From Ferruginibacter sp. (GTDB lineage Bacteria; Bacteroidota; Bacteroidia; Chitinophagales; Chitinophagaceae), in contig JAQBNH010000009.1 of assembly GCA_028288705.1 (NCBI GenBank), positions 1 to 64,000 on the forward strand: a stretch of 64,000 nucleotides of DNA. The letters are read 5' to 3'. This document shows positions 1-64,000 of this stretch, one piece after another. The notes beneath the pieces were generated by a model. It was not told the origin of the DNA. It saw nothing but the letters and a program-made list of their open reading frames with translations, and searched no databases. How positions within the stretch are numbered: position 1 is the stretch's first letter; the number at the start of each line of letters is the position of its first letter. Both the position numbers and the translations under genes were made by a program.

Positions 1-1
1 T

Positions 2-169
2 GCAAAACGGGTTGACAAAGAAATGGGTGATTATTACGATCGGAAAGTTAAAGAAGGCAAAAATAAAATGCTTGTGATGAATGCAATAAGGTGCAAAATA
101 TTAAGCCGGGTGTTTGCTGTTATAGAGAGCAAAAGTCCATTTGTAAATCTTCAGAAGTTTGCAGCTTAG
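2..169 (+). CDS. IS110-family transposase, C-terminal part (cut by window edge)
   Basis: Only the last 55 codons lie in the window, open from the left edge to a TAG at 167-169. The residues YYDRKVKEGKNKMLVMNA followed by IRCKILSRVF and the phrase SPFV near the end are typical of the C-terminal Transposase_20 region of IS110/IS116/IS902 transposases, which move by a DEDD-type recombinase reaction and usually lack long terminal inverted repeats. The catalytic residues lie outside the window. The start, the element boundary and whether it is intact cannot be judged. Its position next to a truncated Rhs gene suggests local rearrangement, which is inference. Confidence 0.75.
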   Translation, partial: AKRVDKEMGDYYDRKVKEGKNKMLVMNAIRCKILSRVFAVIESKSPFVNLQKFAA

Positions 170-222
170 CACTAAATTTTAATTTGTTTTTTATCATAGA
201 ATGCGCCAGAAGGTATATTCTA

Positions 223-861
223 TTAGGATACCGTTTCTACCACCGTTCCGTCGAACTCCCACTTGCCCGTAATATTTTTTTTGAATAAATAATAGCCAAG
301 TGAGCCTATAGTAAATGCAGGTTGAAAAGCGATTGACACAATACAGAATTGTCCTTTGCAAAAGAAATATGGTTCGCTGACCGCTAAAACCGGGAATTCT
401 ATGACACTTTTTTCTGGGACTTTATGATTAATAATTATTCGCTGCTTCTTAAATTCTGAATTAAAAAAGGATGCACTGATAAGTGGAAATTCCAGCTTAG
501 TGCTGTCAAAGTAATAACCCCTTGTTCCATTAAAGTTTAAGAAACTGTCAATTTCAGCCTTTTTGACTTTTCCGCCTAAATGCTCCAGGAAGCGATCCCT
601 TTGATTTATCTTCCATAAATTCCACTCAGGCATTCTCTCATTTATGAGAGATAGTTTTGCAGTCTTGAAATAGCTTCCCATCAAGGGAACCATTTGGTTC
701 AAGAATTCATACTGGATAGAATCTTTGAAATCAATCTTATCCTGGCACTTAGCATTTACATTAATGAATACCAACAGCACCAGGATCTGGCTGAATAACA
801 GTTGTCCCCGTATTCTCCAAGCTTTCCGCTTTATTATAATTTGGATTTGATTTCTCATCAC
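223..861 (-). CDS. Unknown exported protein downstream of Rhs fragment
   Basis: A 212-residue protein of no family I recognise. After a basic N-terminal stretch there is a hydrophobic segment (about residues 20-37, LLFSQILVLLVFINVNA) that looks like a signal peptide or membrane anchor. The rest is soluble, with two cysteines near FFCKGQFC. The first ATG lies 101 bases inside the end of the Rhs gene in another frame, and no later Met would keep the hydrophobic segment, so the overlap is probably real. Sitting directly behind an Rhs tip is the usual place for a cognate immunity protein, but nothing in the sequence proves that role; a general exported protein is equally possible. Confidence 0.55.
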   Translation of the reverse strand: MMRNQIQIIIKRKAWRIRGQLLFSQILVLLVFINVNAKCQDKIDFKDSIQYEFLNQMVPLMGSYFKTAKLSLINERMPEWNLWKINQRDRFLEHLGGKVKKAEIDSFLNFNGTRGYYFDSTKLEFPLISASFFNSEFKKQRIIINHKVPEKSVIEFPVLAVSEPYFFCKGQFCIVSIAFQPAFTIGSLGYYLFKKNITGKWEFDGTVVETVS

Positions 862-3169
862 CTTGTAAGTTTTTTTCTGTCTTTCCGTCCCAGTAATTTT
901 TTCCTTTGACTTTCGTCATGCCATCAATTTTATTTACCAAATCCTGAACATTTTGTTTAGAAATGTGATCCCATTCAAAACTCCAGGTTGCGTTCAACGT
1001 GCCGGTGGGGACGCCCATTGAGGTTTTACCCTCGCTGGTTACAATTCCAACCTCGCCCACTATTCTATCCATCACGCCCTCTCCATTTTCATTATGTGTA
1101 AATCCGATATTATGCCCAATCCCGTGAACTATAAAATTAGCAAATTCATTTTCTGCGACATTTTTGGGGATCATTGACTTTGATCCATCCGACAAAGTTT
1201 CTGACGAATTAAACAAGTCTTTGTTTACAACGACAGCACTATGAGTAGAATTATCTCCAAGCCCTCCAAATAGTGTATAATTAGTAAAATTGGCAACTAT
1301 TAGGTCATTATCGGCAGTAGCCTGATTGTAATAAGATGGTTTGGCATCTTTTTCGTCAACTGGATGGCTTACAAAATTAATTTCAAATTTAACGGAAATT
1401 TTTTCGCCATTATAGGTAATATCACTTCTGTCTCCAAATTTTCTAAACTCCTTTTTTACTAAATTTCTTACAGTCTCAGAAACTTCGCCTTCAATGTAGT
1501 GATAATTGGCAGTAATAATCAAGGTTTTCTTCCCATTCTTGTCTTCCACAATACGAGCAATAGCATCCCGTCCATCATTATCTATATAGTAGATCGGATT
1601 ATTGTTAGAAGATGAATAAGGGGAGTAAAAAGGATATTTCTCTGATAATGGATCCACGCTTATCCACCGGCCTAATCTTGGATCGTAGAGCCTCTCGCCA
1701 TAATCAATATGATTCCCTTCACCCTTCACCTCATTATCACTCTCCTTTCCATTAAACCCATACCGATACTTACTTGCAGGAGCCGCGTATTTCCTCCCCA
1801 CCATTCCCATCCCGAACGGATAATAGTCATTTGCTGTAATGACATCCCCAACATAGTAGTCGATAATTCCATCAGGGGTACTATTTGTTTTTACGCCTGT
1901 GGTTTCATCATAGGTACCATCATCTACCCCATTCTTCTTGTCTGACAAAGTTACGAGGACATTCCCTAAATGATTCGTCATCTCGTAGACTTTCTTGCCG
2001 CGGATGAACTCGCCATTGTAAACAGATCCTGCAACGAGTTGCGGTAACTGTTTCGCATCGGCTCCCTGCGTTGATATACCTAACCTGCTGCTGCCATATA
2101 TATGCCGTTCAGTAAGGTCAAGCGTAGTCGGAACAGTGGCCGCGTTTCCTGTACTATTGTATACCGCCATTACATTCCCGCTCGCATCGCGTACATACCA
2201 GGTATAAATACTCGTTGTAGCGGCTCCGGATGTTGTGCCATATTTCTCCACCTGCTTTCCGATCCTGTTGCCAGAAGCATCATAGCGGTAGCTGATTTTC
2301 TTATTCGCATTTGAGATAAAATTGAAATTGATGTCAGAGATCTTACCATAAACGTTCCAGTTGATCAGGTTGATGTTTTCTTTACTGTCCCCAATCAAAT
2401 TTCCGATAGCGTCGTAGATATAATTATCCGCCAGGGTTTGATTCTCTAAATCAGATACGCCGGTTGCCGCATCGCTTTCATCATAAGCTGCCGTATTTGT
2501 AACGGCATCGGTTACGCGCCGTAACTTATTGTTTAGCGGTTTACCTGCAAGCGCGCCCGAAGCGACAAGGTTATAACTATACGCCAGGTCATCCATTAAC
2601 AACTGGCTGTTTTTATTACCGTTGCGTTTATAAGTAAGGATGTTACCATTGGGATCGTAACTGATCCTCTCCTGGTAATGATCCAAGGGCACCATATTTG
2701 CCCAGCTGTTATTAGCCCCATTGAGTCCTTTATACGCGTCCATGGCTTTAAGCCTGTTCAACTGATCATATGTGTAATTATACAAAACGGCTCCACTGGT
2801 AGTGCCTGTTCCTGTAGGTTCCGGTAAGCTAAGCTTGTTTATATTTACGACCATGCTGCTTATATTACCGTTATATAGCGGCTTGTAAGCTGCTGATGGT
2901 AACCCGTTGGTTATCCCTGACGAGGCAGTATGTAATGGCATCGATGTTGTTCCGGCACCAGCGCCGATGCTGCTGTAATCCCCGTTAAAATAATTCAGGC
3001 TAAAGCCGAATTCATCCCGCCCGATATACCGCTTTAATGCGTTTGTTGTCAACCCGTCTTGCCCCATATCTTTTGCCGGATCAAGGCTCGAGCTATTCAC
3101 GCCTTTCAACCAGCCCTGTATCGTGTAGGCATAATCAATACCCTGCACTTGCTGGTCACCAACTAACAT
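761..3169 (-). pseudogene. 5'-truncated Rhs/YD-repeat protein with metzincin-like C-terminal tip
   Basis: The 802-residue frame contains YD/RHS repeats (for example YNYTYDQLNRL, RYDASGNRIGKQ) and the Rhs core end around residue 495 (RYGFNGKESDNE, DPRLGRWISVDPL). It opens abruptly at MLVGDQQVQGIDYAYTIQGW, a phrase normally far inside Bacteroidota Rhs proteins, and in-frame stops lie just upstream (TAA near 3181). The N-terminal secretion and shell-forming part is therefore missing. The variable tip (about 520-802) carries H682-G-I-G-H686-N-I-G-F-T-H692 followed by Met700, a metzincin-type zinc site and Met-turn, but the catalytic Glu is Gly. I regard it as a decayed or orphan cassette, though translation of the remaining frame is possible. 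Confidence 0.75.
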
Positions 3170-3414
3170 CCGCGACAGCGGTTAATCTTAAAACAAACGC
3201 GCTATCGGTTCAATTCGTTTGGCAAAAAAGGTAGCCAGTATTACAAAGCAGTGATGGGTAAACCGGGAGGGAATTGGGAATTGGGATTGGGGGGGGTGGA
3301 GTTGAGTAGTTGAGTAGTTGAATAGTTGATTGGTGAGGGAGTGGGTTGGAGCCAGGGTTGTGCAACGGTGGTCGTTGAGCACTTGTTTTACCGCAGGTTG
3401 AGTGTTGCAAAACA
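3170..3414. other. Intergenic region upstream of Rhs fragment, low-complexity
   Basis: No gene is seen. It carries G-rich text (3271-3300) and a short tandem repeat at 3300-3336. It should contain the missing 5' part of the Rhs gene but shows no YD-repeat coding in any frame, so the break point is close to 3180. Confidence 0.6.
3300..3336. repeat. Tandem AGTTGAGT/AATAGTTGA repeat
   Basis: About four degenerate copies of the 9-10 base unit (A)GTTGAGTA/GTTGAATA lie in tandem. A closely similar array is present at 63286-63340, 60 kb away and also between genes, so this is a dispersed family and not a chance run. No function is evident. Confidence 0.6.
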
Positions 3415-3924
3415 TCAGTACAGCACCACTGCCTCACGCTCCCATTCTACTTTTACTTTTTGGGAAACCAGGGTATCAATGGCTTTGCCGCAATAGTCAG
3501 GTTGGATAGGCAGTTCGCGGTTGAACCGGCGGTCTACCAATACACAAAGTGCAACCTGTTGTGGCCTGCCAAAATCCTGCAGGGCGTCTAAGGCGGCGCG
3601 GATCGTACGGCCCGTATAGAGTACATCGTCGATCAGAATCACTTTCTTCCCTTCGATGGAAAAAGGCAGATCGGTTTTAGCACCCAAATGCAGTTCCTCG
3701 CGCACATCATCCCTGTAAAAAGTGATATCCAATACGCCGTACTGCAGTTTCTGTGTTGGGTGAAGTTTGCGAATGGCAGCACAAATAGCGTCGCCCACCT
3801 TGATTCCGCGGGGTTGTATGCCGATAAAGACGAGCTCATCCAGGTTGACATATTGCTCCGTGAGCTCATGCGCGAGGCGCTGAATCATCAATTGCAGTTG
3901 TTCTTTATGCAGCAGAATTTCCAT
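3415..3924 (-). CDS. pyrR: Bifunctional pyr operon regulator / uracil phosphoribosyltransferase PyrR
   Basis: The 169-residue protein belongs to the type I phosphoribosyltransferases: the PRPP-binding loop VILIDDVLYTGRT is at residues 95-107 and the PyrR-type VFIGIQPRG hood segment at 32-40. It converts uracil plus PRPP to UMP and, in Gram-positives, binds pyr mRNA leaders; RNA regulation in Bacteroidota is not established. The frame is open 33 codons further upstream, but MEILLHKEQ is the conserved N-terminus, so I start at 3924. It follows pruA by 55 bases on the same strand and may be cotranscribed. No other pyr gene or PyrR-binding leader is visible here. Confidence 0.9.
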   Translation of the reverse strand: MEILLHKEQLQLMIQRLAHELTEQYVNLDELVFIGIQPRGIKVGDAICAAIRKLHPTQKLQYGVLDITFYRDDVREELHLGAKTDLPFSIEGKKVILIDDVLYTGRTIRAALDALQDFGRPQQVALCVLVDRRFNRELPIQPDYCGKAIDTLVSQKVKVEWEREAVVLY

Positions 3925-3979
3925 AACAGGGTTTACCAAAAAATGGGAAGACCTTTTACCGTCTCCCCATTTCAATAAA

Positions 3980-5614
3980 TTATTTTTCCAGCATAAACGC
4001 ATAACGGTAATCCGTAGGCGCATTAAATGTTTCTTTGATCGTACGGGCGCTTAACCAGCGATAAAGATTTAATTGTGAACCGGCTTTATCGTTCGTGCCG
4101 CTGGCTCTTGCTCCACCAAACGGTTGCTGTCCTACAACAGCACCTGTTGGCTTATCATTGATATAAAAGTTACCTGCACTGTTGCGGAGCCTGTTCGTCG
4201 CCAGCTCCACCGCAAACCTGTCTTTCGCCAACACCGCACCTGTTAAGGCATAAGGCGAGGTGGTATCAACCAGTTTCAACGCGTCTTCAAATTTATTTTC
4301 GTCGTAGATATAAACAGTCAGGATTGGCCCAAACAATTCTTCGCACATCGTTACGTATTGCGGATCGCTCGCTTCAATGATCGTTGGCTCGATAAAATAG
4401 CCATCGGTTTTGTCTGTCTTACCGCCTACCCAGATCTTCGCGCCACTATCCCTCTTCCTTACATTCTTTAAATAACCTTCCAGTTTATCAAAGCTTTTTT
4501 CATCAATCACTGCATTCACGAAATTGCTGAAATCCTCTACCGTACCCATCTTCATCGTCTTCACCTGTTCTACCAGTTTGCGTTTTATTTCCGCCGCCAG
4601 GTTAGAAGGCAGGTAAGCCCTGGATGCCGCAGAACATTTCTGTCCCTGGTATTCGAAGGCGCCGCGTGCCAATGCGGTAACAACCGTATCAACATCTGCA
4701 GATTTATGCGCGATCACGAAATCCTTTCCGCCCGTTTCCCCAACGATCCGCGGATAGGTTTTATACATACTCATATTCTTCCCGATCGTCTCCCACATTT
4801 TATTAAATACACCGGTGCTTCCTGTGAAATGTATCCCTGCAAATTCGGGGTGATTAAAAACTACTTCTCCAATTGTAGGACCGTCGATAAAAACCAGGTT
4901 GATCACGCCATCCGGCAGGCCGGCTTCTTTCAGAATACGCATAAACATCTGCGCACTGTACACCTGCGTATTCGCACATTTCCAGATAACCACATTCCCA
5001 CACATCGCTGCGCTGGTAGGCAGGTTGCCGCCAATCGCTGTGAAGTTAAACGGCGTTAAGGCAAAGACGAAACCTTCCAGCGGGCGGTACTCCAAACGGT
5101 TATAAACACCCGGACTGCTGATCGGCTGCTGGCGATAAATATCACTCAGAAAATGCACGTTAAAGCGCAGGAAGTCGATCAGTTCGCAGGCGCTGTCAAT
5201 CTCGGCCTGGTATGCATTCTTACTTTGCCCGAGCATGGTGGTACCATTGATATAAGGGCGGTATTTTGTTGCCAGCAGATCGGCAGCTTTCAAAAATATA
5301 TTTGCGCGGTTTTCCCAACTCATGTTGGCCCATTTATCTTTTACTTTCAATGCGGCATTGATCGCTTTTTTTACATGCGATGCATCACCCGTATGAAACT
5401 GCCCGAGCACGTGTTTGTGCTGGTGTGGCGGACGGATATCGACGGTTTTGCCCGTACGTACTTCTTCTGCACCAATGTACATCGGCACGTCGGCTTTTTC
5501 TTTTTTCAATTCTGCCAATACCTCTTTCAATCTTTTCCTTTCAGCAGAACCTGGCGCATAATTCAGCACCGGTTCATTCACCGGCAATGGATAGTAAAAA
5601 TCTCCGTATTGCAT
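3980..5614 (-). CDS. pruA: L-glutamate gamma-semialdehyde (1-pyrroline-5-carboxylate) dehydrogenase
   Basis: This aldehyde dehydrogenase oxidises glutamate semialdehyde to glutamate with NAD+, the second step of proline breakdown. The 544 residues match the length of stand-alone P5C dehydrogenases. The catalytic Cys327 is in GQKCSAASR, the general base Glu293 in VGETGGKDF, and the cofactor-binding segment LTPFNFTAIGGN is at about 186-197. No proline dehydrogenase gene is adjacent, so the first step is encoded elsewhere. It starts at an ATG with no clear ribosome binding site. A 22-base dispersed repeat lies upstream, between it and prfB. Confidence 0.95.
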   Translation of the reverse strand: MQYGDFYYPLPVNEPVLNYAPGSAERKRLKEVLAELKKEKADVPMYIGAEEVRTGKTVDIRPPHQHKHVLGQFHTGDASHVKKAINAALKVKDKWANMSWENRANIFLKAADLLATKYRPYINGTTMLGQSKNAYQAEIDSACELIDFLRFNVHFLSDIYRQQPISSPGVYNRLEYRPLEGFVFALTPFNFTAIGGNLPTSAAMCGNVVIWKCANTQVYSAQMFMRILKEAGLPDGVINLVFIDGPTIGEVVFNHPEFAGIHFTGSTGVFNKMWETIGKNMSMYKTYPRIVGETGGKDFVIAHKSADVDTVVTALARGAFEYQGQKCSAASRAYLPSNLAAEIKRKLVEQVKTMKMGTVEDFSNFVNAVIDEKSFDKLEGYLKNVRKRDSGAKIWVGGKTDKTDGYFIEPTIIEASDPQYVTMCEELFGPILTVYIYDENKFEDALKLVDTTSPYALTGAVLAKDRFAVELATNRLRNSAGNFYINDKPTGAVVGQQPFGGARASGTNDKAGSQLNLYRWLSARTIKETFNAPTDYRYAFMLEK

Positions 5615-5652
5615 ATGTTTAATTTATATGGTATAAAAAGTTGAGCAAAGGT

Positions 5653-5674
5653 ATGCTGTACAACTGAGTGACAC
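5653..5674. repeat. Dispersed 22-base repeat, copy 1
   Basis: The core GTACAACTGAGTGACAC and five preceding bases match 20 of 22 bases with a second copy at 15416-15437. Both copies are intergenic and in the same orientation. Function unknown. Confidence 0.55.
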
Positions 5675-5684
5675 AACATCCATC

Positions 5685-6780
5685 TTATTTCACTGCACTG
5701 TCCTTTTCACTCATCAGGTAAGCTTTGATAAAACCGTCCAGGTCACCATCCATCACCGGGCCCACGTTGCCCACTTCATAGTCGGTGCGGTGATCCTTGA
5801 TCATTTTATAAGGATGGAAAACATAGCTGCGGATCTGGCTGCCCCACTCGATCTTTTTCTTGCTGCTGTTGGCTTCGTCTTTCAACGCATTGCGCTTTTG
5901 GAGCTCGATCTCGTATAGCCGGCTTTTCAGCATTTGCATCGCCAGTTCCCTGTTACCAAGCTGGCTCCTGTCCTGCTGGCAAACCACCACGATTCCTGTT
6001 GGAATATGTGTCAGCTGAACTTTCGTTTCCACCTTGTTCACGTTTTGTCCGCCTGCTCCGCCACTACGCGATGTTTCCATTTTTACGTCTGCAGGGTTCA
6101 CCTCGATCTCGATCGTATCATCAATTAACGGGTAAACGTAAACGCTGGCAAAAGACGTGTGCCTGCGGGCATTGCTGTCGAATGGAGAAATCCGCACGAG
6201 GCGGTGAACGCCACTTTCTGCTTTAAGAAAACCATAAGCGAAAGGCGCATCAAATTCTATCGTTGCACTTTTAATACCGGCACCGTCGCCTTCCTGGTAA
6301 TCCACTTCCTTCAGGCTCCAGCCCTGCTTTTCACCGTACATGCGATACATGCGGAGGAGAATTTCGGCCCAGTCCTGGCTTTCGGTTCCGCCTGCGCCAC
6401 TATTGATCTGCATCACTGCAGGCAGGGCGTCTGAAGGATCGTTTAACGTGCTTTTGAATTCTGCTTCTTCGATGGCCGTATTGGCTTTTTCGTACGCCTC
6501 TTTTACTTCTTCTTCCGTAGCTTCTCCTTCTTTCCAGAATTCGAAGAGCACGGCAAAGTCTTCAATTGCGGTGGATACAGCATAGAACATGTCTACCCAG
6601 TATTCATTCACTTTTGTTTCTTTGAGAATGGAAGTGGCCCGGGCATTATCGTCCCAGAAGCCCGGAGAAAGTGTGAGTTGTTTGTCGTTGGTTATTTTAG
6701 CTTCGCGGTTCCCGACGTCAAAGAAACCTCCTCAAAACCACCAAACGGTCTCTCATATCTTTAAGTAATTCTGTTGTCAT
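5685..6780 (-). CDS. prfB: Peptide chain release factor 2 with +1 programmed frameshift
   Basis: RF2 releases nascent peptides at UAA and UGA. Translation starts at ATG 6780 ([20 protein letters not shown]), meets an in-frame TGA at 6720-6718, and continues in the +1 frame as [12 protein letters not shown] through to 5685, giving 364 residues. The site shows the classical arrangement: an internal Shine-Dalgarno-like AGGAGG (6732-6727), three bases, then CTT TGA C. This frameshift lets RF2 sense its own abundance. The GGQ peptidyl-hydrolysis motif is at about residues 243-245 and the SPF stop-codon recognition tripeptide at about 198-200. The frameshift is functional design, not a disrupted gene. 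Confidence 0.95.
6718..6732 (-). promoter_or_regulatory. prfB programmed frameshift site
   Basis: Read on the minus strand: AGGAGG TTT CTT TGA C. The purine-rich internal Shine-Dalgarno-like element is three bases before the slippery CTT codon and the UGA, the spacing known to drive +1 frameshifting in prfB. This is one of the few strong SD-like sequences in the window. Confidence 0.93.
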
Positions 6781-7087
6781 AGCGGCAAAGTTAACTGAAA
6801 AGGCAATAATATGCGTGGCTACCTGTTACGGGGCTACGAAGGCGCTTTGTAAACATTATACGACGAAACAATATATTAACATACTACAAATTCCTGCCAT
6901 CTGAAAGAAGATATTTGTTCTATCCAATACTTCTGAAACCACTGATATTCTTCTGAAAGACCACATTCAAGCTATGAAAAGCCTTCGTATGATACGAAGG
7001 TTTTTTTGTTTATGCGCATCTTCCCGATTTTGGCCTTGCACCGTATCAATGGCTTAATAATTGAATGAAAGGGATTAAACCGACATT
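6781..7087. other. Intergenic region between divergent prfB and the 7088 operon; possible small RNA
   Basis: No protein gene is convincing. A strong terminator-like hairpin on the plus strand (6982-7008) has no plus-strand gene before it, so a small RNA may be encoded in about 6800-7008. I could not identify a promoter with both elements. Confidence 0.35.
6982..7008 (+). terminator. Orphan rho-independent terminator
   Basis: The nine-base arms CCTTCGTAT and ATACGAAGG, separated by one base (in practice a 7-bp stem with a 5-base loop), are followed by seven Ts. It points rightwards, but the only upstream gene (prfB) runs leftwards, so it has no known transcript to end. Confidence 0.7.
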
Positions 7088-7492
7088 ATGCGCAAACTAT
7101 TTTTTTTACTGGCACTTACATTTACTTCGATTTTTGCAGAAGCACAATCGAAGATTGATATGGTTTTCCCGGCCGTGGTTAAATTCGGCAGTGAATGTTG
7201 TGGTGTGCCGGATTCAAAGCCGATCCTCGCATACGTGAAGAAATTCAAGAAACAATATGGCAAAAAATCGATCGTATTATACAAAGTGAGCCCGATGGGA
7301 CGCGAAGGCGAATATGACCTGGCCTTCCCTTTAAAAGAACTTTCTGCAAAACAGCGTAGCGTTTTCATCCGCAACCTGCAAACCATCGCCAAAAACCTCA
7401 AAGGGCAAGGCTATGCTACGGTTGAAAAAAACCTGCGTATCAACAGCGCTGATTTTTCTTCCAGAACGACAGCAACGAAACAAATCCTGTAA
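7088..7492 (+). CDS. Unknown exported protein, first gene of operon
   Basis: A 134-residue protein with a clear signal peptide (MRKLFFLLALTFTSIFAEAQ, cleavage after AEA). The mature part has a CC pair (SECCGVPDS) and a basic, lysine-rich helix-forming region; I do not recognise the family. Two more exported proteins follow at short distance (the next gene begins 19 bases after its stop), so the three are likely one operon. Function unknown; the context suggests a shared periplasmic or surface role. Confidence 0.75.
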   Translation: MRKLFFLLALTFTSIFAEAQSKIDMVFPAVVKFGSECCGVPDSKPILAYVKKFKKQYGKKSIVLYKVSPMGREGEYDLAFPLKELSAKQRSVFIRNLQTIAKNLKGQGYATVEKNLRINSADFSSRTTATKQIL

Positions 7493-7511
7493 TTTTAGGC
7501 AAAGTATCCCG

Positions 7512-8426
7512 TTGCGAAAAATCTACCAACTCCTCTTTTTATTATTTCTTGCCCTCAGCATGGCGGCGGGCAAGGCATTGGCCCTAACGGCGGCTGATCC
7601 GTTTCCAGCCGCTACGTCAACCAGGGCGGAGGCGATCCGGTATATCGACCAGATCACGAAACTGGATAGCAGTAAATACTGGCCCTACATAAAACCGGAT
7701 CTTTTCCTGAAAAATCTAAAACTGAATGTGTACGAGCCGCTGAGTTTTTACCCGGGAAGAAGTACCAATTTTTGTGCTTTCGGTGCAGCCTCTTATATTT
7801 TTATCAAGGAGGATCCACTGGGTTATGTTAAGTTCCTGATGACCTTATATAACAGCGGTGTGGCAACTTACGGCGACGTGAGCTTCAAGCCGTCTGACGG
7901 CATTAAAAATGCAGCGGGCAGGCTTCGGTTTAAGGGTGTGCTCGACCTCAGGCACGCAGAGCAAATGTGGTTTCTTGTATTGGCAGATCGCTTTAAAGGT
8001 TACCTGAATATTTTCAACCGCACGTACGACCGTGGTGATGAGAACAGGTTTTGGGCGGCGACGAATTATGGCAAGTTTAACCGGATGGTGAAAAAGCTGA
8101 TGGGCTACCGCGTGCATGCCGTGGGATCAGACCTGCTGCATCCCTGGCTGAAAGATGTTTACAGCTACATCGATGAAAATATGAAAAAAGGCATCGTGGT
8201 CCTGTACATCAACAACCGCATCCTGCACAAGAAAAATCATACTTCTGTAAAGCTTGGGATCCCGACGCATTTTATCGTGTTGGAAAATATTTCCCGCATC
8301 GGCAACCTGATCACGATGCAGTATTGGGATTATGGCAGCAAAACCCTGATGCAGGTATCGCCGGAAACATTACGCAAGATCACTTATGGGATAAGTGTCT
8401 GCACAAAAAAACCCCTGCATGATTAA
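7512..8426 (+). CDS. Exported protein with papain-like Cys/His/Asp pattern
   Basis: I place the start at TTG 7512, because from there the protein begins RKIYQLLFLLFLALSMAAG, a complete signal peptide; the frame is open further up but overlaps the previous gene with unlikely sequence. The 304-residue product has Cys88 in STNFCAFGAASY, His253 in IPTHFIVLENI and Asp273 in YWDYGS, the order and spacing seen in papain-like and C39-like cysteine peptidases. This is pattern recognition only; no exact family match is claimed, and a non-enzymatic fold is possible. The next gene's ATG overlaps its stop by eight bases, suggesting coupled translation. Confidence 0.65.
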   Translation: MRKIYQLLFLLFLALSMAAGKALALTAADPFPAATSTRAEAIRYIDQITKLDSSKYWPYIKPDLFLKNLKLNVYEPLSFYPGRSTNFCAFGAASYIFIKEDPLGYVKFLMTLYNSGVATYGDVSFKPSDGIKNAAGRLRFKGVLDLRHAEQMWFLVLADRFKGYLNIFNRTYDRGDENRFWAATNYGKFNRMVKKLMGYRVHAVGSDLLHPWLKDVYSYIDENMKKGIVVLYINNRILHKKNHTSVKLGIPTHFIVLENISRIGNLITMQYWDYGSKTLMQVSPETLRKITYGISVCTKKPLHD

Positions 8427-9021
8427 GCGTCATTTCCATATGGCCCTATTGCTTGCAGCCGCCTGTATGTCGGCCTGTACGGGTAAAAATATTTCGGGAA
8501 ATTATTACCAGAAACACCAGGCCTCGCTGGATAAAATAGAAAAAAGCTACCAGCGGCTTTCTGCCCAACAATCGTTTACGCTGGCGTTTACCGACAAGGC
8601 ATTCGACATTATTTCGCTGGAGATCAATACCGATACGATCAGCTATATCTATGAATTTCACATGGACGAGGCGCGCATTTATGATACCATGACGAAATAC
8701 GGGCTGGCACCCGCGCCTACTTTACAATTGATCAACGACATGAAACTCGTGCGTTGTACCTGGGTGAACAACTTTGATTATTACGTGGATGAAAAAAAGC
8801 AGCGGCTAATTTTTATGAGTGTGAGGCCGCGCGGGATCCAGTATCCTTTTATCCCTACGAAATATTATTTGCTCGCTTTCTTTTTCCAGCCACAGGTTTT
8901 TGATGATAAAGGCCGCCTCCTGGATAAGAAAGGAAAGAAACGCCTGCGCATGATCAACGATGCCGTATTTCACCGCATCAACAACCGCGTTTGTTACACG
9001 ATCGGGGAAAGATTCCGCTAA
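8419..9021 (+). CDS. Unknown lipoprotein, last gene of operon
   Basis: A 200-residue predicted lipoprotein: MIKRHFHMALLLAAACMSAC ends at a lipobox-type cysteine (residue 20). The start at 8419 gives the lipoprotein signal and overlaps the previous stop (ATGATTAA); the upstream ATG at 8395 would add eight residues in front of the signal. The rest is a mixed alpha/beta protein with aromatic-rich stretches (YYLLAFFFQPQVF) and a basic C-terminus. I recognise no family. It could work with the cysteine-peptidase-like protein before it, for instance as inhibitor or anchor, which is speculation. Confidence 0.7.
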   Translation: MIKRHFHMALLLAAACMSACTGKNISGNYYQKHQASLDKIEKSYQRLSAQQSFTLAFTDKAFDIISLEINTDTISYIYEFHMDEARIYDTMTKYGLAPAPTLQLINDMKLVRCTWVNNFDYYVDEKKQRLIFMSVRPRGIQYPFIPTKYYLLAFFFQPQVFDDKGRLLDKKGKKRLRMINDAVFHRINNRVCYTIGERFR

Positions 9022-9047
9022 TAAAAAAGCCGGCTGTGAAGCCGGCT
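9022..9047 (-). terminator. Terminator of the dienelactone hydrolase-like gene
   Basis: Eight-base palindromic arms AGCCGGCT (9028-9035 and 9040-9047) with a GTGA loop. On the minus strand the hairpin is followed by TTTTTT, so it ends transcription of the gene at 9069-9911. It may also slow read-through from the plus-strand operon that stops at 9021. Confidence 0.85.
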
Positions 9048-9068
9048 CCTGATCCTTAAACAAAATTT

Positions 9069-9911
9069 CTATTTAAATATATCTGCAAAAAATGTTTTCA
9101 TATCATTCCATGAAGCGCTGTCTGCTGCAGGATTGTATTTGATCGGCATTTTAAATTGTTCGCCTTTTGCCGTCGCCTCCGGGTTAGTAAAAGCGTGCGT
9201 TGCGTCGGGATAAGATTTAAACGTATACACGGCACCGATAGAATCCATTTGCTTTTTAAAGTTCGCCACTTCTTCTTTTGACACAAACTGGTCCGCTTCA
9301 CCATGGCAAACCAGGATCTTCGCTTTCAGTAAATTTTTATCTGCAGGCACACCTGCGAGGTTGCCATGAAAGCTCACAACACCTGCAAGATTTTCCCCTA
9401 GACGAGCCATGTTAAGCACCTGTGCACCGCCGAAGCAATAGCCAATGGCTGCAATCCGCGATGTATCTGCCTGGGGATAGGTTTTTATTTTAGCGAGCGC
9501 GGCATCAAATCTTGCCTTCGCCATTGCCGGATTTTTGTAGAAAGGTTCTGCCAGTTTACCAGCTGCGGCAGGATCATTTCCCTGCGCACCGTTGCCGTAC
9601 ATATCTATTGCCATGGCAATGTAGCCAAGCTCTGCCAATTGTTTAGCCCTGGACTTCGTATAGTCATTCAGTCCCCACCACTCATGCACGACCAGTACAA
9701 CCGGTCTTGTGCCGCTCACCGCGCTGTCATAAGCGATGAAACCGTTCATCGTCGTATTATCGCCCGAATAAGTTACCGCCTCCTCTTTAATGGCTTTGGG
9801 TGCTACCGTCGCCGACGTATCGGTTGATGTGGTACCTGTTGTTAGCTTTTTATCCGCGTTGTTACAGGCAGCAAAAGCTACAAGAGCCGCTGCGCAAAGG
9901 ATTTGTTTCAT
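9069..9911 (-). CDS. Dienelactone hydrolase family lipoprotein
   Basis: An alpha/beta hydrolase of 280 residues with a lipoprotein signal (Cys16 in AFAACNN). The dienelactone hydrolase triad is visible: nucleophile Cys159 in IGYCFGG, Asp207 in GEADQF and His239 in DATHAFTN; the oxyanion region is VHEWWGLN at 75-82. Cytoplasmic family members hydrolyse dienelactone in chloroaromatic breakdown; the secreted lipid-anchored form here probably acts on another ester and its substrate is unknown. It stands alone, with its own terminator downstream. Confidence 0.9.
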   Translation of the reverse strand: MKQILCAAALVAFAACNNADKKLTTGTTSTDTSATVAPKAIKEEAVTYSGDNTTMNGFIAYDSAVSGTRPVVLVVHEWWGLNDYTKSRAKQLAELGYIAMAIDMYGNGAQGNDPAAAGKLAEPFYKNPAMAKARFDAALAKIKTYPQADTSRIAAIGYCFGGAQVLNMARLGENLAGVVSFHGNLAGVPADKNLLKAKILVCHGEADQFVSKEEVANFKKQMDSIGAVYTFKSYPDATHAFTNPEATAKGEQFKMPIKYNPAADSASWNDMKTFFADIFK

Positions 9912-9985
9912 GTTGATGTTATTTTAAGATAGTAGTTGATAAATATATTTACGGCATAACAGCATTGCCGGCAAAAGGTTTACCA

Positions 9986-10447
9986 TCAGGAAGACATTTC
10001 AAATATTTCCTTATAATCTGCCCAGAACTCATCGAGTGCGATCATTCCTTCTTTGAAAAAACTGATCATCGCCGGCCAGTCTGCAGTAGAAAAAATATTG
10101 GCCGGCTGAAGTTCCATTGTCACGCGGCCGCTCAGACCGCCGAATTCATCTTCAAAATTTTCTGCCCAGGTTAAACCGCCCGGCATGATTTCTTCCAGGG
10201 CGGGTTTAAAACTGCGGAGCAGTGTATAGGCCGATTCCCTTTCCTCTGCTGTTTTTCCAGTCACTTCAATCAGGATGAACGCATGGCTGCTATCGGCATC
10301 CATTTTAAAACGAATGGCTTTTACACCGGTTTTGTAATTGATCCAATTCACTTTTTCACCGGATGCAGACGGGATTGGGGAAAGGTAAATGCCCAATTTT
10401 GTCCAGAATTGCTGGCGGAGTGCAGATGCCTCCTGTTTCGTGTACAT
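9986..10447 (-). CDS. DUF4268-type protein
   Basis: A 153-residue cytoplasmic protein resembling the DUF4268 family common in Bacteroidota (QFWTKLGIYLSPIPSASG near the start, then KVNWINYKTGVK). It lacks a signal peptide and membrane segments. DUF4268 domains have a fold related to nuclease-like domains in some larger proteins, but the function of the short stand-alone form is unknown. The preceding gene on the strand (10453-12279) ends five bases before its start, so the two are probably cotranscribed. Confidence 0.7.
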   Translation of the reverse strand: MYTKQEASALRQQFWTKLGIYLSPIPSASGEKVNWINYKTGVKAIRFKMDADSSHAFILIEVTGKTAEERESAYTLLRSFKPALEEIMPGGLTWAENFEDEFGGLSGRVTMELQPANIFSTADWPAMISFFKEGMIALDEFWADYKEIFEMSS

Positions 10448-10452
10448 AGTTG

Positions 10453-12279
10453 TTAATTTGCTACCACAAAATCGGGCTTTTTAATAAAACTGCTGTTGTA
10501 TTTAAATTTAATATTTGTGCTGATCTCCAGTTTCCAGTTGCGCATTTCCTCGTAGGTTTTCCTTGGAAAATAATACCCTTTTACTTCAATAGTGCCGAAG
10601 ATCAGGTTTTCATTCCTTGTGCGGAAGCCACCGCCAAAAGCAGAATAGCCATTCGTTTTTTCCAGCTCGGCGTGGATGGGTTTTAACAGGCTAAGGTCTG
10701 TAAAAATAAATGGTGCGATCCTGAATCCGGAAATTTTCCGCAGGTTATAAAACACGGATTCCAGTTTGATTGTCGTACGGCTATCCGCTTTGATTTCCCC
10801 GTTGCGTAAGTACGGAAGCCCGAAGTCACTTTCTAAAAATAAGGGCTGATTCAGGTTTGGGTCGATCTGCCGGGTAAAGGATACAGAAACAAAATTCCTG
10901 TTCCGCCAGTAGCTGCCCATGTTCCGCAGTTTGGTGAAATGGCTGATGCCTGCGAGCAGGTCAATATCTTCTGCAGTTTTACGACTGATAAATCCACCGA
11001 TGCGAAAAGTATAGTTGGTGAAAAATCCTTTTTCAGAATAATGCGTTGCATCATAATCGAAACCAAGATAGGTTCTCTTTCTTCCCTGCTTATTGGTGTA
11101 ACCACCGACTACGCTGGCATTCATTCCTTCCGGCACATCTTCATTCCGGCCAAACCCATAGATAAAATTCGTGCGATAGAAGTTCTGTTTGTATAAACTG
11201 TACGAGATAAGTCCACCATTGATATCTGCGTAATTATAATCGTAATTGGTTTGAAACTTTACAGGCACCTGGGAGAATTTATTGTAAAACCCGCGCAATG
11301 CAACAAAGTGGCGCAAACGTTTTTCCGAATCACGGTCCTTGCGATCGCGGGCGCCAAAGTTATAACCACCCCATATGTCGGCACGATGATAACTATATTG
11401 ATAAAGGGATTCATACATCGTATCGGCGTAAACATTTCGGTTACGGTTATACGAGAGTTCAATGGCGCCCGTCCATTCCGTGTAACGGCTTACAAGCGGC
11501 TTTTCTATGGCTGTATATAATTTAGTTTCTTCATAACGATAATTGACCAGCGCATTATTAAAAGTTGTGAATCCTGTTGTCCAGTTTAGGAAAAGCCCCT
11601 TGATATTCCGCTTGATAAACTCTCCGCCAAAGCCGAGTACAGGGCGGCGATCGCGATCGTATAGCATGGATGCCGAAAGCCTGTTGCCGGTGCCGGATAA
11701 GTTCTCTTCCTTTGCTTCTACCCGCGCCTTCTGTGTATTGCTGATACTGACCGTGCCTCCCAGGGAAAAAACATCACGTGTGAGTACGAGCACGTCCACC
11801 GAATCTTTTGTATATGCCGTATTGAAGACCACGATCAATGCGTCCTGCAGGTAAGGCTGCTCGCGGAGAAAACGTTCGTTATCGGCAAAAAGCAAGGGCA
11901 ACAATTTATCCCCTTCAGCAAAAAATAAATTATTGCGGATCAGATGCGTGGAGGAATTTTTATGGAGCGCATTTGCAACGCGGATCGGAAATGAATTTTT
12001 TACTTCTAACGTATCGTTGAGGTTACGGTTAAATCCGAGGGGCGAAATTTCAATGGAGCGAATGATCTTTCCTTTATAGGATATAAAAGGATTGACTGTT
12101 TTTACCGGGTCGATTGTTTGGCCATCGCGGGAGATGCTGCGCCCGATGCGTCCCAGGATACCCCGTTTTTTTGCAAGAAAAAAGCTATCCTGGCTGGACG
12201 GATCCTGTGCCTGCGCAGAAAAATCGCCCGTAATTACCAGCAAACAACCCATAAAAAAACCTGCCGTAAAATTCTTCAT
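10453..12279 (-). CDS. BamA/TamA-like outer membrane beta-barrel protein
   Basis: A 608-residue protein with a signal peptide (cleavage near FSAQAQD). An N-terminal region (about 70-170) with IRSIEISPLGF, NALHKNSSTHLIRNNLFFAEGDK resembles one POTRA domain. From about 180 on the sequence alternates in beta-barrel fashion with many aromatic girdle residues and ends in a barrel strand. It resembles the surface-antigen/Omp85 superfamily but is shorter than BamA. Likely in the outer membrane; the substrate is not known. It may be cotranscribed with the DUF4268 gene. Confidence 0.75.
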   Translation of the reverse strand: MKNFTAGFFMGCLLVITGDFSAQAQDPSSQDSFFLAKKRGILGRIGRSISRDGQTIDPVKTVNPFISYKGKIIRSIEISPLGFNRNLNDTLEVKNSFPIRVANALHKNSSTHLIRNNLFFAEGDKLLPLLFADNERFLREQPYLQDALIVVFNTAYTKDSVDVLVLTRDVFSLGGTVSISNTQKARVEAKEENLSGTGNRLSASMLYDRDRRPVLGFGGEFIKRNIKGLFLNWTTGFTTFNNALVNYRYEETKLYTAIEKPLVSRYTEWTGAIELSYNRNRNVYADTMYESLYQYSYHRADIWGGYNFGARDRKDRDSEKRLRHFVALRGFYNKFSQVPVKFQTNYDYNYADINGGLISYSLYKQNFYRTNFIYGFGRNEDVPEGMNASVVGGYTNKQGRKRTYLGFDYDATHYSEKGFFTNYTFRIGGFISRKTAEDIDLLAGISHFTKLRNMGSYWRNRNFVSVSFTRQIDPNLNQPLFLESDFGLPYLRNGEIKADSRTTIKLESVFYNLRKISGFRIAPFIFTDLSLLKPIHAELEKTNGYSAFGGGFRTRNENLIFGTIEVKGYYFPRKTYEEMRNWKLEISTNIKFKYNSSFIKKPDFVVAN

Positions 12280-12611
12280 GCAAAAATTAATTTACCAGAT
12301 AACCTTTCCGGCAATACTACACAATACCTGCCACAATTCGCGCGTAGAGCCCATTTCCCAACTATTGCTTGGTTTGTCAACGCATACATGAAAACGTTCT
12401 TACAGGAGATGAAATGTTAAAAAAGGCTAAATTCATCGTATTAGTTCATCGAAAGTTTGTCTGCAAAAGCATTAGCGCTTACCTTTGCGCCCGCAATTCA
12501 ACTCTACCGCGATAGAATAGTTACAAATAACTGCCGTTTTGCCCTGATCACCCTAAGCCAGACAACCTGCCTGGCCTTACCGGAGTATTTTTACGAGACT
12601 AAATAAAGATT
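12280..12611. other. Intergenic region with divergent control sequences
   Basis: It separates the minus-strand barrel gene from the 62-residue gene. It holds a good Bacteroidota promoter at 12456-12487, then a leader of about 118 bases with a small GCCAG/CTGGC hairpin (around 12554-12573). No further gene is seen. Confidence 0.6.
12456..12487 (+). promoter_or_regulatory. Bacteroidota-type promoter of the 62-residue gene
   Basis: TTTG at 12456-12459, a 20-base spacer, then TACCTTTG at 12480-12487, a good match to the Bacteroidota consensus (TTTG / TAnnTTTG, spacer about 19-21). Transcription would begin near 12494, leaving a leader of roughly 118 bases. Confidence 0.75.
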
Positions 12612-12800
12612 ATGAAAACAAGTACAATGGGTATTGTTACCCCGATTAACAAAGACGAGATGAAAGAATTATTAAAAGAAACCAAAGAAACGCTGGCAAC
12701 TGATTTGCTGAAGCAAGCTTCTGAACCTTTTGGAGCAGTAAGCATGTGGAAAGTAAGAAAGAGTTACAGGTCTGCTTCTTCCCTGCGTCGTATCATTTAA
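12612..12800 (+). CDS. Small basic protein of unknown function
   Basis: A 62-residue protein with no signal peptide: an acidic/lysine helix (NKDEMKELLKETKETLATDLLKQ by position 13-35) and a basic tail (MWKVRKSYRSASSLRRII). It is flanked by a consensus promoter and a strong terminator and thus forms its own transcription unit, which makes it a credible expressed gene despite its size. I recognise no family. Possible roles include RNA or ribosome binding through the basic tail, or a leader-controlled small regulator; neither is shown. Confidence 0.65.
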   Translation: MKTSTMGIVTPINKDEMKELLKETKETLATDLLKQASEPFGAVSMWKVRKSYRSASSLRRII

Positions 12801-12824
12801 TTTAATTAAAACATATTCTTTCTT

Positions 12825-12852
12825 TAACATGGCCCCGGCCATGTTTTTTTTT
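12825..12852 (+). terminator. Terminator of the 62-residue gene
   Basis: Arms AACATGGCC and GGCCATGTT around CC, followed by a run of Ts to 12852. It points rightwards and lies just before the end of the convergent transporter gene (12855). Confidence 0.85.
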
Positions 12853-12854
12853 GT

Positions 12855-13649
12855 CTATTCCATTTCCTTACCCATGGCCACGTTCTTCATTCTGGCAGCG
12901 GTATCATGACCGAGGTATTTCTCGATCCAGTTGTGTACGAAATAGATCACCGGCGTTAGCACGATCGCCACAACGAATTTATAAATGTAGTTACCCGTTC
13001 CCGTTACCATCACCTGCGTAAAGCTCCATGGATCTCCCTGGCCGGGCTGAATACGCTTCCCGATGTAGAAGGCGATGAACAACACCACGAAACTGTCGAT
13101 CAGCTGTGATACAAGCGTAGAGCCTGTTGCACGCAGCCACATATTTTTTTCGCCCGTGATCTTTTTTATGCGATGAAAAACGATCACGTCCAATAGCTGG
13201 CTGATGAGGAATGCGATGATGGAGCCGATGATGATCCAGAGCCCCTGTCCGAATATGCCATGAAATGCATTGTCCGGTTTATCTATGCCATTGCCAATAG
13301 AAAAATATTCGGAAGGCTTTAAAGCCATGGCGGCGTTATAGATGATGAAGGAAAAACCAATCAGCGCAATGGCGAGGTAAGAAAGGAATTTCACACCCTT
13401 TGGACCGTAATATTCGTTGATGATATCCGTCATGATAAAGACGACCGGCCAGAGTAGTACCCCTGCAGTTAAATGAAAACTAAACAGGCTGCCGAAGAGG
13501 TGCAGGTTGGCGCGCGGCAGGCCCAGCGTATCTTCCAGCGAAAATATTTTAACCCCGATCACCTCGGCGATCAGCGCATTGGCAATAAAAAAACCGGCCA
13601 GTATAATAAAGAGCCGGGTTCCTTTGTTTTTTAATATGCTGTGTATCAT
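12855..13649 (-). CDS. Queuosine precursor transporter (YhhQ/DUF165 family)
   Basis: A 264-residue inner-membrane protein with about six hydrophobic segments. It fits the VUT/YhhQ family that imports 7-deazaguanine precursors (preQ0/preQ1) for tRNA queuosine. Family marks are the second helix region FIMTDIINEYYGPKG with conserved acidic and Asn residues, ISQLLDVIVFHRIKK and the polar STLVSQLIDSFVVLFIAF helix. No queuosine synthesis gene is adjacent, so the substrate is inferred from the family. It follows the small membrane protein at 13659 by nine bases, suggesting one operon with rseP and dxr upstream. Confidence 0.88.
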   Translation of the reverse strand: MIHSILKNKGTRLFIILAGFFIANALIAEVIGVKIFSLEDTLGLPRANLHLFGSLFSFHLTAGVLLWPVVFIMTDIINEYYGPKGVKFLSYLAIALIGFSFIIYNAAMALKPSEYFSIGNGIDKPDNAFHGIFGQGLWIIIGSIIAFLISQLLDVIVFHRIKKITGEKNMWLRATGSTLVSQLIDSFVVLFIAFYIGKRIQPGQGDPWSFTQVMVTGTGNYIYKFVVAIVLTPVIYFVHNWIEKYLGHDTAARMKNVAMGKEME

Positions 13650-13658
13650 CCATACAAT

Positions 13659-13958
13659 TTAAGTAAAGAAGAGATAGTAAACCTGTACCGGGAACATCAG
13701 GAGATTAAACCATAAAAGGTTGCGGGGAATACCGGTAGTCCTTTTAAAGGCCATCCTGTATAACACCATAAGAACAAAAACCAGGTTGATTAAAATGGCG
13801 CCATACCCCAGGATAACAACCGTGCTTTCCAAAGGTTGAAATTTCAGGGCAAGATTTGAATTTCCCTTTGCGCTGTTTCGCATCTCCACTACCCGTAAAA
13901 TGGCAGCAATGATAAAACAGCAATTACAAAGGAAGACCAGCTTTGCGAAAAAGCGCAT
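13659..13958 (-). CDS. Small three-helix membrane protein
   Basis: A 99-residue protein with three hydrophobic segments (about 5-22, 45-66, 80-97) and a short basic linker (YRMAFKRTTG). No known domain is recognised. It lies between rseP (21 bases upstream) and the queuosine-precursor transporter (nine bases downstream) on the same strand, so it is probably part of the dxr-rseP transcript. Function unknown. Confidence 0.7.
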   Translation of the reverse strand: MRFFAKLVFLCNCCFIIAAILRVVEMRNSAKGNSNLALKFQPLESTVVILGYGAILINLVFVLMVLYRMAFKRTTGIPRNLLWFNLLMFPVQVYYLFFT

Positions 13959-13979
13959 ATGATTATAAGGATTTATCGT

Positions 13980-15374
13980 TTACTTACCCCTGCCCCATCC
14001 AAACCAGTCGTTACCATTGGCATACAACATCAGCGCCAGCAGGATCACCATGCCAACGATCTGGGCGTACTCCAGGAATTTCTCGCTTGGTTTACGGCCG
14101 GTGATCATTTCAATCAGCGTGAACAATACGTGGCCACCGTCTAAAGCCGGAATAGGCAGAAGGTTCATGAAGGCCAATACAATGGAGAAGAAAGCGGTGA
14201 TCGTCCAGAAATGCTCCCAATCCCAGCCGGTACCGGAAAACACAGAACCCATTGCTTTAAAACCGCCAACACCTTTGTATGCACCCGTGCTTGGTGAAAG
14301 GATCTTTTTAAACTGGTCGATATAAAATTTCAATTCTGCTCCCGCACGTGCAACACCCGCAGGGATCGCAGCAAAGAAACCGTATTTCTTCACGGTATAT
14401 TTAAAGATACCGAGGCTGTCGAATTGTTCAAATTGCGTGGGGCGATCGAAACCGATCAGCGCATTACGGCCAAGCGTCGTATTCAAGGTCAGTAAACTGT
14501 CGCCGCGTTTTACGAATAAAGCAATATGATCACCTTCTTTATGTTTCTCCATTACAGAAGAAAACTCATCAGAGAATTGCGTCGGGATACTGTCTACCTG
14601 TAAGATCTGGTCGCCTTTTTTCAGGCCTGCCTTATATGCATTTAACGAATCCGGCACGTCCATCACGATCACGGGTACACGCGGACTGATCATTGGCCCG
14701 TCAACAGAACGTTTCTTTTCCACGAGTTGTCCGATCAGGTTCACGGGCATAGCCAGTTTCATCTGTTGACCGCCTCTTTCCACCGTCACATTGCTGTCAA
14801 CGATCAATAATTTTTTCAACACATCTCCATATTCATCAACGGGTTTGCCATCCACTGCGAGGATCTTATCGCCGTTTTGGAAGCCAAGGCTTTTAAAGAT
14901 CGGGTCGTTGAAAGCGATACCATATTTTAAAGAAGAAACAGGCACTTTCTTTTCTCCCCATACCATGAGGATTCCGGCGTAAATAATGAATGCCAGCAAT
15001 ACGTTCACGGTTACACCGCCCAACATAATGATGAGGCGCTGCCAGGCCGGTTTGCTGCGGAACTCGTAAGGCTGCGGTGGTAATTTCATTTGTTCTTTGT
15101 CCATGCTCTCGTCCACCATCCCCGCGATCTTCACATAACCACCCAGGGGCAGCCATCCAATGCCATAAACAGTTTCCCCGATCTTCTTTTTAAAGATGGA
15201 AAACCATGGATCGAAAAAAAGGTAAAATTTCTCTACACGACATTTAAACCATTTAGCGGTAATAAAGTGTCCGAATTCATGCAATACAACGAGGATCGAA
15301 AGTGATAACAGGAGCTGCGCCGCTTTAAGCCCTACGCTTGGCCAGTTGATCGCTAATATGGTTTCTAAAAACAT
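13980..15374 (-). CDS. rseP: RIP zinc metalloprotease RseP (site-2 protease)
   Basis: An inner-membrane intramembrane protease of 464 residues that cuts anti-sigma factors and signal-peptide remnants. The zinc site H32-E-F-G-H36 is in the first helix and the third ligand in the C-terminal NLLPIPALDGGHVLF (LDG motif) near residue 400. Two PDZ-like regions lie between (around FQNGDKILAVDG and LKKGDQILQVDS). It follows dxr, the common dxr-rseP order. In Bacteroidota such proteases release ECF sigma factors from FecR-type partners, so it could serve the fecR/susC locus of this window, which is inference. Confidence 0.95.
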   Translation of the reverse strand: MFLETILAINWPSVGLKAAQLLLSLSILVVLHEFGHFITAKWFKCRVEKFYLFFDPWFSIFKKKIGETVYGIGWLPLGGYVKIAGMVDESMDKEQMKLPPQPYEFRSKPAWQRLIIMLGGVTVNVLLAFIIYAGILMVWGEKKVPVSSLKYGIAFNDPIFKSLGFQNGDKILAVDGKPVDEYGDVLKKLLIVDSNVTVERGGQQMKLAMPVNLIGQLVEKKRSVDGPMISPRVPVIVMDVPDSLNAYKAGLKKGDQILQVDSIPTQFSDEFSSVMEKHKEGDHIALFVKRGDSLLTLNTTLGRNALIGFDRPTQFEQFDSLGIFKYTVKKYGFFAAIPAGVARAGAELKFYIDQFKKILSPSTGAYKGVGGFKAMGSVFSGTGWDWEHFWTITAFFSIVLAFMNLLPIPALDGGHVLFTLIEMITGRKPSEKFLEYAQIVGMVILLALMLYANGNDWFGWGRGK

Positions 15375-15415
15375 TCCGTTTTTTATTTTTTATTTAAGGG
15401 TGATGCTGCCGTAAT

Positions 15416-15437
15416 ATGCCGTACAAGTGAGTGACAC
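15416..15437. repeat. Dispersed 22-base repeat, copy 2
   Basis: It matches the copy at 5653-5674 in 20 of 22 bases (core GTACAAGTGAGTGACAC) and lies in the gap between dxr and rseP. Confidence 0.55.
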
Positions 15438-15464
15438 TATGCTGTAGGGTTGAAAAATAAGGCA

Positions 15465-16637
15465 TTATAACTTCATCAGTGAAGCGGCGAAGTTACGGGC
15501 CTCACCGTCGGTTTCAAAATATTCCTCCATGGTTGGCGTGGCGATAAAATCGATCTTTTCCATCGTTTTTTCCACGACGGCGGTGATATCGAGGAAGCCA
15601 ATGCGGTTTTTAAGAAAGGCCCACACAGCCACTTCATTTGCCGCATTCAGCACACAGGCCATGTTGCCCCCTTTCTTCAGTGCTTCGATGGAGAGGCCCA
15701 GGTTGCGGAAGGTTTTATAATCTGGTTCTTCAAAACTGAGGTTGGGATATTTCCTGAAGTTGAGCCGCGGAAAATCGTTTTGCATGCGCTTTGGAAAGCC
15801 AAGCGCGTATTGGATCGGCAGCTTCATATCCGGCAATCCCATCTGCGCTTTAATGCTGCCGTCCTGGAACTGCACCATGCTGTGAATGATACTTTCTTTG
15901 TGAACAACCACTTCGATCTGGTTTGGCTGCAGGTTAAATAACCATTTAGCTTCGATCATCTCCAGCCCTTTATTCATCAGCGTTGCAGAATCGATCGTGA
16001 TCTTGGCTCCCATGCGCCAGTTTGGATGTTGCAGGGCATGATCGCGTTTTACATTCACAAGGAAGTTGGGCTTCTTGCCAAGAAAAGGGCCACCGCTTGC
16101 GGTTAAAATAATTTTTTCTATGGGGTTGCGCGATTCACCAACCAGGCATTGAAAGATGGCAGAATGTTCACTATCCACGGGAATGATTGGTGCGCGGTTT
16201 TCGAGTGCGGTCTGCATCACGATATCACCTGCCACTACCAGCGTTTCTTTATTTGCGAGCGCCACCACTTTTCCTTTGGACACGGCTTTCAACGTTGGTC
16301 GAAGACCCGCAAAGCCGACGATCGCGGCAAGCATGATATCGTAGGAATCAAAATCTGCGACTTCTTCCAGCGCCTGTTCGCCTGTAAATACTTTTACGTT
16401 TGTTTGTGAGAGTGCGGACTTCACCGCCTCATATTTCTTCTCATCACCAATCACTACGGCATTGGGTAAAAATTCCAGTGCCTGTGCAATGAGGAGTTCG
16501 TCGTTTGTTTGTGCTGTAAGAATTTCCACTTCGAGCAGGTCGGTATGTGCCCTGATCACTTCGAGCGCCTGGGTTCCGATCGACCCGGTCGATCCCATGA
16601 TCGCGATCCTTTTCTTATGCTGCTCCGCTCCCGCCAT
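15465..16637 (-). CDS. dxr: 1-deoxy-D-xylulose 5-phosphate reductoisomerase
   Basis: The committed step of the MEP isoprenoid pathway: DXP plus NADPH to 2-C-methyl-D-erythritol 4-phosphate. The 390 residues match the family. The NADPH-binding IMGSTGSIGTQALEV is at about 13-27, the metal-binding VDSEHSAIFQC near 154, and the flexible-loop region with TASGGPFLG and HPNWRMGAKITIDSATLMNKG follows. It starts 42 bases after argH on the same strand, so it could receive read-through from the arginine operon, although a separate promoter is likely. A dispersed repeat separates it from rseP. Confidence 0.96.
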   Translation of the reverse strand: MAGAEQHKKRIAIMGSTGSIGTQALEVIRAHTDLLEVEILTAQTNDELLIAQALEFLPNAVVIGDEKKYEAVKSALSQTNVKVFTGEQALEEVADFDSYDIMLAAIVGFAGLRPTLKAVSKGKVVALANKETLVVAGDIVMQTALENRAPIIPVDSEHSAIFQCLVGESRNPIEKIILTASGGPFLGKKPNFLVNVKRDHALQHPNWRMGAKITIDSATLMNKGLEMIEAKWLFNLQPNQIEVVVHKESIIHSMVQFQDGSIKAQMGLPDMKLPIQYALGFPKRMQNDFPRLNFRKYPNLSFEEPDYKTFRNLGLSIEALKKGGNMACVLNAANEVAVWAFLKNRIGFLDITAVVEKTMEKIDFIATPTMEEYFETDGEARNFAASLMKL

Positions 16638-16679
16638 AATTTGAATTTAATCTTAAAAAAAACTTATATGAGCGGCAAT

Positions 16680-18011
16680 TTACTGTAATAAATTGTTGAT
16701 TGCTGCATTCAGCCTGCTAAAGTTGAAGCCGGCAATGGTTTCCTGCATCAACCGCGCTATGGCCGCATTTTGCAGGTTGTTGATCGAGCCTTCGTGTGTA
16801 TGCTGCAATTCTTTACTATGCGTAAAAGTCCCGGCTTCAATCGCCTGCCCGACTTGTTTATAGGCATCGCGGAAAGGCATTCCCTGCAGCACGAGCCTGT
16901 TCACTTCCTCCACACTGAAGAGGTAAGCATACTTCGGGTCTGCGAGAATATTTTCTTTTATACGGATATTGCTGAACATCAGGCTTGCCATGCTTATGCA
17001 ATCCTGCAACGTTTGAAAGGCAGGGAACAGGTGCTCTTTCAGCAATTGCAGATCTCGGTGATAACCACTTGGCAGGTTGGTCGTCATCATCGTGATCTCG
17101 TTCGGTAAAGCCTTGACTCGGTTACAATGAGATCGGATCAGTTCGAACACATCCGGATTTTTTTTATGCGGCATGATGCTGCTCCCGGTAGTGAGTTCTG
17201 CAGGGAAACTGATAAAATCAAAATTCTGATTAAGGTAAAGACAGGCATCCATGCTCATCTTCGCCAGCGTATCGGCAACATTGGCCAGGGCCTGGGCCGT
17301 GATGCGTTCTGCTTTTCCGCGACCCATTTGGGCATACACCACGTTATAGTTCAGATCAGCGAAGCCCAATAAATCTGTGGTGAGCGTCCTGTTGATCGGG
17401 AAAGAAGAGCCGTATCCTGCAGCACTTCCCAACGGATTTTTATTTACCACGGTAAAGGCTGCACGAAGTGTTTCCATATCATCAACCAGGCTTTCGGCAT
17501 AAGCGCCAAACCAGAGCCCGAATGACGAGGGCATCGCGATCTGCAGGTGCGTGTAGCCGGGGAGTAAATTGGTTTTGAACGTTTCGCTGCGTTCCTGGAG
17601 CAGCACAAAAAATGCTTCTATACTTTGGACCAGTTCCATGATCTGCCGGCGGAGGTATAGTTTTACATCCACCAACACCTGGTCGTTGCGGCTGCGGGCA
17701 GAATGGATTTTTTTACCGGTATCACCGAGCTGTTGGGTGAGCAGGAATTCAATTTGAGAATGTACGTCTTCGATGGAATCATCAATGCGGAAACGGCCGG
17801 CTTCGATCTCGCTGTATATTTTCTTTAATTCGCTGTGAAGGTCGGCTGCTTCTGCCTTTGTAAGCAATCCAACAGTGGCCAGCATCTTCGCATGCGCCAT
17901 GTTCCCCAGCACATCAAAAGGCGCGAGCATCAGGTCAAATTCGCGGTCGTTTCCCACCGTGAATTTTTCTACCGCATTATTTACATCTGTATCTTTTTGC
18001 CAGAGTTTCAT
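16680..18011 (-). CDS. argH: Argininosuccinate lyase
   Basis: The last step of arginine synthesis: argininosuccinate to arginine plus fumarate. The 443-residue protein belongs to the fumarase/aspartase superfamily, with the signature GSSIMPHKKNPD at 276-287 (catalytic Ser in the flexible loop) and HSARSRNDQ at 103-111. It is the last gene of the arg operon, nine bases after argE'. A cytoplasmic tetramer in the family. Confidence 0.95.
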   Translation of the reverse strand: MKLWQKDTDVNNAVEKFTVGNDREFDLMLAPFDVLGNMAHAKMLATVGLLTKAEAADLHSELKKIYSEIEAGRFRIDDSIEDVHSQIEFLLTQQLGDTGKKIHSARSRNDQVLVDVKLYLRRQIMELVQSIEAFFVLLQERSETFKTNLLPGYTHLQIAMPSSFGLWFGAYAESLVDDMETLRAAFTVVNKNPLGSAAGYGSSFPINRTLTTDLLGFADLNYNVVYAQMGRGKAERITAQALANVADTLAKMSMDACLYLNQNFDFISFPAELTTGSSIMPHKKNPDVFELIRSHCNRVKALPNEITMMTTNLPSGYHRDLQLLKEHLFPAFQTLQDCISMASLMFSNIRIKENILADPKYAYLFSVEEVNRLVLQGMPFRDAYKQVGQAIEAGTFTHSKELQHTHEGSINNLQNAAIARLMQETIAGFNFSRLNAAINNLLQ

Positions 18012-18020
18012 ACATTATTT

Positions 18021-19139
18021 TTAAAGAGTTTCGGTGGGCCATTCTTTTATTAACTCGTTGATCAAGGCCGGGTAAAAATGGAAACCTGCCCGGAGGTCTT
18101 CCAATAAAATATATTCATCCGCACTATGACTTTGTTCTGAAAACCCCGGCCCGCATTTTAAGGAAGGCAAAGGGATCAGCGCCTGGTCGCTCATCGTGGG
18201 AGATCCATATACGGATTTCCCCAGCGCTATGCCGGCCTTCACGATCGGGTGCGTTGGCTCGATGGCTGAAGGTTTCAGACGCATACTCCGCGGAACACAG
18301 TCAATGCCGGTGCCTTCCCGTACAATTTGTAAAACCTCTTCATGCGAATAACATTCATTGAGCCTGATGTCGACCACAAAATCACAACTCTCCGGGATGA
18401 TATTATGCGCCGTATTTTTTGTGTTGATGGATGTTACCGTCATTTTTACTTCGCCTAAGAGCGGAGAAGTTTTTTCGAAGTGATAATCTTTGATCCAACG
18501 GATGGCATCCATTGCTTTGTAGAGTGCATTCACACCGTCGTGACGAGCCGCGTGACCGGGTTTCCCTGTGGCTGTACAATCCAGTACCATCAGGCCTTTT
18601 TCGGCAATGGCAAGATTAAGTTGCGTAGGTTCACCAACGATCGCGAAACTTCCGGGATGTTGAAACCAGGAAGCAAATTCCTCATTAGCAAACAACTTTT
18701 CCATGCCGTTCCTGCCGCTGATCTCTTCTTCTGCGCTGGCAGCAAAAAGCAGATTAAACGGGAGATCTCTACGGTGATAAAACTCAACAAACGCATTCAA
18801 CAGGCAAACCAGTGAAGCGCCTGCATCTGTGGTTCCAAGCCCATACATTTTGTCTCCTTCCACTACAGGTTCATAAGGATTGCGGGTATATTGCGCATTT
18901 GGCGCGACCGTATCGTGGTGAGAATTTAATAGGATGGTAGGTTTTGATTTATCTGCGCTGGCGTTTACCGCCCACACGTTATTCAATAACCGATTCGCGG
19001 GAATGTTACGAAATGATAAAAGATCCTGCAAACAATCCGCAGTTAACGATTCCTCGCGACTAAGCGAGGGCCGTTCCACCAGGAAATGCAGGATGTGCAG
19101 GATGTCGTCAAATGCGTAATTGGCAGGATCATTCATCAT
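18021..19139 (-). CDS. M20 deacylase of the acylated arginine pathway (ArgE')
   Basis: An M20 family zinc hydrolase of 372 residues. Metal and catalytic motifs are LNSHHDTV, GTTDAGASLVCL, and SAEEEISGRNG. In Bacteroidota arginine synthesis the carbamoyltransferase acts on acylornithine, so the enzyme in this slot should remove the acyl group from N-acyl-citrulline rather than from acylornithine; I infer that from the neighbouring argF' gene. The start codon overlaps the end of argB by 11 bases. Two adjacent Met codons (19139, 19136) are possible starts. Acetyl versus succinyl preference cannot be read directly from it. Confidence 0.88.
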   Translation of the reverse strand: MMNDPANYAFDDILHILHFLVERPSLSREESLTADCLQDLLSFRNIPANRLLNNVWAVNASADKSKPTILLNSHHDTVAPNAQYTRNPYEPVVEGDKMYGLGTTDAGASLVCLLNAFVEFYHRRDLPFNLLFAASAEEEISGRNGMEKLFANEEFASWFQHPGSFAIVGEPTQLNLAIAEKGLMVLDCTATGKPGHAARHDGVNALYKAMDAIRWIKDYHFEKTSPLLGEVKMTVTSINTKNTAHNIIPESCDFVVDIRLNECYSHEEVLQIVREGTGIDCVPRSMRLKPSAIEPTHPIVKAGIALGKSVYGSPTMSDQALIPLPSLKCGPGFSEQSHSADEYILLEDLRAGFHFYPALINELIKEWPTETL

Positions 19140-19917
19140 AAAAGAGTGAAGTTCCGGTTTCGCGCCGGAGAAGTTTTGTTAACTGCAGCGCATGTCCGAT
19201 ACTGATATCCGTCACGCCTGCCGAAAGCGCGTCAAATGCATTATCCAGTTTCGGGATCATCCCTGCAGAAATGGTATTGTCGGCTTTTAAATCTTCATAC
19301 ATGTTCCGGCTGATCCCGCTGATCAGGCTCTCCTCATTCGATGGATCCTGCAACACGCCGTTCTTTTCAAAACAAAATACCAATTTTACATCGAAGATGT
19401 GGTTGAGCGCGATAGCGAGTTGCGTTGCGATCGTATCTGCATTGGTGTTTAATAAATTCCCCTGCTTGTCATGCGTGATCGGGGCCACCACTAATGTATG
19501 TCCTCTTTTCAACAGGCTTTTTAAAAAGGCCGCATTCACTTCGTCGATATCACCAACAAAGCCGTAATCGATCGTGGCATGTTGCCGCTTGTGCGCTAAA
19601 ATAGCGTTGCCATCAACCCCTGTAATGCCGATGGCGTTACAATCGCGGGCCTGCAGTTTTACCGTAATATTTTTATTGATATAGCCGGCATACACCATCG
19701 TAACAACCTTGAGGGTCTCTGCATCAGTGATACGCCTGCCATCCACGAGCTGTTGCTGAATACCCATCGTCTCTGCCAGTTTGGTAGCCAGCTTTCCGCC
19801 GCCATGCACGAGGATCTTATGGCCGGGTATCGCAGCAAATTCATTTAGGAAAGCAGATAAGGAATGCTCATCGTCTATGATATTACCGCCTATTTTTACC
19901 AGCAACAAATCTTCCAT
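19129..19917 (-). CDS. argB: N-acylglutamate kinase (ArgB)
   Basis: An amino-acid kinase of 262 residues that phosphorylates N-acetyl- or N-succinylglutamate. The ATP/phosphate loop VKIGGNIID is at about 7-15 and the substrate loop ILVHGGGKLAT at 35-45. It lacks the N-terminal helix found in hexameric, arginine-inhibited ArgB proteins, so simple feedback inhibition is not indicated. Its ATG shares one base with the argF' stop (TAATG), indicating coupled translation. Confidence 0.93.
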   Translation of the reverse strand: MEDLLLVKIGGNIIDDEHSLSAFLNEFAAIPGHKILVHGGGKLATKLAETMGIQQQLVDGRRITDAETLKVVTMVYAGYINKNITVKLQARDCNAIGITGVDGNAILAHKRQHATIDYGFVGDIDEVNAAFLKSLLKRGHTLVVAPITHDKQGNLLNTNADTIATQLAIALNHIFDVKLVFCFEKNGVLQDPSNEESLISGISRNMYEDLKADNTISAGMIPKLDNAFDALSAGVTDISIGHALQLTKLLRRETGTSLFYDE

Positions 19918-20870
19918 TATTGATTGTTTTGTAAGATCTCACTTAATACAGCCTGCGCTGCCCAAACGCGGTTGGCGCCCTGCTGACTCACGAGGCTATC
20001 CGGGCCATCAAGCAATTCATCAGCCAGTTCCACATTTCTCCGAACAGGCAGGCAATGCATGATCTTCGCGTTGTTTGATACTTTTAATTTTTCATTCGTC
20101 AGCATCCAGTTGGTATGATCGCCTGGCATCGCAGCGTAATCCTCAAAAGAACTCCAGTTCTTCACATACACGAAGTCGGCATCTTTTAATGCAGCCTGCT
20201 GATCATGCGTTACCAATGCATTTTGTGTATAGGCTTCACTCAGGTTATACCCTTCGGGGTTCGTGATCACGAAATCAGCTTCTCCCCAGGCATTGATCCA
20301 TTGCGAAAAAGAATTCGCCACACATTGGGGTAAAGGCTTGATATGCGGCGCCCAGCTCAACACAATTTTCGGACGAGGTTTTACCAGCTGTTCTTTGATC
20401 GTTATGATATCTGTTAATGATTGCAAAGGGTGCAACGTAGCACTTTCCAGGCTTACAACCGGCACGCCTGCAAATTTTATAAACTGGTTGATCACCGTTT
20501 CTGCATAATCTTCTGCGCGATCTTTTAAGCCCGGAAACGTACGGATGCAAAGGATATCGAAATAACTTCCCAACACGGGCGCAGCATCTTTAATATGTTC
20601 TACCGTCGTTCCGTTCATGATCGCCCCTTCGGCGAATTCCAATGCCCAGCCTTCTTTGTCAACATTGAAAACGATGGTTTCCATACCAAGGTTCTTCGCC
20701 GCAACCTGGGTGCTGATCCGCGTACGCAGACTGGGATTGAGAAAGAGCAGCCCGATCTTTTTATTTGCACCGAGTTGCAGATCCGAGAAAGGATCAGCTT
20801 TATAGCGCAATGCTTTTTCTACCAGCGCATCGATATTATTTGTATCGTTTACAGAGATAAAATTTCTCAT
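19917..20870 (-). CDS. argF': N-acylornithine carbamoyltransferase (probably N-succinylornithine type)
   Basis: A transcarbamylase of 317 residues. The carbamoyl-phosphate motif is FLNPSLRTRIST (43-54), and the chain resembles the AOTCase/SOTCase branch rather than ordinary ornithine carbamoyltransferases (for example CLPVRRNVE near the end). The residue that separates acetyl from succinyl users is Glu92 in Xanthomonas AOTCase and Pro90 in Bacteroides fragilis SOTCase; here it is Val90 (TTVEHIKDAA). As I recall, changing Glu92 to Val made the Xanthomonas enzyme prefer N-succinylornithine, so succinyl use is predicted. It overlaps argD by four bases. Confidence 0.92.
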   Translation of the reverse strand: MRNFISVNDTNNIDALVEKALRYKADPFSDLQLGANKKIGLLFLNPSLRTRISTQVAAKNLGMETIVFNVDKEGWALEFAEGAIMNGTTVEHIKDAAPVLGSYFDILCIRTFPGLKDRAEDYAETVINQFIKFAGVPVVSLESATLHPLQSLTDIITIKEQLVKPRPKIVLSWAPHIKPLPQCVANSFSQWINAWGEADFVITNPEGYNLSEAYTQNALVTHDQQAALKDADFVYVKNWSSFEDYAAMPGDHTNWMLTNEKLKVSNNAKIMHCLPVRRNVELADELLDGPDSLVSQQGANRVWAAQAVLSEILQNNQ

Positions 20871-21991
20871 GCTATCTCTTCTTTTAATGCTTTAATAAAA
20901 TGGTCTGCTTCAGTTTTACCAATATTGAGTGCCGGCAATAACCGGATCACATTGGGCTTTGCTTCGCCGGTAAAAATATGGTGCTTATGCAGGAGATTTG
21001 CTTTCACCTGTTTAAATGCTTCAGGCAATTCGATGCCAATCATCAGGCCGCGTCCACGCAGTTCCGTTATGTTCGGCACATCTTTTAATTCATCCAGAAT
21101 ATAAGCGCCAACCTCTGCCGCATTTTGCATGAGTTTTTCTTCGCGGATGGTTTCCAATACGGCGATGGCTGCCGCACATGCCAGGTGGTTGCCACCGAAT
21201 GTTGTACCCAGCATGGAATGCTTTGCTTTAAATTTTGGCGAGATAGAAATTCCGGCCACCGGGAAACCGTTGCCCATCCCTTTGGCCATAGAATAAATAT
21301 CCGCATCTACCCCAGCAATGTCATGGGAATAAAATTTACCGGTACGTCCATAACCGCACTGCACGCTATCGGCGATGTACACGGCATTATGACTGTCGCA
21401 TAAGTTCCTGATGGCTTTTAAAAAGGAAGCCGTCGCCTCAATAATACCACCCACTCCCTGGATGCCTTCGATGATCACTGCGGAAATTTCATGCTGCCGG
21501 AAAGCAGCTGCCAGGGCGAACTCATCGTTGAATGGTAGAAACAAAACATTGCTGGTTTCATTCACCGGTGCAATGATGGCCGGGTTATCGGTTGCAGCAA
21601 CAGCCAGTGATGTACGGCCATGAAAAGCTTTCTTAAATGCGATCACTTTTTTTCTCCCATTGTAAAACGAGGCGAGCTTTAAAGCGTTCTCATTGGCCTC
21701 TGCACCTGAATTGCAAAGAAATAGTTGATAGTCTTCTTTCCCTGAAACTTCGCCTAACAAAGTTGCCAGTTCTTTTTGCAATGGAATATGAATGGAATTG
21801 GAATAGAAAGAGATCTTATGCATCTGGTCTTCGATGCGCTGCACCCAGTGGGGATGCGTATGGCCAATACTGATCACGGCGTGACCGCCATAAAAATCGA
21901 GATAGCGTTGCCCGTGATCATCCCAAACATAAGAACCCTGGGCCTTGGCGATAGTAATGTCCTGAACCGGGTAAACGTCAAATAAATTCAT
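20867..21991 (-). CDS. argD: Acylornithine aminotransferase
   Basis: A PLP-dependent class III aminotransferase of 374 residues that makes N-acylornithine from the acylglutamate semialdehyde. Visible are the PLP phosphate-binding CNSGAEANENALKLA, the Asp pocket VYIADSVQCGYGRTG, and the Schiff-base lysine in SMAKGMGNGFPVAG. GNHLAC and the C-terminal NVIRLLPALNIG fit the family. It lies ten bases after argC in the operon. Confidence 0.94.
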   Translation of the reverse strand: MNLFDVYPVQDITIAKAQGSYVWDDHGQRYLDFYGGHAVISIGHTHPHWVQRIEDQMHKISFYSNSIHIPLQKELATLLGEVSGKEDYQLFLCNSGAEANENALKLASFYNGRKKVIAFKKAFHGRTSLAVAATDNPAIIAPVNETSNVLFLPFNDEFALAAAFRQHEISAVIIEGIQGVGGIIEATASFLKAIRNLCDSHNAVYIADSVQCGYGRTGKFYSHDIAGVDADIYSMAKGMGNGFPVAGISISPKFKAKHSMLGTTFGGNHLACAAAIAVLETIREEKLMQNAAEVGAYILDELKDVPNITELRGRGLMIGIELPEAFKQVKANLLHKHHIFTGEAKPNVIRLLPALNIGKTEADHFIKALKEEIA

Positions 21992-22001
21992 CTGCTCTTC
22001 T

Positions 22002-22985
22002 TTAAAAATTGTTTGCTTTTAATTTTAGTCCGGAGGTTTCTTCCAGGCCAAACATCAAATTCATATTCTGTACGGCCTGCCCGCTCGCACCTTTTAATAA
22101 ATTATCCAACGCGGAATGCACGACCAGTTTCGATCCTATTTTTTCCAGCTGCAACAATGCTTTGTTGGTATTCACCACCTGCTTCAGGCTGATCGGATCT
22201 GCACTCAGGAATACAAATGGATTATCGAGATAAAAATCGCGATATAAAACCGTCAGCTCTTCCAGGCTAAGTTCAGTCGACACTTGTGAACTTATAAATA
22301 TACCCCGCGTAAAATCCCCACGCCAGGGAACGAAATTCAATTCGGTTGCTGATCCGGGATGCCAATGCAATAAAGATTCGCCGATCTCGCCAAGATGCTG
22401 GTGCGTCAGGGTTTTGTATGCCTGGATATTATTGGCGCGCCAGCTGAAATGGGAGGTAGTAGATAAAGATTGGCCTGCACCGGTGGAACCCGTGATGCCT
22501 GTCGTATAAATTTCTTTTAATAACCCTGCTTTTGCCAGTGGCAATAATCCCAGCTGAATAGCCGTTGCAAAACAACCGGGGTTGGCAATATTTGATGCCT
22601 GTTGGATCGCTGCACGATTTAGTTCCGGCAGGCCATATATAAATTCACGCTGACCAATCCTGGCGTCTGCCGCTAAACGGAAATCATTCCCGATATCAAT
22701 AATTTTTACCGCGTCAGGAAAATTATTGCTGGTAAGAAATTTTTTCGCTTCCCCATGACCGGCACATAAAAACAACAGGTCTATATCGTTGTGATGATTA
22801 GCTGCGAATGTCAATTCCGTATCGCCCAAAAGATCTTCGTGCACGCTGGCAACCGGCTTTCCTGCATTGCTGTTGCTTTGGATAAATGCGATGTCTGCGG
22901 CAGGATGGTTTATCAGGATACGGAGCAATTCACCGCCCGTATAACCTGCGCCACCGATAATGCCGATCCTGATCTTATTGGCCAT
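22002..22985 (-). CDS. argC: N-acyl-gamma-glutamyl-phosphate reductase
   Basis: It reduces N-acylglutamyl phosphate to the semialdehyde using NADPH. The 327 residues have the Rossmann start RIGIIGGAGYTGGELLRIL, the catalytic-Cys segment IANPGCFATAIQLGL and the His motif (FVPWRGDFTRGI, near the C-terminal dimer region). An upstream in-frame ATG at 22991 would add two residues; MANKIRIG is the natural start. The gene overlaps the argG end by 11 bases. Confidence 0.94.
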   Translation of the reverse strand: MANKIRIGIIGGAGYTGGELLRILINHPAADIAFIQSNSNAGKPVASVHEDLLGDTELTFAANHHNDIDLLFLCAGHGEAKKFLTSNNFPDAVKIIDIGNDFRLAADARIGQREFIYGLPELNRAAIQQASNIANPGCFATAIQLGLLPLAKAGLLKEIYTTGITGSTGAGQSLSTTSHFSWRANNIQAYKTLTHQHLGEIGESLLHWHPGSATELNFVPWRGDFTRGIFISSQVSTELSLEELTVLYRDFYLDNPFVFLSADPISLKQVVNTNKALLQLEKIGSKLVVHSALDNLLKGASGQAVQNMNLMFGLEETSGLKLKANNF

Positions 22986-24180
22986 CGGCATCTTTTTTTA
23001 CAAGCTGGTAAATGCCGGTCTGGTTACCGAATATTTTTGAAAATCCGCGCACATCTTCACCCGTCCAGCTGCTGTTCATTTCCCCGTAAGTACCGAAGCG
23101 GTTACTCATCAGATCATATTTGCTTTCGATGCCCGTGACCATAAAACGGTAAGGCAGCAATTCGACAAATACTTCGCCCGTAACATGCTGCTGTGTACTT
23201 TCAAAAAAGCTTTCTATGTCGCGCATTACGGGATCCATAATTTGCCCTTCATGCAGCCAGTTGCCATAAAACTGTGACAACTGATCTTTCAAATTCAATT
23301 GCCATTTTGTGAGCACATGCTTTTCCAAAGCATGATGTGCTTTTAAAATAACCATCGGTGCGGCTGCTTCAAATCCCACTCTTCCTTTGATACCAATGAT
23401 CGTATCGCCCACATGAATGTCACGGCCTATAGCAAATGGCCCGGCGATCGTTTGTAAATATTGTATGGCAGCAGCCGGGTGAACGAAGCTTTCTCCATCC
23501 ACTTCGCGCAGCTCGCCTTTCTCAAAACGAAGGCGGATATTTTTTGAGGTAAGTGATTTGTCGAGTTGTGTTGGCCACGCTTCTTCAGGCAACATGCCGT
23601 TGCTTTTCAATGTTTCTTTTCCGCCCACACTTGTTCCCCATAATCCTTTGTTGATGGAATAGGCCGCTTTTTCAAAATTCATAGCCACGCCATTTTCTTT
23701 GAGGTAGCTGATCTCTGCTTCGCGGCTTAATTTCAGGTCGCGGATCGGCGTGATAATTTCCACGCCGGGGATCATACTGTTGATGATCATATCAAAACGC
23801 ACCTGGTCGTTTCCGGCGCCTGTGCTGCCATGGGCAACGGCCGTCGCACCTAGGCTGAGCGCATGTTTCGCGATGTTAACTGCCTGGCTCAAACGTTCCG
23901 CGCTTACACTTAATGGATAAGTATTGTTTTTCAGCACATTGCCGAACACAAGGTATTTTACAATAGAATTATAATAATCTTCAATCGCGTTGATCGTTGT
24001 ATGCGAGGTTACGCCGAGTTTGTAAGCATGGGCTTCTACCTGCTTTAATTCTTCTTCAGAAAAACCTCCGGTATTTACGATCACAGAATGCACTTCATAG
24101 CCCAACTCTTTGGTGAGATATTTTGCGCAATAAGAAGTATCCAATCCACCGCTAAAACCTAAGACAACTTTTTTACTCAT
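22975..24180 (-). CDS. argG: Argininosuccinate synthase
   Basis: It condenses citrulline and aspartate with ATP. A 401-residue type I enzyme with the N-type ATP pyrophosphatase loop VLGFSGGLDTSYCAKYL at about 6-22 and AHGSTGAGNDQVRFD near 113, which binds ATP and citrulline. It lies four bases after the GNAT gene, and its position early in the operon is typical of Bacteroidota. Because the intermediate is acyl-citrulline until ArgE' acts, ArgG works after ArgE' and before ArgH in the pathway despite its place near the front of the transcript. Confidence 0.95.
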   Translation of the reverse strand: MSKKVVLGFSGGLDTSYCAKYLTKELGYEVHSVIVNTGGFSEEELKQVEAHAYKLGVTSHTTINAIEDYYNSIVKYLVFGNVLKNNTYPLSVSAERLSQAVNIAKHALSLGATAVAHGSTGAGNDQVRFDMIINSMIPGVEIITPIRDLKLSREAEISYLKENGVAMNFEKAAYSINKGLWGTSVGGKETLKSNGMLPEEAWPTQLDKSLTSKNIRLRFEKGELREVDGESFVHPAAAIQYLQTIAGPFAIGRDIHVGDTIIGIKGRVGFEAAAPMVILKAHHALEKHVLTKWQLNLKDQLSQFYGNWLHEGQIMDPVMRDIESFFESTQQHVTGEVFVELLPYRFMVTGIESKYDLMSNRFGTYGEMNSSWTGEDVRGFSKIFGNQTGIYQLVKKDADGQ

Positions 24181-24184
24181 GATG

Positions 24185-24892
24185 CTAACTTAAAAAATTA
24201 AAGAAATACCGCAGTACTGATTTCGATTGGCCGCCACCCTTCTGGCTTCTTTTCAGGAAACGCAGGAGGCGGCTTTGCTTGGCGCGCATGAAGCGTTCGT
24301 ACACCTTCGAATGCTTTTTAAAGTCGTCAGCCGTTTCTTCGGGTTCGTAGTGATCTGCCGGATCGTACAACATCGCCGTGCACATACAGTTTTTCCTGTC
24401 TTTGCTCATCAGGATATCGTAGTTCACGCAGCTCTTGCAGCCGGCCCAGAATTGCTCGTCATCGGTTAGTTCGCTGTAGGTCACCGGCTCGTAGCCAAGA
24501 TCGGAATTGATCTTCATAACCGCAAGCCCGGTAGTGAGTCCGAATATTTTTGCATGGGGATATTTTTCCCTTGATAACTGGAATATTTTTTCCTTGATCT
24601 TTTTTGCCACCCCGCTTTTGCGGAATTCCGGGGAAACAATCAGGCCACTGTTGGCCACAAAAGAATCATGTCCCCAGGCTTCGATATAACAAAAGCCCAC
24701 CCACTGGCCTTCTTCCGTGAGCGCGATCACTGCTTTACCTTCAAGCATTTTTTTGGCGACATAATCCGGGGAACGTTTGGCAATGCCCGTTCCGCGGGCT
24801 CTTGCAGAGGCTTCCATCTCATCGGTGATGATACTGGCATATGGCAGGTCTGCATCCACTGCAGCACGAATAATAATGCTTGAATTTTCCAA
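24185..24892 (-). CDS. GNAT acyltransferase, probable N-acylglutamate synthase (first arg gene)
   Basis: A GNAT-fold protein of 235 residues with the acyl-CoA loop VSPEFRKSGVAKKI (87-100). It fills the first-step slot of an arginine operon that has no argA or argJ. From memory, the homologous gene upstream of argG in Bacteroides thetaiotaomicron was linked genetically to N-succinylglutamate formation, so the same role is likely here. Unusual for GNATs is a cysteine cluster (Cys152, 155, 169, 171: GCKSC then CMC) suited to binding a metal. The start codon is TTG at 24892. The last third is basic and probably disordered. Confidence 0.78.
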   Translation of the reverse strand: MENSSIIIRAAVDADLPYASIITDEMEASARARGTGIAKRSPDYVAKKMLEGKAVIALTEEGQWVGFCYIEAWGHDSFVANSGLIVSPEFRKSGVAKKIKEKIFQLSREKYPHAKIFGLTTGLAVMKINSDLGYEPVTYSELTDDEQFWAGCKSCVNYDILMSKDRKNCMCTAMLYDPADHYEPEETADDFKKHSKVYERFMRAKQSRLLRFLKRSQKGGGQSKSVLRYFFNFLS

Positions 24893-25191
24893 TTTATCTA
24901 AATTGAAATGAAATAAAATAATGCTGAGAAGTTATAAGCACAAAGCGTGCAGAAAAGGTCTGGGGGATTTTTTCACTGACAGGGGCATGTTGCTATATGC
25001 TCGGCCTATCAGCAACCACGTCGGAGATGGGTCACTAAAACGTATAAAGGAAGAATGTTGTTATTGAAAATGCTTTTTTTCAATGTCTTTTCTTGTTTTG
25101 TTTGAAATTAAGGAGACAAAAATACTGTTTTCCACAGAAAATCAGGGCGTTAATGATTAATATTTTGTTATGATCCTGAGCGCCAGCGGTT
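24893..25191. other. Leader/promoter region of the arginine operon
   Basis: About 300 bases with no protein gene I would call. On the minus strand a '-7' motif TATTTTTG is at 25124-25117, giving a leader of over 200 bases with a hairpin (GTTGCT/AGCAAC arms at 24989-25016) and a 16-base palindrome CAATTTATCTAAATTG (24890-24905) over the TTG start. A long structured leader suggests post-initiation control, but no known arginine riboswitch or ARG box is recognisable. Confidence 0.4.
25117..25124 (-). promoter_or_regulatory. Candidate -7 element of the arginine operon
   Basis: TATTTTTG on the minus strand matches TAnnTTTG. No good -33 TTTG is found at the usual distance, so the assignment is tentative. 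Confidence 0.4.
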
Positions 25192-26700
25192 CTACATATC
25201 CGATCCCTGTTTAATAAATGGCAGCAGAGCTTCGGCTATCTTCCGGTCGTTCCCCAGTCGCGCGACTTTATTTTGCCCGCCCAGTTTACCAATGCTTTTC
25301 ATGTAATCCACGAACCCATTCTTTTGTACCGGGGAGATGCGAAGCGTTTCTAAAATGCTGCCGCTGATCAGGTCGTCGTAATACACATTTTTTTCGCGAA
25401 GATTCTGATCGAGTGCCTGTGCAAATTTTGGAAGATCTGCAGGTTCCTGCTCAAATTCTATAAACCATTCATGGTAACTTTTTCCTGCGTCTGAAGAAAT
25501 AAACGGAGCTACGGTGAACTCACGTATCTGCACTTTCTCTGCTTCGGCAGTCTTCATCATGGCTGCTTCTACTTCTTCCACGATCACGTGTTCACCAAAG
25601 GCAGAGATATAATGTTTTGTGCGGCCGCTTACGACGATACGGTAAGGATCCGTTGAAACGAACTTCACGGTATCACCAATATCATAAGCCCATAAACCCG
25701 CATTGGTGCTGATGATGAGCGCATAGTTCTCTCCAACTTTTACATCTTTCAATTGCAGCCTTGTTGGATTTTCCTTACCATGTTCTGCAACAGGTATGAA
25801 CTCGAAGAAGATACCACTGCAGGTGTTTAGCAGCATACCGGGTTCTTTCTGTGAATCCTGGAAGGCAAAAAAACCTTCACTGGCAGGAAACAATTCAATC
25901 GTATCGATAGGGCGGCCAATGCTTGCCGTTAGTTTTGCCTTGTAAGGTTCAAAATTTACACCGCCCTGCACCATCACATTAAAATTGGGGAAAAGGTCAC
26001 CGATCTTTTTGCCGGAACGTTCTTCCAGGCGGTCGAAATACATCTGCATCCAGGGCGGAATGCCACTGATGAGTGTCATGTTCTGATCGATCGTTTCGTC
26101 AACGATCTTATCCAGCTTTTGCTCCCAGTCTTCGATGCAATTTGTTTCGTAAGAAGGCAGCTGATTCGCGCGTAAATATTTTGGCACATGATGATTTACG
26201 ATACCACTTAACCGGCCTGTCGGGATCCCGCCAACCCGCTCCAGCACAGGAGATCCGCTCAAAAAGATCAACTTGCCATCAGCGAATTTCGTGTTGCCGG
26301 TTTCTGCCATATAACAAAGCAAGGCATTTCGGGCAGTGTTAATATGATTGGGAATGGAATCTTTGGTAATCGGGATATATTTTACGCCACTGGTCGTACC
26401 GCTGGTCTTCGCAAAATAGATGGGAATCCCTTTCCACAATACATTGTGCTTGCCTTCTTTGATCTTATCAATATATGGACGGAAGGCTTCGTAATCACGT
26501 ACCGGAACCTGTTTGGCAAAATCCTCGTGCGACCTGATCGTAGCGAACTGGTGGTCGTCACCGAACTGTGTTTTTGCCGCAGCTTTTACCAACTGCGTGA
26601 GCAGGTTTTGCTGATCGGCCACAGCAGTCGTCATTCCCTTGCGGATCTGTTTATAAATATAATTCGCGAAAGGTTTGGCGAGGAAAGATTTTATTTTCAT
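25192..26700 (-). CDS. GH3 auxin-responsive-promoter family acyl-adenylating enzyme
   Basis: A 502-residue member of the ANL superfamily branch named after plant GH3 acyl-acid amido synthetases. The ATP loop is FAKTSGTTSGVKYIP (about 96-110), the second motif ELFPASEGFFAFQ, and the hinge region YDIGDTVKF with VVSGRTKHYISAFGEHV. Most Bacteroidota carry one such gene, with unknown substrate; auxin conjugation should not be assumed. It is transcribed in the same direction as the arg operon downstream but is separated from it by a promoter region. Confidence 0.88.
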   Translation of the reverse strand: MKIKSFLAKPFANYIYKQIRKGMTTAVADQQNLLTQLVKAAAKTQFGDDHQFATIRSHEDFAKQVPVRDYEAFRPYIDKIKEGKHNVLWKGIPIYFAKTSGTTSGVKYIPITKDSIPNHINTARNALLCYMAETGNTKFADGKLIFLSGSPVLERVGGIPTGRLSGIVNHHVPKYLRANQLPSYETNCIEDWEQKLDKIVDETIDQNMTLISGIPPWMQMYFDRLEERSGKKIGDLFPNFNVMVQGGVNFEPYKAKLTASIGRPIDTIELFPASEGFFAFQDSQKEPGMLLNTCSGIFFEFIPVAEHGKENPTRLQLKDVKVGENYALIISTNAGLWAYDIGDTVKFVSTDPYRIVVSGRTKHYISAFGEHVIVEEVEAAMMKTAEAEKVQIREFTVAPFISSDAGKSYHEWFIEFEQEPADLPKFAQALDQNLREKNVYYDDLISGSILETLRISPVQKNGFVDYMKSIGKLGGQNKVARLGNDRKIAEALLPFIKQGSDM

Positions 26701-26751
26701 GCTTTGGTCTAAGGCTTCTTAATATGATTAACCGGGGAAACCGGCTGTGTT

Positions 26752-27162
26752 TTAATTGCAATTACATGGCCATTCTTTATCCAGGTCAATCACCGTGACC
26801 ACCACCATTTCGGTTTCATGGGGGGCAAATACAATGCGCACTTTTTGCTTGTCGTGGGTGATGCCTTCCAGCGGGTAAGTGGTGCCTTTCTGATCAGATT
26901 CGATTTTGTCGGAATTTATTTCTCCCCTTGCCAGGATCTCTTTCACTTCTGATTCATCAATATGCCGGCATTCCATCCTGCAGCGCGCATGTTTGCTATA
27001 CACCAGGTTGGTTGTATTGCGCGGAAAATCTGTGGTAGCAACTACCGGTGTTTCAATCGTTGTGGAATGTTTAACAGGATCGCCGCGCTGGTGCTTTTTT
27101 ACCCAGATAAAGAGCAAAACTGCGGCAATAAGGGCGAGAAAAGGAAAGTATTTTTTGTTCAC
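26752..27162 (-). CDS. DUF4258-type protein with N-terminal membrane anchor
   Basis: A 136-residue protein starting at GTG 27162. A single hydrophobic segment (about 5-20, YFPFLALIAAVLLFIWV) anchors it, and the outer domain has the DUF4258 signature: YSKHARCRMECRHIDESEV followed by an EILARGEI motif. DUF4258 domains resemble toxin-like RelE/BrnT folds in some settings, but this anchored copy has no antitoxin partner beside it. It ends in PCNCN. It overlaps a spurious upstream extension of mtaB on the other strand. Function unknown. Confidence 0.75.
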   Translation of the reverse strand: MNKKYFPFLALIAAVLLFIWVKKHQRGDPVKHSTTIETPVVATTDFPRNTTNLVYSKHARCRMECRHIDESEVKEILARGEINSDKIESDQKGTTYPLEGITHDKQKVRIVFAPHETEMVVVTVIDLDKEWPCNCN

Positions 27163-27261
27163 GCTGCAATTTAATCATTTGTATCTAAGGCAGGTAGCCC
27201 ATTGTATAAACGGAAACCCGCAATTAATGTTGAAAGCTTCGCCCGGCTTGGCGAAATACAT

Positions 27262-27269
27262 TATTTTTG
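27262..27269 (+). promoter_or_regulatory. -7 element just before mtaB
   Basis: TATTTTTG matches TAnnTTTG and ends five bases before the ATG at 27275. Transcription would start at or next to the start codon, implying a leaderless mRNA. No clear -33 partner is seen. Confidence 0.45.
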
Positions 27270-27274
27270 CGGCG

Positions 27275-28543
27275 ATGAATAAAACGGTGGCCTTACATAC
27301 GCTCGGGTGCAAGCTTAATTTCAGTGAAACCACTGCGATCGGGCGTTTGCTGGAGAATGATGGCTTTGAGAAAAAAGATTTTGATGAGGTGGCAGATGTG
27401 TATGTGATCAACACCTGTTCTGTAACGGATAACGCCGATAAAGAATGCCGGCAACTGGTGCGCAGGATCCAGCGGAAAGCGCCTGAGGCACTGGTGGTAA
27501 TCACAGGATGTTATGCGCAATTGAAACCTGCAGAAATCGCAGCGATCCCGGGCGTTGACCTGGTATTAGGTGCGGCGGAAAAATTCAATATTGCCAGTCA
27601 CCTGAAGGAGATCACAAAAAATGATGCTACGAAGATCTGCAGCTGCGAGATTGAAGATGTAAATATTTTTATCCCTTCCCATTCGATCAGTGAACGCACG
27701 CGGATATTCTTAAAGGTGCAGGACGGTTGTGATTACAACTGCAGTTTTTGTACGATCCCGATGGCGCGGGGAAAAAGCCGCAGCAATACGATAGATCGTG
27801 TGCTGGAAGATATCAAACATATTTCAGCAGGCGGTGCAAAGGAAGTCGTACTTACAGGTATCAACTTAGGTGATTTTGGAAAAGGCTATCCAGGTGGGAA
27901 GAAGCACGGCGAAAACTTCTTCGATTTGATCCGCGAGCTTGATGACAACACGGAGATTGAGCGTTACCGGATTTCTTCCATTGAACCAAACCTGTTGAGC
28001 AACGAGATCATCGAATTCGTGGCTAACAGCAAGCATTTCATGCCGCATTTTCATATTCCTTTACAAAGTGGCAGCAATACAACACTAGCGGCTATGCGCA
28101 GGCGTTATAAGCGGGAGTTGTATGCGGAAAAAGTCGGACTGATCAAGATGATGATGCCGCATTGCTGTATCGGGGTAGATGTAATCGTTGGGTTCCCGGG
28201 TGAAACGGCGGAAGATTTTAATGACACGGTGCAGTTTTTAAGCGACCTGGATATCTCCTACCTGCATGTATTCACTTATTCAGAACGCGATAATACGCAC
28301 GCCCTTTCTCTTGGACCTGTAGTGCCGATGAACGTACGTCATGAACGCAATAAGATCCTGCGCAACCTGAGTTATTTGAAGATGCAGGTTTTTACAGAAC
28401 AACATATTGGTGAAACAAGAAAGGTTTTGTTTGAAAGCGTGAACAAGAACGGGATGATGGAAGGTTATTCCGATAATTATATCAAGATCACTGCTCCTTT
28501 TAAGGAAGAATGGGTGAACAATATCGTGGACTGGAAAATTTGA
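27275..28543 (+). CDS. mtaB: tRNA t6A37 methylthiotransferase MtaB
   Basis: A radical-SAM methylthiotransferase of 422 residues that converts t6A to ms2t6A at tRNA position 37. The N-terminal UPF0004 domain supplies Cys12, Cys48 and Cys79 (LGCKLN, INTCSV, TGCYAQ) for one [4Fe-4S] cluster and the radical-SAM motif C152DYNC156SFC159 the other; a TRAM-like domain ends the protein. HTLGCKLNFSET is the MtaB rather than MiaB signature. The frame is open 123 codons further up, but that part is antisense to the DUF4258 gene, so I start at ATG 27275. Confidence 0.93.
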   Translation: MNKTVALHTLGCKLNFSETTAIGRLLENDGFEKKDFDEVADVYVINTCSVTDNADKECRQLVRRIQRKAPEALVVITGCYAQLKPAEIAAIPGVDLVLGAAEKFNIASHLKEITKNDATKICSCEIEDVNIFIPSHSISERTRIFLKVQDGCDYNCSFCTIPMARGKSRSNTIDRVLEDIKHISAGGAKEVVLTGINLGDFGKGYPGGKKHGENFFDLIRELDDNTEIERYRISSIEPNLLSNEIIEFVANSKHFMPHFHIPLQSGSNTTLAAMRRRYKRELYAEKVGLIKMMMPHCCIGVDVIVGFPGETAEDFNDTVQFLSDLDISYLHVFTYSERDNTHALSLGPVVPMNVRHERNKILRNLSYLKMQVFTEQHIGETRKVLFESVNKNGMMEGYSDNYIKITAPFKEEWVNNIVDWKI

Positions 28544-28577
28544 TTTTTGAATGCTCAAATTCCTAATCCCTCATTCT

Positions 28578-29777
28578 CTACCCCTCCGCATAGGCCCGCA
28601 TATATTCATAAGGCTCATTTAGTTTTCCGGCTTTCACGATCGTGGCATGATCGATCAGTTTTGTATTGGCCGTCACGAGATCGGCCAGGACATACTTGAT
28701 CAGTTGTTCGCCAAAATAGCGGCTCGCATCGCGCGGCAATTCATTGGGCAGATTCCCCACTGCCATCACATCAACTGTGTCATCGGCGTAGGGCGTTGCT
28801 TTTTCCAGCGTTATTTTATTTACGCCATACACGGGGTTTTCAATCGTGGAATCGCCCAGGTTGCAGGGAACGGAGCCATGCATATCATCCGTGATATCTG
28901 CGATCGTTTGAATCCGGAAACCGGGTTGCTGTATGTCTTCCAGCTCAAATAAACGCGGGATGCGTGCTTCCCAGTAAACGCCATTCATCAGGATATCCGT
29001 CTCGCCTAAAAAATCGCGGAAGCGGCAATCGTATTGATCAGGGTTGTCGTGAAAATCTTCCCGGTTGTAGCTGCCGGTGATTTTATGCCGATAGAGGTCG
29101 GCCCCTTTTAGATGCACATAGGTTGGATATACAAATTGCTTTTTTAAAAAATCTTCCGGTTCTACTTCGTGAATGCCCATCAGGTTCATAATTTCCAATA
29201 CGCCATGTGCCACACGGCCACTGCCGGTTACGGCGATCTTGATATTCGGCAATTTCAGTCCGAAATAAGTATGAACCAGGTGCTGAAAATTTTTGGAAGA
29301 GTTGACGCGGTCGAGCTGGTAAGCGGCTGTACGTTTTCCAAAAGCATACATGCCGTTATGGGCACCCACCACACCTGCAAAAAAGCCAAAACCGATAATG
29401 CGCGTGCCGTCTTCGTGTTCGAGACACTCATAATCGATCAGCGTGATATTGTTGGCTATAACGGCCTGCAGTAAACGCTGGTTATAAGGCTGTAATTTTT
29501 TTGTATGAGAAAAGAAAAGATAGGTTTTATCGGGTATGAGCATTTCCACCGGCACTTCTTTAATACCCATCAGAATGCTGCAATCCGAAACATCCTCTTT
29601 CACTGTCACGCCGGCCATCTGGTATTCTTTATCCGTAAAACAACGGCTGTTGCAGGATTGTACGATCACCTGAATTTCCGGGTGATTTTTATGGATCCAT
29701 TTGCATTGTGCAGGCGTAAGCGCCACGCGGTTGTCAGCAGGTATTTTGCCTTCCCTGATCAGGCCAATTTTGAGCAT
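28578..29777 (-). CDS. Alanine dehydrogenase/PNT-like (saccharopine dehydrogenase-type) oxidoreductase
   Basis: A 399-residue NAD(P)-dependent enzyme whose start, MLKIGLIREGKIPADNRVALTP, is typical of the AlaDH/PNT N-terminal domain. A Rossmann segment IKIAVTGSGRVAHGVLEIM lies in the middle. The overall layout is closest to the lysine-type saccharopine dehydrogenase (LYS1) branch, but no lysine pathway genes are near, so the substrate is unresolved. A start three codons earlier (29786) is possible. It diverges from hscB with about 65 bases between them. Confidence 0.8.
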   Translation of the reverse strand: MLKIGLIREGKIPADNRVALTPAQCKWIHKNHPEIQVIVQSCNSRCFTDKEYQMAGVTVKEDVSDCSILMGIKEVPVEMLIPDKTYLFFSHTKKLQPYNQRLLQAVIANNITLIDYECLEHEDGTRIIGFGFFAGVVGAHNGMYAFGKRTAAYQLDRVNSSKNFQHLVHTYFGLKLPNIKIAVTGSGRVAHGVLEIMNLMGIHEVEPEDFLKKQFVYPTYVHLKGADLYRHKITGSYNREDFHDNPDQYDCRFRDFLGETDILMNGVYWEARIPRLFELEDIQQPGFRIQTIADITDDMHGSVPCNLGDSTIENPVYGVNKITLEKATPYADDTVDVMAVGNLPNELPRDASRYFGEQLIKYVLADLVTANTKLIDHATIVKAGKLNEPYEYMRAYAEG

Positions 29778-29833
29778 ATGCAACACCGGTTTTGAGGCAG
29801 CAATTTACATTTTAGATTTTATATCGGGCATGC

Positions 29834-29841
29834 TACATTTG
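29834..29841 (+). promoter_or_regulatory. -7 element just before hscB
   Basis: TACATTTG fits TAnnTTTG and ends three bases before the ATG at 29845, as in front of mtaB. This again suggests a leaderless or nearly leaderless transcript. The -33 element is not clear. Confidence 0.45.
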
Positions 29842-29844
29842 CAG

Positions 29845-30336
29845 ATGAATTATTTTGATCTTTTCGGGATACCCATGGCTCCCGTCATCGACAAGACAAT
29901 GCTTGCGAAGAAATACTTTGAGTTGCAACGCGCATCGCATCCCGACTTTTTCAGTAACGAAAACGAAGCCACGAAAGAAGATGCGCTTCAGGCGTCTGCC
30001 GATATTAATAAAGCCTTTAAGATCTTTCAGCACCCGGACCGTACGCTGGAGTATTTTCTCCGCGAGAAAGGCATCATTGCCACCGATGAAAAATATGAAC
30101 TGCCCCCCGCATTTTTAATGGAGATGATGGAATTAAATGAGGGATTGATGGAAGATTCCCCGGCTGATTCGGAAGCGAAGATCAGCAGCCTGGCTGCATC
30201 GCTGTCAGCGGAGGTTAAACCCATCCTGGACAGCTACGACGCGGATAAGACAACAGCAGCGGAACTGGCGGCATTGAAAGCCTATTATTACAAGAAAAAA
30301 TATTTGAAACGGATTTTGGAGAGATTGGCTGATTGA
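29845..30336 (+). CDS. hscB: Fe-S cluster co-chaperone HscB (Hsc20)
   Basis: A 163-residue J-domain protein that stimulates the HscA ATPase during iron-sulfur cluster transfer from IscU. MNYFDLFGIP starts the J domain, HPD is at 32-34 (ASHPDFFSN), and the C-terminal three-helix HscB domain (about 85-163) contains LEYFLREKG and the acidic ELPPAFLMEMMELNE segment that contacts IscU. The frame is open upstream to 29701 over the divergent gene, so the conserved start at 29845 is chosen. No isc genes are adjacent. Confidence 0.9.
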   Translation: MNYFDLFGIPMAPVIDKTMLAKKYFELQRASHPDFFSNENEATKEDALQASADINKAFKIFQHPDRTLEYFLREKGIIATDEKYELPPAFLMEMMELNEGLMEDSPADSEAKISSLAASLSAEVKPILDSYDADKTTAAELAALKAYYYKKKYLKRILERLAD

Positions 30337-30373
30337 TGTAATATTGCAGCCCGCCGGAAGCGTCCGGCAAAAG

Positions 30374-30460
30374 GCCCATGTGGCGGAATTGGTAGACGCA
30401 GCAGACTCAAAATCTGCCGTTCGCAAGGGCGTGAAGGTTCGATTCCTTTCGTGGGCACCA
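30374..30460 (+). tRNA. tRNA-Leu (anticodon CAA)
   Basis: An 87-base type II tRNA with encoded CCA. Acceptor arms GCCCATG and CGTGGGC pair with one wobble, the D arm has TGGCGGAATTGGTAGACGC, the anticodon loop CTCAAAA carries CAA between GCAGA and TCTGC, a long variable arm (CGTTCGCAAGGGCG) follows, and the T loop is GGTTCGATTCC. It decodes UUG. A terminator follows directly. Confidence 0.97.
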
Positions 30461-30471
30461 ATTAAAAAATG

Positions 30472-30506
30472 AAACCCTTAATAGTGTAAGCTGTTAAGGG
30501 TTTTTT
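30472..30506 (+). terminator. Terminator of tRNA-Leu
   Basis: Arms AAACCCTTAA and TTAAGGGTTT with a 12-base loop, followed by TTTTTT, 12 bases after the tRNA end. Confidence 0.85.
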
Positions 30507-30520
30507 AATGCTATTTTATC

Positions 30521-30640
30521 ACTGAGTTAAAGGAGTTTGAAAAGGAGTTTCACAGAGTTTTTCGCCACTAAGTCACGAAAAAACAAGAAGCACAAAGCAT
30601 TTTTTACAACTGAGTTAATGGAGTTTGAGAAGGAGTTTTT
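30521..30640. repeat. Dispersed 'GAGTTAAAGGAGTT' repeats next to tRNA-Leu
   Basis: Two tandem versions of a unit reading ACTGAGTTAA(A/T)GGAGTTTG(A)AAGGAGTTT, the first followed by TTCGCCACTAAGTCACGAAA and AACAAGAAGCAC. Very similar text recurs at 32097-32320, on the far side of the XRE gene, so the pair brackets a ~1.6-kb segment. Confidence 0.6.
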
Positions 30641-30646
30641 TAGTCA

Positions 30647-31267
30647 TTAAGGCGCTAAAAATAGTTTCATAACCGATTTGATAATTGTGTCATGATTCGT
30701 TCCGCCCTGCTTCGGCCTAATCCCTACTGCTCTAACGTCAGAGATAACATTGCTATCGGAGTTTAACCAATTCTGCAATTCGCTAATGTCTGTTTTCAAC
30801 ATTTCCTGTTCGGCGAGGCTGTTCATTTCCAAAGTTTGCCCTGCAATGCCCTCTTGCCTCGCGATCCAATGGCTATCAACAGCCGCTGTTTCGGTGGTCA
30901 TCTGGGAAAGAATGTTTAACCAGAGGACCGCACTGCTATAGGCTGCTTCCATGTGCTCCAGTTTTTTACGGAGTGTTTGTAATTGGGCTTCCCGCAATAG
31001 TCTTTTATCGCGCATCGCTTTCTCCAGGCTGGCAGGATGATCCTGGAGCCCGCCGACTCCTCTCGCCATTGACGCAGTACGCTGATGAGCGACATAATAC
31101 CAGGTTTCCAATCGGGCAAGATTAAGTGCCGCATTTCCCGGCAGTGTGCGTGTTCCCATTTCCACCATGGAAAGCAGGCTTCGTTTGCACTGTAATAGTT
31201 GGGCAAAATCCTGCTGGTTGAGTCCCAGCCGTAGTCGGAAGTCGCGGATATTTTTTATAGGTTCCAT
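30647..31267 (-). CDS. XRE-family helix-turn-helix regulator
   Basis: A 206-residue protein with an N-terminal Cro/CI-type helix-turn-helix (about 8-60: DFRLRLGLNQQDFAQLLQ, then SLLSMVEMGTRTLPG) and a helical, probably coiled-coil C-terminal part (KRLLREAQLQTLRKKLEHM by about 90-110) with no enzymatic motif. I start at ATG 31267, where the HTH begins; the frame runs 131 codons further upstream through sequence rich in inverted repeats that does not look coding. It has no partner gene. Several TTGCCAC/GTGGCAA dyads lie directly before it, so self-regulation is likely. Biological role unknown. Confidence 0.8.
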   Translation of the reverse strand: MEPIKNIRDFRLRLGLNQQDFAQLLQCKRSLLSMVEMGTRTLPGNAALNLARLETWYYVAHQRTASMARGVGGLQDHPASLEKAMRDKRLLREAQLQTLRKKLEHMEAAYSSAVLWLNILSQMTTETAAVDSHWIARQEGIAGQTLEMNSLAEQEMLKTDISELQNWLNSDSNVISDVRAVGIRPKQGGTNHDTIIKSVMKLFLAP

Positions 31268-31304
31268 ATTAAATAAGTTGAAAGAATTAAAAATGATGGG
31301 CCGT

Positions 31305-31420
31305 GGCAAAATTATTTGCCGGCATTTTTTTGCCACAACACTGTGGCAATTTGAATTTATTATTCTTATTTGCCACAGCTCCGTGGCAGGACTGATAGCG
31401 TTGCCACAGTTCAGCTGGTT
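31305..31420. promoter_or_regulatory. Array of four GTGGCAA/TTGCCAC inverted repeats
   Basis: Site 1: GGCAAA-ATTA-TTTGCC (31305-31320). Site 2: TTGCCAC-AACACT-GTGGCAA (31330-31349), perfect. Site 3: TGCCAC-AGCTCC-GTGGCA (31371-31388), perfect. Site 4: TTGCCAC at 31401-31407 with a degenerate right half. Centres are about 27, 40 and 31 bases apart. They begin 38 bases before the XRE start codon, which fits cooperative binding by that regulator at its own promoter. Inferred from sequence only. Confidence 0.6.
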
Positions 31421-31757
31421 TAAATGATTCCTTTTCTCTTCCCGCGCAGCGCCCCCCTGTTGCGGGACCAGCTTGCAGGATGCCATTAACAGCATGGACA
31501 GGATAAACATCGTCGCAAATACTGGCAGCCAGGCTGTAGCTGAAAACAACACACATATAGCCGCCACCGTTATGGTAGAGAGCTGTGCTAAAAATCGTCC
31601 TGTTGAAATCGCCGGTTCCTTTGTTAACTGCAGCTGCCTGCGGCACGCCGGCAATGTCATTCCTGGAAAAGCTGCCGTTTAAATTGCCCTGTGAAACAAT
31701 AGTTGCGTAAAAGTTGATATGGTTGATAGCCTGGTCATTTACTAAAAAGATTAAATC

Positions 31758-32068
31758 AAAAACAAAGCAGCGATTTATTTTACAGTTTTCCAATTTCCTG
31801 ATCGAAATTGATCTGAATTGATCTAAATTGATAGAAATAAAACATCCGTTTCTATATTCCTGCTGCCCTCTTGCTATAATTAAAAAACAAAGCAGCGATT
31901 TATTTTCCGGCTTTCCAATTTCCTGATAGAAATTGATAGAAATTGATAGAAAATGATAGAAATAAAATCGCTTCCATGCTTGTCTTTGCTGATAAAAAAA
32001 CAAAACAGCAATTTATTTTTCTGCTTTCCAAATTCCTGATACAAACTGATATAAAATGATATAAAATT
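31758..32068. repeat. Three direct copies of an ~85-base repeat with inner 10-base periodicity
   Basis: Copies at about 31758-31842, 31882-31968 and 31994-32068. Each begins with A-rich AAACAAAGCAGCGATTTATT, passes through CTTTCCAATTTCCTGAT and ends in a run of AAATTGATAGA-type decamers (three to four per copy) before AAATAAAA. The spacers between copies (39 and 25 bases) are unrelated. The third copy is the most diverged and shortest. No known mobile-element or CRISPR structure fits: units are too few, diverged and differently spaced. Confidence 0.75.
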
Positions 32069-32074
32069 CTCGCC

Positions 32075-32320
32075 ACAAAGGCACAAAAAAATAAAGAACC
32101 ACAAAGGCTTGTTTTACCACGGAGTCAAAGGAGTTGGGCACAGAGTTTCACTGATTTTTTCGCAAAGCAGGCACAAAAAAAATTTTAGGTACGCGGAGTT
32201 TTTTGCCACAAAGGCACGAAAAATATCTACCACAGCGTTAAAGGACTTAGGCATGGTGTTTCGCAGCGTATTTCGCCACGAGTCACAAAAAACCAAGAAG
32301 CACCCGGCATTGCTGGCGCG
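32075..32320. repeat. Degenerate CCACAAAGGCAC / GGAGTCAAAGGAGTT repeats
   Basis: Several overlapping variants: CCACAAAGGCACAAAAAA, ACCACGGAGTCAAAGGAGTT, TGCCACAAAGGCACGAAAA, ACCACAGCGTTAAAGGACTT, and TTCGCCACGAGTCACAAAA followed by CCAAGAAGCAC. The last part matches the end of the copy at about 30564-30600. Similar phrases occur between genes in many bacteria; function unknown. Confidence 0.6.
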
Positions 32321-32385
32321 CTGACAACGTCCTTTTACTGTTTACCTGGCGTCCCTGCTCCATTGCGGGTTTTGCGAGCAACAGT

Positions 32386-33390
32386 TTACTTTTCCGTATC
32401 CAGTTTTTTTTGGTTCAACTTGATTTGATCATTTCCAACGCCTGTTGTTTTTACTTCCGTTTTTTCATTGCCCTGTACGGTATTTTTCTCTGTCTCTACT
32501 TCCACAATTTTGGTTGTGACGGCGTAATCATTCGGATGAATGGCTGAACCATATTTAATCGCATAAAACTTCGTGAACTCCGCTCCAAAATATAAGATCA
32601 TGGAAGAATAATATACCCAGATCAGCAACACCACAATGGAGCCTGCGGTGCCATACGTACTGCCGATGTCTGTTTTACTGATATAAAAAGAGATCCCGAA
32701 TTTGCCAATTAAAAAAAGTAACGCAGTTGTGATAGCGCCCGCACGCACGTCACGCCATTTTATTTTTGCATCCGGCAATACTTTAAAGATCACCGCAAAA
32801 ATTAGTGACGTTACCAGGAAAGTGATGACCAGGTTGAGTATATAAAAAAATACGACTGCCACCTCCGGGAAAATGCGTTGAAGCCGATCGCTGAATCCAT
32901 CAATAATAGCCGCGATTCCCAGTGACACGAGTAATAAAAAACCCAGGCTGATGATCAGCGAAAAAGACAGGAAACGATTTTTAAGCATCTGCACCCAACC
33001 CCGCTTTGGTTTTGGTTTCAGCCCCCAGATCGTATTCACAGAATCCTGGATCTCAGCAAACACGGCCGTTGCGCCAATCAGCAATACAACCCCGCCAATC
33101 ACTGCTGCCAAAGTACTTTTCCCGTTCAGCGACGCATGCTTGATGATCTCCTGCAATTGTGCTGCACTGGCAGGCCCAACGAATCCCGACATCTGGCGAT
33201 AGATCCCGCCTTCCACTGCTTCCCTGTCCAGGAATAACGCGCACAAAGAAATAATGATCAGCAACAATGGCCCCATCGAAAAAATGATCGTATAGGCCAG
33301 CGAACCGCTCAGTTTGGTAAGCTTGTCATCTAAAAATCCATTGAAGGAATTTTTGAACACCGACAGCAGTCCTTTAACAGTGATCTTCAT
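32386..33390 (-). CDS. YihY/BrkB family inner-membrane protein
   Basis: A 334-residue protein of the YihY/virulence-factor BrkB family (formerly misnamed RNase BN). About six transmembrane helices are visible (for example 30-52, 95-115, 140-165, 180-205, 218-235, 245-268), with the family motifs SLAYTIIFSMGPLL, IQDSVNTIW and YGTAGSIVVLLIWVYYSSMILYFGAEF. The last 60 residues are hydrophilic and variable. Its transport role is not established. It stands alone. Confidence 0.9.
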   Translation of the reverse strand: MKITVKGLLSVFKNSFNGFLDDKLTKLSGSLAYTIIFSMGPLLLIIISLCALFLDREAVEGGIYRQMSGFVGPASAAQLQEIIKHASLNGKSTLAAVIGGVVLLIGATAVFAEIQDSVNTIWGLKPKPKRGWVQMLKNRFLSFSLIISLGFLLLVSLGIAAIIDGFSDRLQRIFPEVAVVFFYILNLVITFLVTSLIFAVIFKVLPDAKIKWRDVRAGAITTALLFLIGKFGISFYISKTDIGSTYGTAGSIVVLLIWVYYSSMILYFGAEFTKFYAIKYGSAIHPNDYAVTTKIVEVETEKNTVQGNEKTEVKTTGVGNDQIKLNQKKLDTEK

Positions 33391-33525
33391 CTACAATTGT
33401 TTTATATGCCCTATCAAAAACATCGCCAGCAAATTATGCCTGCGCAACGACGCTACTTTTGATTTAGTGAAGATGGCATAATTTCAGCAGGAACATAGTT
33501 TTCCCATACTTTAAAAACAACAATT

Positions 33526-33816
33526 ATGAACCAGTCAACAGAAGATAATACAAAAGGAAAGGGGTCCGAAGGCAACAGCACAGCAGAGCCAAACTTCGCG
33601 GGGGAAGGCGACAAATCGGATATCCTTCGTGGCGAAGAGAGTCCACTTAGCAATACGCCCATCCCCGGTGCAAAGCCGGAGTCAACTGATGTCAACGATT
33701 CTCAAGCCCCGCCATCCCGGGAGGAAGCATTGGAAAGGGTCCGCGAATCTGCCAGCGGCGACGGAAATGGCGACCCCGCCAGCAATGAGGAAAAACGGCA
33801 GGAGAAGAAAGTGTAA
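33526..33816 (+). CDS. Small acidic, probably disordered protein
   Basis: A 96-residue hydrophilic protein rich in Glu, Ser, Gly, Asn and Pro with no hydrophobic core, signal peptide or known domain (begins MNQSTEDNTKGKGSEGN, ends EEKRQEKKV). Such short disordered proteins are common in Chitinophagaceae-like genomes and sometimes stress-linked, but nothing here assigns a role. A short AAAAAGCTTTTTTT palindrome just downstream (33836-33849) may end the transcript. Confidence 0.55.
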   Translation: MNQSTEDNTKGKGSEGNSTAEPNFAGEGDKSDILRGEESPLSNTPIPGAKPESTDVNDSQAPPSREEALERVRESASGDGNGDPASNEEKRQEKKV

Positions 33817-33852
33817 CCGAGGATGGAAGCGCTGCAAAAAGCTTTTTTTAAA

Positions 33853-33885
33853 TTGAAATACCTTGGCTTCATTCAACTATTTTTG
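33853..33885 (+). promoter_or_regulatory. Promoter of the carboxyltransferase gene
   Basis: TTG at 33853-33855, 22 bases, then TATTTTTG at 33878-33885. This fits the Bacteroidota consensus, and transcription would start about 23 bases before the ATG at 33915. Confidence 0.55.
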
Positions 33886-33914
33886 TCGCGTATCCGATAA
33901 ACGATACAAGCCAT

Positions 33915-35546
33915 ATGACGAATATCGAGTTTAACAAGAATGAAGACAACATGAAACTTGCCTGGAGCGCCGTGCGCCAGCAACTGGAAAAGATCTACGA
34001 GGGCGGTGGAATAAAAGCTAAACAAAAACAAAAGGAAAAAAATAAACTTACGGCCCGCGAGCGCATTGCTTTTTTGTGTGATGAAGGCAAGCCCTTTGTG
34101 GAGATTGGTGCCTTTGCCGGTTTTGATATGTATGAAGAATATGGTGGTTGCCCTGCCGGCGGAACGGTTAGCGGAATCGGTTATGTGAGCGGCAGACAAT
34201 GCATTATCGTCGCTAATGACCAAACAGTGAAAGCCGGCGCCTGGTTCCCGATCACAGGCAAGAAAAATCTTCGCATGCAGGAGATGGCCATGGAAAATAA
34301 ATTACCCATTATTTATATCGTAGACAGTGCCGGCGTTTTTCTGCCGATGCAGGATGAAATTTTTCCAGACAAAGAACATTTCGGGCGCATCTTTCGCAAC
34401 AATGCGAGAATGAGTGCGATGGGAATTACCCAGATCGCTGCAGTAACCGGGGCCTGCGTGGCAGGTGGCGCCTATCTCCCCATCATGAGCGATGAAACAC
34501 TGATGGTAGAAGGTGCCGGGTCGATTTTTCTTGCCGGCCCCTACCTTGTTAAAGCCGCGATTGGTGAAGACATTGATGCGGAAACTTTGGGAGGCGCTGC
34601 CACGCATAACGAATTGTCGGGCATCGCAGATTACAAATTCAAGACAGAGGAAGAATGCCTGGACCAGGTGAAAAAAATCATGTCGAAATTAGGACGTTCT
34701 GCAGATGCAGGATTTGACCGAATTGCTTCTGTAAAACCCGCCGCCGACAAAGACGCGATCTATGGCATCATGAATGTTGGAAATACAAAACCGTATGATA
34801 TTCTGGAACTGATCCATTGCATCACGGATGCCGGCAGCTTCGATGAATTCAAAAAAGATTATGGTAAAACGATCGTCTGCGGATATGCTCGTGTTGATGG
34901 CTGGGCTGTGGGCATTGTTGCCAACCAGCGGCTGATCGTGAAAAATAAAAAAGGTGAAATGCAGTTAGGCGGTGTTATCTATAACGACAGCGCCGACAAA
35001 TCTGCCCGCTTCATCATGAACTGCAACCAGAAAAAAATTCCACTGGTATTTTTACAGGACGTTACAGGGTTTATGGTGGGCAGTCGCAGTGAACATTCCG
35101 GCATTATTAAAGATGGTGCAAAGATGGTGAATGCCGTTGCGAATTCAGTGGTGCCGAAGATTACGATCGTTGTTGGTAATTCTTATGGAGCAGGCAACTA
35201 TGCGATGTGTGGAAAGGCCTACGATCCGCGCTTTATCTATGCCTGGCCAACGGCGAAGATCGCGGTGATGGGTGGCGAACAGGCAGCGAAAACAATGCTG
35301 CAGATCCAGGTTGGGGCAATGAAAGCCAAGGGACAGGAAGTAACAACTGAGGAAGAGAAAAGCATTTTGGATAAGATCATGGCCAAATACCAGAAACAAA
35401 CATTACCACAATACGCGGCCGCACGGTTATGGGTAGACGCCATCATTGATCCCGGTGAAACAAGGCGCGTGATCTCCGAAGGAATTTCAGCAGCAAACCA
35501 TAATCCCGATATCGCCGAATTTAAGACCGGCGTTTTCCAGGTATAG
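33915..35546 (+). CDS. Acyl-CoA carboxylase carboxyltransferase (beta) subunit
   Basis: A biotin-dependent carboxyltransferase of 543 residues with two crotonase-type halves. It moves CO2 from carboxybiotin to an acyl-CoA. The LPMQDEIFPDKEHFGRIF segment and overall layout are closest to methylcrotonyl-CoA carboxylase beta, but propionyl-CoA or geranyl-CoA carboxylases are close relatives. The oxyanion-hole glycines are in TGACVAGGAYLP and GNSYGAGNYAM. No biotin carboxylase/carrier subunit is adjacent, so the partner is encoded elsewhere. rnhA follows by 16 bases on the same strand. Confidence 0.9.
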   Translation: MTNIEFNKNEDNMKLAWSAVRQQLEKIYEGGGIKAKQKQKEKNKLTARERIAFLCDEGKPFVEIGAFAGFDMYEEYGGCPAGGTVSGIGYVSGRQCIIVANDQTVKAGAWFPITGKKNLRMQEMAMENKLPIIYIVDSAGVFLPMQDEIFPDKEHFGRIFRNNARMSAMGITQIAAVTGACVAGGAYLPIMSDETLMVEGAGSIFLAGPYLVKAAIGEDIDAETLGGAATHNELSGIADYKFKTEEECLDQVKKIMSKLGRSADAGFDRIASVKPAADKDAIYGIMNVGNTKPYDILELIHCITDAGSFDEFKKDYGKTIVCGYARVDGWAVGIVANQRLIVKNKKGEMQLGGVIYNDSADKSARFIMNCNQKKIPLVFLQDVTGFMVGSRSEHSGIIKDGAKMVNAVANSVVPKITIVVGNSYGAGNYAMCGKAYDPRFIYAWPTAKIAVMGGEQAAKTMLQIQVGAMKAKGQEVTTEEEKSILDKIMAKYQKQTLPQYAAARLWVDAIIDPGETRRVISEGISAANHNPDIAEFKTGVFQV

Positions 35547-35562
35547 TTTTTAATCAGAAGAT

Positions 35563-36033
35563 TTGAATCACATCACGATATATACAGACGGCTCTTCCAG
35601 GGGCAATCCCGGACCAGGTGGTTACGGCACTATCCTAATGTACGGCAAGCATATGAAGGAACTCTCACAGGGCTTTCGGCATACGACGAATAACAGGATG
35701 GAACTGATGGCAGTGATCGCAGGATTACAAGCACTCACGAAAAATGAATTGCCCGTGATGGTTTTTTCTGATAGTCAATATGTCGTTCGGGCGATCGAGG
35801 AAGGCTGGCTGAAGAACTGGATAAAAACCAATTTCAAAGGCGGAAAAAAGAATGCCGATCTCTGGACGACTTACCATGAACTGGCCCGGAAATTCCAGGT
35901 AAAACTCGTTTGGGTAAAAGGTCATGCAGATAATCCGTATAACAATCGTTGCGATGAACTGGCCACCCAAGCCGCTGACGGAAAGAACCTCGCGATCGAC
36001 CAGGGCTATGAAGATGCCCTGGCTTCCCTCTAA
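35563..36033 (+). CDS. rnhA: Ribonuclease HI
   Basis: It degrades the RNA strand of RNA/DNA hybrids. The 156 residues carry the four acidic catalytic residues Asp9 (YTDGSSRGNPGPGGYG), Glu47 (NNRMEL), Asp70 (FSDSQYV) and Asp131 (NNRCDELA), with spacing as in the Escherichia coli enzyme, and the basic handle KNWIKTNFKGGKKN. The start codon is TTG at 35563; the conserved N-terminus leaves no other choice. Confidence 0.96.
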   Translation: MNHITIYTDGSSRGNPGPGGYGTILMYGKHMKELSQGFRHTTNNRMELMAVIAGLQALTKNELPVMVFSDSQYVVRAIEEGWLKNWIKTNFKGGKKNADLWTTYHELARKFQVKLVWVKGHADNPYNNRCDELATQAADGKNLAIDQGYEDALASL

Positions 36034-36059
36034 TAAAAAAGCCAGCATTTCGCTGGCTT
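36034..36059 (-). terminator. Terminator of the DUF6580-like gene
   Basis: Arms AAGCCAGC and GCTGGCTT with a five-base loop. On the minus strand Ts follow (36035-36040), so it ends the gene at 36082; it also lies right after the rnhA stop and may serve both. Confidence 0.8.
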
Positions 36060-36081
36060 CAATAATTTATACCAATGTGGA

Positions 36082-36639
36082 TCAGGCGATTTGCTTCCTG
36101 CTCACCACATAATTATTTACCACATAGAAAGTACCAAACAACAGCCCGCTGTAAACAAGGTCAGCCAGGAGGTTTGTGCGGAAGAACGGCAAAGCCTGGA
36201 TGAAACATTGCTGGAACCCTGCGAAATCCTGTGTGTATGTATGATAAACCGGGTTGTCGATAATGAAAAACGACAGGTTCGATAACAGGTAAAAAATCAC
36301 GGAGGACATCAGGGAATAACCCAATACGTTTTTCACGCTGATCTTCTTCATGCTGAATGCAATAACCGTGATCAGGGCTAAAATACCATAACCTACCAGT
36401 TGACCCCAGCCCCAAAAACCAGGTGCGATATGAAATACCTCAAACATCAGGTCTGACAGAAACATCGAGAAAATCGGTAGGACAAATGCGAAGCGCTTGT
36501 CTTTTAAGATCGCGCCGGCAAAGATAGCCATGCCGATGATCGGGCTAAAATTGTCGGGATACATCAGCACGCGGGATGTCGCGGCAGCAAGGATCAATAA
36601 CACAGCAACTAATATAGAACCGGAGGATTGTTTATTCAT
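36082..36639 (-). CDS. DUF6580-like membrane protein
   Basis: A 185-residue inner-membrane protein with five to six hydrophobic helices. The beginning (ATSRVLMYPDNFSPIIGMAIFAGA) followed by KDKRFAFVLPIFSMFLSDLMFE is typical of the DUF6580 group, which resembles substrate-binding S components of energy-coupling transporters. No substrate can be named, and no ATPase or T component lies beside it. The C-terminal part (LPFFRTNLLADLVYSGLLFG) fits the family end. Confidence 0.7.
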   Translation of the reverse strand: MNKQSSGSILVAVLLILAAATSRVLMYPDNFSPIIGMAIFAGAILKDKRFAFVLPIFSMFLSDLMFEVFHIAPGFWGWGQLVGYGILALITVIAFSMKKISVKNVLGYSLMSSVIFYLLSNLSFFIIDNPVYHTYTQDFAGFQQCFIQALPFFRTNLLADLVYSGLLFGTFYVVNNYVVSRKQIA

Positions 36640-36733
36640 ATTAAAATTTTATTGCGCAAAAATAAGTAATTAAAACATTAAAAAGCGGGGATATAATCAT
36701 TGCAGAAAATCATGCCCGGCTTAATTTCAAAAC

Positions 36734-37090
36734 ATGGGTGGTCATATTCGTACCGGTAAAACAGGAGAACAACTGGCAGTCGCTTTTTTTGAGGCTGCAG
36801 GCTACGATATATTACATACGAACTGGCGCTTCAAACATTGGGAAATTGACATCATTGCCCGTAAAGCGGCCACCATCCATTTTATTGAAGTGAAGACGAG
36901 GCGTTCCGCAAAATACGGGCACCCCGAAGAAGCGGTTACAACTGCCAAGATTCGTTATTTATTAAATGCAGCAGAGCAATACCTTTTCCTTCACCCCGAA
37001 AAAAACCTGGTGCAGTTCGATGTGCTGGCTATTACTTTTAATACCAACAACCAGCCGGATTATTTTCTTTTGGAAGATGTTTATTTATAG
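36734..37090 (+). CDS. YraN family (UPF0102) endonuclease-like protein
   Basis: A 118-residue protein with the YraN restriction-endonuclease-like fold: GKTGEQLAVAFFEAAGYDIL, the metal-site WEIDIIARKAATIHFIEVKTR (Asp and the ExK pair) and HPEEAVTTAKIRYLLNAAEQY. The family is widespread and thought to act on Holliday junctions or damaged DNA, without firm proof. Its end overlaps the convergent YkgJ-type gene by six bases. Confidence 0.9.
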   Translation: MGGHIRTGKTGEQLAVAFFEAAGYDILHTNWRFKHWEIDIIARKAATIHFIEVKTRRSAKYGHPEEAVTTAKIRYLLNAAEQYLFLHPEKNLVQFDVLAITFNTNNQPDYFLLEDVYL

Positions 37091-37591
37091 CACCGGCCCT
37101 ACCCTAGCCATCAGCTTTTCTACCATTTTAAAAGTAGCCGGGCAGTAATCTATATTTTGCTTGTGGATATGGGCGTAATCTTCCCATTTTCTTTTGGACA
37201 GATGCGGGAAGCCGGCACAATCTACCGGACGAATGGCGTAGATCGAACATTTATTATCTTCCAAATTCAGGAACTGGCAGGGCTGCGATTTGTTAACCAG
37301 GTCTTTATTGCGCTCACGTTTCAACCATTGCTTTTTAAACTGCTCCGGCGTTTGATCAAAATGTGCAGAGATACGTTTCAGATCCTGTGGGGTAAAAGTT
37401 GGTGTCATCTTTTTACAACAATTCGCGCAGGTTAAACAATCCACTTCTTCCCAAACTTCGCGCGCTACAATTGGCGTTAGCCGGTCAATTCCGCGCGGCG
37501 GAGCTTTCTCTGTTTTGTTTAAAAAGTTTCGGAAGGTTTTCCTGTAGAGCGAAAGCTTTTTTCTAAAGGACCTGAAATTTACCGGGAGCAT
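37085..37591 (-). CDS. YkgJ-family cysteine cluster protein
   Basis: A 168-residue protein with the zinc/iron-chelating CxxCxxCC-type motif (CLTCANCCKKMTPTF) and further conserved cysteines in CQFLNLEDNKCSIYAIRPVDCAGFPHL and YCPATF. This is the UPF0153/YkgJ family, proposed to bind an Fe-S cluster or metal; its reaction is unknown. It is transcribed convergently to yraN with a small 3' overlap and diverges from xerD. Confidence 0.88.
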   Translation of the reverse strand: MLPVNFRSFRKKLSLYRKTFRNFLNKTEKAPPRGIDRLTPIVAREVWEEVDCLTCANCCKKMTPTFTPQDLKRISAHFDQTPEQFKKQWLKRERNKDLVNKSQPCQFLNLEDNKCSIYAIRPVDCAGFPHLSKRKWEDYAHIHKQNIDYCPATFKMVEKLMARVGPVL

Positions 37592-37678
37592 GCTTGCAGT
37601 TGAGTTGAATAATTTATCTGTTGCGAAAATAATGTTTAATTAAATTGTACCACAAAAAATAAACAGCGCGTTTAAATT

Positions 37679-38581
37679 ATGTGGGAACCGTACAAGAAAG
37701 GATTCAAAGCCTGGCTGCAACTGGAGAAATCTTTGTCGCCAAACTCCGTGGAAGCCTACCTGCGCGACATTGATAAACTAACCGGCTATTTACTAACCGT
37801 TGAAAAAAACATCGCGCCATCAGTTGTAGAATTGAAAGATCTTGAAGCATTTGTCAGGTGGATACATGAACTGGGCATGACGGCAACATCGCAGGCGAGG
37901 ATCATTTCCGGGCTGAGGAGTTTTTATAAGTATTGCCTGATTGAACAGATCAGTACGACAGACCCAACCGTTTTGCTTGAAGCGCCAAAGCTCAGTCGTA
38001 AGCTTCCAGATACTTTATCCTTCGCAGAAATTGAACAGGTGATTGGCGCGCTCGACCTCAGTACGCCGGAAGGACAACGCAATAAAGCGATCTTCGAAAC
38101 AATGTACAGTTGTGGCCTTCGTGTGAGTGAACTCACGAACCTCAAACTGAGTTGCCTTTACCTCGACGTAGGTTTTATCCGGGTGATCGGAAAGGGCGAT
38201 AAAGAACGCCTGGTGCCGGTTGGCGCTGATGCTATCAAATACATCAACATTTACAGGAACTCCGTACGCAATCATATCGCGATCGTAAAGGGCGAAGAAG
38301 ACATTGTTTTTCTGAACCGTCGCGGGAGCCGGTTGAGCCGCGTCATGATCTTCTTAATTCTAAAAGACCTGGCAAAAAAAGCAGGCATCAGCAAAACGAT
38401 TTCGCCCCATACTTTTCGGCATTCTTTTGCTACGCATCTTGTTGAAGGGGGTGCCGATCTGCGTGCCGTGCAGGAAATGCTCGGGCATGAAAGCATCACC
38501 ACAACTGAGATCTACACGCATATGGATCGCGAATTCCTGCGGTCTACCCTGCATGAATTTCACCCGGCATTTAAAAAGTAA
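37679..38581 (+). CDS. xerD: Site-specific tyrosine recombinase XerD
   Basis: A 300-residue recombinase that resolves chromosome dimers at dif together with XerC or alone. The catalytic set is complete: Arg148 (CGLRVSEL), Lys172 (GKGDKERLVP), His244 and Arg247 (HTFRHSFATHL), His270 (LGHESITTTEIY) and the nucleophile Tyr279. The N-terminal SAM-like core-binding domain covers about 1-100. Its chromosomal setting with no phage or integron genes supports a housekeeping role. The final residues (STLHEFHPAFKK) are a normal XerD tail. Confidence 0.93.
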   Translation: MWEPYKKGFKAWLQLEKSLSPNSVEAYLRDIDKLTGYLLTVEKNIAPSVVELKDLEAFVRWIHELGMTATSQARIISGLRSFYKYCLIEQISTTDPTVLLEAPKLSRKLPDTLSFAEIEQVIGALDLSTPEGQRNKAIFETMYSCGLRVSELTNLKLSCLYLDVGFIRVIGKGDKERLVPVGADAIKYINIYRNSVRNHIAIVKGEEDIVFLNRRGSRLSRVMIFLILKDLAKKAGISKTISPHTFRHSFATHLVEGGADLRAVQEMLGHESITTTEIYTHMDREFLRSTLHEFHPAFKK

Positions 38582-38586
38582 GTTGA

Positions 38587-39375
38587 TTATTTCCCGCCAA
38601 CTAAAACATCCTGCTGAGGAAATAAACCATTGGAAGAGCCAACGGCAACGCGGGAGCGGTAATTTTTAAAAATGCTTTGCCAGCGTAAGTTGAGCACACC
38701 GAGAATGCCTTCTTTCACGATGCCCTTATTCATTTTACTTGCTCCGAGTTTCCGGTCTTTAAAAGTGATCGGCACTTCAACAATCCGGAAGCCTAATTTC
38801 CAGGAAGCAAATTTCATTTCTATCTGGAAGGCGTAGCCGACAAAACTGATCGCATCGAGGTTGATCGTTTCGAGCACTTTTCTTTTATAGCAAACAAAAC
38901 CGGCAGTAGGATCTTTAACCGGCATCCAGGTAATGATGCGGGTATAAAGAGAAGCTCCTTTTGACAAAGCGATACGGTTGGCAGGCCAGTTTTCCACTGC
39001 ACCTTCTTTTACATAACGTGAGCCAATAGCAAGATCAGCCCCGTTCGCGCAAGCCTGGTATAATCTTTCGAGGTCCGCAGGATTGTGAGAGAAGTCGGCA
39101 TCCATTTCAAAAATATAGCGATAACCTCTTTCCAACGCCCAGCGAAACCCATGAATATAGGCTGTGCCCAAACCCAGTTTACCGCGTCGCTCCTCGAGGA
39201 ACAACTGACCGGGATAATGAGAAAATAAGGAACGCACAATATTCGCTGTGCCATCCGGGGAACCATCATCGATCACCAGGATATGATAATCCAGTTCAAG
39301 GGAAATGACCGCCTCAATAATTGCAGCGATATTTTCCTTTTCATTATAAGTTGGTATGATAACTACTTTTTCCAC
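38587..39375 (-). CDS. Polyprenol-phosphate mannosyltransferase-like GT2
   Basis: A family 2 glycosyltransferase of 262 residues beginning at GTG 39375. It matches dolichol/polyprenol-phosphate mannose synthases: VIIPTYNEKENIAAI at the N-terminus, VIDDGSPDGTA, and the DxD-type FEMDADFSHNP, then VKDPTAGFVCYKR. It lacks the C-terminal membrane helices found in some relatives and is probably peripheral on the inner membrane. The lipid-linked sugar would feed glycosylation of envelope or exported proteins. It is convergent with xerD. Confidence 0.88.
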   Translation of the reverse strand: MEKVVIIPTYNEKENIAAIIEAVISLELDYHILVIDDGSPDGTANIVRSLFSHYPGQLFLEERRGKLGLGTAYIHGFRWALERGYRYIFEMDADFSHNPADLERLYQACANGADLAIGSRYVKEGAVENWPANRIALSKGASLYTRIITWMPVKDPTAGFVCYKRKVLETINLDAISFVGYAFQIEMKFASWKLGFRIVEVPITFKDRKLGASKMNKGIVKEGILGVLNLRWQSIFKNYRSRVAVGSSNGLFPQQDVLVGGK

Positions 39376-39445
39376 GGCGCGATGTTCATCAAAATTACTG
39401 CTTAATACAGGGAGCGGTGCAATTACCGGTTAGCAGCGGGTTTAT

Positions 39446-40216
39446 TTATTTATTTTTTAACAACGCACGATTAAATATCTCCGTGAGTTTTTTCTTGGTG
39501 TGCATGGGGAAATCGCCCTTCATCATCCAATCGTAATATTGCGGCTCATTGCGCAAAATATCTGCTACGGATTTTCCTTTATATTTTCCAAAATTAAATA
39601 CTTCTACATTCTTATCATCATAGCAAAAACGGCGTGCATAATCCACCACTTTATCTTCCCCAATCGTTTGCAGGATGCTGTCTACAGAATTCCCTAATTT
39701 TTCATAACGCAACAGTTGAGCATCGAGCACTTCAATGGTTGCATTGATATCCACCTCTGCACTGTGAGCGTTCGCCAGTTCTTTCGCGCAATAATATTTA
39801 TAAGCTGCTGTGAGGGTACGCGGCTCCATACTGTAGAAAATATGCTGCACATCCACCATACGGCGGTCGCTGAGGTCCACATCCATTTCTGCGCGAAGGA
39901 ATTCTTCCATCAGCATCGGGATATCGAAACGGTTACTATTATATCCGCCAAGATCACAGTTCTCAAGAAACTGTTTGATTTCATTCCCGGCAACTTTAAA
40001 TGTCGGGGCATCTTTCACCATTTCATCTGTGATGCCGTGAATATCGCTCGACGCTTTTGGAATCGGCATCTGCGGATTGATGAGTTTTCGTTTTGTCTGC
40101 CTGCTGCCATCGGTTAAAATTTTCACAATTGCAATCTCTACAATCCGGTCAGATGTTAAATTAACACCGGTTGTCTCCAGGTCGATGAAAGCAATTGGGC
40201 GTGTTAGTTGCAGCAT
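39446..40216 (-). CDS. DnaQ-like 3'-5' exonuclease
   Basis: A DEDDh exonuclease of 256 residues. Asp12 and Glu14 (AFIDLETTGVN) give motif I, GYNSNRFDIPML motif II, and HSAEVDINATIEVL motif III with the catalytic His. After the exonuclease domain (to about 180) comes a C-terminal FNFGKYKGKSVADILRNEP segment, a small domain also found behind ExoX-type exonucleases. It may act in proofreading or repair as a stand-alone epsilon-like enzyme. It has no operon partner. Confidence 0.9.
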   Translation of the reverse strand: MLQLTRPIAFIDLETTGVNLTSDRIVEIAIVKILTDGSRQTKRKLINPQMPIPKASSDIHGITDEMVKDAPTFKVAGNEIKQFLENCDLGGYNSNRFDIPMLMEEFLRAEMDVDLSDRRMVDVQHIFYSMEPRTLTAAYKYYCAKELANAHSAEVDINATIEVLDAQLLRYEKLGNSVDSILQTIGEDKVVDYARRFCYDDKNVEVFNFGKYKGKSVADILRNEPQYYDWMMKGDFPMHTKKKLTEIFNRALLKNK

Positions 40217-40330
40217 TATCAGTAGTTTATAGTGGTTTAAGAAAGATCGTAGAAATTTGTACCGCTCATTTTAAATAAAAGCAGGGCAAAGGTAACCTAT
40301 ATTCGGTTTTCTCATATACCATCTATAAAT

Positions 40331-40338
40331 TATCTTTG
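40331..40338 (+). promoter_or_regulatory. -7 promoter element of the small lipoprotein-ytxJ operon
   Basis: TATCTTTG matches TAnnTTTG exactly, 22 bases before the ATG at 40361. About 20 bases upstream is GTTTTC, a weak -33. Confidence 0.6.
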
Positions 40339-40360
40339 CGCGCTAAAACCAATTCATCCC

Positions 40361-40474
40361 ATGAACAAGTTATTTTTAATGGCATTATTAATGCTCGGTC
40401 TTACAGTAGTTGTCTCCAGTTGTGGCGCCAGCAGAAAAACAGGTTGCCCAATGACAGAGCGCATTGTGCATTAA
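40361..40474 (+). CDS. 37-residue lipoprotein
   Basis: A short gene with a complete lipoprotein signal: MNKLFLMALLMLGLTVVVSS before Cys21, then the mature GASRKTGCPMTERIVH. Its start lies just behind a good -7 element, and ytxJ begins 20 bases after its stop, so it is expressed with ytxJ. The mature peptide is only 17 residues with a second cysteine. It may be a small envelope component; a decayed longer lipoprotein is possible. Confidence 0.65.
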   Translation: MNKLFLMALLMLGLTVVVSSCGASRKTGCPMTERIVH

Positions 40475-40494
40475 TCATCTTTTAAAATTCTCCT

Positions 40495-40827
40495 ATGAAC
40501 TGGATAACCTTACAGGGCGCAGAAACCCTGGAAAGCATTAAAGAAAAATCGGCGACCAAACCGCAGGTAATCTTTAAACACAGCACGCGCTGCAGCATCA
40601 GCAGCATGGCAAAAAGCCGGTTGGAAAGAAGCGTCGCCCCGGAAAATATCGATTTTTACTACCTCGATCTTATTGCAAACCGGTCTCTTTCACAAAAAAT
40701 CGCTGAAGAATTTTTAGTGGAGCATGAATCGCCCCAGGTGTTGCTGATCCGCAATGGCGAATGTGTGTATGATGAAAGTCATAATGGAATCTCCATGGAT
40801 GAATTGCAGGAGCAGGCGGAAAAATAA
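40495..40827 (+). CDS. ytxJ: Bacillithiol-system redox protein YtxJ
   Basis: A 110-residue thioredoxin-fold protein with the single redox Cys33 in HSTRCSISSMAKSR, the YtxJ signature. The family is a monothiol bacilliredoxin, thought to remove bacillithiol from proteins, which implies that this organism makes bacillithiol. FYYLDLIANRSLSQKIAEEF and ESPQVLLIRNGECVYDESH complete the fold, including the cis-Pro loop. It is cotranscribed with a tiny lipoprotein and convergent with the sheath gene, 13 bases apart. Confidence 0.9.
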   Translation: MNWITLQGAETLESIKEKSATKPQVIFKHSTRCSISSMAKSRLERSVAPENIDFYYLDLIANRSLSQKIAEEFLVEHESPQVLLIRNGECVYDESHNGISMDELQEQAEK

Positions 40828-40840
40828 CCTCAGTTACTGA

Positions 40841-42304
40841 TTAAGGACCAGGCATTTGCTGAGTGAATTTCAGGATGATAAATTCTGCAGGTCGCGTAGC
40901 AGCTAACCCTATTTCCACGACAAGCCGCCCTTCGTTAATATCATTGATCGTCATTGTTTCCCCCAGCCCGGTTTTCACAAAGAAAGCTTCCCGTGGCGTG
41001 GCACCCATCAATGCGCCATTGCGCCACTGGAGGATGAGAAAATTTTCAATCATCGCTTTTATTTTTACCCAAGTGGCTGCGCCATTTGGTTCGAAACAAA
41101 AAATTAGGAGCGCTTTTTTAACGGAAACTTCTATCATGTTTGCAAACCTGCGCACGGAGATGTAGCGCCATTCATTATCGTTCCCCAATAAGGTTCTCGC
41201 ACCCCAAACCATCGTGCCCTTACCCGTAAAGCTGCGGATCGCATTGACAGAGATCCCATCAGGGGAAACGTTCATGCCTTCCATTTCCAAGGTAGTCAAT
41301 GGCAGCGTTGGCCCTTCTACCAGGCTCAGCGGGATATTTGAGGGTGCTTTCCAGCAACCGCGGGTATTGTCTACATTGGCGCAAACAGCAGCCACAGCAG
41401 ATGAAGGCGGCATAGTAAACCTTATTTGATCTATTGCATTGCGGATGAGCTGGTACTCCGGTAAATGATGATGAAATAAAGATCCAAAGACAGCTTTGCC
41501 AGCCGTTTCTTTCCTGAGCACCGGCCTGGCCGGCAAGCCCGTTCCACCTTCCAGCGTGATCGCGATATAACTTTCTTCATTGATGTATGGAGGAAAACTG
41601 CTTTTAATATTCGGAAAATAGGCGGCGCCAAAAGCGGAGAGTTTATCACGCATACCGGTTCGGTATAACCCGAGTAAACTGTTTACGGCCATCGGAATTT
41701 TGGGTTGGTAAACATCCGTTAATACAAAACCCCTGGTGAGTTCTGCTACTGATAATGCATCTTTAAAAAGCTTGTGATACAATACTGTCTTCTGTTGACG
41801 GGTTTCCTGGCTATCTGCAACAGTAATTTCCTCTACCAGTAATCCCGCATCGGGAAAAATAATATTGCAGGCCTCCCCGAGGCCGCCCGCAATGTCGAGG
41901 GCGGCATGCATGGCCCGGTAGCGGCGGCCGGGTGTCGCATTTCGGCCGGCCGTAAAAGAACCACAGCTCACGATGTAGCAGGGCCCGCCACCATTGTTGA
42001 AATAAAGTGTGATCGCTTCGTACATGTTAAAGCGCCGCGTTGAGATGCTGATGGGCGCCGCGAGACTGTTGTCCGGGTTGAATTGAACATGAACGGATAA
42101 ATGCTGATCTCTGCCAAATGCGAGTTCAAATTCCTTTATGCTGCTGATCTTATTTACATGATAACGGCTGGCAGCCCCTTCCCGTTTATTTTTTTCAGTA
42201 TAGCCGATAAACAGCGGCATACTGATATTGGCGGGATAAACTGCCGGGGGCATATGGGAGATTTCTTGCACGTAAACGCCCGGACTTTGGTAGGATGTTG
42301 CCAT
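40841..42304 (-). CDS. Contractile tail sheath protein, isolated
   Basis: A 487-residue sheath-family protein. The start ATSYQSPGVYVQEISHMPPAV is the classical N-terminal arm, and the C-terminal core WRYISVRRFANMIEVSVKKA, WRNGALMGATPREAFFV and the final GLAATRPAEFIILKFTQQ are characteristic of phage and extracellular contractile injection system sheaths. Sheaths contract around a tube to drive a spike. No tube, baseplate, spike, ATPase or terminase gene is near: neighbours are ytxJ and a sensor kinase. It is full length, without stops, so selection probably maintains it. Confidence 0.9.
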   Translation of the reverse strand: MATSYQSPGVYVQEISHMPPAVYPANISMPLFIGYTEKNKREGAASRYHVNKISSIKEFELAFGRDQHLSVHVQFNPDNSLAAPISISTRRFNMYEAITLYFNNGGGPCYIVSCGSFTAGRNATPGRRYRAMHAALDIAGGLGEACNIIFPDAGLLVEEITVADSQETRQQKTVLYHKLFKDALSVAELTRGFVLTDVYQPKIPMAVNSLLGLYRTGMRDKLSAFGAAYFPNIKSSFPPYINEESYIAITLEGGTGLPARPVLRKETAGKAVFGSLFHHHLPEYQLIRNAIDQIRFTMPPSSAVAAVCANVDNTRGCWKAPSNIPLSLVEGPTLPLTTLEMEGMNVSPDGISVNAIRSFTGKGTMVWGARTLLGNDNEWRYISVRRFANMIEVSVKKALLIFCFEPNGAATWVKIKAMIENFLILQWRNGALMGATPREAFFVKTGLGETMTINDINEGRLVVEIGLAATRPAEFIILKFTQQMPGP

Positions 42305-42591
42305 AAGGCTTGATTAGGTACTTTAAATTAATCCTTAATCACATCACCCACAATACCCCATAGTGGTAATAAGTAACACTGTACGGCCCGGATCTTTGTC
42401 GTAATTTTTCTATGCCTGTCTATCGGATTCTTCGACATAGACTTCAATATTTTTTTGATTAACTTTATTCTGATTTAACAACCCGCTTTCACCCGATCTC
42501 CGATATCCCTTATCAAACCGGCGCCAACTCCGCGTAATACCTGATACCCAACCAGTCTGATCTGGTTCAGGAGTTAGTTTAAACAGTCAAC
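42305..42591. other. Divergent intergenic region, sheath gene / sensor kinase
   Basis: No gene. It must hold promoters for both flanking genes. A small perfect hairpin AACCAG-TCTGAT-CTGGTT is at 42550-42567, 24 bases before the kinase start. GATCTTTG (42391-42398) is a near match to a -7 element. Confidence 0.4.
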
Positions 42592-44850
42592 ATGAGCGTC
42601 AACAGAACGGCTATAACAACATTAGAAAATCTGGGTGAAGAAAATACGTTGCTCCGGAACATCCTGGAAACGATGGGCGAAGCATTCATCAGTATTAATA
42701 AAGATTGGAGATTTACCTATATCAATGGCCAGGCGTCAGAACTGAGTGGTATGAAGGCAGAAGATTTTCTTGGGAAGGTTGTCTGGGATGTTTTTCCCGG
42801 CCTGGAGGAAACCACCTTCGGCATTATGTATCGCAAGGCAATGGAGGAACAAGTGCCTGTTTATTTCCAGGAAGAATACGCAGCTTTAAATATTTGGGTT
42901 GATGTGAGGGTGTTCCCTAATCCCGACGGTATCTCCGTTTTTTACACTGATATTACTGCACAAAAATCAGCTGAAAAAACTTCGGCCAAAAAAGAAAAAC
43001 GCTTTCGCTCTCTCCTCGAAAACAGCGAGGAAGTATGTGCTATTTTTACACCGGATGCCAAAGTACTTTACATCACGCCAGGCATTGAAAAACTAATCGG
43101 GTATACGGAACGCGAGGCGAAAGATTTTGACCTGTTGTCTTTGGTGGATCCCGATGACCTTCCTTTGGCAAAGACGATGCTTGAAGACGTTATGGAAAAA
43201 CCCAACAGGAAAACCAAACCATTCATTCTTCGCGTCAAACATAAAGACCGTTCCTGGCGGCACCTCGAATCTATTCTCAGTAATAAATTAGATGACCCGG
43301 CAATTGGCGGGATCATCGACAATATCCGCGACGTTACGGATAACGTAATGGCAGAAAAAAAGATCCGGGAATCGGAAGAAAAATACCGGCTATTGTTTGA
43401 TTCGAGCCCGTTGCCTAAATGGATCTACGATGCTCATTCTCTCCGTATCATGGAAGCGAACCCGGCTGCGGCTGAACACTACGGATTTGCCAGGGATGAA
43501 TTTCTGAAACTTCACCTCCAGGATATTCGCCCGAAATCGGAAGTGCCACAGTTAATGAAGATGGTGGCCACAATAAGAGAAAAGGAAAACCATTTTGCTA
43601 TTGCTAATCATAAAAAGAAAAATGGCGAAATAATGAACGTGGAAGTGCTGGGCTATCCAGTCACATATCAGGGGAAAACTGCGCGGATGGTGATCGTTAA
43701 CGATGTAACCGCGATGAAGAAAACGCAGGCAGAACTACTCAAAAGTTATGCGCGTTTTACCTACGTGGCGAAGGCGACATCTGATGCCATCTGGGATAAA
43801 AATATTGCGGATGACTTCATTAACTGGAGCGAAGGGTTTTTTACGTTGTTCGGTTATGAGTTGACAGATGCTAATAAAAAGGTAAGTTTCTGGCGTTCAA
43901 AAATCCATCCAAAAGATGAATCTTCTGTCGCCGGGAAGATACGCGCTGCTTTAAAAGACCCGGCCTGTTTTTCCTGGGTGATCGAATATCGCTTTCTGAA
44001 ATCAGATGGCCAGTACGCCTATGTGAAGGATAAAGCGGTCGTCCTCCGCAATGCAGCAGGCCTGGCACTCTCCTGCGTAGGCGCGAGCCAGGATATCACC
44101 GATCTGCGTCAGCAGCAGGAAAATTTGCTCGACCTCAATAATCAGCTTAATCAACGGGCAGAGGAGTTAGCGGTATCCAATGCGGAACTGGAGCAATTTG
44201 CCTATGTTGCTTCGCATGACCTGCAGGAACCTTTAAGAATGGTAACCGGGTTTTTATCTCAACTGGAAAAAAAATACAGTGCTGCATTAGACGAAAAGGC
44301 AAGACAATATATTTTCTATGCGATTGACGGAGCCACGAGGATGCGTACGATCATCCTCGACCTGCTGGATTATTCCAGGTTTGCCAAGATGGATTTTGAT
44401 GTAGAAGGTGTGGATATTCAGGCATTGCTGGACGAGATCATGGAACTAAATAAAAGCCAGCTGGCAGAAACCGGTGCGATCGTAAAATACCGTGGACTGC
44501 CGGTCATCAAAGCCAGCCGCATCCCGATGCGCCATGTATTCCAGAACCTGGTCACCAATGCTCTGAAATACAGATCCCCGCAAAAACACCCGGTGATCGA
44601 AGTTGGAGCGCACGATAATGGAACCAACTGGGTCTTCAGTGTATCGGATAATGGCATAGGTATTGAGCCTCAGTTTTACGAAAAGATTTTTGTCCTGTTT
44701 CAGCGCCTGCATCACCGGGAAGAATACAGCGGAACCGGCATCGGGCTGGCGGTTTGCAAAAAGATCATTGAAAATCATGGGGGAAAAATATGGGTTGATT
44801 CCATACCTGGAAAAGGATCTATATTTTATTTCAGCCTTCCAAAAAAATAA
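42592..44850 (+). CDS. Multi-PAS sensor histidine kinase
   Basis: A soluble 752-residue kinase without membrane segments. Four PAS domains (about 15-125, 140-265, 265-385, 390-515) are followed by a short coiled coil, a HisKA domain with phosphoacceptor His542 (YVASHDLQEPLRMV) and an HATPase domain (NLVTNALKYRS, VSDNGIGIEP, YSGTGIGLAVCKKIIENHGG). The SHDLQEPLR form is that of bacteriophytochrome-like kinases, which usually pair with small Rcp1-type regulators; the next gene is one. The PAS signals are unknown. Confidence 0.92.
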   Translation: MSVNRTAITTLENLGEENTLLRNILETMGEAFISINKDWRFTYINGQASELSGMKAEDFLGKVVWDVFPGLEETTFGIMYRKAMEEQVPVYFQEEYAALNIWVDVRVFPNPDGISVFYTDITAQKSAEKTSAKKEKRFRSLLENSEEVCAIFTPDAKVLYITPGIEKLIGYTEREAKDFDLLSLVDPDDLPLAKTMLEDVMEKPNRKTKPFILRVKHKDRSWRHLESILSNKLDDPAIGGIIDNIRDVTDNVMAEKKIRESEEKYRLLFDSSPLPKWIYDAHSLRIMEANPAAAEHYGFARDEFLKLHLQDIRPKSEVPQLMKMVATIREKENHFAIANHKKKNGEIMNVEVLGYPVTYQGKTARMVIVNDVTAMKKTQAELLKSYARFTYVAKATSDAIWDKNIADDFINWSEGFFTLFGYELTDANKKVSFWRSKIHPKDESSVAGKIRAALKDPACFSWVIEYRFLKSDGQYAYVKDKAVVLRNAAGLALSCVGASQDITDLRQQQENLLDLNNQLNQRAEELAVSNAELEQFAYVASHDLQEPLRMVTGFLSQLEKKYSAALDEKARQYIFYAIDGATRMRTIILDLLDYSRFAKMDFDVEGVDIQALLDEIMELNKSQLAETGAIVKYRGLPVIKASRIPMRHVFQNLVTNALKYRSPQKHPVIEVGAHDNGTNWVFSVSDNGIGIEPQFYEKIFVLFQRLHHREEYSGTGIGLAVCKKIIENHGGKIWVDSIPGKGSIFYFSLPKK

Positions 44851-44862
44851 ACCTTACCTAAG

Positions 44863-45303
44863 ATGAACCATATGAAACCGATCAACATTCTGCTTGTTGA
44901 AGACAATGAAGGAGATATTATGCTGACTACGGATGCATTCCACGACAGTTCGCTGAGCAATAAGATCAGTATTGTTCGCGATGGCTGGGAAGCTGTATTG
45001 TATTTGCAGCAGAAAAGCAGTTATACAAAGGCAGAGTTGCCGGAACTCATCCTGCTGGATGTAAACCTGCCAAAAATGAATGGCCACGAAGTGCTGAAAT
45101 TTGTGAAGACGAATGAGACAATCAAACATATTCCCGTGATTATGCTGACGACGTCCTCATCACAAAAAGATGTGCTGTCTTCCTACCAGAATCACGCAAA
45201 TTGTTATATCACGAAGCCTGTAAATATCGAAGAATACATCACTGTCGTGGGAGCCATAGAAAATTTCTGGGCTTCTGTGGTGCAGTTGCCCGTTAAAAAC
45301 TAA
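44863..45303 (+). CDS. Single-domain response regulator (Rcp1-like)
   Basis: A 146-residue receiver domain with phosphoacceptor Asp66 (LILLDVNLPKMNG), acidic pair in LLVEDNEGD, Thr in MLTTSSSQKD and Lys in CYITKPVN. It has no output domain. It is placed between the PAS kinase (12 bases upstream) and the hybrid kinase (four bases downstream), so it probably shuttles phosphate between them or to another protein. Confidence 0.93.
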   Translation: MNHMKPINILLVEDNEGDIMLTTDAFHDSSLSNKISIVRDGWEAVLYLQQKSSYTKAELPELILLDVNLPKMNGHEVLKFVKTNETIKHIPVIMLTTSSSQKDVLSSYQNHANCYITKPVNIEEYITVVGAIENFWASVVQLPVKN

Positions 45304-45307
45304 CATC

Positions 45308-47101
45308 ATGGATCAGCAAAGCCCGGTATTGCAAATACTCATTGTTGAAGACAATGCAGGTGATATGGCGTTGATACAGGATTACCTGCGCGACGAATTC
45401 CCGAATATTCAGATCGTACCGGCGCGAAATTATACGCAGGCATTAGCGGCATTAAAAACGTTACAATCACCGGACCTGATCTTACTTGATCTTTCGCTGC
45501 CGGATAACAGTGGTGAAGACCTGGTGAACGGCATTATCAGCAACTGCGGGGAATGCCCGGTGATCGTACTAACGGGCATGAGAGATAAACAATTTGGTAT
45601 GAAGACCCTTTCAATGGGTATTTCCGATTATCTCCTGAAAGATGAACTGACCGCTTCGCAGTTGCACAAAAGCATTCTCTATTCCATAGAACGCAACCGG
45701 ATATACAATGAACTAAAATATTCGGAACAGAAATATCGCAGCCTTTTCGAATTAAGCCCCACACCAATGTGGGTATTTGATGTAGAAACATTGCGTTTCC
45801 TTAGCGTTAATGAAGCGGCAATCAGGCATTACGGTTACAGTGAAGAAGAATTTTTACAGGCAACGCTTGCTGATATCAGGCCGAAAGAAGACCTTGGTAT
45901 TTTAGAGGATGCAACGAAAGAAATGAAGAGCAATGCAGAGTTCCAAAAAGCTTTTGCGCGGCATCTAAAAAAAGACAACTCGATCATTTTTGTTGATATT
46001 CATAGCAACCAGATTGAATTTGCGGGCAGGAAGGCGCGCCTGGTATTAGCCACGGACGTAACAGCCAAGGTAAAGGCTGAGCGCGACCTTAAACTCATGG
46101 AATCGGTTATCATCAATACCACAGACACGGTGATGATAACAGAAGCCAGGCCCTATGGCAAGGAAGACCTGGGGATCGTGTATGTGAACGATGCCTTTAC
46201 AAATATGACGGGTTACACAAGGGAAGAAGTGCTACGAAAAACACCGCGTATCCTGCAAGGATTAAAGACCGACCCGATCGAACTTGAACGGATGCAAAAA
46301 GCCATCGCCGCATTGCAGCCTTTTGAAACCGAAGTCATCAATTACAAAAAAAATGGCGACGAATACTGGGTGAATATCGCCATCGCCCCGGTAACTGATG
46401 AAAAAGGGGTTTGCACGCATTGGATCGCCATCGAAAAAGATGTGACCGATCGTAAAAAAGAAGATCAGCGTGTAACCAAAGCCATCATCAACGCGCAGGA
46501 AGAAGAACGTACGCAGGTTGGGTACGAATTACATGATAACGTAAACCAGATCCTTGTGGGATCCATCCTGGCATTGGGTATGACGAAACAATCGCCGAGT
46601 GAAACAACGGCCTGGGTGGCCAAAGCCCGGGGATATATCAGTGATGCCATCAACGAAATCCGCAAATTGTCGCATCAGCTGGCACCCGCCAGTTTTGAAG
46701 AACAAAGCCTCCAGGATGTAATGGTGAACCTGGTAAATAAAATGAATGTAAATGATCAGTTGCTACCGGTGCTAAACCTTGATGCGCTGCAGCAGGAATT
46801 TATCAGCGATGACATCCAGTTAAATTTATACCGCATCCTGCAGGAACAACTAAATAATATTGTAAAATATTCCAAAGCCACGCAACTCGAGCTCAGCGTC
46901 TACCAGTCACCGTCAGAAGTGAGCATGCGCATTTTCGATAATGGTGTTGGATTTGATCCGTCTGTAACGAAGGGCATTGGGTTAAATAATATCCGCAGGC
47001 GCATTGAATCCTTCGCAGGTACTTTCAAGTTGCACACATCACCAGGTGCGGGCTGCGAGATCATTGCGACCATCCCGTTAAACGGGCAAAAGACCTCATA
47101 A
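45308..47101 (+). CDS. Receiver-PAS-PAS-HisKA_3 histidine kinase
   Basis: A 597-residue cytoplasmic protein: receiver (about 9-125, phosphoacceptor Asp61), PAS (140-255), a second PAS (265-385), HisKA_3 dimer domain with His409 (GYELHDNVNQILVG) and HATPase (500-595; LNNIRRRIESFAG). The second PAS has the LOV-like frame VYVNDAFTNMTGYTREEV and ILQGLKTDP, but the photoactive Cys position is Pro313 (KTPRILQG) and the late Gln is Glu (IAIEKDVTDRK). HisKA_3 kinases usually signal to LuxR-type regulators; none is near. The N-terminal receiver suggests input from the first kinase in this operon. Confidence 0.9.
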   Translation: MDQQSPVLQILIVEDNAGDMALIQDYLRDEFPNIQIVPARNYTQALAALKTLQSPDLILLDLSLPDNSGEDLVNGIISNCGECPVIVLTGMRDKQFGMKTLSMGISDYLLKDELTASQLHKSILYSIERNRIYNELKYSEQKYRSLFELSPTPMWVFDVETLRFLSVNEAAIRHYGYSEEEFLQATLADIRPKEDLGILEDATKEMKSNAEFQKAFARHLKKDNSIIFVDIHSNQIEFAGRKARLVLATDVTAKVKAERDLKLMESVIINTTDTVMITEARPYGKEDLGIVYVNDAFTNMTGYTREEVLRKTPRILQGLKTDPIELERMQKAIAALQPFETEVINYKKNGDEYWVNIAIAPVTDEKGVCTHWIAIEKDVTDRKKEDQRVTKAIINAQEEERTQVGYELHDNVNQILVGSILALGMTKQSPSETTAWVAKARGYISDAINEIRKLSHQLAPASFEEQSLQDVMVNLVNKMNVNDQLLPVLNLDALQQEFISDDIQLNLYRILQEQLNNIVKYSKATQLELSVYQSPSEVSMRIFDNGVGFDPSVTKGIGLNNIRRRIESFAGTFKLHTSPGAGCEIIATIPLNGQKTS

Positions 47102-47129
47102 AAAAACCTGCCTTTTACAAAGCAGGTTT
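47101..47129 (-). terminator. Terminator of the GH3 gene
   Basis: Arms AAACCTGC and GCAGGTTT around a ten-base loop. Ts follow on the minus strand, so it ends the leftward utilisation-locus transcript. Confidence 0.8.
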
Positions 47130-47148
47130 CCAGTTAGAATAAAAATCT

Positions 47149-49431
47149 TTATAATAATTTGAATGAGGCCTCTTTTACATCGCGGCTGTTTCCGCCAATA
47201 AATAATTTAAAGTCTCCCGGTTCTGCAACATATTTTAAATCTGCATTATAAAACCTAAGGTCATTCACTGTTAATGTAAAACTTACTTTCCTGCTCTCTC
47301 CTGCCTTCAGAAATATTTTCTGAAACCCTTTGAGCTCTTTAACCGGGCGGGTAATACTTCCCACCAGATCACGGGTGTATAGTTGCACCGTTTCACTGCC
47401 ATCGCGACTCCCCGTATTTTTAATGGTTACTGTGGCCGTAATACTGCCCGTGGAAGAAAGGGTTGAACTGCTTAATTGCACCGCGCTGTAGTCGAAACTT
47501 GTATAACTTAATCCGAAGCCGAAAGGGAATAAGGGATCATTGGAAACATCCAGGTAATTCGACCTGAACTTTTCAAACCATTTTCCTTCTCCCAGCGGAC
47601 GACCGGTATTCTTATGGCTGTAATAAATTGGAATTTGCCCAACGTTTTGCGGGAAGGTTGTGGTGAGTTTTCCGGAAGGATTTACATCTCCGAATAATAC
47701 ATCAGCAATCGCGTTCCCTGCTTCAGAACCACCAAACCAAACATTTAAGATAGCAGGAACATTGGCTTTTTCCCAACTGAGCACTAATGGACGGCCGGTG
47801 AAAAGTACGAGCACTACGGGTTTTCCTGTTTTCACCAGGGCCATGAGTAAGTCCCTTTGCGTTTGTGGAATTTCGAGATTCGTGCGGCTGGAACTTTCGC
47901 CGCTCATTTCGGAAGACTCGCCCAATGTTGCTACGATCACATCTGCCTGTGCTGCGATGCCCAGCGCTTCATTCCTTAATTCTTCTGCCGTTTTATTATC
48001 ACGCGGCAATGTACGCCCGAACATGGTAGCGCGCTTTTCAAAATTACTGTCCGCGTCAAGATTAGATCCCTTCGCGACAAGAATTTTTGCATTATTGCCC
48101 AGCGCATTTTTAAGTCCGTCCAAAACACTTATCGCAGAAGGAAGATTTGTGGCCACACTCCAGGTGCCCGGCATATTTTCTTTGGTATCTGCCAGTGGAC
48201 CGATCAGGGCGATCGTTGCAGATTTTTTTAACGGCAATACGTTGTCATTTTTCAACAAAACAAAACTTTCAGCCGCAATCGTGCGAGCTGCTTTTATATT
48301 ATCCGGGGTGGAAATATCTGTTTTAGCACGCGCCATATCGCAATACTTGTAGGGATTTTCAAAGAGTCCCAATTTGTATTTTGCTTCGAGCACGAGGCGG
48401 CAGGCATTATCAATTTCCGCAAGCGTTACCTTCTTTTCATCCAGCGATTTTTTGAGCGTGGTTAAAAATCCTTCGCCTACCATATCCATATGAATACCGG
48501 CTTTCAAAGCAAGTGCAGAAACTTTTTGCAGGTCGCCCATGCCATGTTCGATCATTTCGTTGATGCCGGTATAATCTGTTACCACAAATCCTTTAAAGCC
48601 CCATTGATTTCTTAGAATGTCTGTCATCAGCCATTTATTTCCTGTTGCAGGAATGCCATCAACTTCATTGAAAGAAGCCATCACGCTCCCAACACCTGCA
48701 TCAACTGCCGCTTTGTAAGGAGGGAGATAATTGTTGTACATCGTGATGCGACTCATGTCCGTTGTATTATAATCGCGGCCGGCCTCTGCTGCGCCATACA
48801 TCGCATAATGTTTTACACAGGCCATGATGCTGTTGTTTTTCGTCAGGTCATTATTTTGATAACCATTCACCATGGCTTTTGCGATAAGTGATCCGAGGTA
48901 AGCATCTTCACCACTACCCTCCGCAATCCTTCCCCAGCGCGGGTCGCGGCTGATATCAACCATCGGGCTGAAAGTCCAGCAAATCCCATCGGCACTGGCT
49001 TCTACAGCGGCGATGCGTGCGCTCTGCGTGATCGCTTCCATATTCCAGGTGCACGATAAAGCCAATGGAATCGGGAAGGTTGTTTGATATCCATGGATCA
49101 CGTCCATACCAAAGATCATCGGGATCTTTAACCTCGTTTGTTCCACTGCAACTTTTTGTACGTCGCGAATTTTTTCAACGCCTTTGATATTGAAGAGCCC
49201 GCCCACTTTGCCTTCGCGGATCTTTTTACCAATATCCGAATTGCCGGCCTGCCCGGTAACGATATCGCCCGAACCCGGAAGATTAAGCTGGCCAATCTTT
49301 TCATCCAGCGTCATTTTCTTCATCAACGCGTCGATGAAAGGTTTCATTTTCGGGTTGACTTGCTGCGCTGAAGTTTGCATAACAATGAACAATGCAAACA
49401 GCAGGAGGAAATTTCTTTGTATCATTTTCAT
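47149..49431 (-). CDS. GH3 beta-glucosidase, secreted (BglX-like)
   Basis: A 760-residue family 3 glycoside hydrolase with a signal peptide (ALFIVMQTSAQQ). Domain order is the TIM-like barrel (about 30-380, with MDVIHGYQTTFPIP, RDPRWGR, CVKHYAMYG and the nucleophile Asp in FVVTDYTGINEM), the alpha/beta sandwich (400-610) and an FnIII-like domain (665-745). It removes terminal beta-linked glucose from oligosaccharides; some GH3 enzymes linked to GH144 genes prefer beta-1,2 linkages. Last gene of the locus on this strand, ending at a terminator. Confidence 0.93.
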   Translation of the reverse strand: MKMIQRNFLLLFALFIVMQTSAQQVNPKMKPFIDALMKKMTLDEKIGQLNLPGSGDIVTGQAGNSDIGKKIREGKVGGLFNIKGVEKIRDVQKVAVEQTRLKIPMIFGMDVIHGYQTTFPIPLALSCTWNMEAITQSARIAAVEASADGICWTFSPMVDISRDPRWGRIAEGSGEDAYLGSLIAKAMVNGYQNNDLTKNNSIMACVKHYAMYGAAEAGRDYNTTDMSRITMYNNYLPPYKAAVDAGVGSVMASFNEVDGIPATGNKWLMTDILRNQWGFKGFVVTDYTGINEMIEHGMGDLQKVSALALKAGIHMDMVGEGFLTTLKKSLDEKKVTLAEIDNACRLVLEAKYKLGLFENPYKYCDMARAKTDISTPDNIKAARTIAAESFVLLKNDNVLPLKKSATIALIGPLADTKENMPGTWSVATNLPSAISVLDGLKNALGNNAKILVAKGSNLDADSNFEKRATMFGRTLPRDNKTAEELRNEALGIAAQADVIVATLGESSEMSGESSSRTNLEIPQTQRDLLMALVKTGKPVVLVLFTGRPLVLSWEKANVPAILNVWFGGSEAGNAIADVLFGDVNPSGKLTTTFPQNVGQIPIYYSHKNTGRPLGEGKWFEKFRSNYLDVSNDPLFPFGFGLSYTSFDYSAVQLSSSTLSSTGSITATVTIKNTGSRDGSETVQLYTRDLVGSITRPVKELKGFQKIFLKAGESRKVSFTLTVNDLRFYNADLKYVAEPGDFKLFIGGNSRDVKEASFKLL

Positions 49432-49458
49432 ATCGTAATATTTAATCTTAAACCTAAA

Positions 49459-50133
49459 TTATTTGAGTAAGTGTGGAGCAATTAATGCCTGCCAGATCGC
49501 ATAACCTTTCGCATTCATGTGCAGGTTGTCGCCGATGTACAAATCATTCCGCATCGTCCCGTCGCTGTTTAGCATGGGCTGGTACACATCGACGAAGACC
49601 GTTCTCTTTTTCTTTTTCAGGAATTTTTTGATACCGTTATTTGCAGCAATCATATCGGCCTGGAGTTTTGCACGGCTCGGACTTGGTTTGATGGATACAT
49701 AAACTATCGAGGCATAAGGGAGTTGTTGCCGGATCATCCCATACAATGTTTTAAAATCTTTTAGCACTTTTTCCGGCGACGACGCAGGTGTGGCTGCGAT
49801 GTCATTTTCTCCACAGTAAATAACAACTTGTTTAGGTAAATATTTTAAGATCAGATCGTCGGCATAACGGATCATGTCAGGCAGCGTTGAACCACCAAAG
49901 CCCCGGTTGATCACGGGTAGGCCCGGAAAATCGGCAGCAAGGTTCTTCCACATCCTAAATGAGGAACTTCCCGCAAACACGATTGGGTGCTGCCCCGCGA
50001 ACGGAACCTGGATACTATCTGCTTTTCTAAATGCTGCAATCTCGTCGGCAAAAGGTTGCGCCGTAGCTGCAGACCCCATAAGGAGGAAAACGGCGAAGAA
50101 AATCTTACAGGTAATTTGCTTTAAGTAGTTCAT
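49459..50133 (-). CDS. SGNH/GDSL-type hydrolase
   Basis: A secreted 224-residue SGNH hydrolase with a signal peptide ending near AATAQPF. The four blocks are visible: Ser in VFAGSSSFRMW, Gly in NRGFGGSTLPDM, Asn in IYCGENDIAA and the Asp/His pair in GDNLHMNAKGYAIW. Such enzymes are esterases or deacylases; in a polysaccharide locus it probably removes acetyl, succinyl or other acyl groups from the glycan. It lies three bases after the GH43-like gene, so they are cotranscribed. Confidence 0.9.
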   Translation of the reverse strand: MNYLKQITCKIFFAVFLLMGSAATAQPFADEIAAFRKADSIQVPFAGQHPIVFAGSSSFRMWKNLAADFPGLPVINRGFGGSTLPDMIRYADDLILKYLPKQVVIYCGENDIAATPASSPEKVLKDFKTLYGMIRQQLPYASIVYVSIKPSPSRAKLQADMIAANNGIKKFLKKKKRTVFVDVYQPMLNSDGTMRNDLYIGDNLHMNAKGYAIWQALIAPHLLK

Positions 50134-50136
50134 ATG

Positions 50137-51894
50137 TTAGTCAACTTTTATCGGTGCTGTCCGGGCAGATACACCGTTCTCATTAATGGCTTCAATAGAA
50201 AAATAATAAGTCTTTTGGCTGTCCATTGTCTTCAACCAATATTCATTGATATCGTGCACCATGATGCAAGTGTACAATTTATCAGGGGCTGTGCCATAAT
50301 ACAGGTTCCAGGCCCACGCTTTTTCATCCGGGCTCCACTTAACCCAGGCACTGCGTTTGTCCTTCTCAGTTCGTAACACGACCAATTGCTTCACGGTAGA
50401 GGGTTTATCACCCGCCCCTTTGCCGAAAACGCGCAGGCCACTGATGGCAAATTTACCAGTGGGCATATGAATATTTTCCAGCCTGATATAACGTGCTTTA
50501 ACGGGCACTACCAATTCTATATAATCATGCGGTACATCTGTTTTATTTTGGCTTTTATCTGCAAGCATCTTCCAACTTTTTCCATCCAGTGAATACAACA
50601 ATTTATACTGATGAAAAATATTGGTCTGTTTACCAAGAAATTCCGCATCCTGGTCTGCATAATTAATTTGAACCGCGTTGACTGTGCTTATATTTCCCAG
50701 GTCGCTTTGCAGCCATTCTCCAGCATTCCCGGAAACAGCGCTCCAATAAGTTTTGATACTTTCATCGACTGCGTTGTTTGGAGAAAATGCATTGAGCGTA
50801 GAAGAAACCTGGACCGGTTTTTTATAATTAAGGAGCATCCAGCCTGTGAAGCCACCATCGCCATTTGGCAACGATTCGTTTACAGTATTTACTGATGGTA
50901 AATGATGCGGGTAATCACCGAATGCCGTATTGCAATACATTACACCATCCTTGTCGAACCCGGCAGGCCAGATTCCGAGCCTTCGTTCAAAATTGTTTTT
51001 CACGGAGATCGCCATCGTGGATACATGCCAGTAATTTTTATTATTGTCGACAAATGTTCCGCCGTGCCCCGCGCCGCGTGCAAAACCACCGGCCTTATAA
51101 CTCAGCGGGTCGGATTGCGGTGTGAATGGTCCAAGCGGTGAATCACCAACGATCACCCCATCTGCATAGCCACTGAATTCCGTGCCCGGCGCGCCATACT
51201 GCAGGTAATACTTGCCGTTATGCTGCGTCATATGCCCGCCTTCGATGAAGGGATCTAAAAAAGTATTATCATGGTATTCACCAAACCGTTGCCAGCCATA
51301 ACGCCATTCTTCCAGTAAATACATTTCTTTTCTTGCTGTTTTTGGTTGAAACGTTTTCCTGTCCAATTCTACGCCATACACCGGATAGCGGTTACTGCTG
51401 CCGTTATACATGTACAGCCGGCCATCTTTTTCGTCAGTAAAAAACGAAGGATCCCAGCCCCCAATTGCAAACGAATCTACCAGGGGCTTCCATTCATTTA
51501 CCTTCGGATTGGTGCTCATCCAGATCGTAAAGTTGTTGGTATAAGTAGAACCGAAGACGATCATTGTATCACCGATGACGCCGAGTGCAGGAGCGCATAA
51601 TTCATCGTAAACGCCGCCATTCCAGGGACGTAGAAATTTCCGCGAAACAAAATTCCATTTCAGCATATCACTGCTCCACCAGTATCCCCATTGATTGGTG
51701 CTGAATAAATAATAATCACCTTTATAGTTGATAATCTCCGGATCAGCCGTAGCCCGATGCTTTCCCCATTCGCTGAAGTTCGGAATCGGTGTATAACCAT
51801 AATCCAGGTTTAAGGGATTACAGTAAGTTTTCTGTTGCGCGTCCGCATAAGCCGTGAGAAGCAACAGGACCAATATCGTTGCGTATAATTTCAT
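50137..51894 (-). CDS. GH43-like glycosidase with discoidin and Fn3 domains
   Basis: A secreted 585-residue protein. I start at ATG 51894 (MKLYATILVLLLLTAYADAQQ, a signal peptide) rather than the TTG at 51903. A five-bladed propeller of GH43 type covers about 25-320, with base Asp in RATADPEIINYKGDYYL, a second Asp in GGWDPSFFTDEKDG and acid Glu in DPFIEGGHMTQHNG. Next come an F5/8 type C (discoidin) carbohydrate-binding domain (about 350-490) and a fibronectin type III domain (500-585). The specificity is not readable; GH43-like enzymes cut arabinosides, xylosides and some galactosides, so it may trim side groups. Confidence 0.85.
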   Translation of the reverse strand: MKLYATILVLLLLTAYADAQQKTYCNPLNLDYGYTPIPNFSEWGKHRATADPEIINYKGDYYLFSTNQWGYWWSSDMLKWNFVSRKFLRPWNGGVYDELCAPALGVIGDTMIVFGSTYTNNFTIWMSTNPKVNEWKPLVDSFAIGGWDPSFFTDEKDGRLYMYNGSSNRYPVYGVELDRKTFQPKTARKEMYLLEEWRYGWQRFGEYHDNTFLDPFIEGGHMTQHNGKYYLQYGAPGTEFSGYADGVIVGDSPLGPFTPQSDPLSYKAGGFARGAGHGGTFVDNNKNYWHVSTMAISVKNNFERRLGIWPAGFDKDGVMYCNTAFGDYPHHLPSVNTVNESLPNGDGGFTGWMLLNYKKPVQVSSTLNAFSPNNAVDESIKTYWSAVSGNAGEWLQSDLGNISTVNAVQINYADQDAEFLGKQTNIFHQYKLLYSLDGKSWKMLADKSQNKTDVPHDYIELVVPVKARYIRLENIHMPTGKFAISGLRVFGKGAGDKPSTVKQLVVLRTEKDKRSAWVKWSPDEKAWAWNLYYGTAPDKLYTCIMVHDINEYWLKTMDSQKTYYFSIEAINENGVSARTAPIKVD

Positions 51895-51899
51895 TCCGA

Positions 51900-53234
51900 T
51901 CAATTAAAGTACGGACTTTTAAAATCCAGTTTTTTTAATCCGCCCTGCACCTCGGGGCAACTCATAAATAATTTCCAGAGCAGTCCGCTCCGGTAATTTT
52001 CAATCATCACGATGATGGGCCCCTGGTCGATGGCCAGGTGTGAAGATGCATACCAGTTTTTAGTCTGGTTAAAAGCATCAATAAATCCATATTGACTCCA
52101 TAATTTATCACCAAGATCTGTATAGAAATGACGAAGTGCTTTCATGGAAAATTCCGGTGTGTATGGAAAGGCAGAAAGCGCTGCAGTCGGCGTGATCGTG
52201 CCATTGTCATTTGTTGGAGAATGGGCATCATACCCATTGTATGTATCGCTTGCAGTGAGCCCCCAGCAATCCGGCCCGTAACCTTTGAATTCTTTTGGAT
52301 TATCAACACAATAAGCATGATTGATCAGGCTATGGTGTTGATTTTGCTCCCAATAATCTGCGTAGCGGTCTTTTAATCCATGGGGATCAAGTCCAAGGAA
52401 AGAATACTGCGAGAAAAACAACGGGCCTCCATAATCAAAACCCAGCGGTAAGCGATAGTTGTAAAAAGTTTTACCATTTTTGAAGAAGTCACTTTGTGCC
52501 CACCCACGATGATACACATCGGCACTCACAGGATGATTTTTAGCACTAGCTGCGAGGACATACATGATCAGGCATTCGTTAAATCCACGTACGGGAAAAT
52601 TCATCGCCCAACCGTTATTCGGGCTCCAATGCCAATACAGTACTTCTCGTCCGTCGCGCGTAAACCAATCCCATTCGATATCATTCCATAGCCAGTTGAT
52701 GCGGTTGCGCAAGTCATTTTCAACAGGGGTATTTTTATTAAAATACTGACGGGCAGATAACAGCCCCTGGAATAAATAAGATGTTTCTACAAGATCGGCA
52801 CCATCATCTTTCCGGCTAAAAGGAATTGTTTTTCCAGTCGTTCCATTTATCCAATGCGGGAATACACCATGGTAAGAATCAGCCTTTGCTAAGAAGCTCA
52901 CCATCTTCAATAAAAATTTTGCTGCTGTGTCGCGGGATATCCATTTTCTTTCGGCCGCCACAATCACGCTCATTACGCCAAATCCTGTACCACCGCTGGT
53001 TACGACTTCCTGTCCATAATTATAGGCTTCATTACTTCTTTCCCGCGCGAGACCGCTCACGGGATGAGCAAAATCCCAGAAATAACGGAACGTCTGTTGC
53101 TGAACGAGGTCGAGTAACGCACTGTCGGAAAGATTGGACGGCCTCGCCATTGTTGGCTTCGTCGCTGTCAGTACCTGCGTGGTACCCGGATGAAATTGGA
53201 GCAGCAGGACAATGAGGAATGCAAATTTTCTCAT
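51900..53234 (-). CDS. GH144/glucoamylase-family glucanase 1
   Basis: A secreted 444-residue alpha/alpha-barrel protein (signal peptide at MRKFAFLIVLLLQF...). It contains the 'Glycoamylase' domain: LLDLVQQQTFRYFWDFAHPVSGLARER, FPHWINGTTG, DDGADLVETSYLFQGLL, WNDIEWDWF, and GFNECLIMYVLAAS with a conserved Glu. Despite its domain name this family includes GH144 endo-beta-1,2-glucanases, first defined from Chitinophaga. Its pair with a paralogue next door and a GH3 gene favours beta-1,2-glucan as substrate. No lipobox is seen, so it is probably periplasmic. Confidence 0.85.
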   Translation of the reverse strand: MRKFAFLIVLLLQFHPGTTQVLTATKPTMARPSNLSDSALLDLVQQQTFRYFWDFAHPVSGLARERSNEAYNYGQEVVTSGGTGFGVMSVIVAAERKWISRDTAAKFLLKMVSFLAKADSYHGVFPHWINGTTGKTIPFSRKDDGADLVETSYLFQGLLSARQYFNKNTPVENDLRNRINWLWNDIEWDWFTRDGREVLYWHWSPNNGWAMNFPVRGFNECLIMYVLAASAKNHPVSADVYHRGWAQSDFFKNGKTFYNYRLPLGFDYGGPLFFSQYSFLGLDPHGLKDRYADYWEQNQHHSLINHAYCVDNPKEFKGYGPDCWGLTASDTYNGYDAHSPTNDNGTITPTAALSAFPYTPEFSMKALRHFYTDLGDKLWSQYGFIDAFNQTKNWYASSHLAIDQGPIIVMIENYRSGLLWKLFMSCPEVQGGLKKLDFKSPYFN

Positions 53235-53252
53235 GCAAAACTTTTTTAAAAA

Positions 53253-54926
53253 CTACAAATAAGGGGCAGTGAAACCAAGTGACAGCATGCCCGACTTCAC
53301 CTCCGGCGCACCCGTAAATAAATTCCATAGCAAGCCGCTGCGGTAATTTTCGAGCATCACGATAATTGGCCCCTGGTCAATCGCTAAAAACGAATTGGCA
53401 AACCATGGATCATTTAATTTAAAGGCATCGATGAAACCATATTCTTTAAATAAGCGGTCGCCGAGCACATAATAATAAAATTTCAGCGCTTTCATTGATT
53501 CAACAGGTGTGTATGGAAACGATGATAATGCTGCTGTCGGCGCGATCACACCTAGATCATTAGTGGGCGAACTCGCTGCATAACCATTTGGAATATCGCT
53601 GGCGGTTAATCCCCATACCGAATCGCTATAGCCATAAAAACCATTGGGATTGGCTTTGCAATAATTGTAATTGATCAGCGTATGATTTTTTGTCTGCGTC
53701 GTATAGTTGGCATATGCATCAGCCAACCCATTTGGATTAATCCCTAGAAAGGAATAGTGTTCGTAAAATAACGGGCCACCTAAAGCCTGGCCTAACGGCA
53801 ACTGGTAGCCGTAGTAGCTGGAGCCATTTACAAAGCCGGCACCGCCATTCCTCGCCCAGCCGTTGGTATAAACCGGAGGAGTAATGCTATGTGTTGGAGA
53901 TGAAGCAGCAAGTACATATGTGATCAGGCATTCGTTCCAGCCCTGCACTTTTAAATTGATCGCAAAATTATTTGTGTTGCTGTAATGCCAGTATAAAACA
54001 TTCTGGTTACCCTGGCGGAAAAAATCCCATTCAACACGATCACGGATGAAATTAATATCCGCACGCAAACTGGCTTCTGCGCCGGCACCGTTAAAATATT
54101 CACGTGCACAAATCAAACCTTGTATCAGGTAAGATGTTTCTACCAGATCCGCACCATTGTCCAACGCACTGAAAGGAATGATTGCTCCTGTTGTTCCGTT
54201 CAGCCAATGCGGGAATGCCCCTTTCACTGTTTGCGCGGTATTTTTTAAAAAGCCAACGATCTTCTGCATCCGCAGTAACCCTTCATTTCTTGTTATAAAA
54301 TTCCGGTGTACGCCGGTGATCAGTGCCATAATTCCAAATCCGGATCCTCCGCTGGTAACGGTTTCACCGGAGGTGTTACGTTCCCTGGCAAGCCCGCTGA
54401 CGGGATGCCCAAAATCATAAAAATATTTAAAGGTTTGCGCCTGCACAAGATCGAGTAAAGCATTATCGGTGATAGCCGCAAACTTCCGGGAAGAATCTAT
54501 CCCTGTGCTCAGGTTGATCGTTACAGGATTGGTAAGCGAACCGTTAGAAGATTTCAGCGCACTGCTGATACGCAGCGTATATTTTTCAAAGCCGGCAAGA
54601 TTTGCCGCAGGTTTTATAAGAAGATCTTTATTGCCATTCGTTAGTTCATTATTAAAAGCAACGGTGGCACCGCCTGCTGTTTTAAACTCAATGGCTGCAG
54701 GAACTGTAGCGGGTAGTATTGCTTCAGAAAAACTAAACCGCACTTGTGGTTTTAGATTTACGCCGGCATAATTCAATGTGCCGTTATATACATTATTCAC
54801 TTTAAAAGCCAGGGTAAAATCATTAACGGCTGGTGTTGTGTTGCTATCAGATTTCTTGCAGGATATGCCTGCAGGAAGGACGAAAGCAATGGCGAGCAAC
54901 CATGGTGAAACCTTTAAAACGCGCAT
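53253..54926 (-). CDS. GH144/glucoamylase-family glucanase 2, lipoprotein with Ig-like domain
   Basis: A 557-residue paralogue of the preceding enzyme. It has a lipoprotein signal (VLPAGISCKK, Cys near 23), a bacterial Ig-like domain of the Big_5 type (about 35-145) and then the same alpha/alpha-barrel (ALLDLVQAQTFKYFYDFGHPV, FPHWLNGTTG, DNGADLVETSYL, GWNECLITYVLAAS). The lipid anchor and spacer domain suggest display at the outer membrane surface, with the unanchored paralogue acting inside, giving a surface-then-periplasm cleavage order. This order is inference. Confidence 0.87.
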   Translation of the reverse strand: MRVLKVSPWLLAIAFVLPAGISCKKSDSNTTPAVNDFTLAFKVNNVYNGTLNYAGVNLKPQVRFSFSEAILPATVPAAIEFKTAGGATVAFNNELTNGNKDLLIKPAANLAGFEKYTLRISSALKSSNGSLTNPVTINLSTGIDSSRKFAAITDNALLDLVQAQTFKYFYDFGHPVSGLARERNTSGETVTSGGSGFGIMALITGVHRNFITRNEGLLRMQKIVGFLKNTAQTVKGAFPHWLNGTTGAIIPFSALDNGADLVETSYLIQGLICAREYFNGAGAEASLRADINFIRDRVEWDFFRQGNQNVLYWHYSNTNNFAINLKVQGWNECLITYVLAASSPTHSITPPVYTNGWARNGGAGFVNGSSYYGYQLPLGQALGGPLFYEHYSFLGINPNGLADAYANYTTQTKNHTLINYNYCKANPNGFYGYSDSVWGLTASDIPNGYAASSPTNDLGVIAPTAALSSFPYTPVESMKALKFYYYVLGDRLFKEYGFIDAFKLNDPWFANSFLAIDQGPIIVMLENYRSGLLWNLFTGAPEVKSGMLSLGFTAPYL

Positions 54927-54948
54927 GTGAAATATAGATTGAGCTTAG

Positions 54949-54980
54949 GAAAAAAGGCCTGAAAATAGTTTCAGGCCTTT
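54949..54980 (-). terminator. Terminator/attenuator between import and hydrolase genes
   Basis: A perfect 12-bp stem (AAAGGCCTGAAA and TTTCAGGCCTTT, loop ATAG) with Ts on its minus-strand 3' side. It lies after the susC-susD-LamG genes and before the hydrolases, so it may reduce hydrolase expression relative to the import genes or end one of two transcripts. Confidence 0.8.
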
Positions 54981-55006
54981 ATGTAAAATGCAAATGATTC
55001 GTTTTG

Positions 55007-55903
55007 TTATTTTCCGGCTACACCCAGATTGTATAAAGCCCGGATATGAGCCGAACCTAATACAGTATTGAACACACGGATCTCATCCACTTTTCCGTTC
55101 ATGGGCACCTGCCAGGTATCGGGATTCGTCATCGTCCCCACATTACGCTGCCAGCCACCAATGATAACGGTGCTTGGTTCGAATGCTTTAAAATAATTGC
55201 TGCCCCGGTTCTGGTAATCAGTAGTGCCGATCATTACACCGTCCGCCCAGATCTGCAAATTGTTGGCGACGTAATCGTAAGTCGTAACAATATTTATCCA
55301 TTTGGTCGGGCCGGTTAACGGCGATTTAAACGTAGGAAGCCATGGCGCATTCAGGTTATCCTGGGTACCGCCGTTCATATCTGCAAAAATCGCTTTGATG
55401 ATTACTTTCGTTAATTCAGATGCAGGATTTTGTCCTGTTTCCAACATCGAATTGATCGAGCCGAAGATCTGATTTGGCCTTGTCAACTGAAATACCATCG
55501 TTGGCGTTGATCCATTATTCAACACGTTGATCCACTCGCTTACCGTCCAGCTTTTTAACGAATCGGTTTTAAATTTTGCGAACTGGTTGCCGTAATATAA
55601 CCAGCCGTTTGCGAGATTGATGGCTTTACCACGAACTCCCGGAACGTAAGAATCGTTTAACGTAGCGGTTGGTGTGATGCCGGAAAAACGTTCCGCTTTC
55701 GTATCGTCAAAACTCCAGTAAGCGACGAGGTTCGCCTTGTAAATCTGGTCGGAGCTGTCGAACCCATCGATTTTTCCCTGGTAATCTGCTGCAGAAGTTC
55801 CCGGAAGATCATTCGGGTTGTCTTTTGAGCAGGAACTCCACGCGAAAGACAACGCTAATAAAGCAGCTGTCCATTTCCCTGATTGTTTAATGTATGCTTT
55901 CAT
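55007..55903 (-). CDS. LamG/concanavalin-like surface lipoprotein
   Basis: A 298-residue lipoprotein (SFAWSSCSKDN, Cys at about 25) with one LamG/concanavalin A-like beta-sandwich domain: YWSFDDTKAERFSG, VRGKAINLANGWLYYG, WTVSEWINVL, WINIVTTYDYVANNLQIWADG, and the final MNGKVDEIRVFNTVL. It follows susD directly and so takes the place of a SusE/SusF-type surface glycan-binding protein. The fold can bind or cut glycans; no catalytic pair is evident. Confidence 0.85.
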   Translation of the reverse strand: MKAYIKQSGKWTAALLALSFAWSSCSKDNPNDLPGTSAADYQGKIDGFDSSDQIYKANLVAYWSFDDTKAERFSGITPTATLNDSYVPGVRGKAINLANGWLYYGNQFAKFKTDSLKSWTVSEWINVLNNGSTPTMVFQLTRPNQIFGSINSMLETGQNPASELTKVIIKAIFADMNGGTQDNLNAPWLPTFKSPLTGPTKWINIVTTYDYVANNLQIWADGVMIGTTDYQNRGSNYFKAFEPSTVIIGGWQRNVGTMTNPDTWQVPMNGKVDEIRVFNTVLGSAHIRALYNLGVAGK

Positions 55904-55914
55904 ATAATCTTATT

Positions 55915-57441
55915 TTAGTAATTAGGATTTTGAGACAACACGTTATTGGAAATATCTCTTTGTGCCTGAGGGATCGGTAAGATATTATCGCGGGCGCCAT
56001 TAAAATTCGGTCTTCCTGAAGCCTGCAAAGTGCTTGCCGCAATTCCCCAGCGAACAAGGTCGAAGAAACGATCATGTTCCATGGCCAGTTCTACCCTTCT
56101 TTCCTGGCGGATCGCTGTGCGCAGCGCGCCCTGGTTAGTAGTGGTTACTGCAGGAAGGATGGCAGCATTTCCGTCACGCGCACGGTTGCGCACCATTTCC
56201 AGTTTCGCCAGTGCTTCTGTTGTATTCGCGGCACCGCCGATCTCATTGGCAGCTTCAGCATACATCAGTACAACATCAGCATAACGCAGGATCCTTACAT
56301 TCATCCACCAGCCGAAACGGTTTCCGACAGTGGCACGTACAGAAGGATTGGTATACACCTTTTCATTATAGGCAGGATTTGGCAAACCCATTGGCAGCGT
56401 TTCGCCGTAGTAGGTTGTTTCCCCTTCGCGGAGGAATGTTCGCTCTTTGCGCGGATCTCCGGGCTCATAGGCCGCAGCGAGGTAACTGTTCGGCACATTG
56501 AAACCCCAGCCTAAATCAAATGCACCTGATCCGCGTACACCTTGTACATTGGTATATTGTACGCCATATGTTTCAGTAGACGGATTACTCGCGTTAGCGA
56601 TCGCCTGTATTTCGAAAATAGACTCTTTTGAATTTTCACCTTCTTCGCGGAAGATCGTTGTGTACGGCGTGCTCAGATCATACACGCCGGAATTGATCAC
56701 CGCTGAAGCCGCTGACATGGCAGGTCCCCATTTTTGTTGCGTGAGGTAAACTTTTGCGAGCAAACCATTAGCCGCACCTTTTGTTGCACGGCCGGTAAAA
56801 CCCGTAGACCATGTTGCCGGAAGGCTCGTAGCGGCAGTCTGCAGATCAGATTCGATCAATGCATAAATTTCGGCTACTGATGCCCTCGGTTTGTTTTGTA
56901 CCGTTGCAGAAACGCTGTCTATTTTTGGGACACCGCCAAACAAACGCACGAGCATGAAATAACTGTAACCACGAATGAATTTCGCTTCGCCTTCTGCCTG
57001 CGCTTTAAAAGGTGCCGATGTAGGACTGTTATCTTTTGCGATCCTGTCGAGCACATCATTTGCACGCCCGATCACATCATAATATGCCTTCCACATATCG
57101 TTCACCAAACCATTTGTTGGTGCTACCGGAAAATTGTCCATCTGAATCTGGTCTGGTCCATCCGCAGGCGTACTGCCTTTGTCGGCATCATCGCTACGGA
57201 TACTTGTTGCGCCTACGAACGGGAACGCGGCAACGCCCCAAACGCGCATGCCGGCATAACCACCAAAAATGTATTGATCAAAAGGACCGGCCCCTGCAGG
57301 ATAAGGATATGTGTCTGTTGTGTATTGTCCCTGCGGATCCCTGTCGAGGAAATCCTTTTTACACGCCGGCAAAATCGCCGACAGTGAAAGCGTGAAAAGC
57401 ATTGCAGCGAGACCAGCTTTTTTATTTGAAATATGTTTCAT
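55915..57441 (-). CDS. SusD/RagB-family surface glycan-binding lipoprotein
   Basis: A 508-residue SusD-like lipoprotein (LSAILPACKKDFLDRDPQG, lipobox Cys near 27). It has TPR-type helices and the family end signatures LEMVRNRARDG and RQERRVELAMEHDRFFDLVRWG. On the cell surface it forms the lid over the SusC channel and captures oligosaccharide. It follows susC by 21 bases and is cotranscribed with it. Confidence 0.94.
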   Translation of the reverse strand: MKHISNKKAGLAAMLFTLSLSAILPACKKDFLDRDPQGQYTTDTYPYPAGAGPFDQYIFGGYAGMRVWGVAAFPFVGATSIRSDDADKGSTPADGPDQIQMDNFPVAPTNGLVNDMWKAYYDVIGRANDVLDRIAKDNSPTSAPFKAQAEGEAKFIRGYSYFMLVRLFGGVPKIDSVSATVQNKPRASVAEIYALIESDLQTAATSLPATWSTGFTGRATKGAANGLLAKVYLTQQKWGPAMSAASAVINSGVYDLSTPYTTIFREEGENSKESIFEIQAIANASNPSTETYGVQYTNVQGVRGSGAFDLGWGFNVPNSYLAAAYEPGDPRKERTFLREGETTYYGETLPMGLPNPAYNEKVYTNPSVRATVGNRFGWWMNVRILRYADVVLMYAEAANEIGGAANTTEALAKLEMVRNRARDGNAAILPAVTTTNQGALRTAIRQERRVELAMEHDRFFDLVRWGIAASTLQASGRPNFNGARDNILPIPQAQRDISNNVLSQNPNY

Positions 57442-57462
57442 AAAATGATTTCTTTTAGTTGA

Positions 57463-60400
57463 CTAAAAAATTACGTTTACGCCAAAAGAATAAGTGGTTG
57501 GTACCGGGTAGCTTCCGTTATCTGCGCCACCTGCGATCGGGCTGCCGATCGGTACTTCAGGAGAATACCCGGTTGCGTAACTAAAGGTAGCAAGGTTTTG
57601 CGCACTAACCGATAAACGCAGGGTTTCAATACCCATTTTTTTGAATTTCGCAGAACCCAGCGTGTAACCCAACTGAACATTCCGGATACGGAAGTAATCG
57701 CCTTTCTCGAGGAAGTAGTTGCTGAACAGGAAGTTGTTCGCGCGGGAATTATCGAGGATCGGTTCGATGTTGGTAGAACCGGCGCCCGTCCAGGCATTCA
57801 GCCGGTTGGTTTCATAATTGAGTACCGCAAATGTTGCCGTTCTGCGTTGTGTATAGATCTTGTTCCCCGCAACTCCTTGCAAGTCAACACCAAAATCGAC
57901 CATTTTATAATTCAGTGTGACATTACCACCGAAATTCCATTTAGGCAATGGCGAACCGAGATAAGTACGATCCTTGGTATCGAGCTTTCCGTCTTTGTTT
58001 ACATCTTCGTAAGCGATATCGCCTGGTAAAGAATTTACAAAATGCGGCATCTTATCCAGGTCGGCTGTGTTCTGATAAATGCCCACCTGCTTGTATCCAT
58101 AAAAATAGCCAATCGATTCACCGGATGTGGTCAGGTTTACACCACCATTTCCAACAAGCTGGAAGTTGATGCCTTCACCGATAGATACCACTTTATTTTT
58201 ATTGTAGCTTCCGTTTGCGCTGATGCGATAACTGAAATCGCGGCCGATCTTATCATTAAAACCAAGCGATAATTCTACCCCTTTATTTTCAATAGTACCA
58301 GCGTTGGTGAACTTGCTGAGGTTCGTTCCCGGCAAAGTAATGAAGGTTAAAATGTCTTCCGTTTTGCGCTGGTAGAATGTCAGTTCAAAACTCAACCTGT
58401 TTTGCAGGGTCCGAAGCTCAAGGCCCAGATCTGTTCCCTTCACAACTTCTGCATGCAGATTTTCATCAGGCACAAATGCCGGTGCAATAGAAGGATAGAC
58501 ATTGTTACCAAAAATACCAACATTCGCTGCGATCACTGAAGCGAAGCGGCTTCCGGCGATACCAAGACCATTACCTACAGTACCATAAGAAGCGCGCAGT
58601 TTCAGGAAGTCAAGTCCTTTCACGCCTTTAAAGAAATCTTCTTCACTCACAACCCAACCCACACCTACACTTCCGAAATTGTTCCAGCGACGACTTACGG
58701 CATATTTGGAATTGCCATCACGACGATAACTTGCGTTCAATAAATATTTGTTTTTGAATGCATAATTCACACGACCCAATACCGACATATATGCTTCCTG
58801 GTTTCCCGCTCCGCCGTAGTTGCCCGGGTTGTTTGCAGATGCGATATCAAGATACCAGTAACTTGGGTTATTCGGGATAACCAAAGACGTATCACTCCTG
58901 TTACCAGAAATATTTACGAGGTCACGATATAAAGTTGTAAAACCTGCTGTTATACCGAGGCGATGATCTGTGTTGATCACTTTGTCAAAAGTGAGGATAT
59001 GATCCTGCTGGAAGTTCCGGTATGTGGCCTGGCTTTGCGCAATACCTGTGCGGATGCTGCGATCAAATGTCGTGTCGGTCGCATTGGTATTTTCGCCGAG
59101 ATTGATAAACCGGAACGGCAGCGGTGTGTAAGAACGTGATCCGTTAAACGCGATATCTGCGTAGAAAGTAGATTTCCAGGTAAAATTCTGCAGGAATTTC
59201 AATTCAGCAAAAACACTTCCTGTGGCACGATATCCTTTGTTTACGTTGGTACGGTCGAAGCGATCCAATTGAGCTACAGGATTGCCTACCTGCGCACGCT
59301 GGAAAGAAGGCATGCTGTAGTAGAGGCCGTCTGCTGCTTTAATCGGAACGATCGGTGCAGCCCAAAGCGCGCCCAGGATGCTCGCTGCGGGAGGATTAGA
59401 ATTGTAATAGAAAGTTGTAAGATCTGCTCCTACCCTCAACGCTTTATTTAACCTGATTTCTTCATTCAAACGAATGATCAGTTTCTCAAATTTATCATTG
59501 CGCAATACACCTTCCTGTGTGTTGTATGAAACGTTCAACACAGTACTTGTTTTTTCACCGGTGTTTGAAATGCTCAGGCTGTTATTATTGAAGAAAGCAG
59601 TACGGAAAATCTCGTCCTGCCAGTGTGTATCTCCCTTGTAATTGGTGAAATCGAATGGCGCTGCATTAAGATTGACTAACTGTGCACTGTATAACTTTTT
59701 AAAGCCGGCAGCATCTACCAGGTCAATTTTATTATTTACTTTCTGTACACCAACCTGGCTTTGAAAGTTCACCCTTGTTTGTCCTTTTTTCGCTCGTTTC
59801 GTAGTAACTAAAATAACCCCATTACCACCTTGCAAACCGAAGATGGCAATAGAAGAAGGATCTTTTAATACTTCGATGCTTTCAATATCTCCGGGAGATA
59901 AATAATCAATGCTTGTCTGGAAGATACCATCTACAACATATAACGGATCACCGTTATTGGTGCTGTTCAATCCACGGATACGAACCGTTGGCGAAGAGCC
60001 TGCAGCACCTGAGTTTACGATCGTTACGCCGGATACTTTACCCTGTAAAGATGAGATCGGGTTGTTATTCGGCTGGCGGGCGATATCGTTACCATTTACA
60101 GAGGCAACAGACCCGGTAAGGTCACGTTTTCTTTGCGTGCCATAACCTACTACAACCACCTGTTCTCCTGTTCTCACAGCAGGCTGCAGTTGAACAGAAA
60201 TTTCATTGCGGCCGCCAACAGCGATCTCACGTGATTCATAACCGACATAGCTAACAACGATCACCGCGTTGTCTGGTACGGTCAGCGAATAAGCGCCATT
60301 TGCCCCTGTAGATGTGCCGTTGTTCGTGCCTTTTACATTAATGCTTGCACCAACCAACGGGTTGCCGTTTTCATCGGTAACGCGGCCGGTTAAACGAATG

Positions 60401-60783
60401 TCTGCATTCATTTCGCCGGGAGTTGGTTTGTACAATACCACCAGGTCTTCTTTCATCATGCGATAAGAAAGGCCTGTACCGTCCAGCATCGTGTTCATCA
60501 CTTCCGGAAGTTCTGCTTCACGAAAATTAGCGTCCACTTTTTTGGATTCCGGCATCAGGTTGTTGTTGTACACAAAACGATATTCGCTTTGTTGTTCCAG
60601 CAACGAGATCGCTTTCGTTAGCTCTACATTTTTAAGTTTTAAAGTGATCCGGCTCTGGCTTCCCGCCTGAACGGATATTTGTGCCAGGAGCATCAGTATA
60701 ACGGTGAGACATAACCGCATACTGCCTGGAATTTTTTTTCTCAGTTTCTCTTGAGCAGAGAAAAATTGTTTGGCAATAATCAT
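57463..60783 (-). CDS. SusC/RagA TonB-dependent outer-membrane transporter with STN domain
   Basis: A 1106-residue outer-membrane importer. After a signal peptide (about 18-40) come an STN signalling domain (about 48-118: ITLKLKNVELTKAISLL, DGTGLSYRMMKEDLVVLY), a carboxypeptidase-like CarboxypepD_reg domain (130-205: RLTGRVTDENGNPLVGASINV), the TonB plug (210-330) with the SusC signature around DPLYVVDGIF and SIEVLKDPSSIAIFG, and the 22-strand barrel. The STN domain normally talks to a FecR-type anti-sigma factor, and fecR is the next gene upstream. Uses TonB-ExbBD energy. Confidence 0.95.
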   Translation of the reverse strand: MIIAKQFFSAQEKLRKKIPGSMRLCLTVILMLLAQISVQAGSQSRITLKLKNVELTKAISLLEQQSEYRFVYNNNLMPESKKVDANFREAELPEVMNTMLDGTGLSYRMMKEDLVVLYKPTPGEMNADIRLTGRVTDENGNPLVGASINVKGTNNGTSTGANGAYSLTVPDNAVIVVSYVGYESREIAVGGRNEISVQLQPAVRTGEQVVVVGYGTQRKRDLTGSVASVNGNDIARQPNNNPISSLQGKVSGVTIVNSGAAGSSPTVRIRGLNSTNNGDPLYVVDGIFQTSIDYLSPGDIESIEVLKDPSSIAIFGLQGGNGVILVTTKRAKKGQTRVNFQSQVGVQKVNNKIDLVDAAGFKKLYSAQLVNLNAAPFDFTNYKGDTHWQDEIFRTAFFNNNSLSISNTGEKTSTVLNVSYNTQEGVLRNDKFEKLIIRLNEEIRLNKALRVGADLTTFYYNSNPPAASILGALWAAPIVPIKAADGLYYSMPSFQRAQVGNPVAQLDRFDRTNVNKGYRATGSVFAELKFLQNFTWKSTFYADIAFNGSRSYTPLPFRFINLGENTNATDTTFDRSIRTGIAQSQATYRNFQQDHILTFDKVINTDHRLGITAGFTTLYRDLVNISGNRSDTSLVIPNNPSYWYLDIASANNPGNYGGAGNQEAYMSVLGRVNYAFKNKYLLNASYRRDGNSKYAVSRRWNNFGSVGVGWVVSEEDFFKGVKGLDFLKLRASYGTVGNGLGIAGSRFASVIAANVGIFGNNVYPSIAPAFVPDENLHAEVVKGTDLGLELRTLQNRLSFELTFYQRKTEDILTFITLPGTNLSKFTNAGTIENKGVELSLGFNDKIGRDFSYRISANGSYNKNKVVSIGEGINFQLVGNGGVNLTTSGESIGYFYGYKQVGIYQNTADLDKMPHFVNSLPGDIAYEDVNKDGKLDTKDRTYLGSPLPKWNFGGNVTLNYKMVDFGVDLQGVAGNKIYTQRRTATFAVLNYETNRLNAWTGAGSTNIEPILDNSRANNFLFSNYFLEKGDYFRIRNVQLGYTLGSAKFKKMGIETLRLSVSAQNLATFSYATGYSPEVPIGSPIAGGADNGSYPVPTTYSFGVNVIF

Positions 60784-60886
60784 GTTTTACTTTTTAGGAT
60801 TAAACAATTGAATGTCCGTTGAACCAAGGTAGTTCCCGGGAGAAGTAGTCGTTAGTTGCGTTGAATTGAATTACATAATCTTGGTT

Positions 60887-61993
60887 TTATAAAATGATAA
60901 TAGCGTTGTTTTCTCTTTTTATGGTGAAGCCTGATGAGGCTTGTAATGCCAGTAACACCTGCATTAAGCTTTCATCCGTAAAATTTGCAGTAAATGTGAG
61001 TTTTTTAAGCGCGGGGTTCCGGATTTCTACCTGCCGCCCATACCAGCGTTGCATCGTGATAATCATGGATTCAAAACTTTCATTGTTGAACATGAGTTTA
61101 TTTTGCGTCCAGCCGATCTCGCGGATAATGTTTTCTTTACTGTCAGCTGCAACCGTTTCAATTGCTACCAATGGGCCTACCTCAGTAACACCGGCCTTCT
61201 GAACGGCTCCAGATTCTTTCGGCAATGGGGGATGAGAGAGGAGCGTAATTTTTTCATTGGGCTTCAGCATGATCTTTTGATTCGTACGGTCTTTCAGTGT
61301 CACTTCAATTGATCCCCTGATCAGCGTTGCCACTGCTGAATTTTCTTTGGGATAAGATTTTACATTGAACACGGTACCCAACACTTTTATATCCATTCCG
61401 CCTGCGTGAACTATGAAGGGCTTATTTTTATTTTCTGCCACTTCAAAAAATGCTTCGCCTACGAGGGTTACTTCACGTGTTGCGCCTAAAAAATTATCCG
61501 GATACGTAAGCTTACTATCAGCGTTTAAGATCACCACCGTGCCATCCGGCAGTTTCACCTGTGTTTTTGATCCTGGCCTGGTGCTGATATTATTGTTTAT
61601 GCGCGCGCTAGCATCAGGCCCTGAATTGTTACTGCTGCCTAAAAACCTAAATAAACCCAGCGCAAGTAACAGTACAACTGCTGCGGTAAATATGGGAATG
61701 CCGTATTTCTTCCAGCTACTTTTTTCCCGTTGCTCCGGCTCGGCTCCGTTGTTTTCAGCAGCTTTAACATGCGGATCTGCCGCCATGATCTTGTGGCGAA
61801 GATTGAGTAATATCTTTTCCTTATCGATGGTTTGGTGATGCCGGTGGGAGGAAATTTTAGCGGAGATTTGCGAAAGGATCTGCTTATACACGGGGTTTCG
61901 AAGCAGGATCAGATCCAGTTCTTCTAACTCAACCGGGGCAATATCCCCGGCAAGTTTCCTGGCAACTAAGATATAAAAGCGATTTTCTTCCAT
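60887..61993 (-). CDS. FecR-family anti-sigma factor
   Basis: A 368-residue inner-membrane protein: cytoplasmic N-terminus (about 1-95) that binds an ECF sigma factor, a transmembrane helix (98-117, IFTAAVVLLLALGLF), the periplasmic FecR domain (STRPGSKTQVKLPDGTVVILNADSKL, EAFFEVAENKNKPFIVHAG) and a C-terminal DUF4974 domain (about 290-368, KLMFNNESFESMIITM). It should relay the STN signal of the SusC protein encoded 103 bases downstream. Unusually, no ECF sigma gene lies next to it. Confidence 0.92.
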   Translation of the reverse strand: MEENRFYILVARKLAGDIAPVELEELDLILLRNPVYKQILSQISAKISSHRHHQTIDKEKILLNLRHKIMAADPHVKAAENNGAEPEQREKSSWKKYGIPIFTAAVVLLLALGLFRFLGSSNNSGPDASARINNNISTRPGSKTQVKLPDGTVVILNADSKLTYPDNFLGATREVTLVGEAFFEVAENKNKPFIVHAGGMDIKVLGTVFNVKSYPKENSAVATLIRGSIEVTLKDRTNQKIMLKPNEKITLLSHPPLPKESGAVQKAGVTEVGPLVAIETVAADSKENIIREIGWTQNKLMFNNESFESMIITMQRWYGRQVEIRNPALKKLTFTANFTDESLMQVLLALQASSGFTIKRENNAIIIL

Positions 61994-62074
61994 ATAGCAG
62001 TTCAGGTATAAGGACTGACAAAAAGAAGAATACCCCCAAACAGGAAGAATTTATTTTTCCATTAAAAAACCAGG

Positions 62075-62515
62075 TTAGTCTTCAATGGCCTCTATCCCCT
62101 GTTGCTTCAACTTCGCAAGATGGTCTCGCATGGCTTGAAGTTGTTCTGGTGCGTGCCCTTCCCATTCTTTTATTTCTGCAATAACCTTAAATGGATGAAT
62201 TGAACGATAGGATTTGGTGGGATTACCGGGGAATTTTTTATTGGTCAGGTTGGGATCATCCTCGATAGGACCTGTCGGTTCTACGATATAGATCCTCCCG
62301 TGATTTTGGCCCAACGCGAGTTCGGCACCCCAGATGGCCGCATCTAGTGTTGCGCTCAGGTAAATATATCTGGCTTTGTTTTGCTGACCGTAGTTGGAGC
62401 TGTAGCCGATGCCGATCAGATCGCCGGGTTGCAAGTCAGCTTTCGTACCGTGATAATAAGGCCCCGGAGCAGGCTGATGTTTGCTTAATGCCAATTTTTC
62501 ATCCATATCTTTCAT
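62075..62515 (-). CDS. arr: Rifampin ADP-ribosyltransferase (Arr family)
   Basis: A 146-residue Arr-type enzyme that inactivates rifamycins by NAD+-dependent ADP-ribosylation. Family marks are YYHGTKADLQPGDLI (NAD-binding His22), YIYLSATLDAAIWGAELA and GRIYIVEPTGPIEDDPNLTNKKFPGNPT split as in known Arr proteins, then the end TKSYRSIHPFKVI. Chromosomal arr homologues are common in environmental bacteria and may have other natural roles. It is not linked to integron or transposon sequence. It sits between fecR and pcm on the same strand. Confidence 0.92.
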   Translation of the reverse strand: MKDMDEKLALSKHQPAPGPYYHGTKADLQPGDLIGIGYSSNYGQQNKARYIYLSATLDAAIWGAELALGQNHGRIYIVEPTGPIEDDPNLTNKKFPGNPTKSYRSIHPFKVIAEIKEWEGHAPEQLQAMRDHLAKLKQQGIEAIED

Positions 62516-62594
62516 TGACTATTTATTAAACAGTATTAAAAAATAACCTCTAACGCCAGATGCACGAATGTCAACTGGAATGGCATTCATTTCA

Positions 62595-63251
62595 TTACCT
62601 GCTTTTGCCCGTGAGCATCGGAACGAAGGAAAAATTATGAAATGCTTCTTCTGTGAACGATCCGTCTGCTTGTTTGGTAAGACGCAGCATGCGCTGATGT
62701 TCGCCCTCATCAACAGGTATTACCATCAAACCACCGGGCCGCAATTGTGCAATGAGTTTTGGTGGAATAAACGGTGCCGCCGCTGTGATGATCACTTTAT
62801 CAAAAGGCGCGTAAGTAGGCAGCCCTTCAAAACCATCGCCGTAGAAAAATTTCAGGTTATTGTATTTACTTTTAAAAATAAAATCACGGGTCTTTTCAAA
62901 CAAGTCTTTTTGCCGCTCGATGGTAAAGACTTTTGCTTTCATCTCTGCCAGTACGGTAGCCTGATAAATACTTCCTGTGCCGATCTCCAGTACTTTGTCC
63001 TGAGGCTTAATCTGGAGCAACTGCGTTTGGTAAGCAACGGTGTAAGGTTGTGAAATCGTTTGACCCGCAGCAATGGGAAACGCACGGTCTTCGTAGGCGA
63101 TATTGTCCAGTGCAGTGTCCAGGAAAAAATGACGGGGAATATTATTCATGGCTGTTAATACATTCTCATCGGTAATACCTTTTTCCCTGAGGATGTCCAT
63201 CAGTTTTTTACGCAACCCTTTATGCCGATAGGTATCTTCGAATTTGGCCAT
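62595..63251 (-). CDS. pcm: Protein-L-isoaspartate O-methyltransferase
   Basis: A 218-residue SAM-dependent repair enzyme that methylates isoaspartyl residues in aged proteins. MVPRH-type and post-motifs are present (NNIPRHFFLD, AGQTISQPYTVAYQ, and APFDKVIITAAAPFIPP). In the SAM-binding motif the usual GTGSGYQ reads GTGSIYQ: Ile95 replaces a normally conserved glycine (codon ATT). Either the enzyme tolerates it or activity is affected. It starts at ATG 63251; the arr gene begins 79 bases after its stop. Confidence 0.9.
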   Translation of the reverse strand: MAKFEDTYRHKGLRKKLMDILREKGITDENVLTAMNNIPRHFFLDTALDNIAYEDRAFPIAAGQTISQPYTVAYQTQLLQIKPQDKVLEIGTGSIYQATVLAEMKAKVFTIERQKDLFEKTRDFIFKSKYNNLKFFYGDGFEGLPTYAPFDKVIITAAAPFIPPKLIAQLRPGGLMVIPVDEGEHQRMLRLTKQADGSFTEEAFHNFSFVPMLTGKSR

Positions 63252-63285
63252 GCCTTGTAGTTTCGGTTAGTTTTACTGCAAAGTT

Positions 63286-63340
63286 AATTGAATAGCTGAA
63301 TAGTTGTATAGCTGAGAGATTGAATAGTTGATTAGTTGAC
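63286..63340. repeat. AATAGTTGA-type tandem array
   Basis: Five to six degenerate 9-10-base units (TTGAATAGC, TGAATAGTTG, TATAGCTGAG, TTGAATAGTTGATTAGTTGA). It is related to the array at 3300-3336. Confidence 0.6.
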
Positions 63341-63354
63341 CGGGCATGATGTGG

Positions 63355-63394
63355 AATTTGAAGTTGGGAATTTGAAGTTGGCAATTTGAAGTTC
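63355..63394. repeat. Three 14-base direct repeats
   Basis: AATTTGAAGTTGG occurs at 63355, 63369 and (last base changed) 63383 with an exact 14-base period. Confidence 0.7.
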
Positions 63395-63507
63395 GATGCA
63401 GGTTTTAGTTTGGAGATTTCTTATGTAAGATTTAGTATTTAAGATTCAGCATGTATCTTTTAGAATTTATTTTTTAAAAGCTAATCCCTGTCATTCTCAT
63501 GGTCGCA

Positions 63508-63533
63508 TAAAAAAAGCCGGTCGGGGACCGGCT
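63508..63533 (-). terminator. Terminator of the rightmost gene
   Basis: Arms AGCCGGTC and GACCGGCT with a GGG loop; on the minus strand seven Ts follow. Confidence 0.85.
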
Positions 63534-63556
63534 GAAAATTTTATAGGTTTCTAAGT

Positions 63557-64000
63557 TTATTTGTAATGCGGTGTATGATTATCTAAAAACGCATTCACAG
63601 AATTGTTCCAGTTTTCCAATGCATCTTTACGAAGCTGGTTCAGCAACTGGTTGTTGTTATTGTAAGCCTGTGAGGCCTTGTTAATGTCGCCCACTGCTTT
63701 GTTGTATGCGTCTACATCAGCCTTCGCGGGGCTACCTTTTTTCTCGTATTCCTTTTTGATAGATTCAAAACGTTCTTTCGTCAAAAAATAATCGCTCACG
63801 CTATTTGATTTTTCCACTTCCTTGATGTAAAAATTCAACATCGCTTTAGCGGTATTCACAATAGACATATCTCCCTGGAAACCTTTGAGATCTTTTAATT
63901 TCTCCAGGCCATCCTGCGCGTATTTCAGCAAAGAACTTTTATTTTGTTCGATACCGGTGATGTTGCCCTTTTCAATCGCTTCCATTAAATAAGCTTCCTG
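63557..64000 (-). CDS. Unknown helical protein, C-terminal part (cut by window edge)
   Basis: The last 147 codons are in the window; the frame stays open to the right edge, so the internal Met at 63985 is probably not the start. The visible part is helical and lysine-rich, likely with coiled-coil stretches (FESIKKEYEKKGSPAKADV, YNKAVGDINKASQAYNNNN), ending DNHTPHYK. It may be a lipoprotein of the LIC11966-like surface group, a weak impression only. A terminator follows. Confidence 0.6.
   Translation of the reverse strand, partial: QEAYLMEAIEKGNITGIEQNKSSLLKYAQDGLEKLKDLKGFQGDMSIVNTAKAMLNFYIKEVEKSNSVSDYFLTKERFESIKKEYEKKGSPAKADVDAYNKAVGDINKASQAYNNNNQLLNQLRKDALENWNNSVNAFLDNHTPHYK

Follow-up and report, generated by a model that had tools for sequence, protein, structure and literature searches.

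Judging from its sequence relationships, a block of nine minus-strand genes in Ferruginibacter sp. is very likely a polysaccharide utilisation locus whose target is a beta-1,2-glucan that comes from outside the cell and probably bears substituents. Loci of this kind are already known, namely sugar-harvesting SusC/SusD clusters, and the target of this one is very probably beta-1,2-glucan. What is new here is the tight partnership between the GH144 family and one further member of the block, a GH43-like enzyme that we call GH43L. As a conserved extra member, this enzyme hints that the natural polymer is something beyond a plain glucose chain.

Composition of the locus

The edges of the block lie exactly at positions 47149 and 61993 of the window, by which we mean the whole stretch of 64,000 nucleotides that was analysed. 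All nine genes are open reading frames, and each of the nine proteins gives at least one match over a curated Pfam cut-off. Together they make up a compact SusC/SusD locus that encodes FecR, SusC, SusD, a LamG lipoprotein, two GH144 proteins, GH43L, an SGNH hydrolase and a GH3 enzyme. A preliminary description of this DNA had listed SusC/SusD/LamG import genes, a GH144 pair and a GH3 enzyme; all of these are present with Pfam matches over cut-off, and the SusC/SusD pair, GH144 and GH3 that characterise a beta-1,2-glucan utilisation locus occur in one block. The order GH144-GH43-like-SGNH-GH3 is repeated in many genomes, and therefore the arrangement does not reflect chance. Named strains in which our genome scan found the block including SGNH are Ferruginibacter sp. 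HRS2-29, Terrimonas ginsenosidimutans and Pedobacter foliorum; Chitinophaga ginsengisegetis has the block as well, with SGNH undetected there in the scan of named genomes. A scan of the DNA for promoters and terminators gave no excess over shuffled sequences.

Import, surface binding and control

The first gene of the block (60887..61993, minus strand) encodes a FecR-type anti-sigma factor with FecR and FecR_C Pfam matches. Next to it lies the gene for a SusC-type TonB-dependent importer with an N-terminal STN domain (57463..60783, minus strand; TIGR04056, 768 bits; STN, CarbopepD_reg_2 and Plug). We infer that an induction signal would be relayed from the STN domain of SusC to FecR. An ECF sigma gene adjoining FecR was not found, the upstream genes being an Arr-type gene and Pcm, and Sigma70_r4_2 has no match on contig C12 and 24 matches in the whole genome; a distant ECF sigma factor may control FecR and SusC. 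PAS kinases are oriented towards the locus.

The SusD-type surface glycan-binding lipoprotein (55915..57441, minus strand) matches SusD-like_3 and SusD_RagB. It is accompanied by a LamG-domain lipoprotein (55007..55903, minus strand) whose Laminin_G_3 score of 30.1 bits is barely above the cut-off of 27.6, and which is probably a surface glycan-binding protein too. Lipoprotein signals were called by a home-made pattern rule, loosened after a stricter version had missed the SusD, LamG and first GH144 proteins of the window; in its final form it is positive for these three (the GH144 protein being that at 53253-54926) and negative for the GH144 protein at 51900-53234. Among relatives, the same rule passes 38/40 SusD and 18/18 LamG proteins, and also 12/97 GH43L, 5/82 GH3 and 3/38 SGNH proteins.

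The GH144 pair and the GH3 enzyme

The first GH144 protein, GH144a (53253..54926, minus strand), is a lipoprotein with an Ig-like domain (Big_5, 42.3 bits) followed by the GH144 domain (PF10091, 235.1 bits). GH144b (51900..53234, minus strand) is secreted, has no lipoprotein cysteine by the pattern rule and scores 274.8 bits with PF10091, the curated cut-off for this family (Glycoamylase) being 27 bits. Thus, two GH144/glucoamylase proteins, one lipid-anchored and one not, are encoded as previously described, and they are 56% identical to one another. Both match 5gzh, annotated 'Endo-beta-1,2-glucanase', over nearly its full length (E 5e-129 for GH144a and 2.8e-171 for GH144b). The top match of GH144b is 4gl3 (E 2.4e-185), annotated only 'putative glucoamylase'. 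We take 5gzh to be CpSGL of Chitinophaga pinensis, the founding GH144 endo-beta-1,2-glucanase, in which D139 and E211 presumably have a catalytic role. E142 of CpSGL is named in the available part of PMC11842490. D139, E142 and E211 of 5gzh align with D260, E263 and E332 of GH144a and with D147, E150 and E220 of GH144b. Their equivalents are identical in 110/110 aligned GH144 rows, both window proteins included, in an alignment that omitted 6/114 locus open reading frames as too short and took residue numbers from the 5gzh chain index. We predict that GH144a is an outer, endo-acting beta-1,2-glucanase and GH144b a periplasmic one.

The GH3 protein (47149..49431, minus strand), predicted to reside in the periplasm, is a putative beta-glucosidase of the BglX/BT_3567 type. 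Its N-terminal domain scores 244.3 bits in Pfam, and among NCBIfam equivalogs the nearest is that of the general beta-glucosidase BglX (NF011678, 933.8 bits, cut-off 666). Its best structure match is JMB19063 (3u48, 1204 bits), and 5xxl (1154 bits, E 0) is the fourth distinct sequence, after two of JMB19063 and 5tf0. We take 5xxl to be BT_3567. The window protein shares the GH3 architecture with it and with Lin1840 (4zo6, 4zoa), which is far more distant, matching at about 548 bits in two pieces. According to the accessible part of PMC12369401, BT_3567 hydrolyses Sop2 and Lam2 at comparable speed. The window GH3 is close to this enzyme, which is linked to beta-1,2-glucan. The NF011678 and 5xxl matches agree with the GH3 glucosidase proposed earlier. 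Likewise, the 5gzh-like GH144 proteins, their key acids and the 5xxl-like GH3 lend support to the earlier proposal that beta-1,2-glucan is the target.

GH43L retains the GH43 fold and triad

GH43L (50137..51903, minus strand) consists of a GH43 propeller (PF04616, 71.8 bits, cut-off 32.2), a CBM32-like domain (F5_F8_type_C) and a C-terminal FN3-like end that rests on weak matches at profile positions 497-578. Its start is listed as TTG, with an ATG three codons downstream. Residues D54, D151 and E221, presumably the D, D, E catalytic triad of GH43, are unchanged in 49 aligned sequences. The structure model of GH43L (pLDDT 89.3) superimposes on the GH43 chain 4qqs with a Z score of 24.6 and an rmsd of 2.9 A over 286 residues; as modelled, the five-bladed propeller fold and the acid triad are intact.

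Although fold and triad are common to GH43L and other GH43 enzymes (4qqs, BT_3662 5msx, arabinanases and xylosidases), identity to the solved GH43s is only about 20%, far below the 41-77% that 48 aligned GH43L relatives share with the window protein. The top profile match to any solved chain is 67 bits, and no close solved relative is among the sequence and structure matches listed. Where an activity is stated for a solved neighbour, it is mostly that of a xylosidase, arabinofuranosidase or arabinanase, with an exo-beta-1,3-galactanase among them as well. Because every match is distant, we dropped the naming of a GH43L sugar from these neighbours. GH43L also occurs in contexts free of GH144, namely with GH26, a GlcNAc 2-epimerase-type gene and a GH2-type gene (locus L064), with two other GH43s and GH31 (L102) and with GH92 (L111). 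These contexts are too different from one another, and therefore indicate no single GH43L substrate.

GH43L accompanies GH144 across Bacteroidota

Among 395 genomes sampled across the phylum, with kinship between genomes ignored, GH144 is present in 73/76 genomes that carry GH43L and in 48/319 that lack it (odds ratio 137). In the family to which the window belongs, it is present in 76/78 GH43L-carrying genomes. One reading of these counts is that GH43L is a hitch-hiker in glycan-eating genomes that are simply rich in enzymes of all kinds, and the control enzyme GH26 is indeed enriched with GH144 as well (52/73 with GH26 against 69/322 without; odds ratio 9). We consider this reading very improbable. 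The odds ratio is far greater for GH43L, and the association is kept both in GH26-positive genomes (GH144 in 38/39 with GH43L against 14/34 without) and in GH26-negative genomes (35/37 against 34/285). Physical linkage argues against it as well: in the GH43L tree, GH144 linkage is found in 63/98 rows and on several deep branches, with 18 changes of label where shuffling gave 28.9, 20 of the linked rows having been picked because they were linked. GH43L is no casual neighbour of GH144.

The linkage is not universal. Where GH43L is at least 69% identical to the window protein, the 48 same-family loci have GH144 (36), GH3 (44) and SGNH (34) within about 9 kb; GH144 is nearby in 4/17 same-family loci at 60-69% identity and in 3/13 at 38-60%. 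The loci at 60-68% identity do not form one clade. In the scan of named genomes, GH144 lies within 10 kb in 55 of the best 80 GH43L loci, and in 41 of the 52 among them with full flanks; 6 of the remaining 11 are also without GH3.

Decorations and the substrate of the locus

The SGNH/GDSL hydrolase (49459..50133, minus strand; Lipase_GDSL_2, 62 bits; 4iyj, E 7.9e-13) is predicted to be a periplasmic acyl esterase. Its conserved blocks, read by eye as GSS, GFGG, GEND and DNLH, place it in the SGNH/GDSL family, whose pattern is GDSL, G, GxND and DxxH. Either an SGNH enzyme or an unrelated alpha/beta-hydrolase is found in 29/43 same-family and 15/20 other GH144-linked loci, and sulfatase-like genes are found in four loci. 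The preliminary description had proposed acyl or other substituents on the glycan; the recurrence of esterases of two unrelated folds gives this indirect support, and the glucan may bear ester groups. The findings are best explained by a natural beta-1,2-glucan that carries decorations. A GH30 resembling 5ngk, which we take to be a beta-1,6-glucanase, occurs in 23/48 close same-family loci and is absent from the window block. The one GH30 match of this genome is on contig C6, in a separate locus beside a GH3, with SusC, SusD and further enzymes there by eye; for this reason we set aside beta-1,6 branches and did not use GH30 for the window substrate. Some relatives also have recurrent neighbours of the GMC oxidoreductase, Gfo/Idh, GH97 and PhoD-like kinds, which the window block lacks.

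In the pathway that we propose, the SusD and LamG lipoproteins would hold the polymer at the cell surface while lipid-anchored GH144a makes internal cuts in it. Fragments would enter through SusC and be shortened by GH144b in the periplasm, where the SGNH enzyme may take off acyl groups. An unusual linkage or a side group would be removed by GH43L, and GH3 would free glucose.

The substrate call is not certain, since a GH144-containing locus of Bacteroides xylanisolvens has a GH35 that cuts beta-1,2-galactosides and is inactive on beta-1,2-glucooligosaccharides (available part of PMC11739564); the target of a locus cannot be read from GH144 by itself. The target might accordingly be a heteroglycan or a non-glucan beta-1,2-linked polymer, for example one containing beta-1,2-galactan, with GH144 cutting part of the chain, and both a GH43-type enzyme, unexpected for a pure glucan, and the recurrent 5ngk-like GH30 would suit such a polymer. 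We regard it as quite unlikely, given that none of the nine window proteins matches GH35, that the window GH3 is near 5xxl, and that GH144, GH162 and clan groups 1-3 act on beta-1,2-glucan, clan group 4 having no substrate found (as far as the accessible text of PMC12102758 goes). Still less probable is a role in recycling cyclic beta-1,2-glucan made by the cell itself. A protein of 2903 aa on contig C6 does match NdvB (8rf0, E 0), with GH94 and Glycoamylase domains; however, the SusC/SusD importer implies a substrate from outside. In 147 same-family genomes (synthase domain in 28, GH144 in 95, both in 21), GH144 is present in 21/28 with the synthase domain and in 74/119 without it (Fisher p 0.27), and given this lack of association we rejected self-recycling as a general role.

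With an external beta-1,2-glucan as the preferred target, GH43L could act on the glucan itself, for instance with exo activity towards sophorooligosaccharides, or with cyclic or alpha-1,6-closed rings as its substrate. It tracks GH144 more tightly than patchy decoration would, and is present with either esterase type and in the four loci with sulfatase-like genes. We nevertheless find this rather unlikely: its solved neighbours mainly have other activities, 48 of the 121 GH144 genomes manage without it, and GH144 with GH3 should be enough for a linear chain. We tentatively suggest, with slightly less than even confidence, that GH43L founds a group of GH43-fold enzymes with an undescribed specificity in natural beta-1,2-glucan breakdown across Bacteroidota. 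If this is true, the almost constant presence of GH144 alongside it would imply that these bacteria naturally encounter beta-1,2-glucan as a polymer of undescribed structure, either decorated or of mixed linkage. GH43L offers a concrete and cheap handle on that polymer, as the bond that it cuts would reveal the hidden decoration.

Comparison with known systems

To our knowledge, the recycling of beta-1,2-glucans in nature has been little studied. These glucans are bacterial symbiosis, virulence and osmoregulation factors (PMC12102758, in part). GH144 utilisation loci are abundant in Bacteroidota (PMC6499787, PMC6550366 and PMC8072126, in their accessible parts) and are in general read as beta-1,2-glucan loci (PMC6499787). 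Our literature search, which covered article titles and passages of selected papers, found no GH43 partner of GH144 in print, and GH144 does not appear in the main text of PMC9765747. Compared with CpSGL, the window proteins share the GH144 family, a near full-length match and the key acids, whereas the window has two paralogues, one of them a lipoprotein with an Ig-like domain. As far as the accessible parts of the three papers on GH144 loci go, the window resembles their loci in combining SusC/SusD with GH144, and those of PMC6550366 and PMC8072126 also in GH3. Marine GH144 loci carry a sulfatase, whereas the window block has none; conversely, neither a GH43-like partner nor an SGNH enzyme is mentioned in those parts for the published loci, whereas the window block has both.

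Gene content and enzymes of the locus

The locus comprises nine consecutive minus-strand genes encoding FecR (60887-61993), SusC (57463-60783), SusD (55915-57441), LamG (55007-55903), the glucanases GH144a (53253-54926) and GH144b (51900-53234), a GH43-like protein termed here GH43L (50137-51903), SGNH (49459-50133) and GH3 (47149-49431) proteins. From FecR to GH3 the intergenic gaps are 103, 21, 11, 80, 18, -4, 3 and 27 bases, and given these small distances the block looks like one transcription unit. FecR starts at 61993 and GH3 ends at 47149, exactly the limits assigned in the preliminary description, and the gene content claimed there (two GH144 proteins, GH3, SusC/SusD/LamG, GH43-like and SGNH) was borne out in full by Pfam and NCBIfam, which together name FecR, SusC, SusD, LamG, two GH144 (Pfam 'Glycoamylase'), GH43-type plus F5/8 type C, GDSL/SGNH and GH3 domains, the LamG match being weak (30.1 bits against a Pfam cut-off of 27.6). 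Loci of this kind are known and abundant, and this one is an ordinary example; its predicted substrate, beta-1,2-glucan, is well-supported at the level of sequence.

GH144a and GH144b share 56% identity across 412 residues. The solved 'Endo-beta-1,2-glucanase' 5gzh, which we take to be CpSGL, is matched by GH144b at E 2.8e-171 and by GH144a at E 5e-129; for both proteins the uncharacterised 4gl3 is a stronger match and BDI_3064 (5z06), presumably the exo-type enzyme mentioned in the literature, a weaker one. The acids at CpSGL positions D139, E142 and E211 are unchanged in 110/110 aligned GH144 rows, after 6 of the 114 locus ORFs were set aside as too short. We infer endo action for both proteins. 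As previously claimed, one appears lipid-anchored and the other not: GH144a passes a home-made lipoprotein rule and carries a Pfam Big_5 domain, and GH144b has neither feature. The same rule is passed by 28/36 GH144a-type relatives, 4/23 GH144b-type relatives (at least 62% identity) and 24/49 other GH144s, so an outside/inside division between the two proteins appears to be conserved.

Solved relatives of the SGNH enzyme are all distant, the best being 4iyj (E 7.9e-13). The GH3 protein is BglX-type (NCBIfam), and its nearest solved relatives are, in order, JMB19063, 5tf0 and 5xxl, the last of which we assume to be BT_3567. PMC12369401 describes BT_3567 and Lin1840 as beta-1,2-glucan-linked GH3s that hydrolyse Sop2 and Lam2 at comparable speed; thus, the GH3 protein is compatible with beta-1,2-glucan as substrate without proving it.

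Regulation and flanking genes

SusC has a Pfam STN domain, which makes signalling via FecR likely. An ECF sigma gene adjoining FecR was not found at the usual place, and none of the genome's 24 Sigma70_r4_2 matches lies on the locus contig. Upstream of FecR are an Arr-type rifampin ADP-ribosyltransferase gene (62075-62515, minus strand; PF12120, 160 bits) and Pcm. The Arr gene sits between FecR and Pcm, the position expected for an ECF sigma gene; Arr matches were found in 0/80 of the GH43L loci in named genomes (best 80 of at least 584). The plus strand at 42592-47101 encodes a pair of multi-PAS histidine kinase-type proteins, of which one also has a receiver domain; their genes run in the direction of the locus, approaching it from its 3' side. 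Beyond them lies a phage tail sheath C-terminal domain protein (40841-42304, minus strand; PF17482, 38 bits), possibly belonging to a contractile injection system.

GH43L and its association with GH144

D54, D151 and E221 are retained without exception in an alignment of GH43L with 48 of its 76 full-length relatives. The AlphaFold model (pLDDT 89.3) matches the GH43 propeller 4qqs with Z 24.6 and rmsd 2.9 Å over 286 residues at 22% identity, Foldseek returns BT_3662 (5msx) as its top match, and the family profile scores just 67 bits at best against solved chains. GH43L is thus a GH43-fold enzyme that is probably active. It is the experiment-worthy part of the locus; in the main-text passages covered by our literature search, GH43L paired with GH144 was not found.

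Among 147 genomes of the same family, GH144 occurs in 95 and GH43L in 78, the latter tally having been reduced from 90 by dropping 12 with a weak best match (E 1e-4 to 1e-7, a range in which other GH43 proteins turn up). Both are present in 76, GH144 alone in 19 and neither in 50; GH43L occurs without GH144 in genomes G047 and G135. Across 395 genomes of the phylum, GH43L is found in 76 (E 1e-30 or better), GH144 in 121 (E 1e-50 or better) and both in 73, the exceptions being G330, G359 and G389. The odds ratio is 137, as against 9 for GH144 and a control, GH26 (73/395 genomes); since both values ignore genome kinship, we place weight on this contrast and not on p-values. The association persists in GH26-positive and GH26-negative genomes alike.

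The two genes are also often physically linked. In the phylum set, GH144 lies within 15 kb of GH43L for at least 12/15 matches at 66% identity or above, at least 6/27 at 55-66% and at least 21/36 at 40-55%. We likewise compared 78 same-family loci, being all listed strong GH43L matches outside the Ferruginibacter genome minus three short fragments. Where GH43L identity is at least 69%, GH144 (36/48), GH3 (44/48), SGNH (34/48) and GH30 (23/48) lie within about 9 kb; GH144 is near in 4/17 loci at 60-69% and 3/13 at 38-60%, some misses being contig ends or a GH144 just beyond the fetched stretch (e.g. genome G086). In named genomes, GH144 accompanies 55/80 loci (best 80 of at least 584 confirmed), or 41/52 of those with full flanks; of the other 11, 6 also lack GH3. 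In a tree built quickly from 98 GH43L rows, 20 of which were picked for being GH144-linked and so bias it towards that label, linked rows fall on several deep branches with 18 label changes versus 28.9 in shuffles. GH144 was not found near GH43L in twelve loci at 62-68% identity (L086-L097), which are not a single clade in this tree; all twelve genomes encode GH144 elsewhere.

Seven relatives (loci L053, L056, L070, L071, L072, L075 and L077) have a conserved extra gene set near GH43L, by eye NagB-, SIS-, ROK-, SDR- and MBL-like, with a GMC oxidoreductase in six, which gives the locus the look of carrying an added oxidative or amino-sugar branch.

Source and nature of the glucan

The Ferruginibacter genome encodes an NdvB-type cyclic beta-1,2-glucan synthase on another contig, C6, and the locus might thus serve to recycle the cell's own glucan. 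The synthase domain occurs in 28/147 same-family genomes, and GH144 is present in 21/28 genomes with it versus 74/119 without (p 0.27). Given this lack of association, we rejected self-recycling as a general purpose. Contig C6 also bears a second glycan locus (L119, 2746-15952) with GH3 and GH30 and, by eye, SusC/SusD, GH16-like and GH5-like ORFs, which probably targets beta-1,3/1,6-glucan.

SGNH is found in 29/43 GH144-linked same-family loci versus 9/35 unlinked ones, and 9 of the 29 also have an alpha/beta-hydrolase. In 20 GH144-linked loci of other families, the alpha/beta-hydrolase is present in 15/20 and SGNH in 0/20. Two unrelated esterase-type folds thus occupy the same place, which argues for ester groups on the glucan. 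PMC11842490 lists succinyl, acetyl, phosphoglycerol and similar substituents of beta-1,2-glucans, and beta-1,6 glucose branches of osmoregulated glucans; none of these obviously requires a GH43 enzyme. A motif rule detected a sulfatase-like ORF in 4/20 of the other-family linked loci (L159, L160, L165 and L166), and in this sulfatase-type gene they resemble marine GH144 loci, for which PMC6499787 describes a sulfatase.
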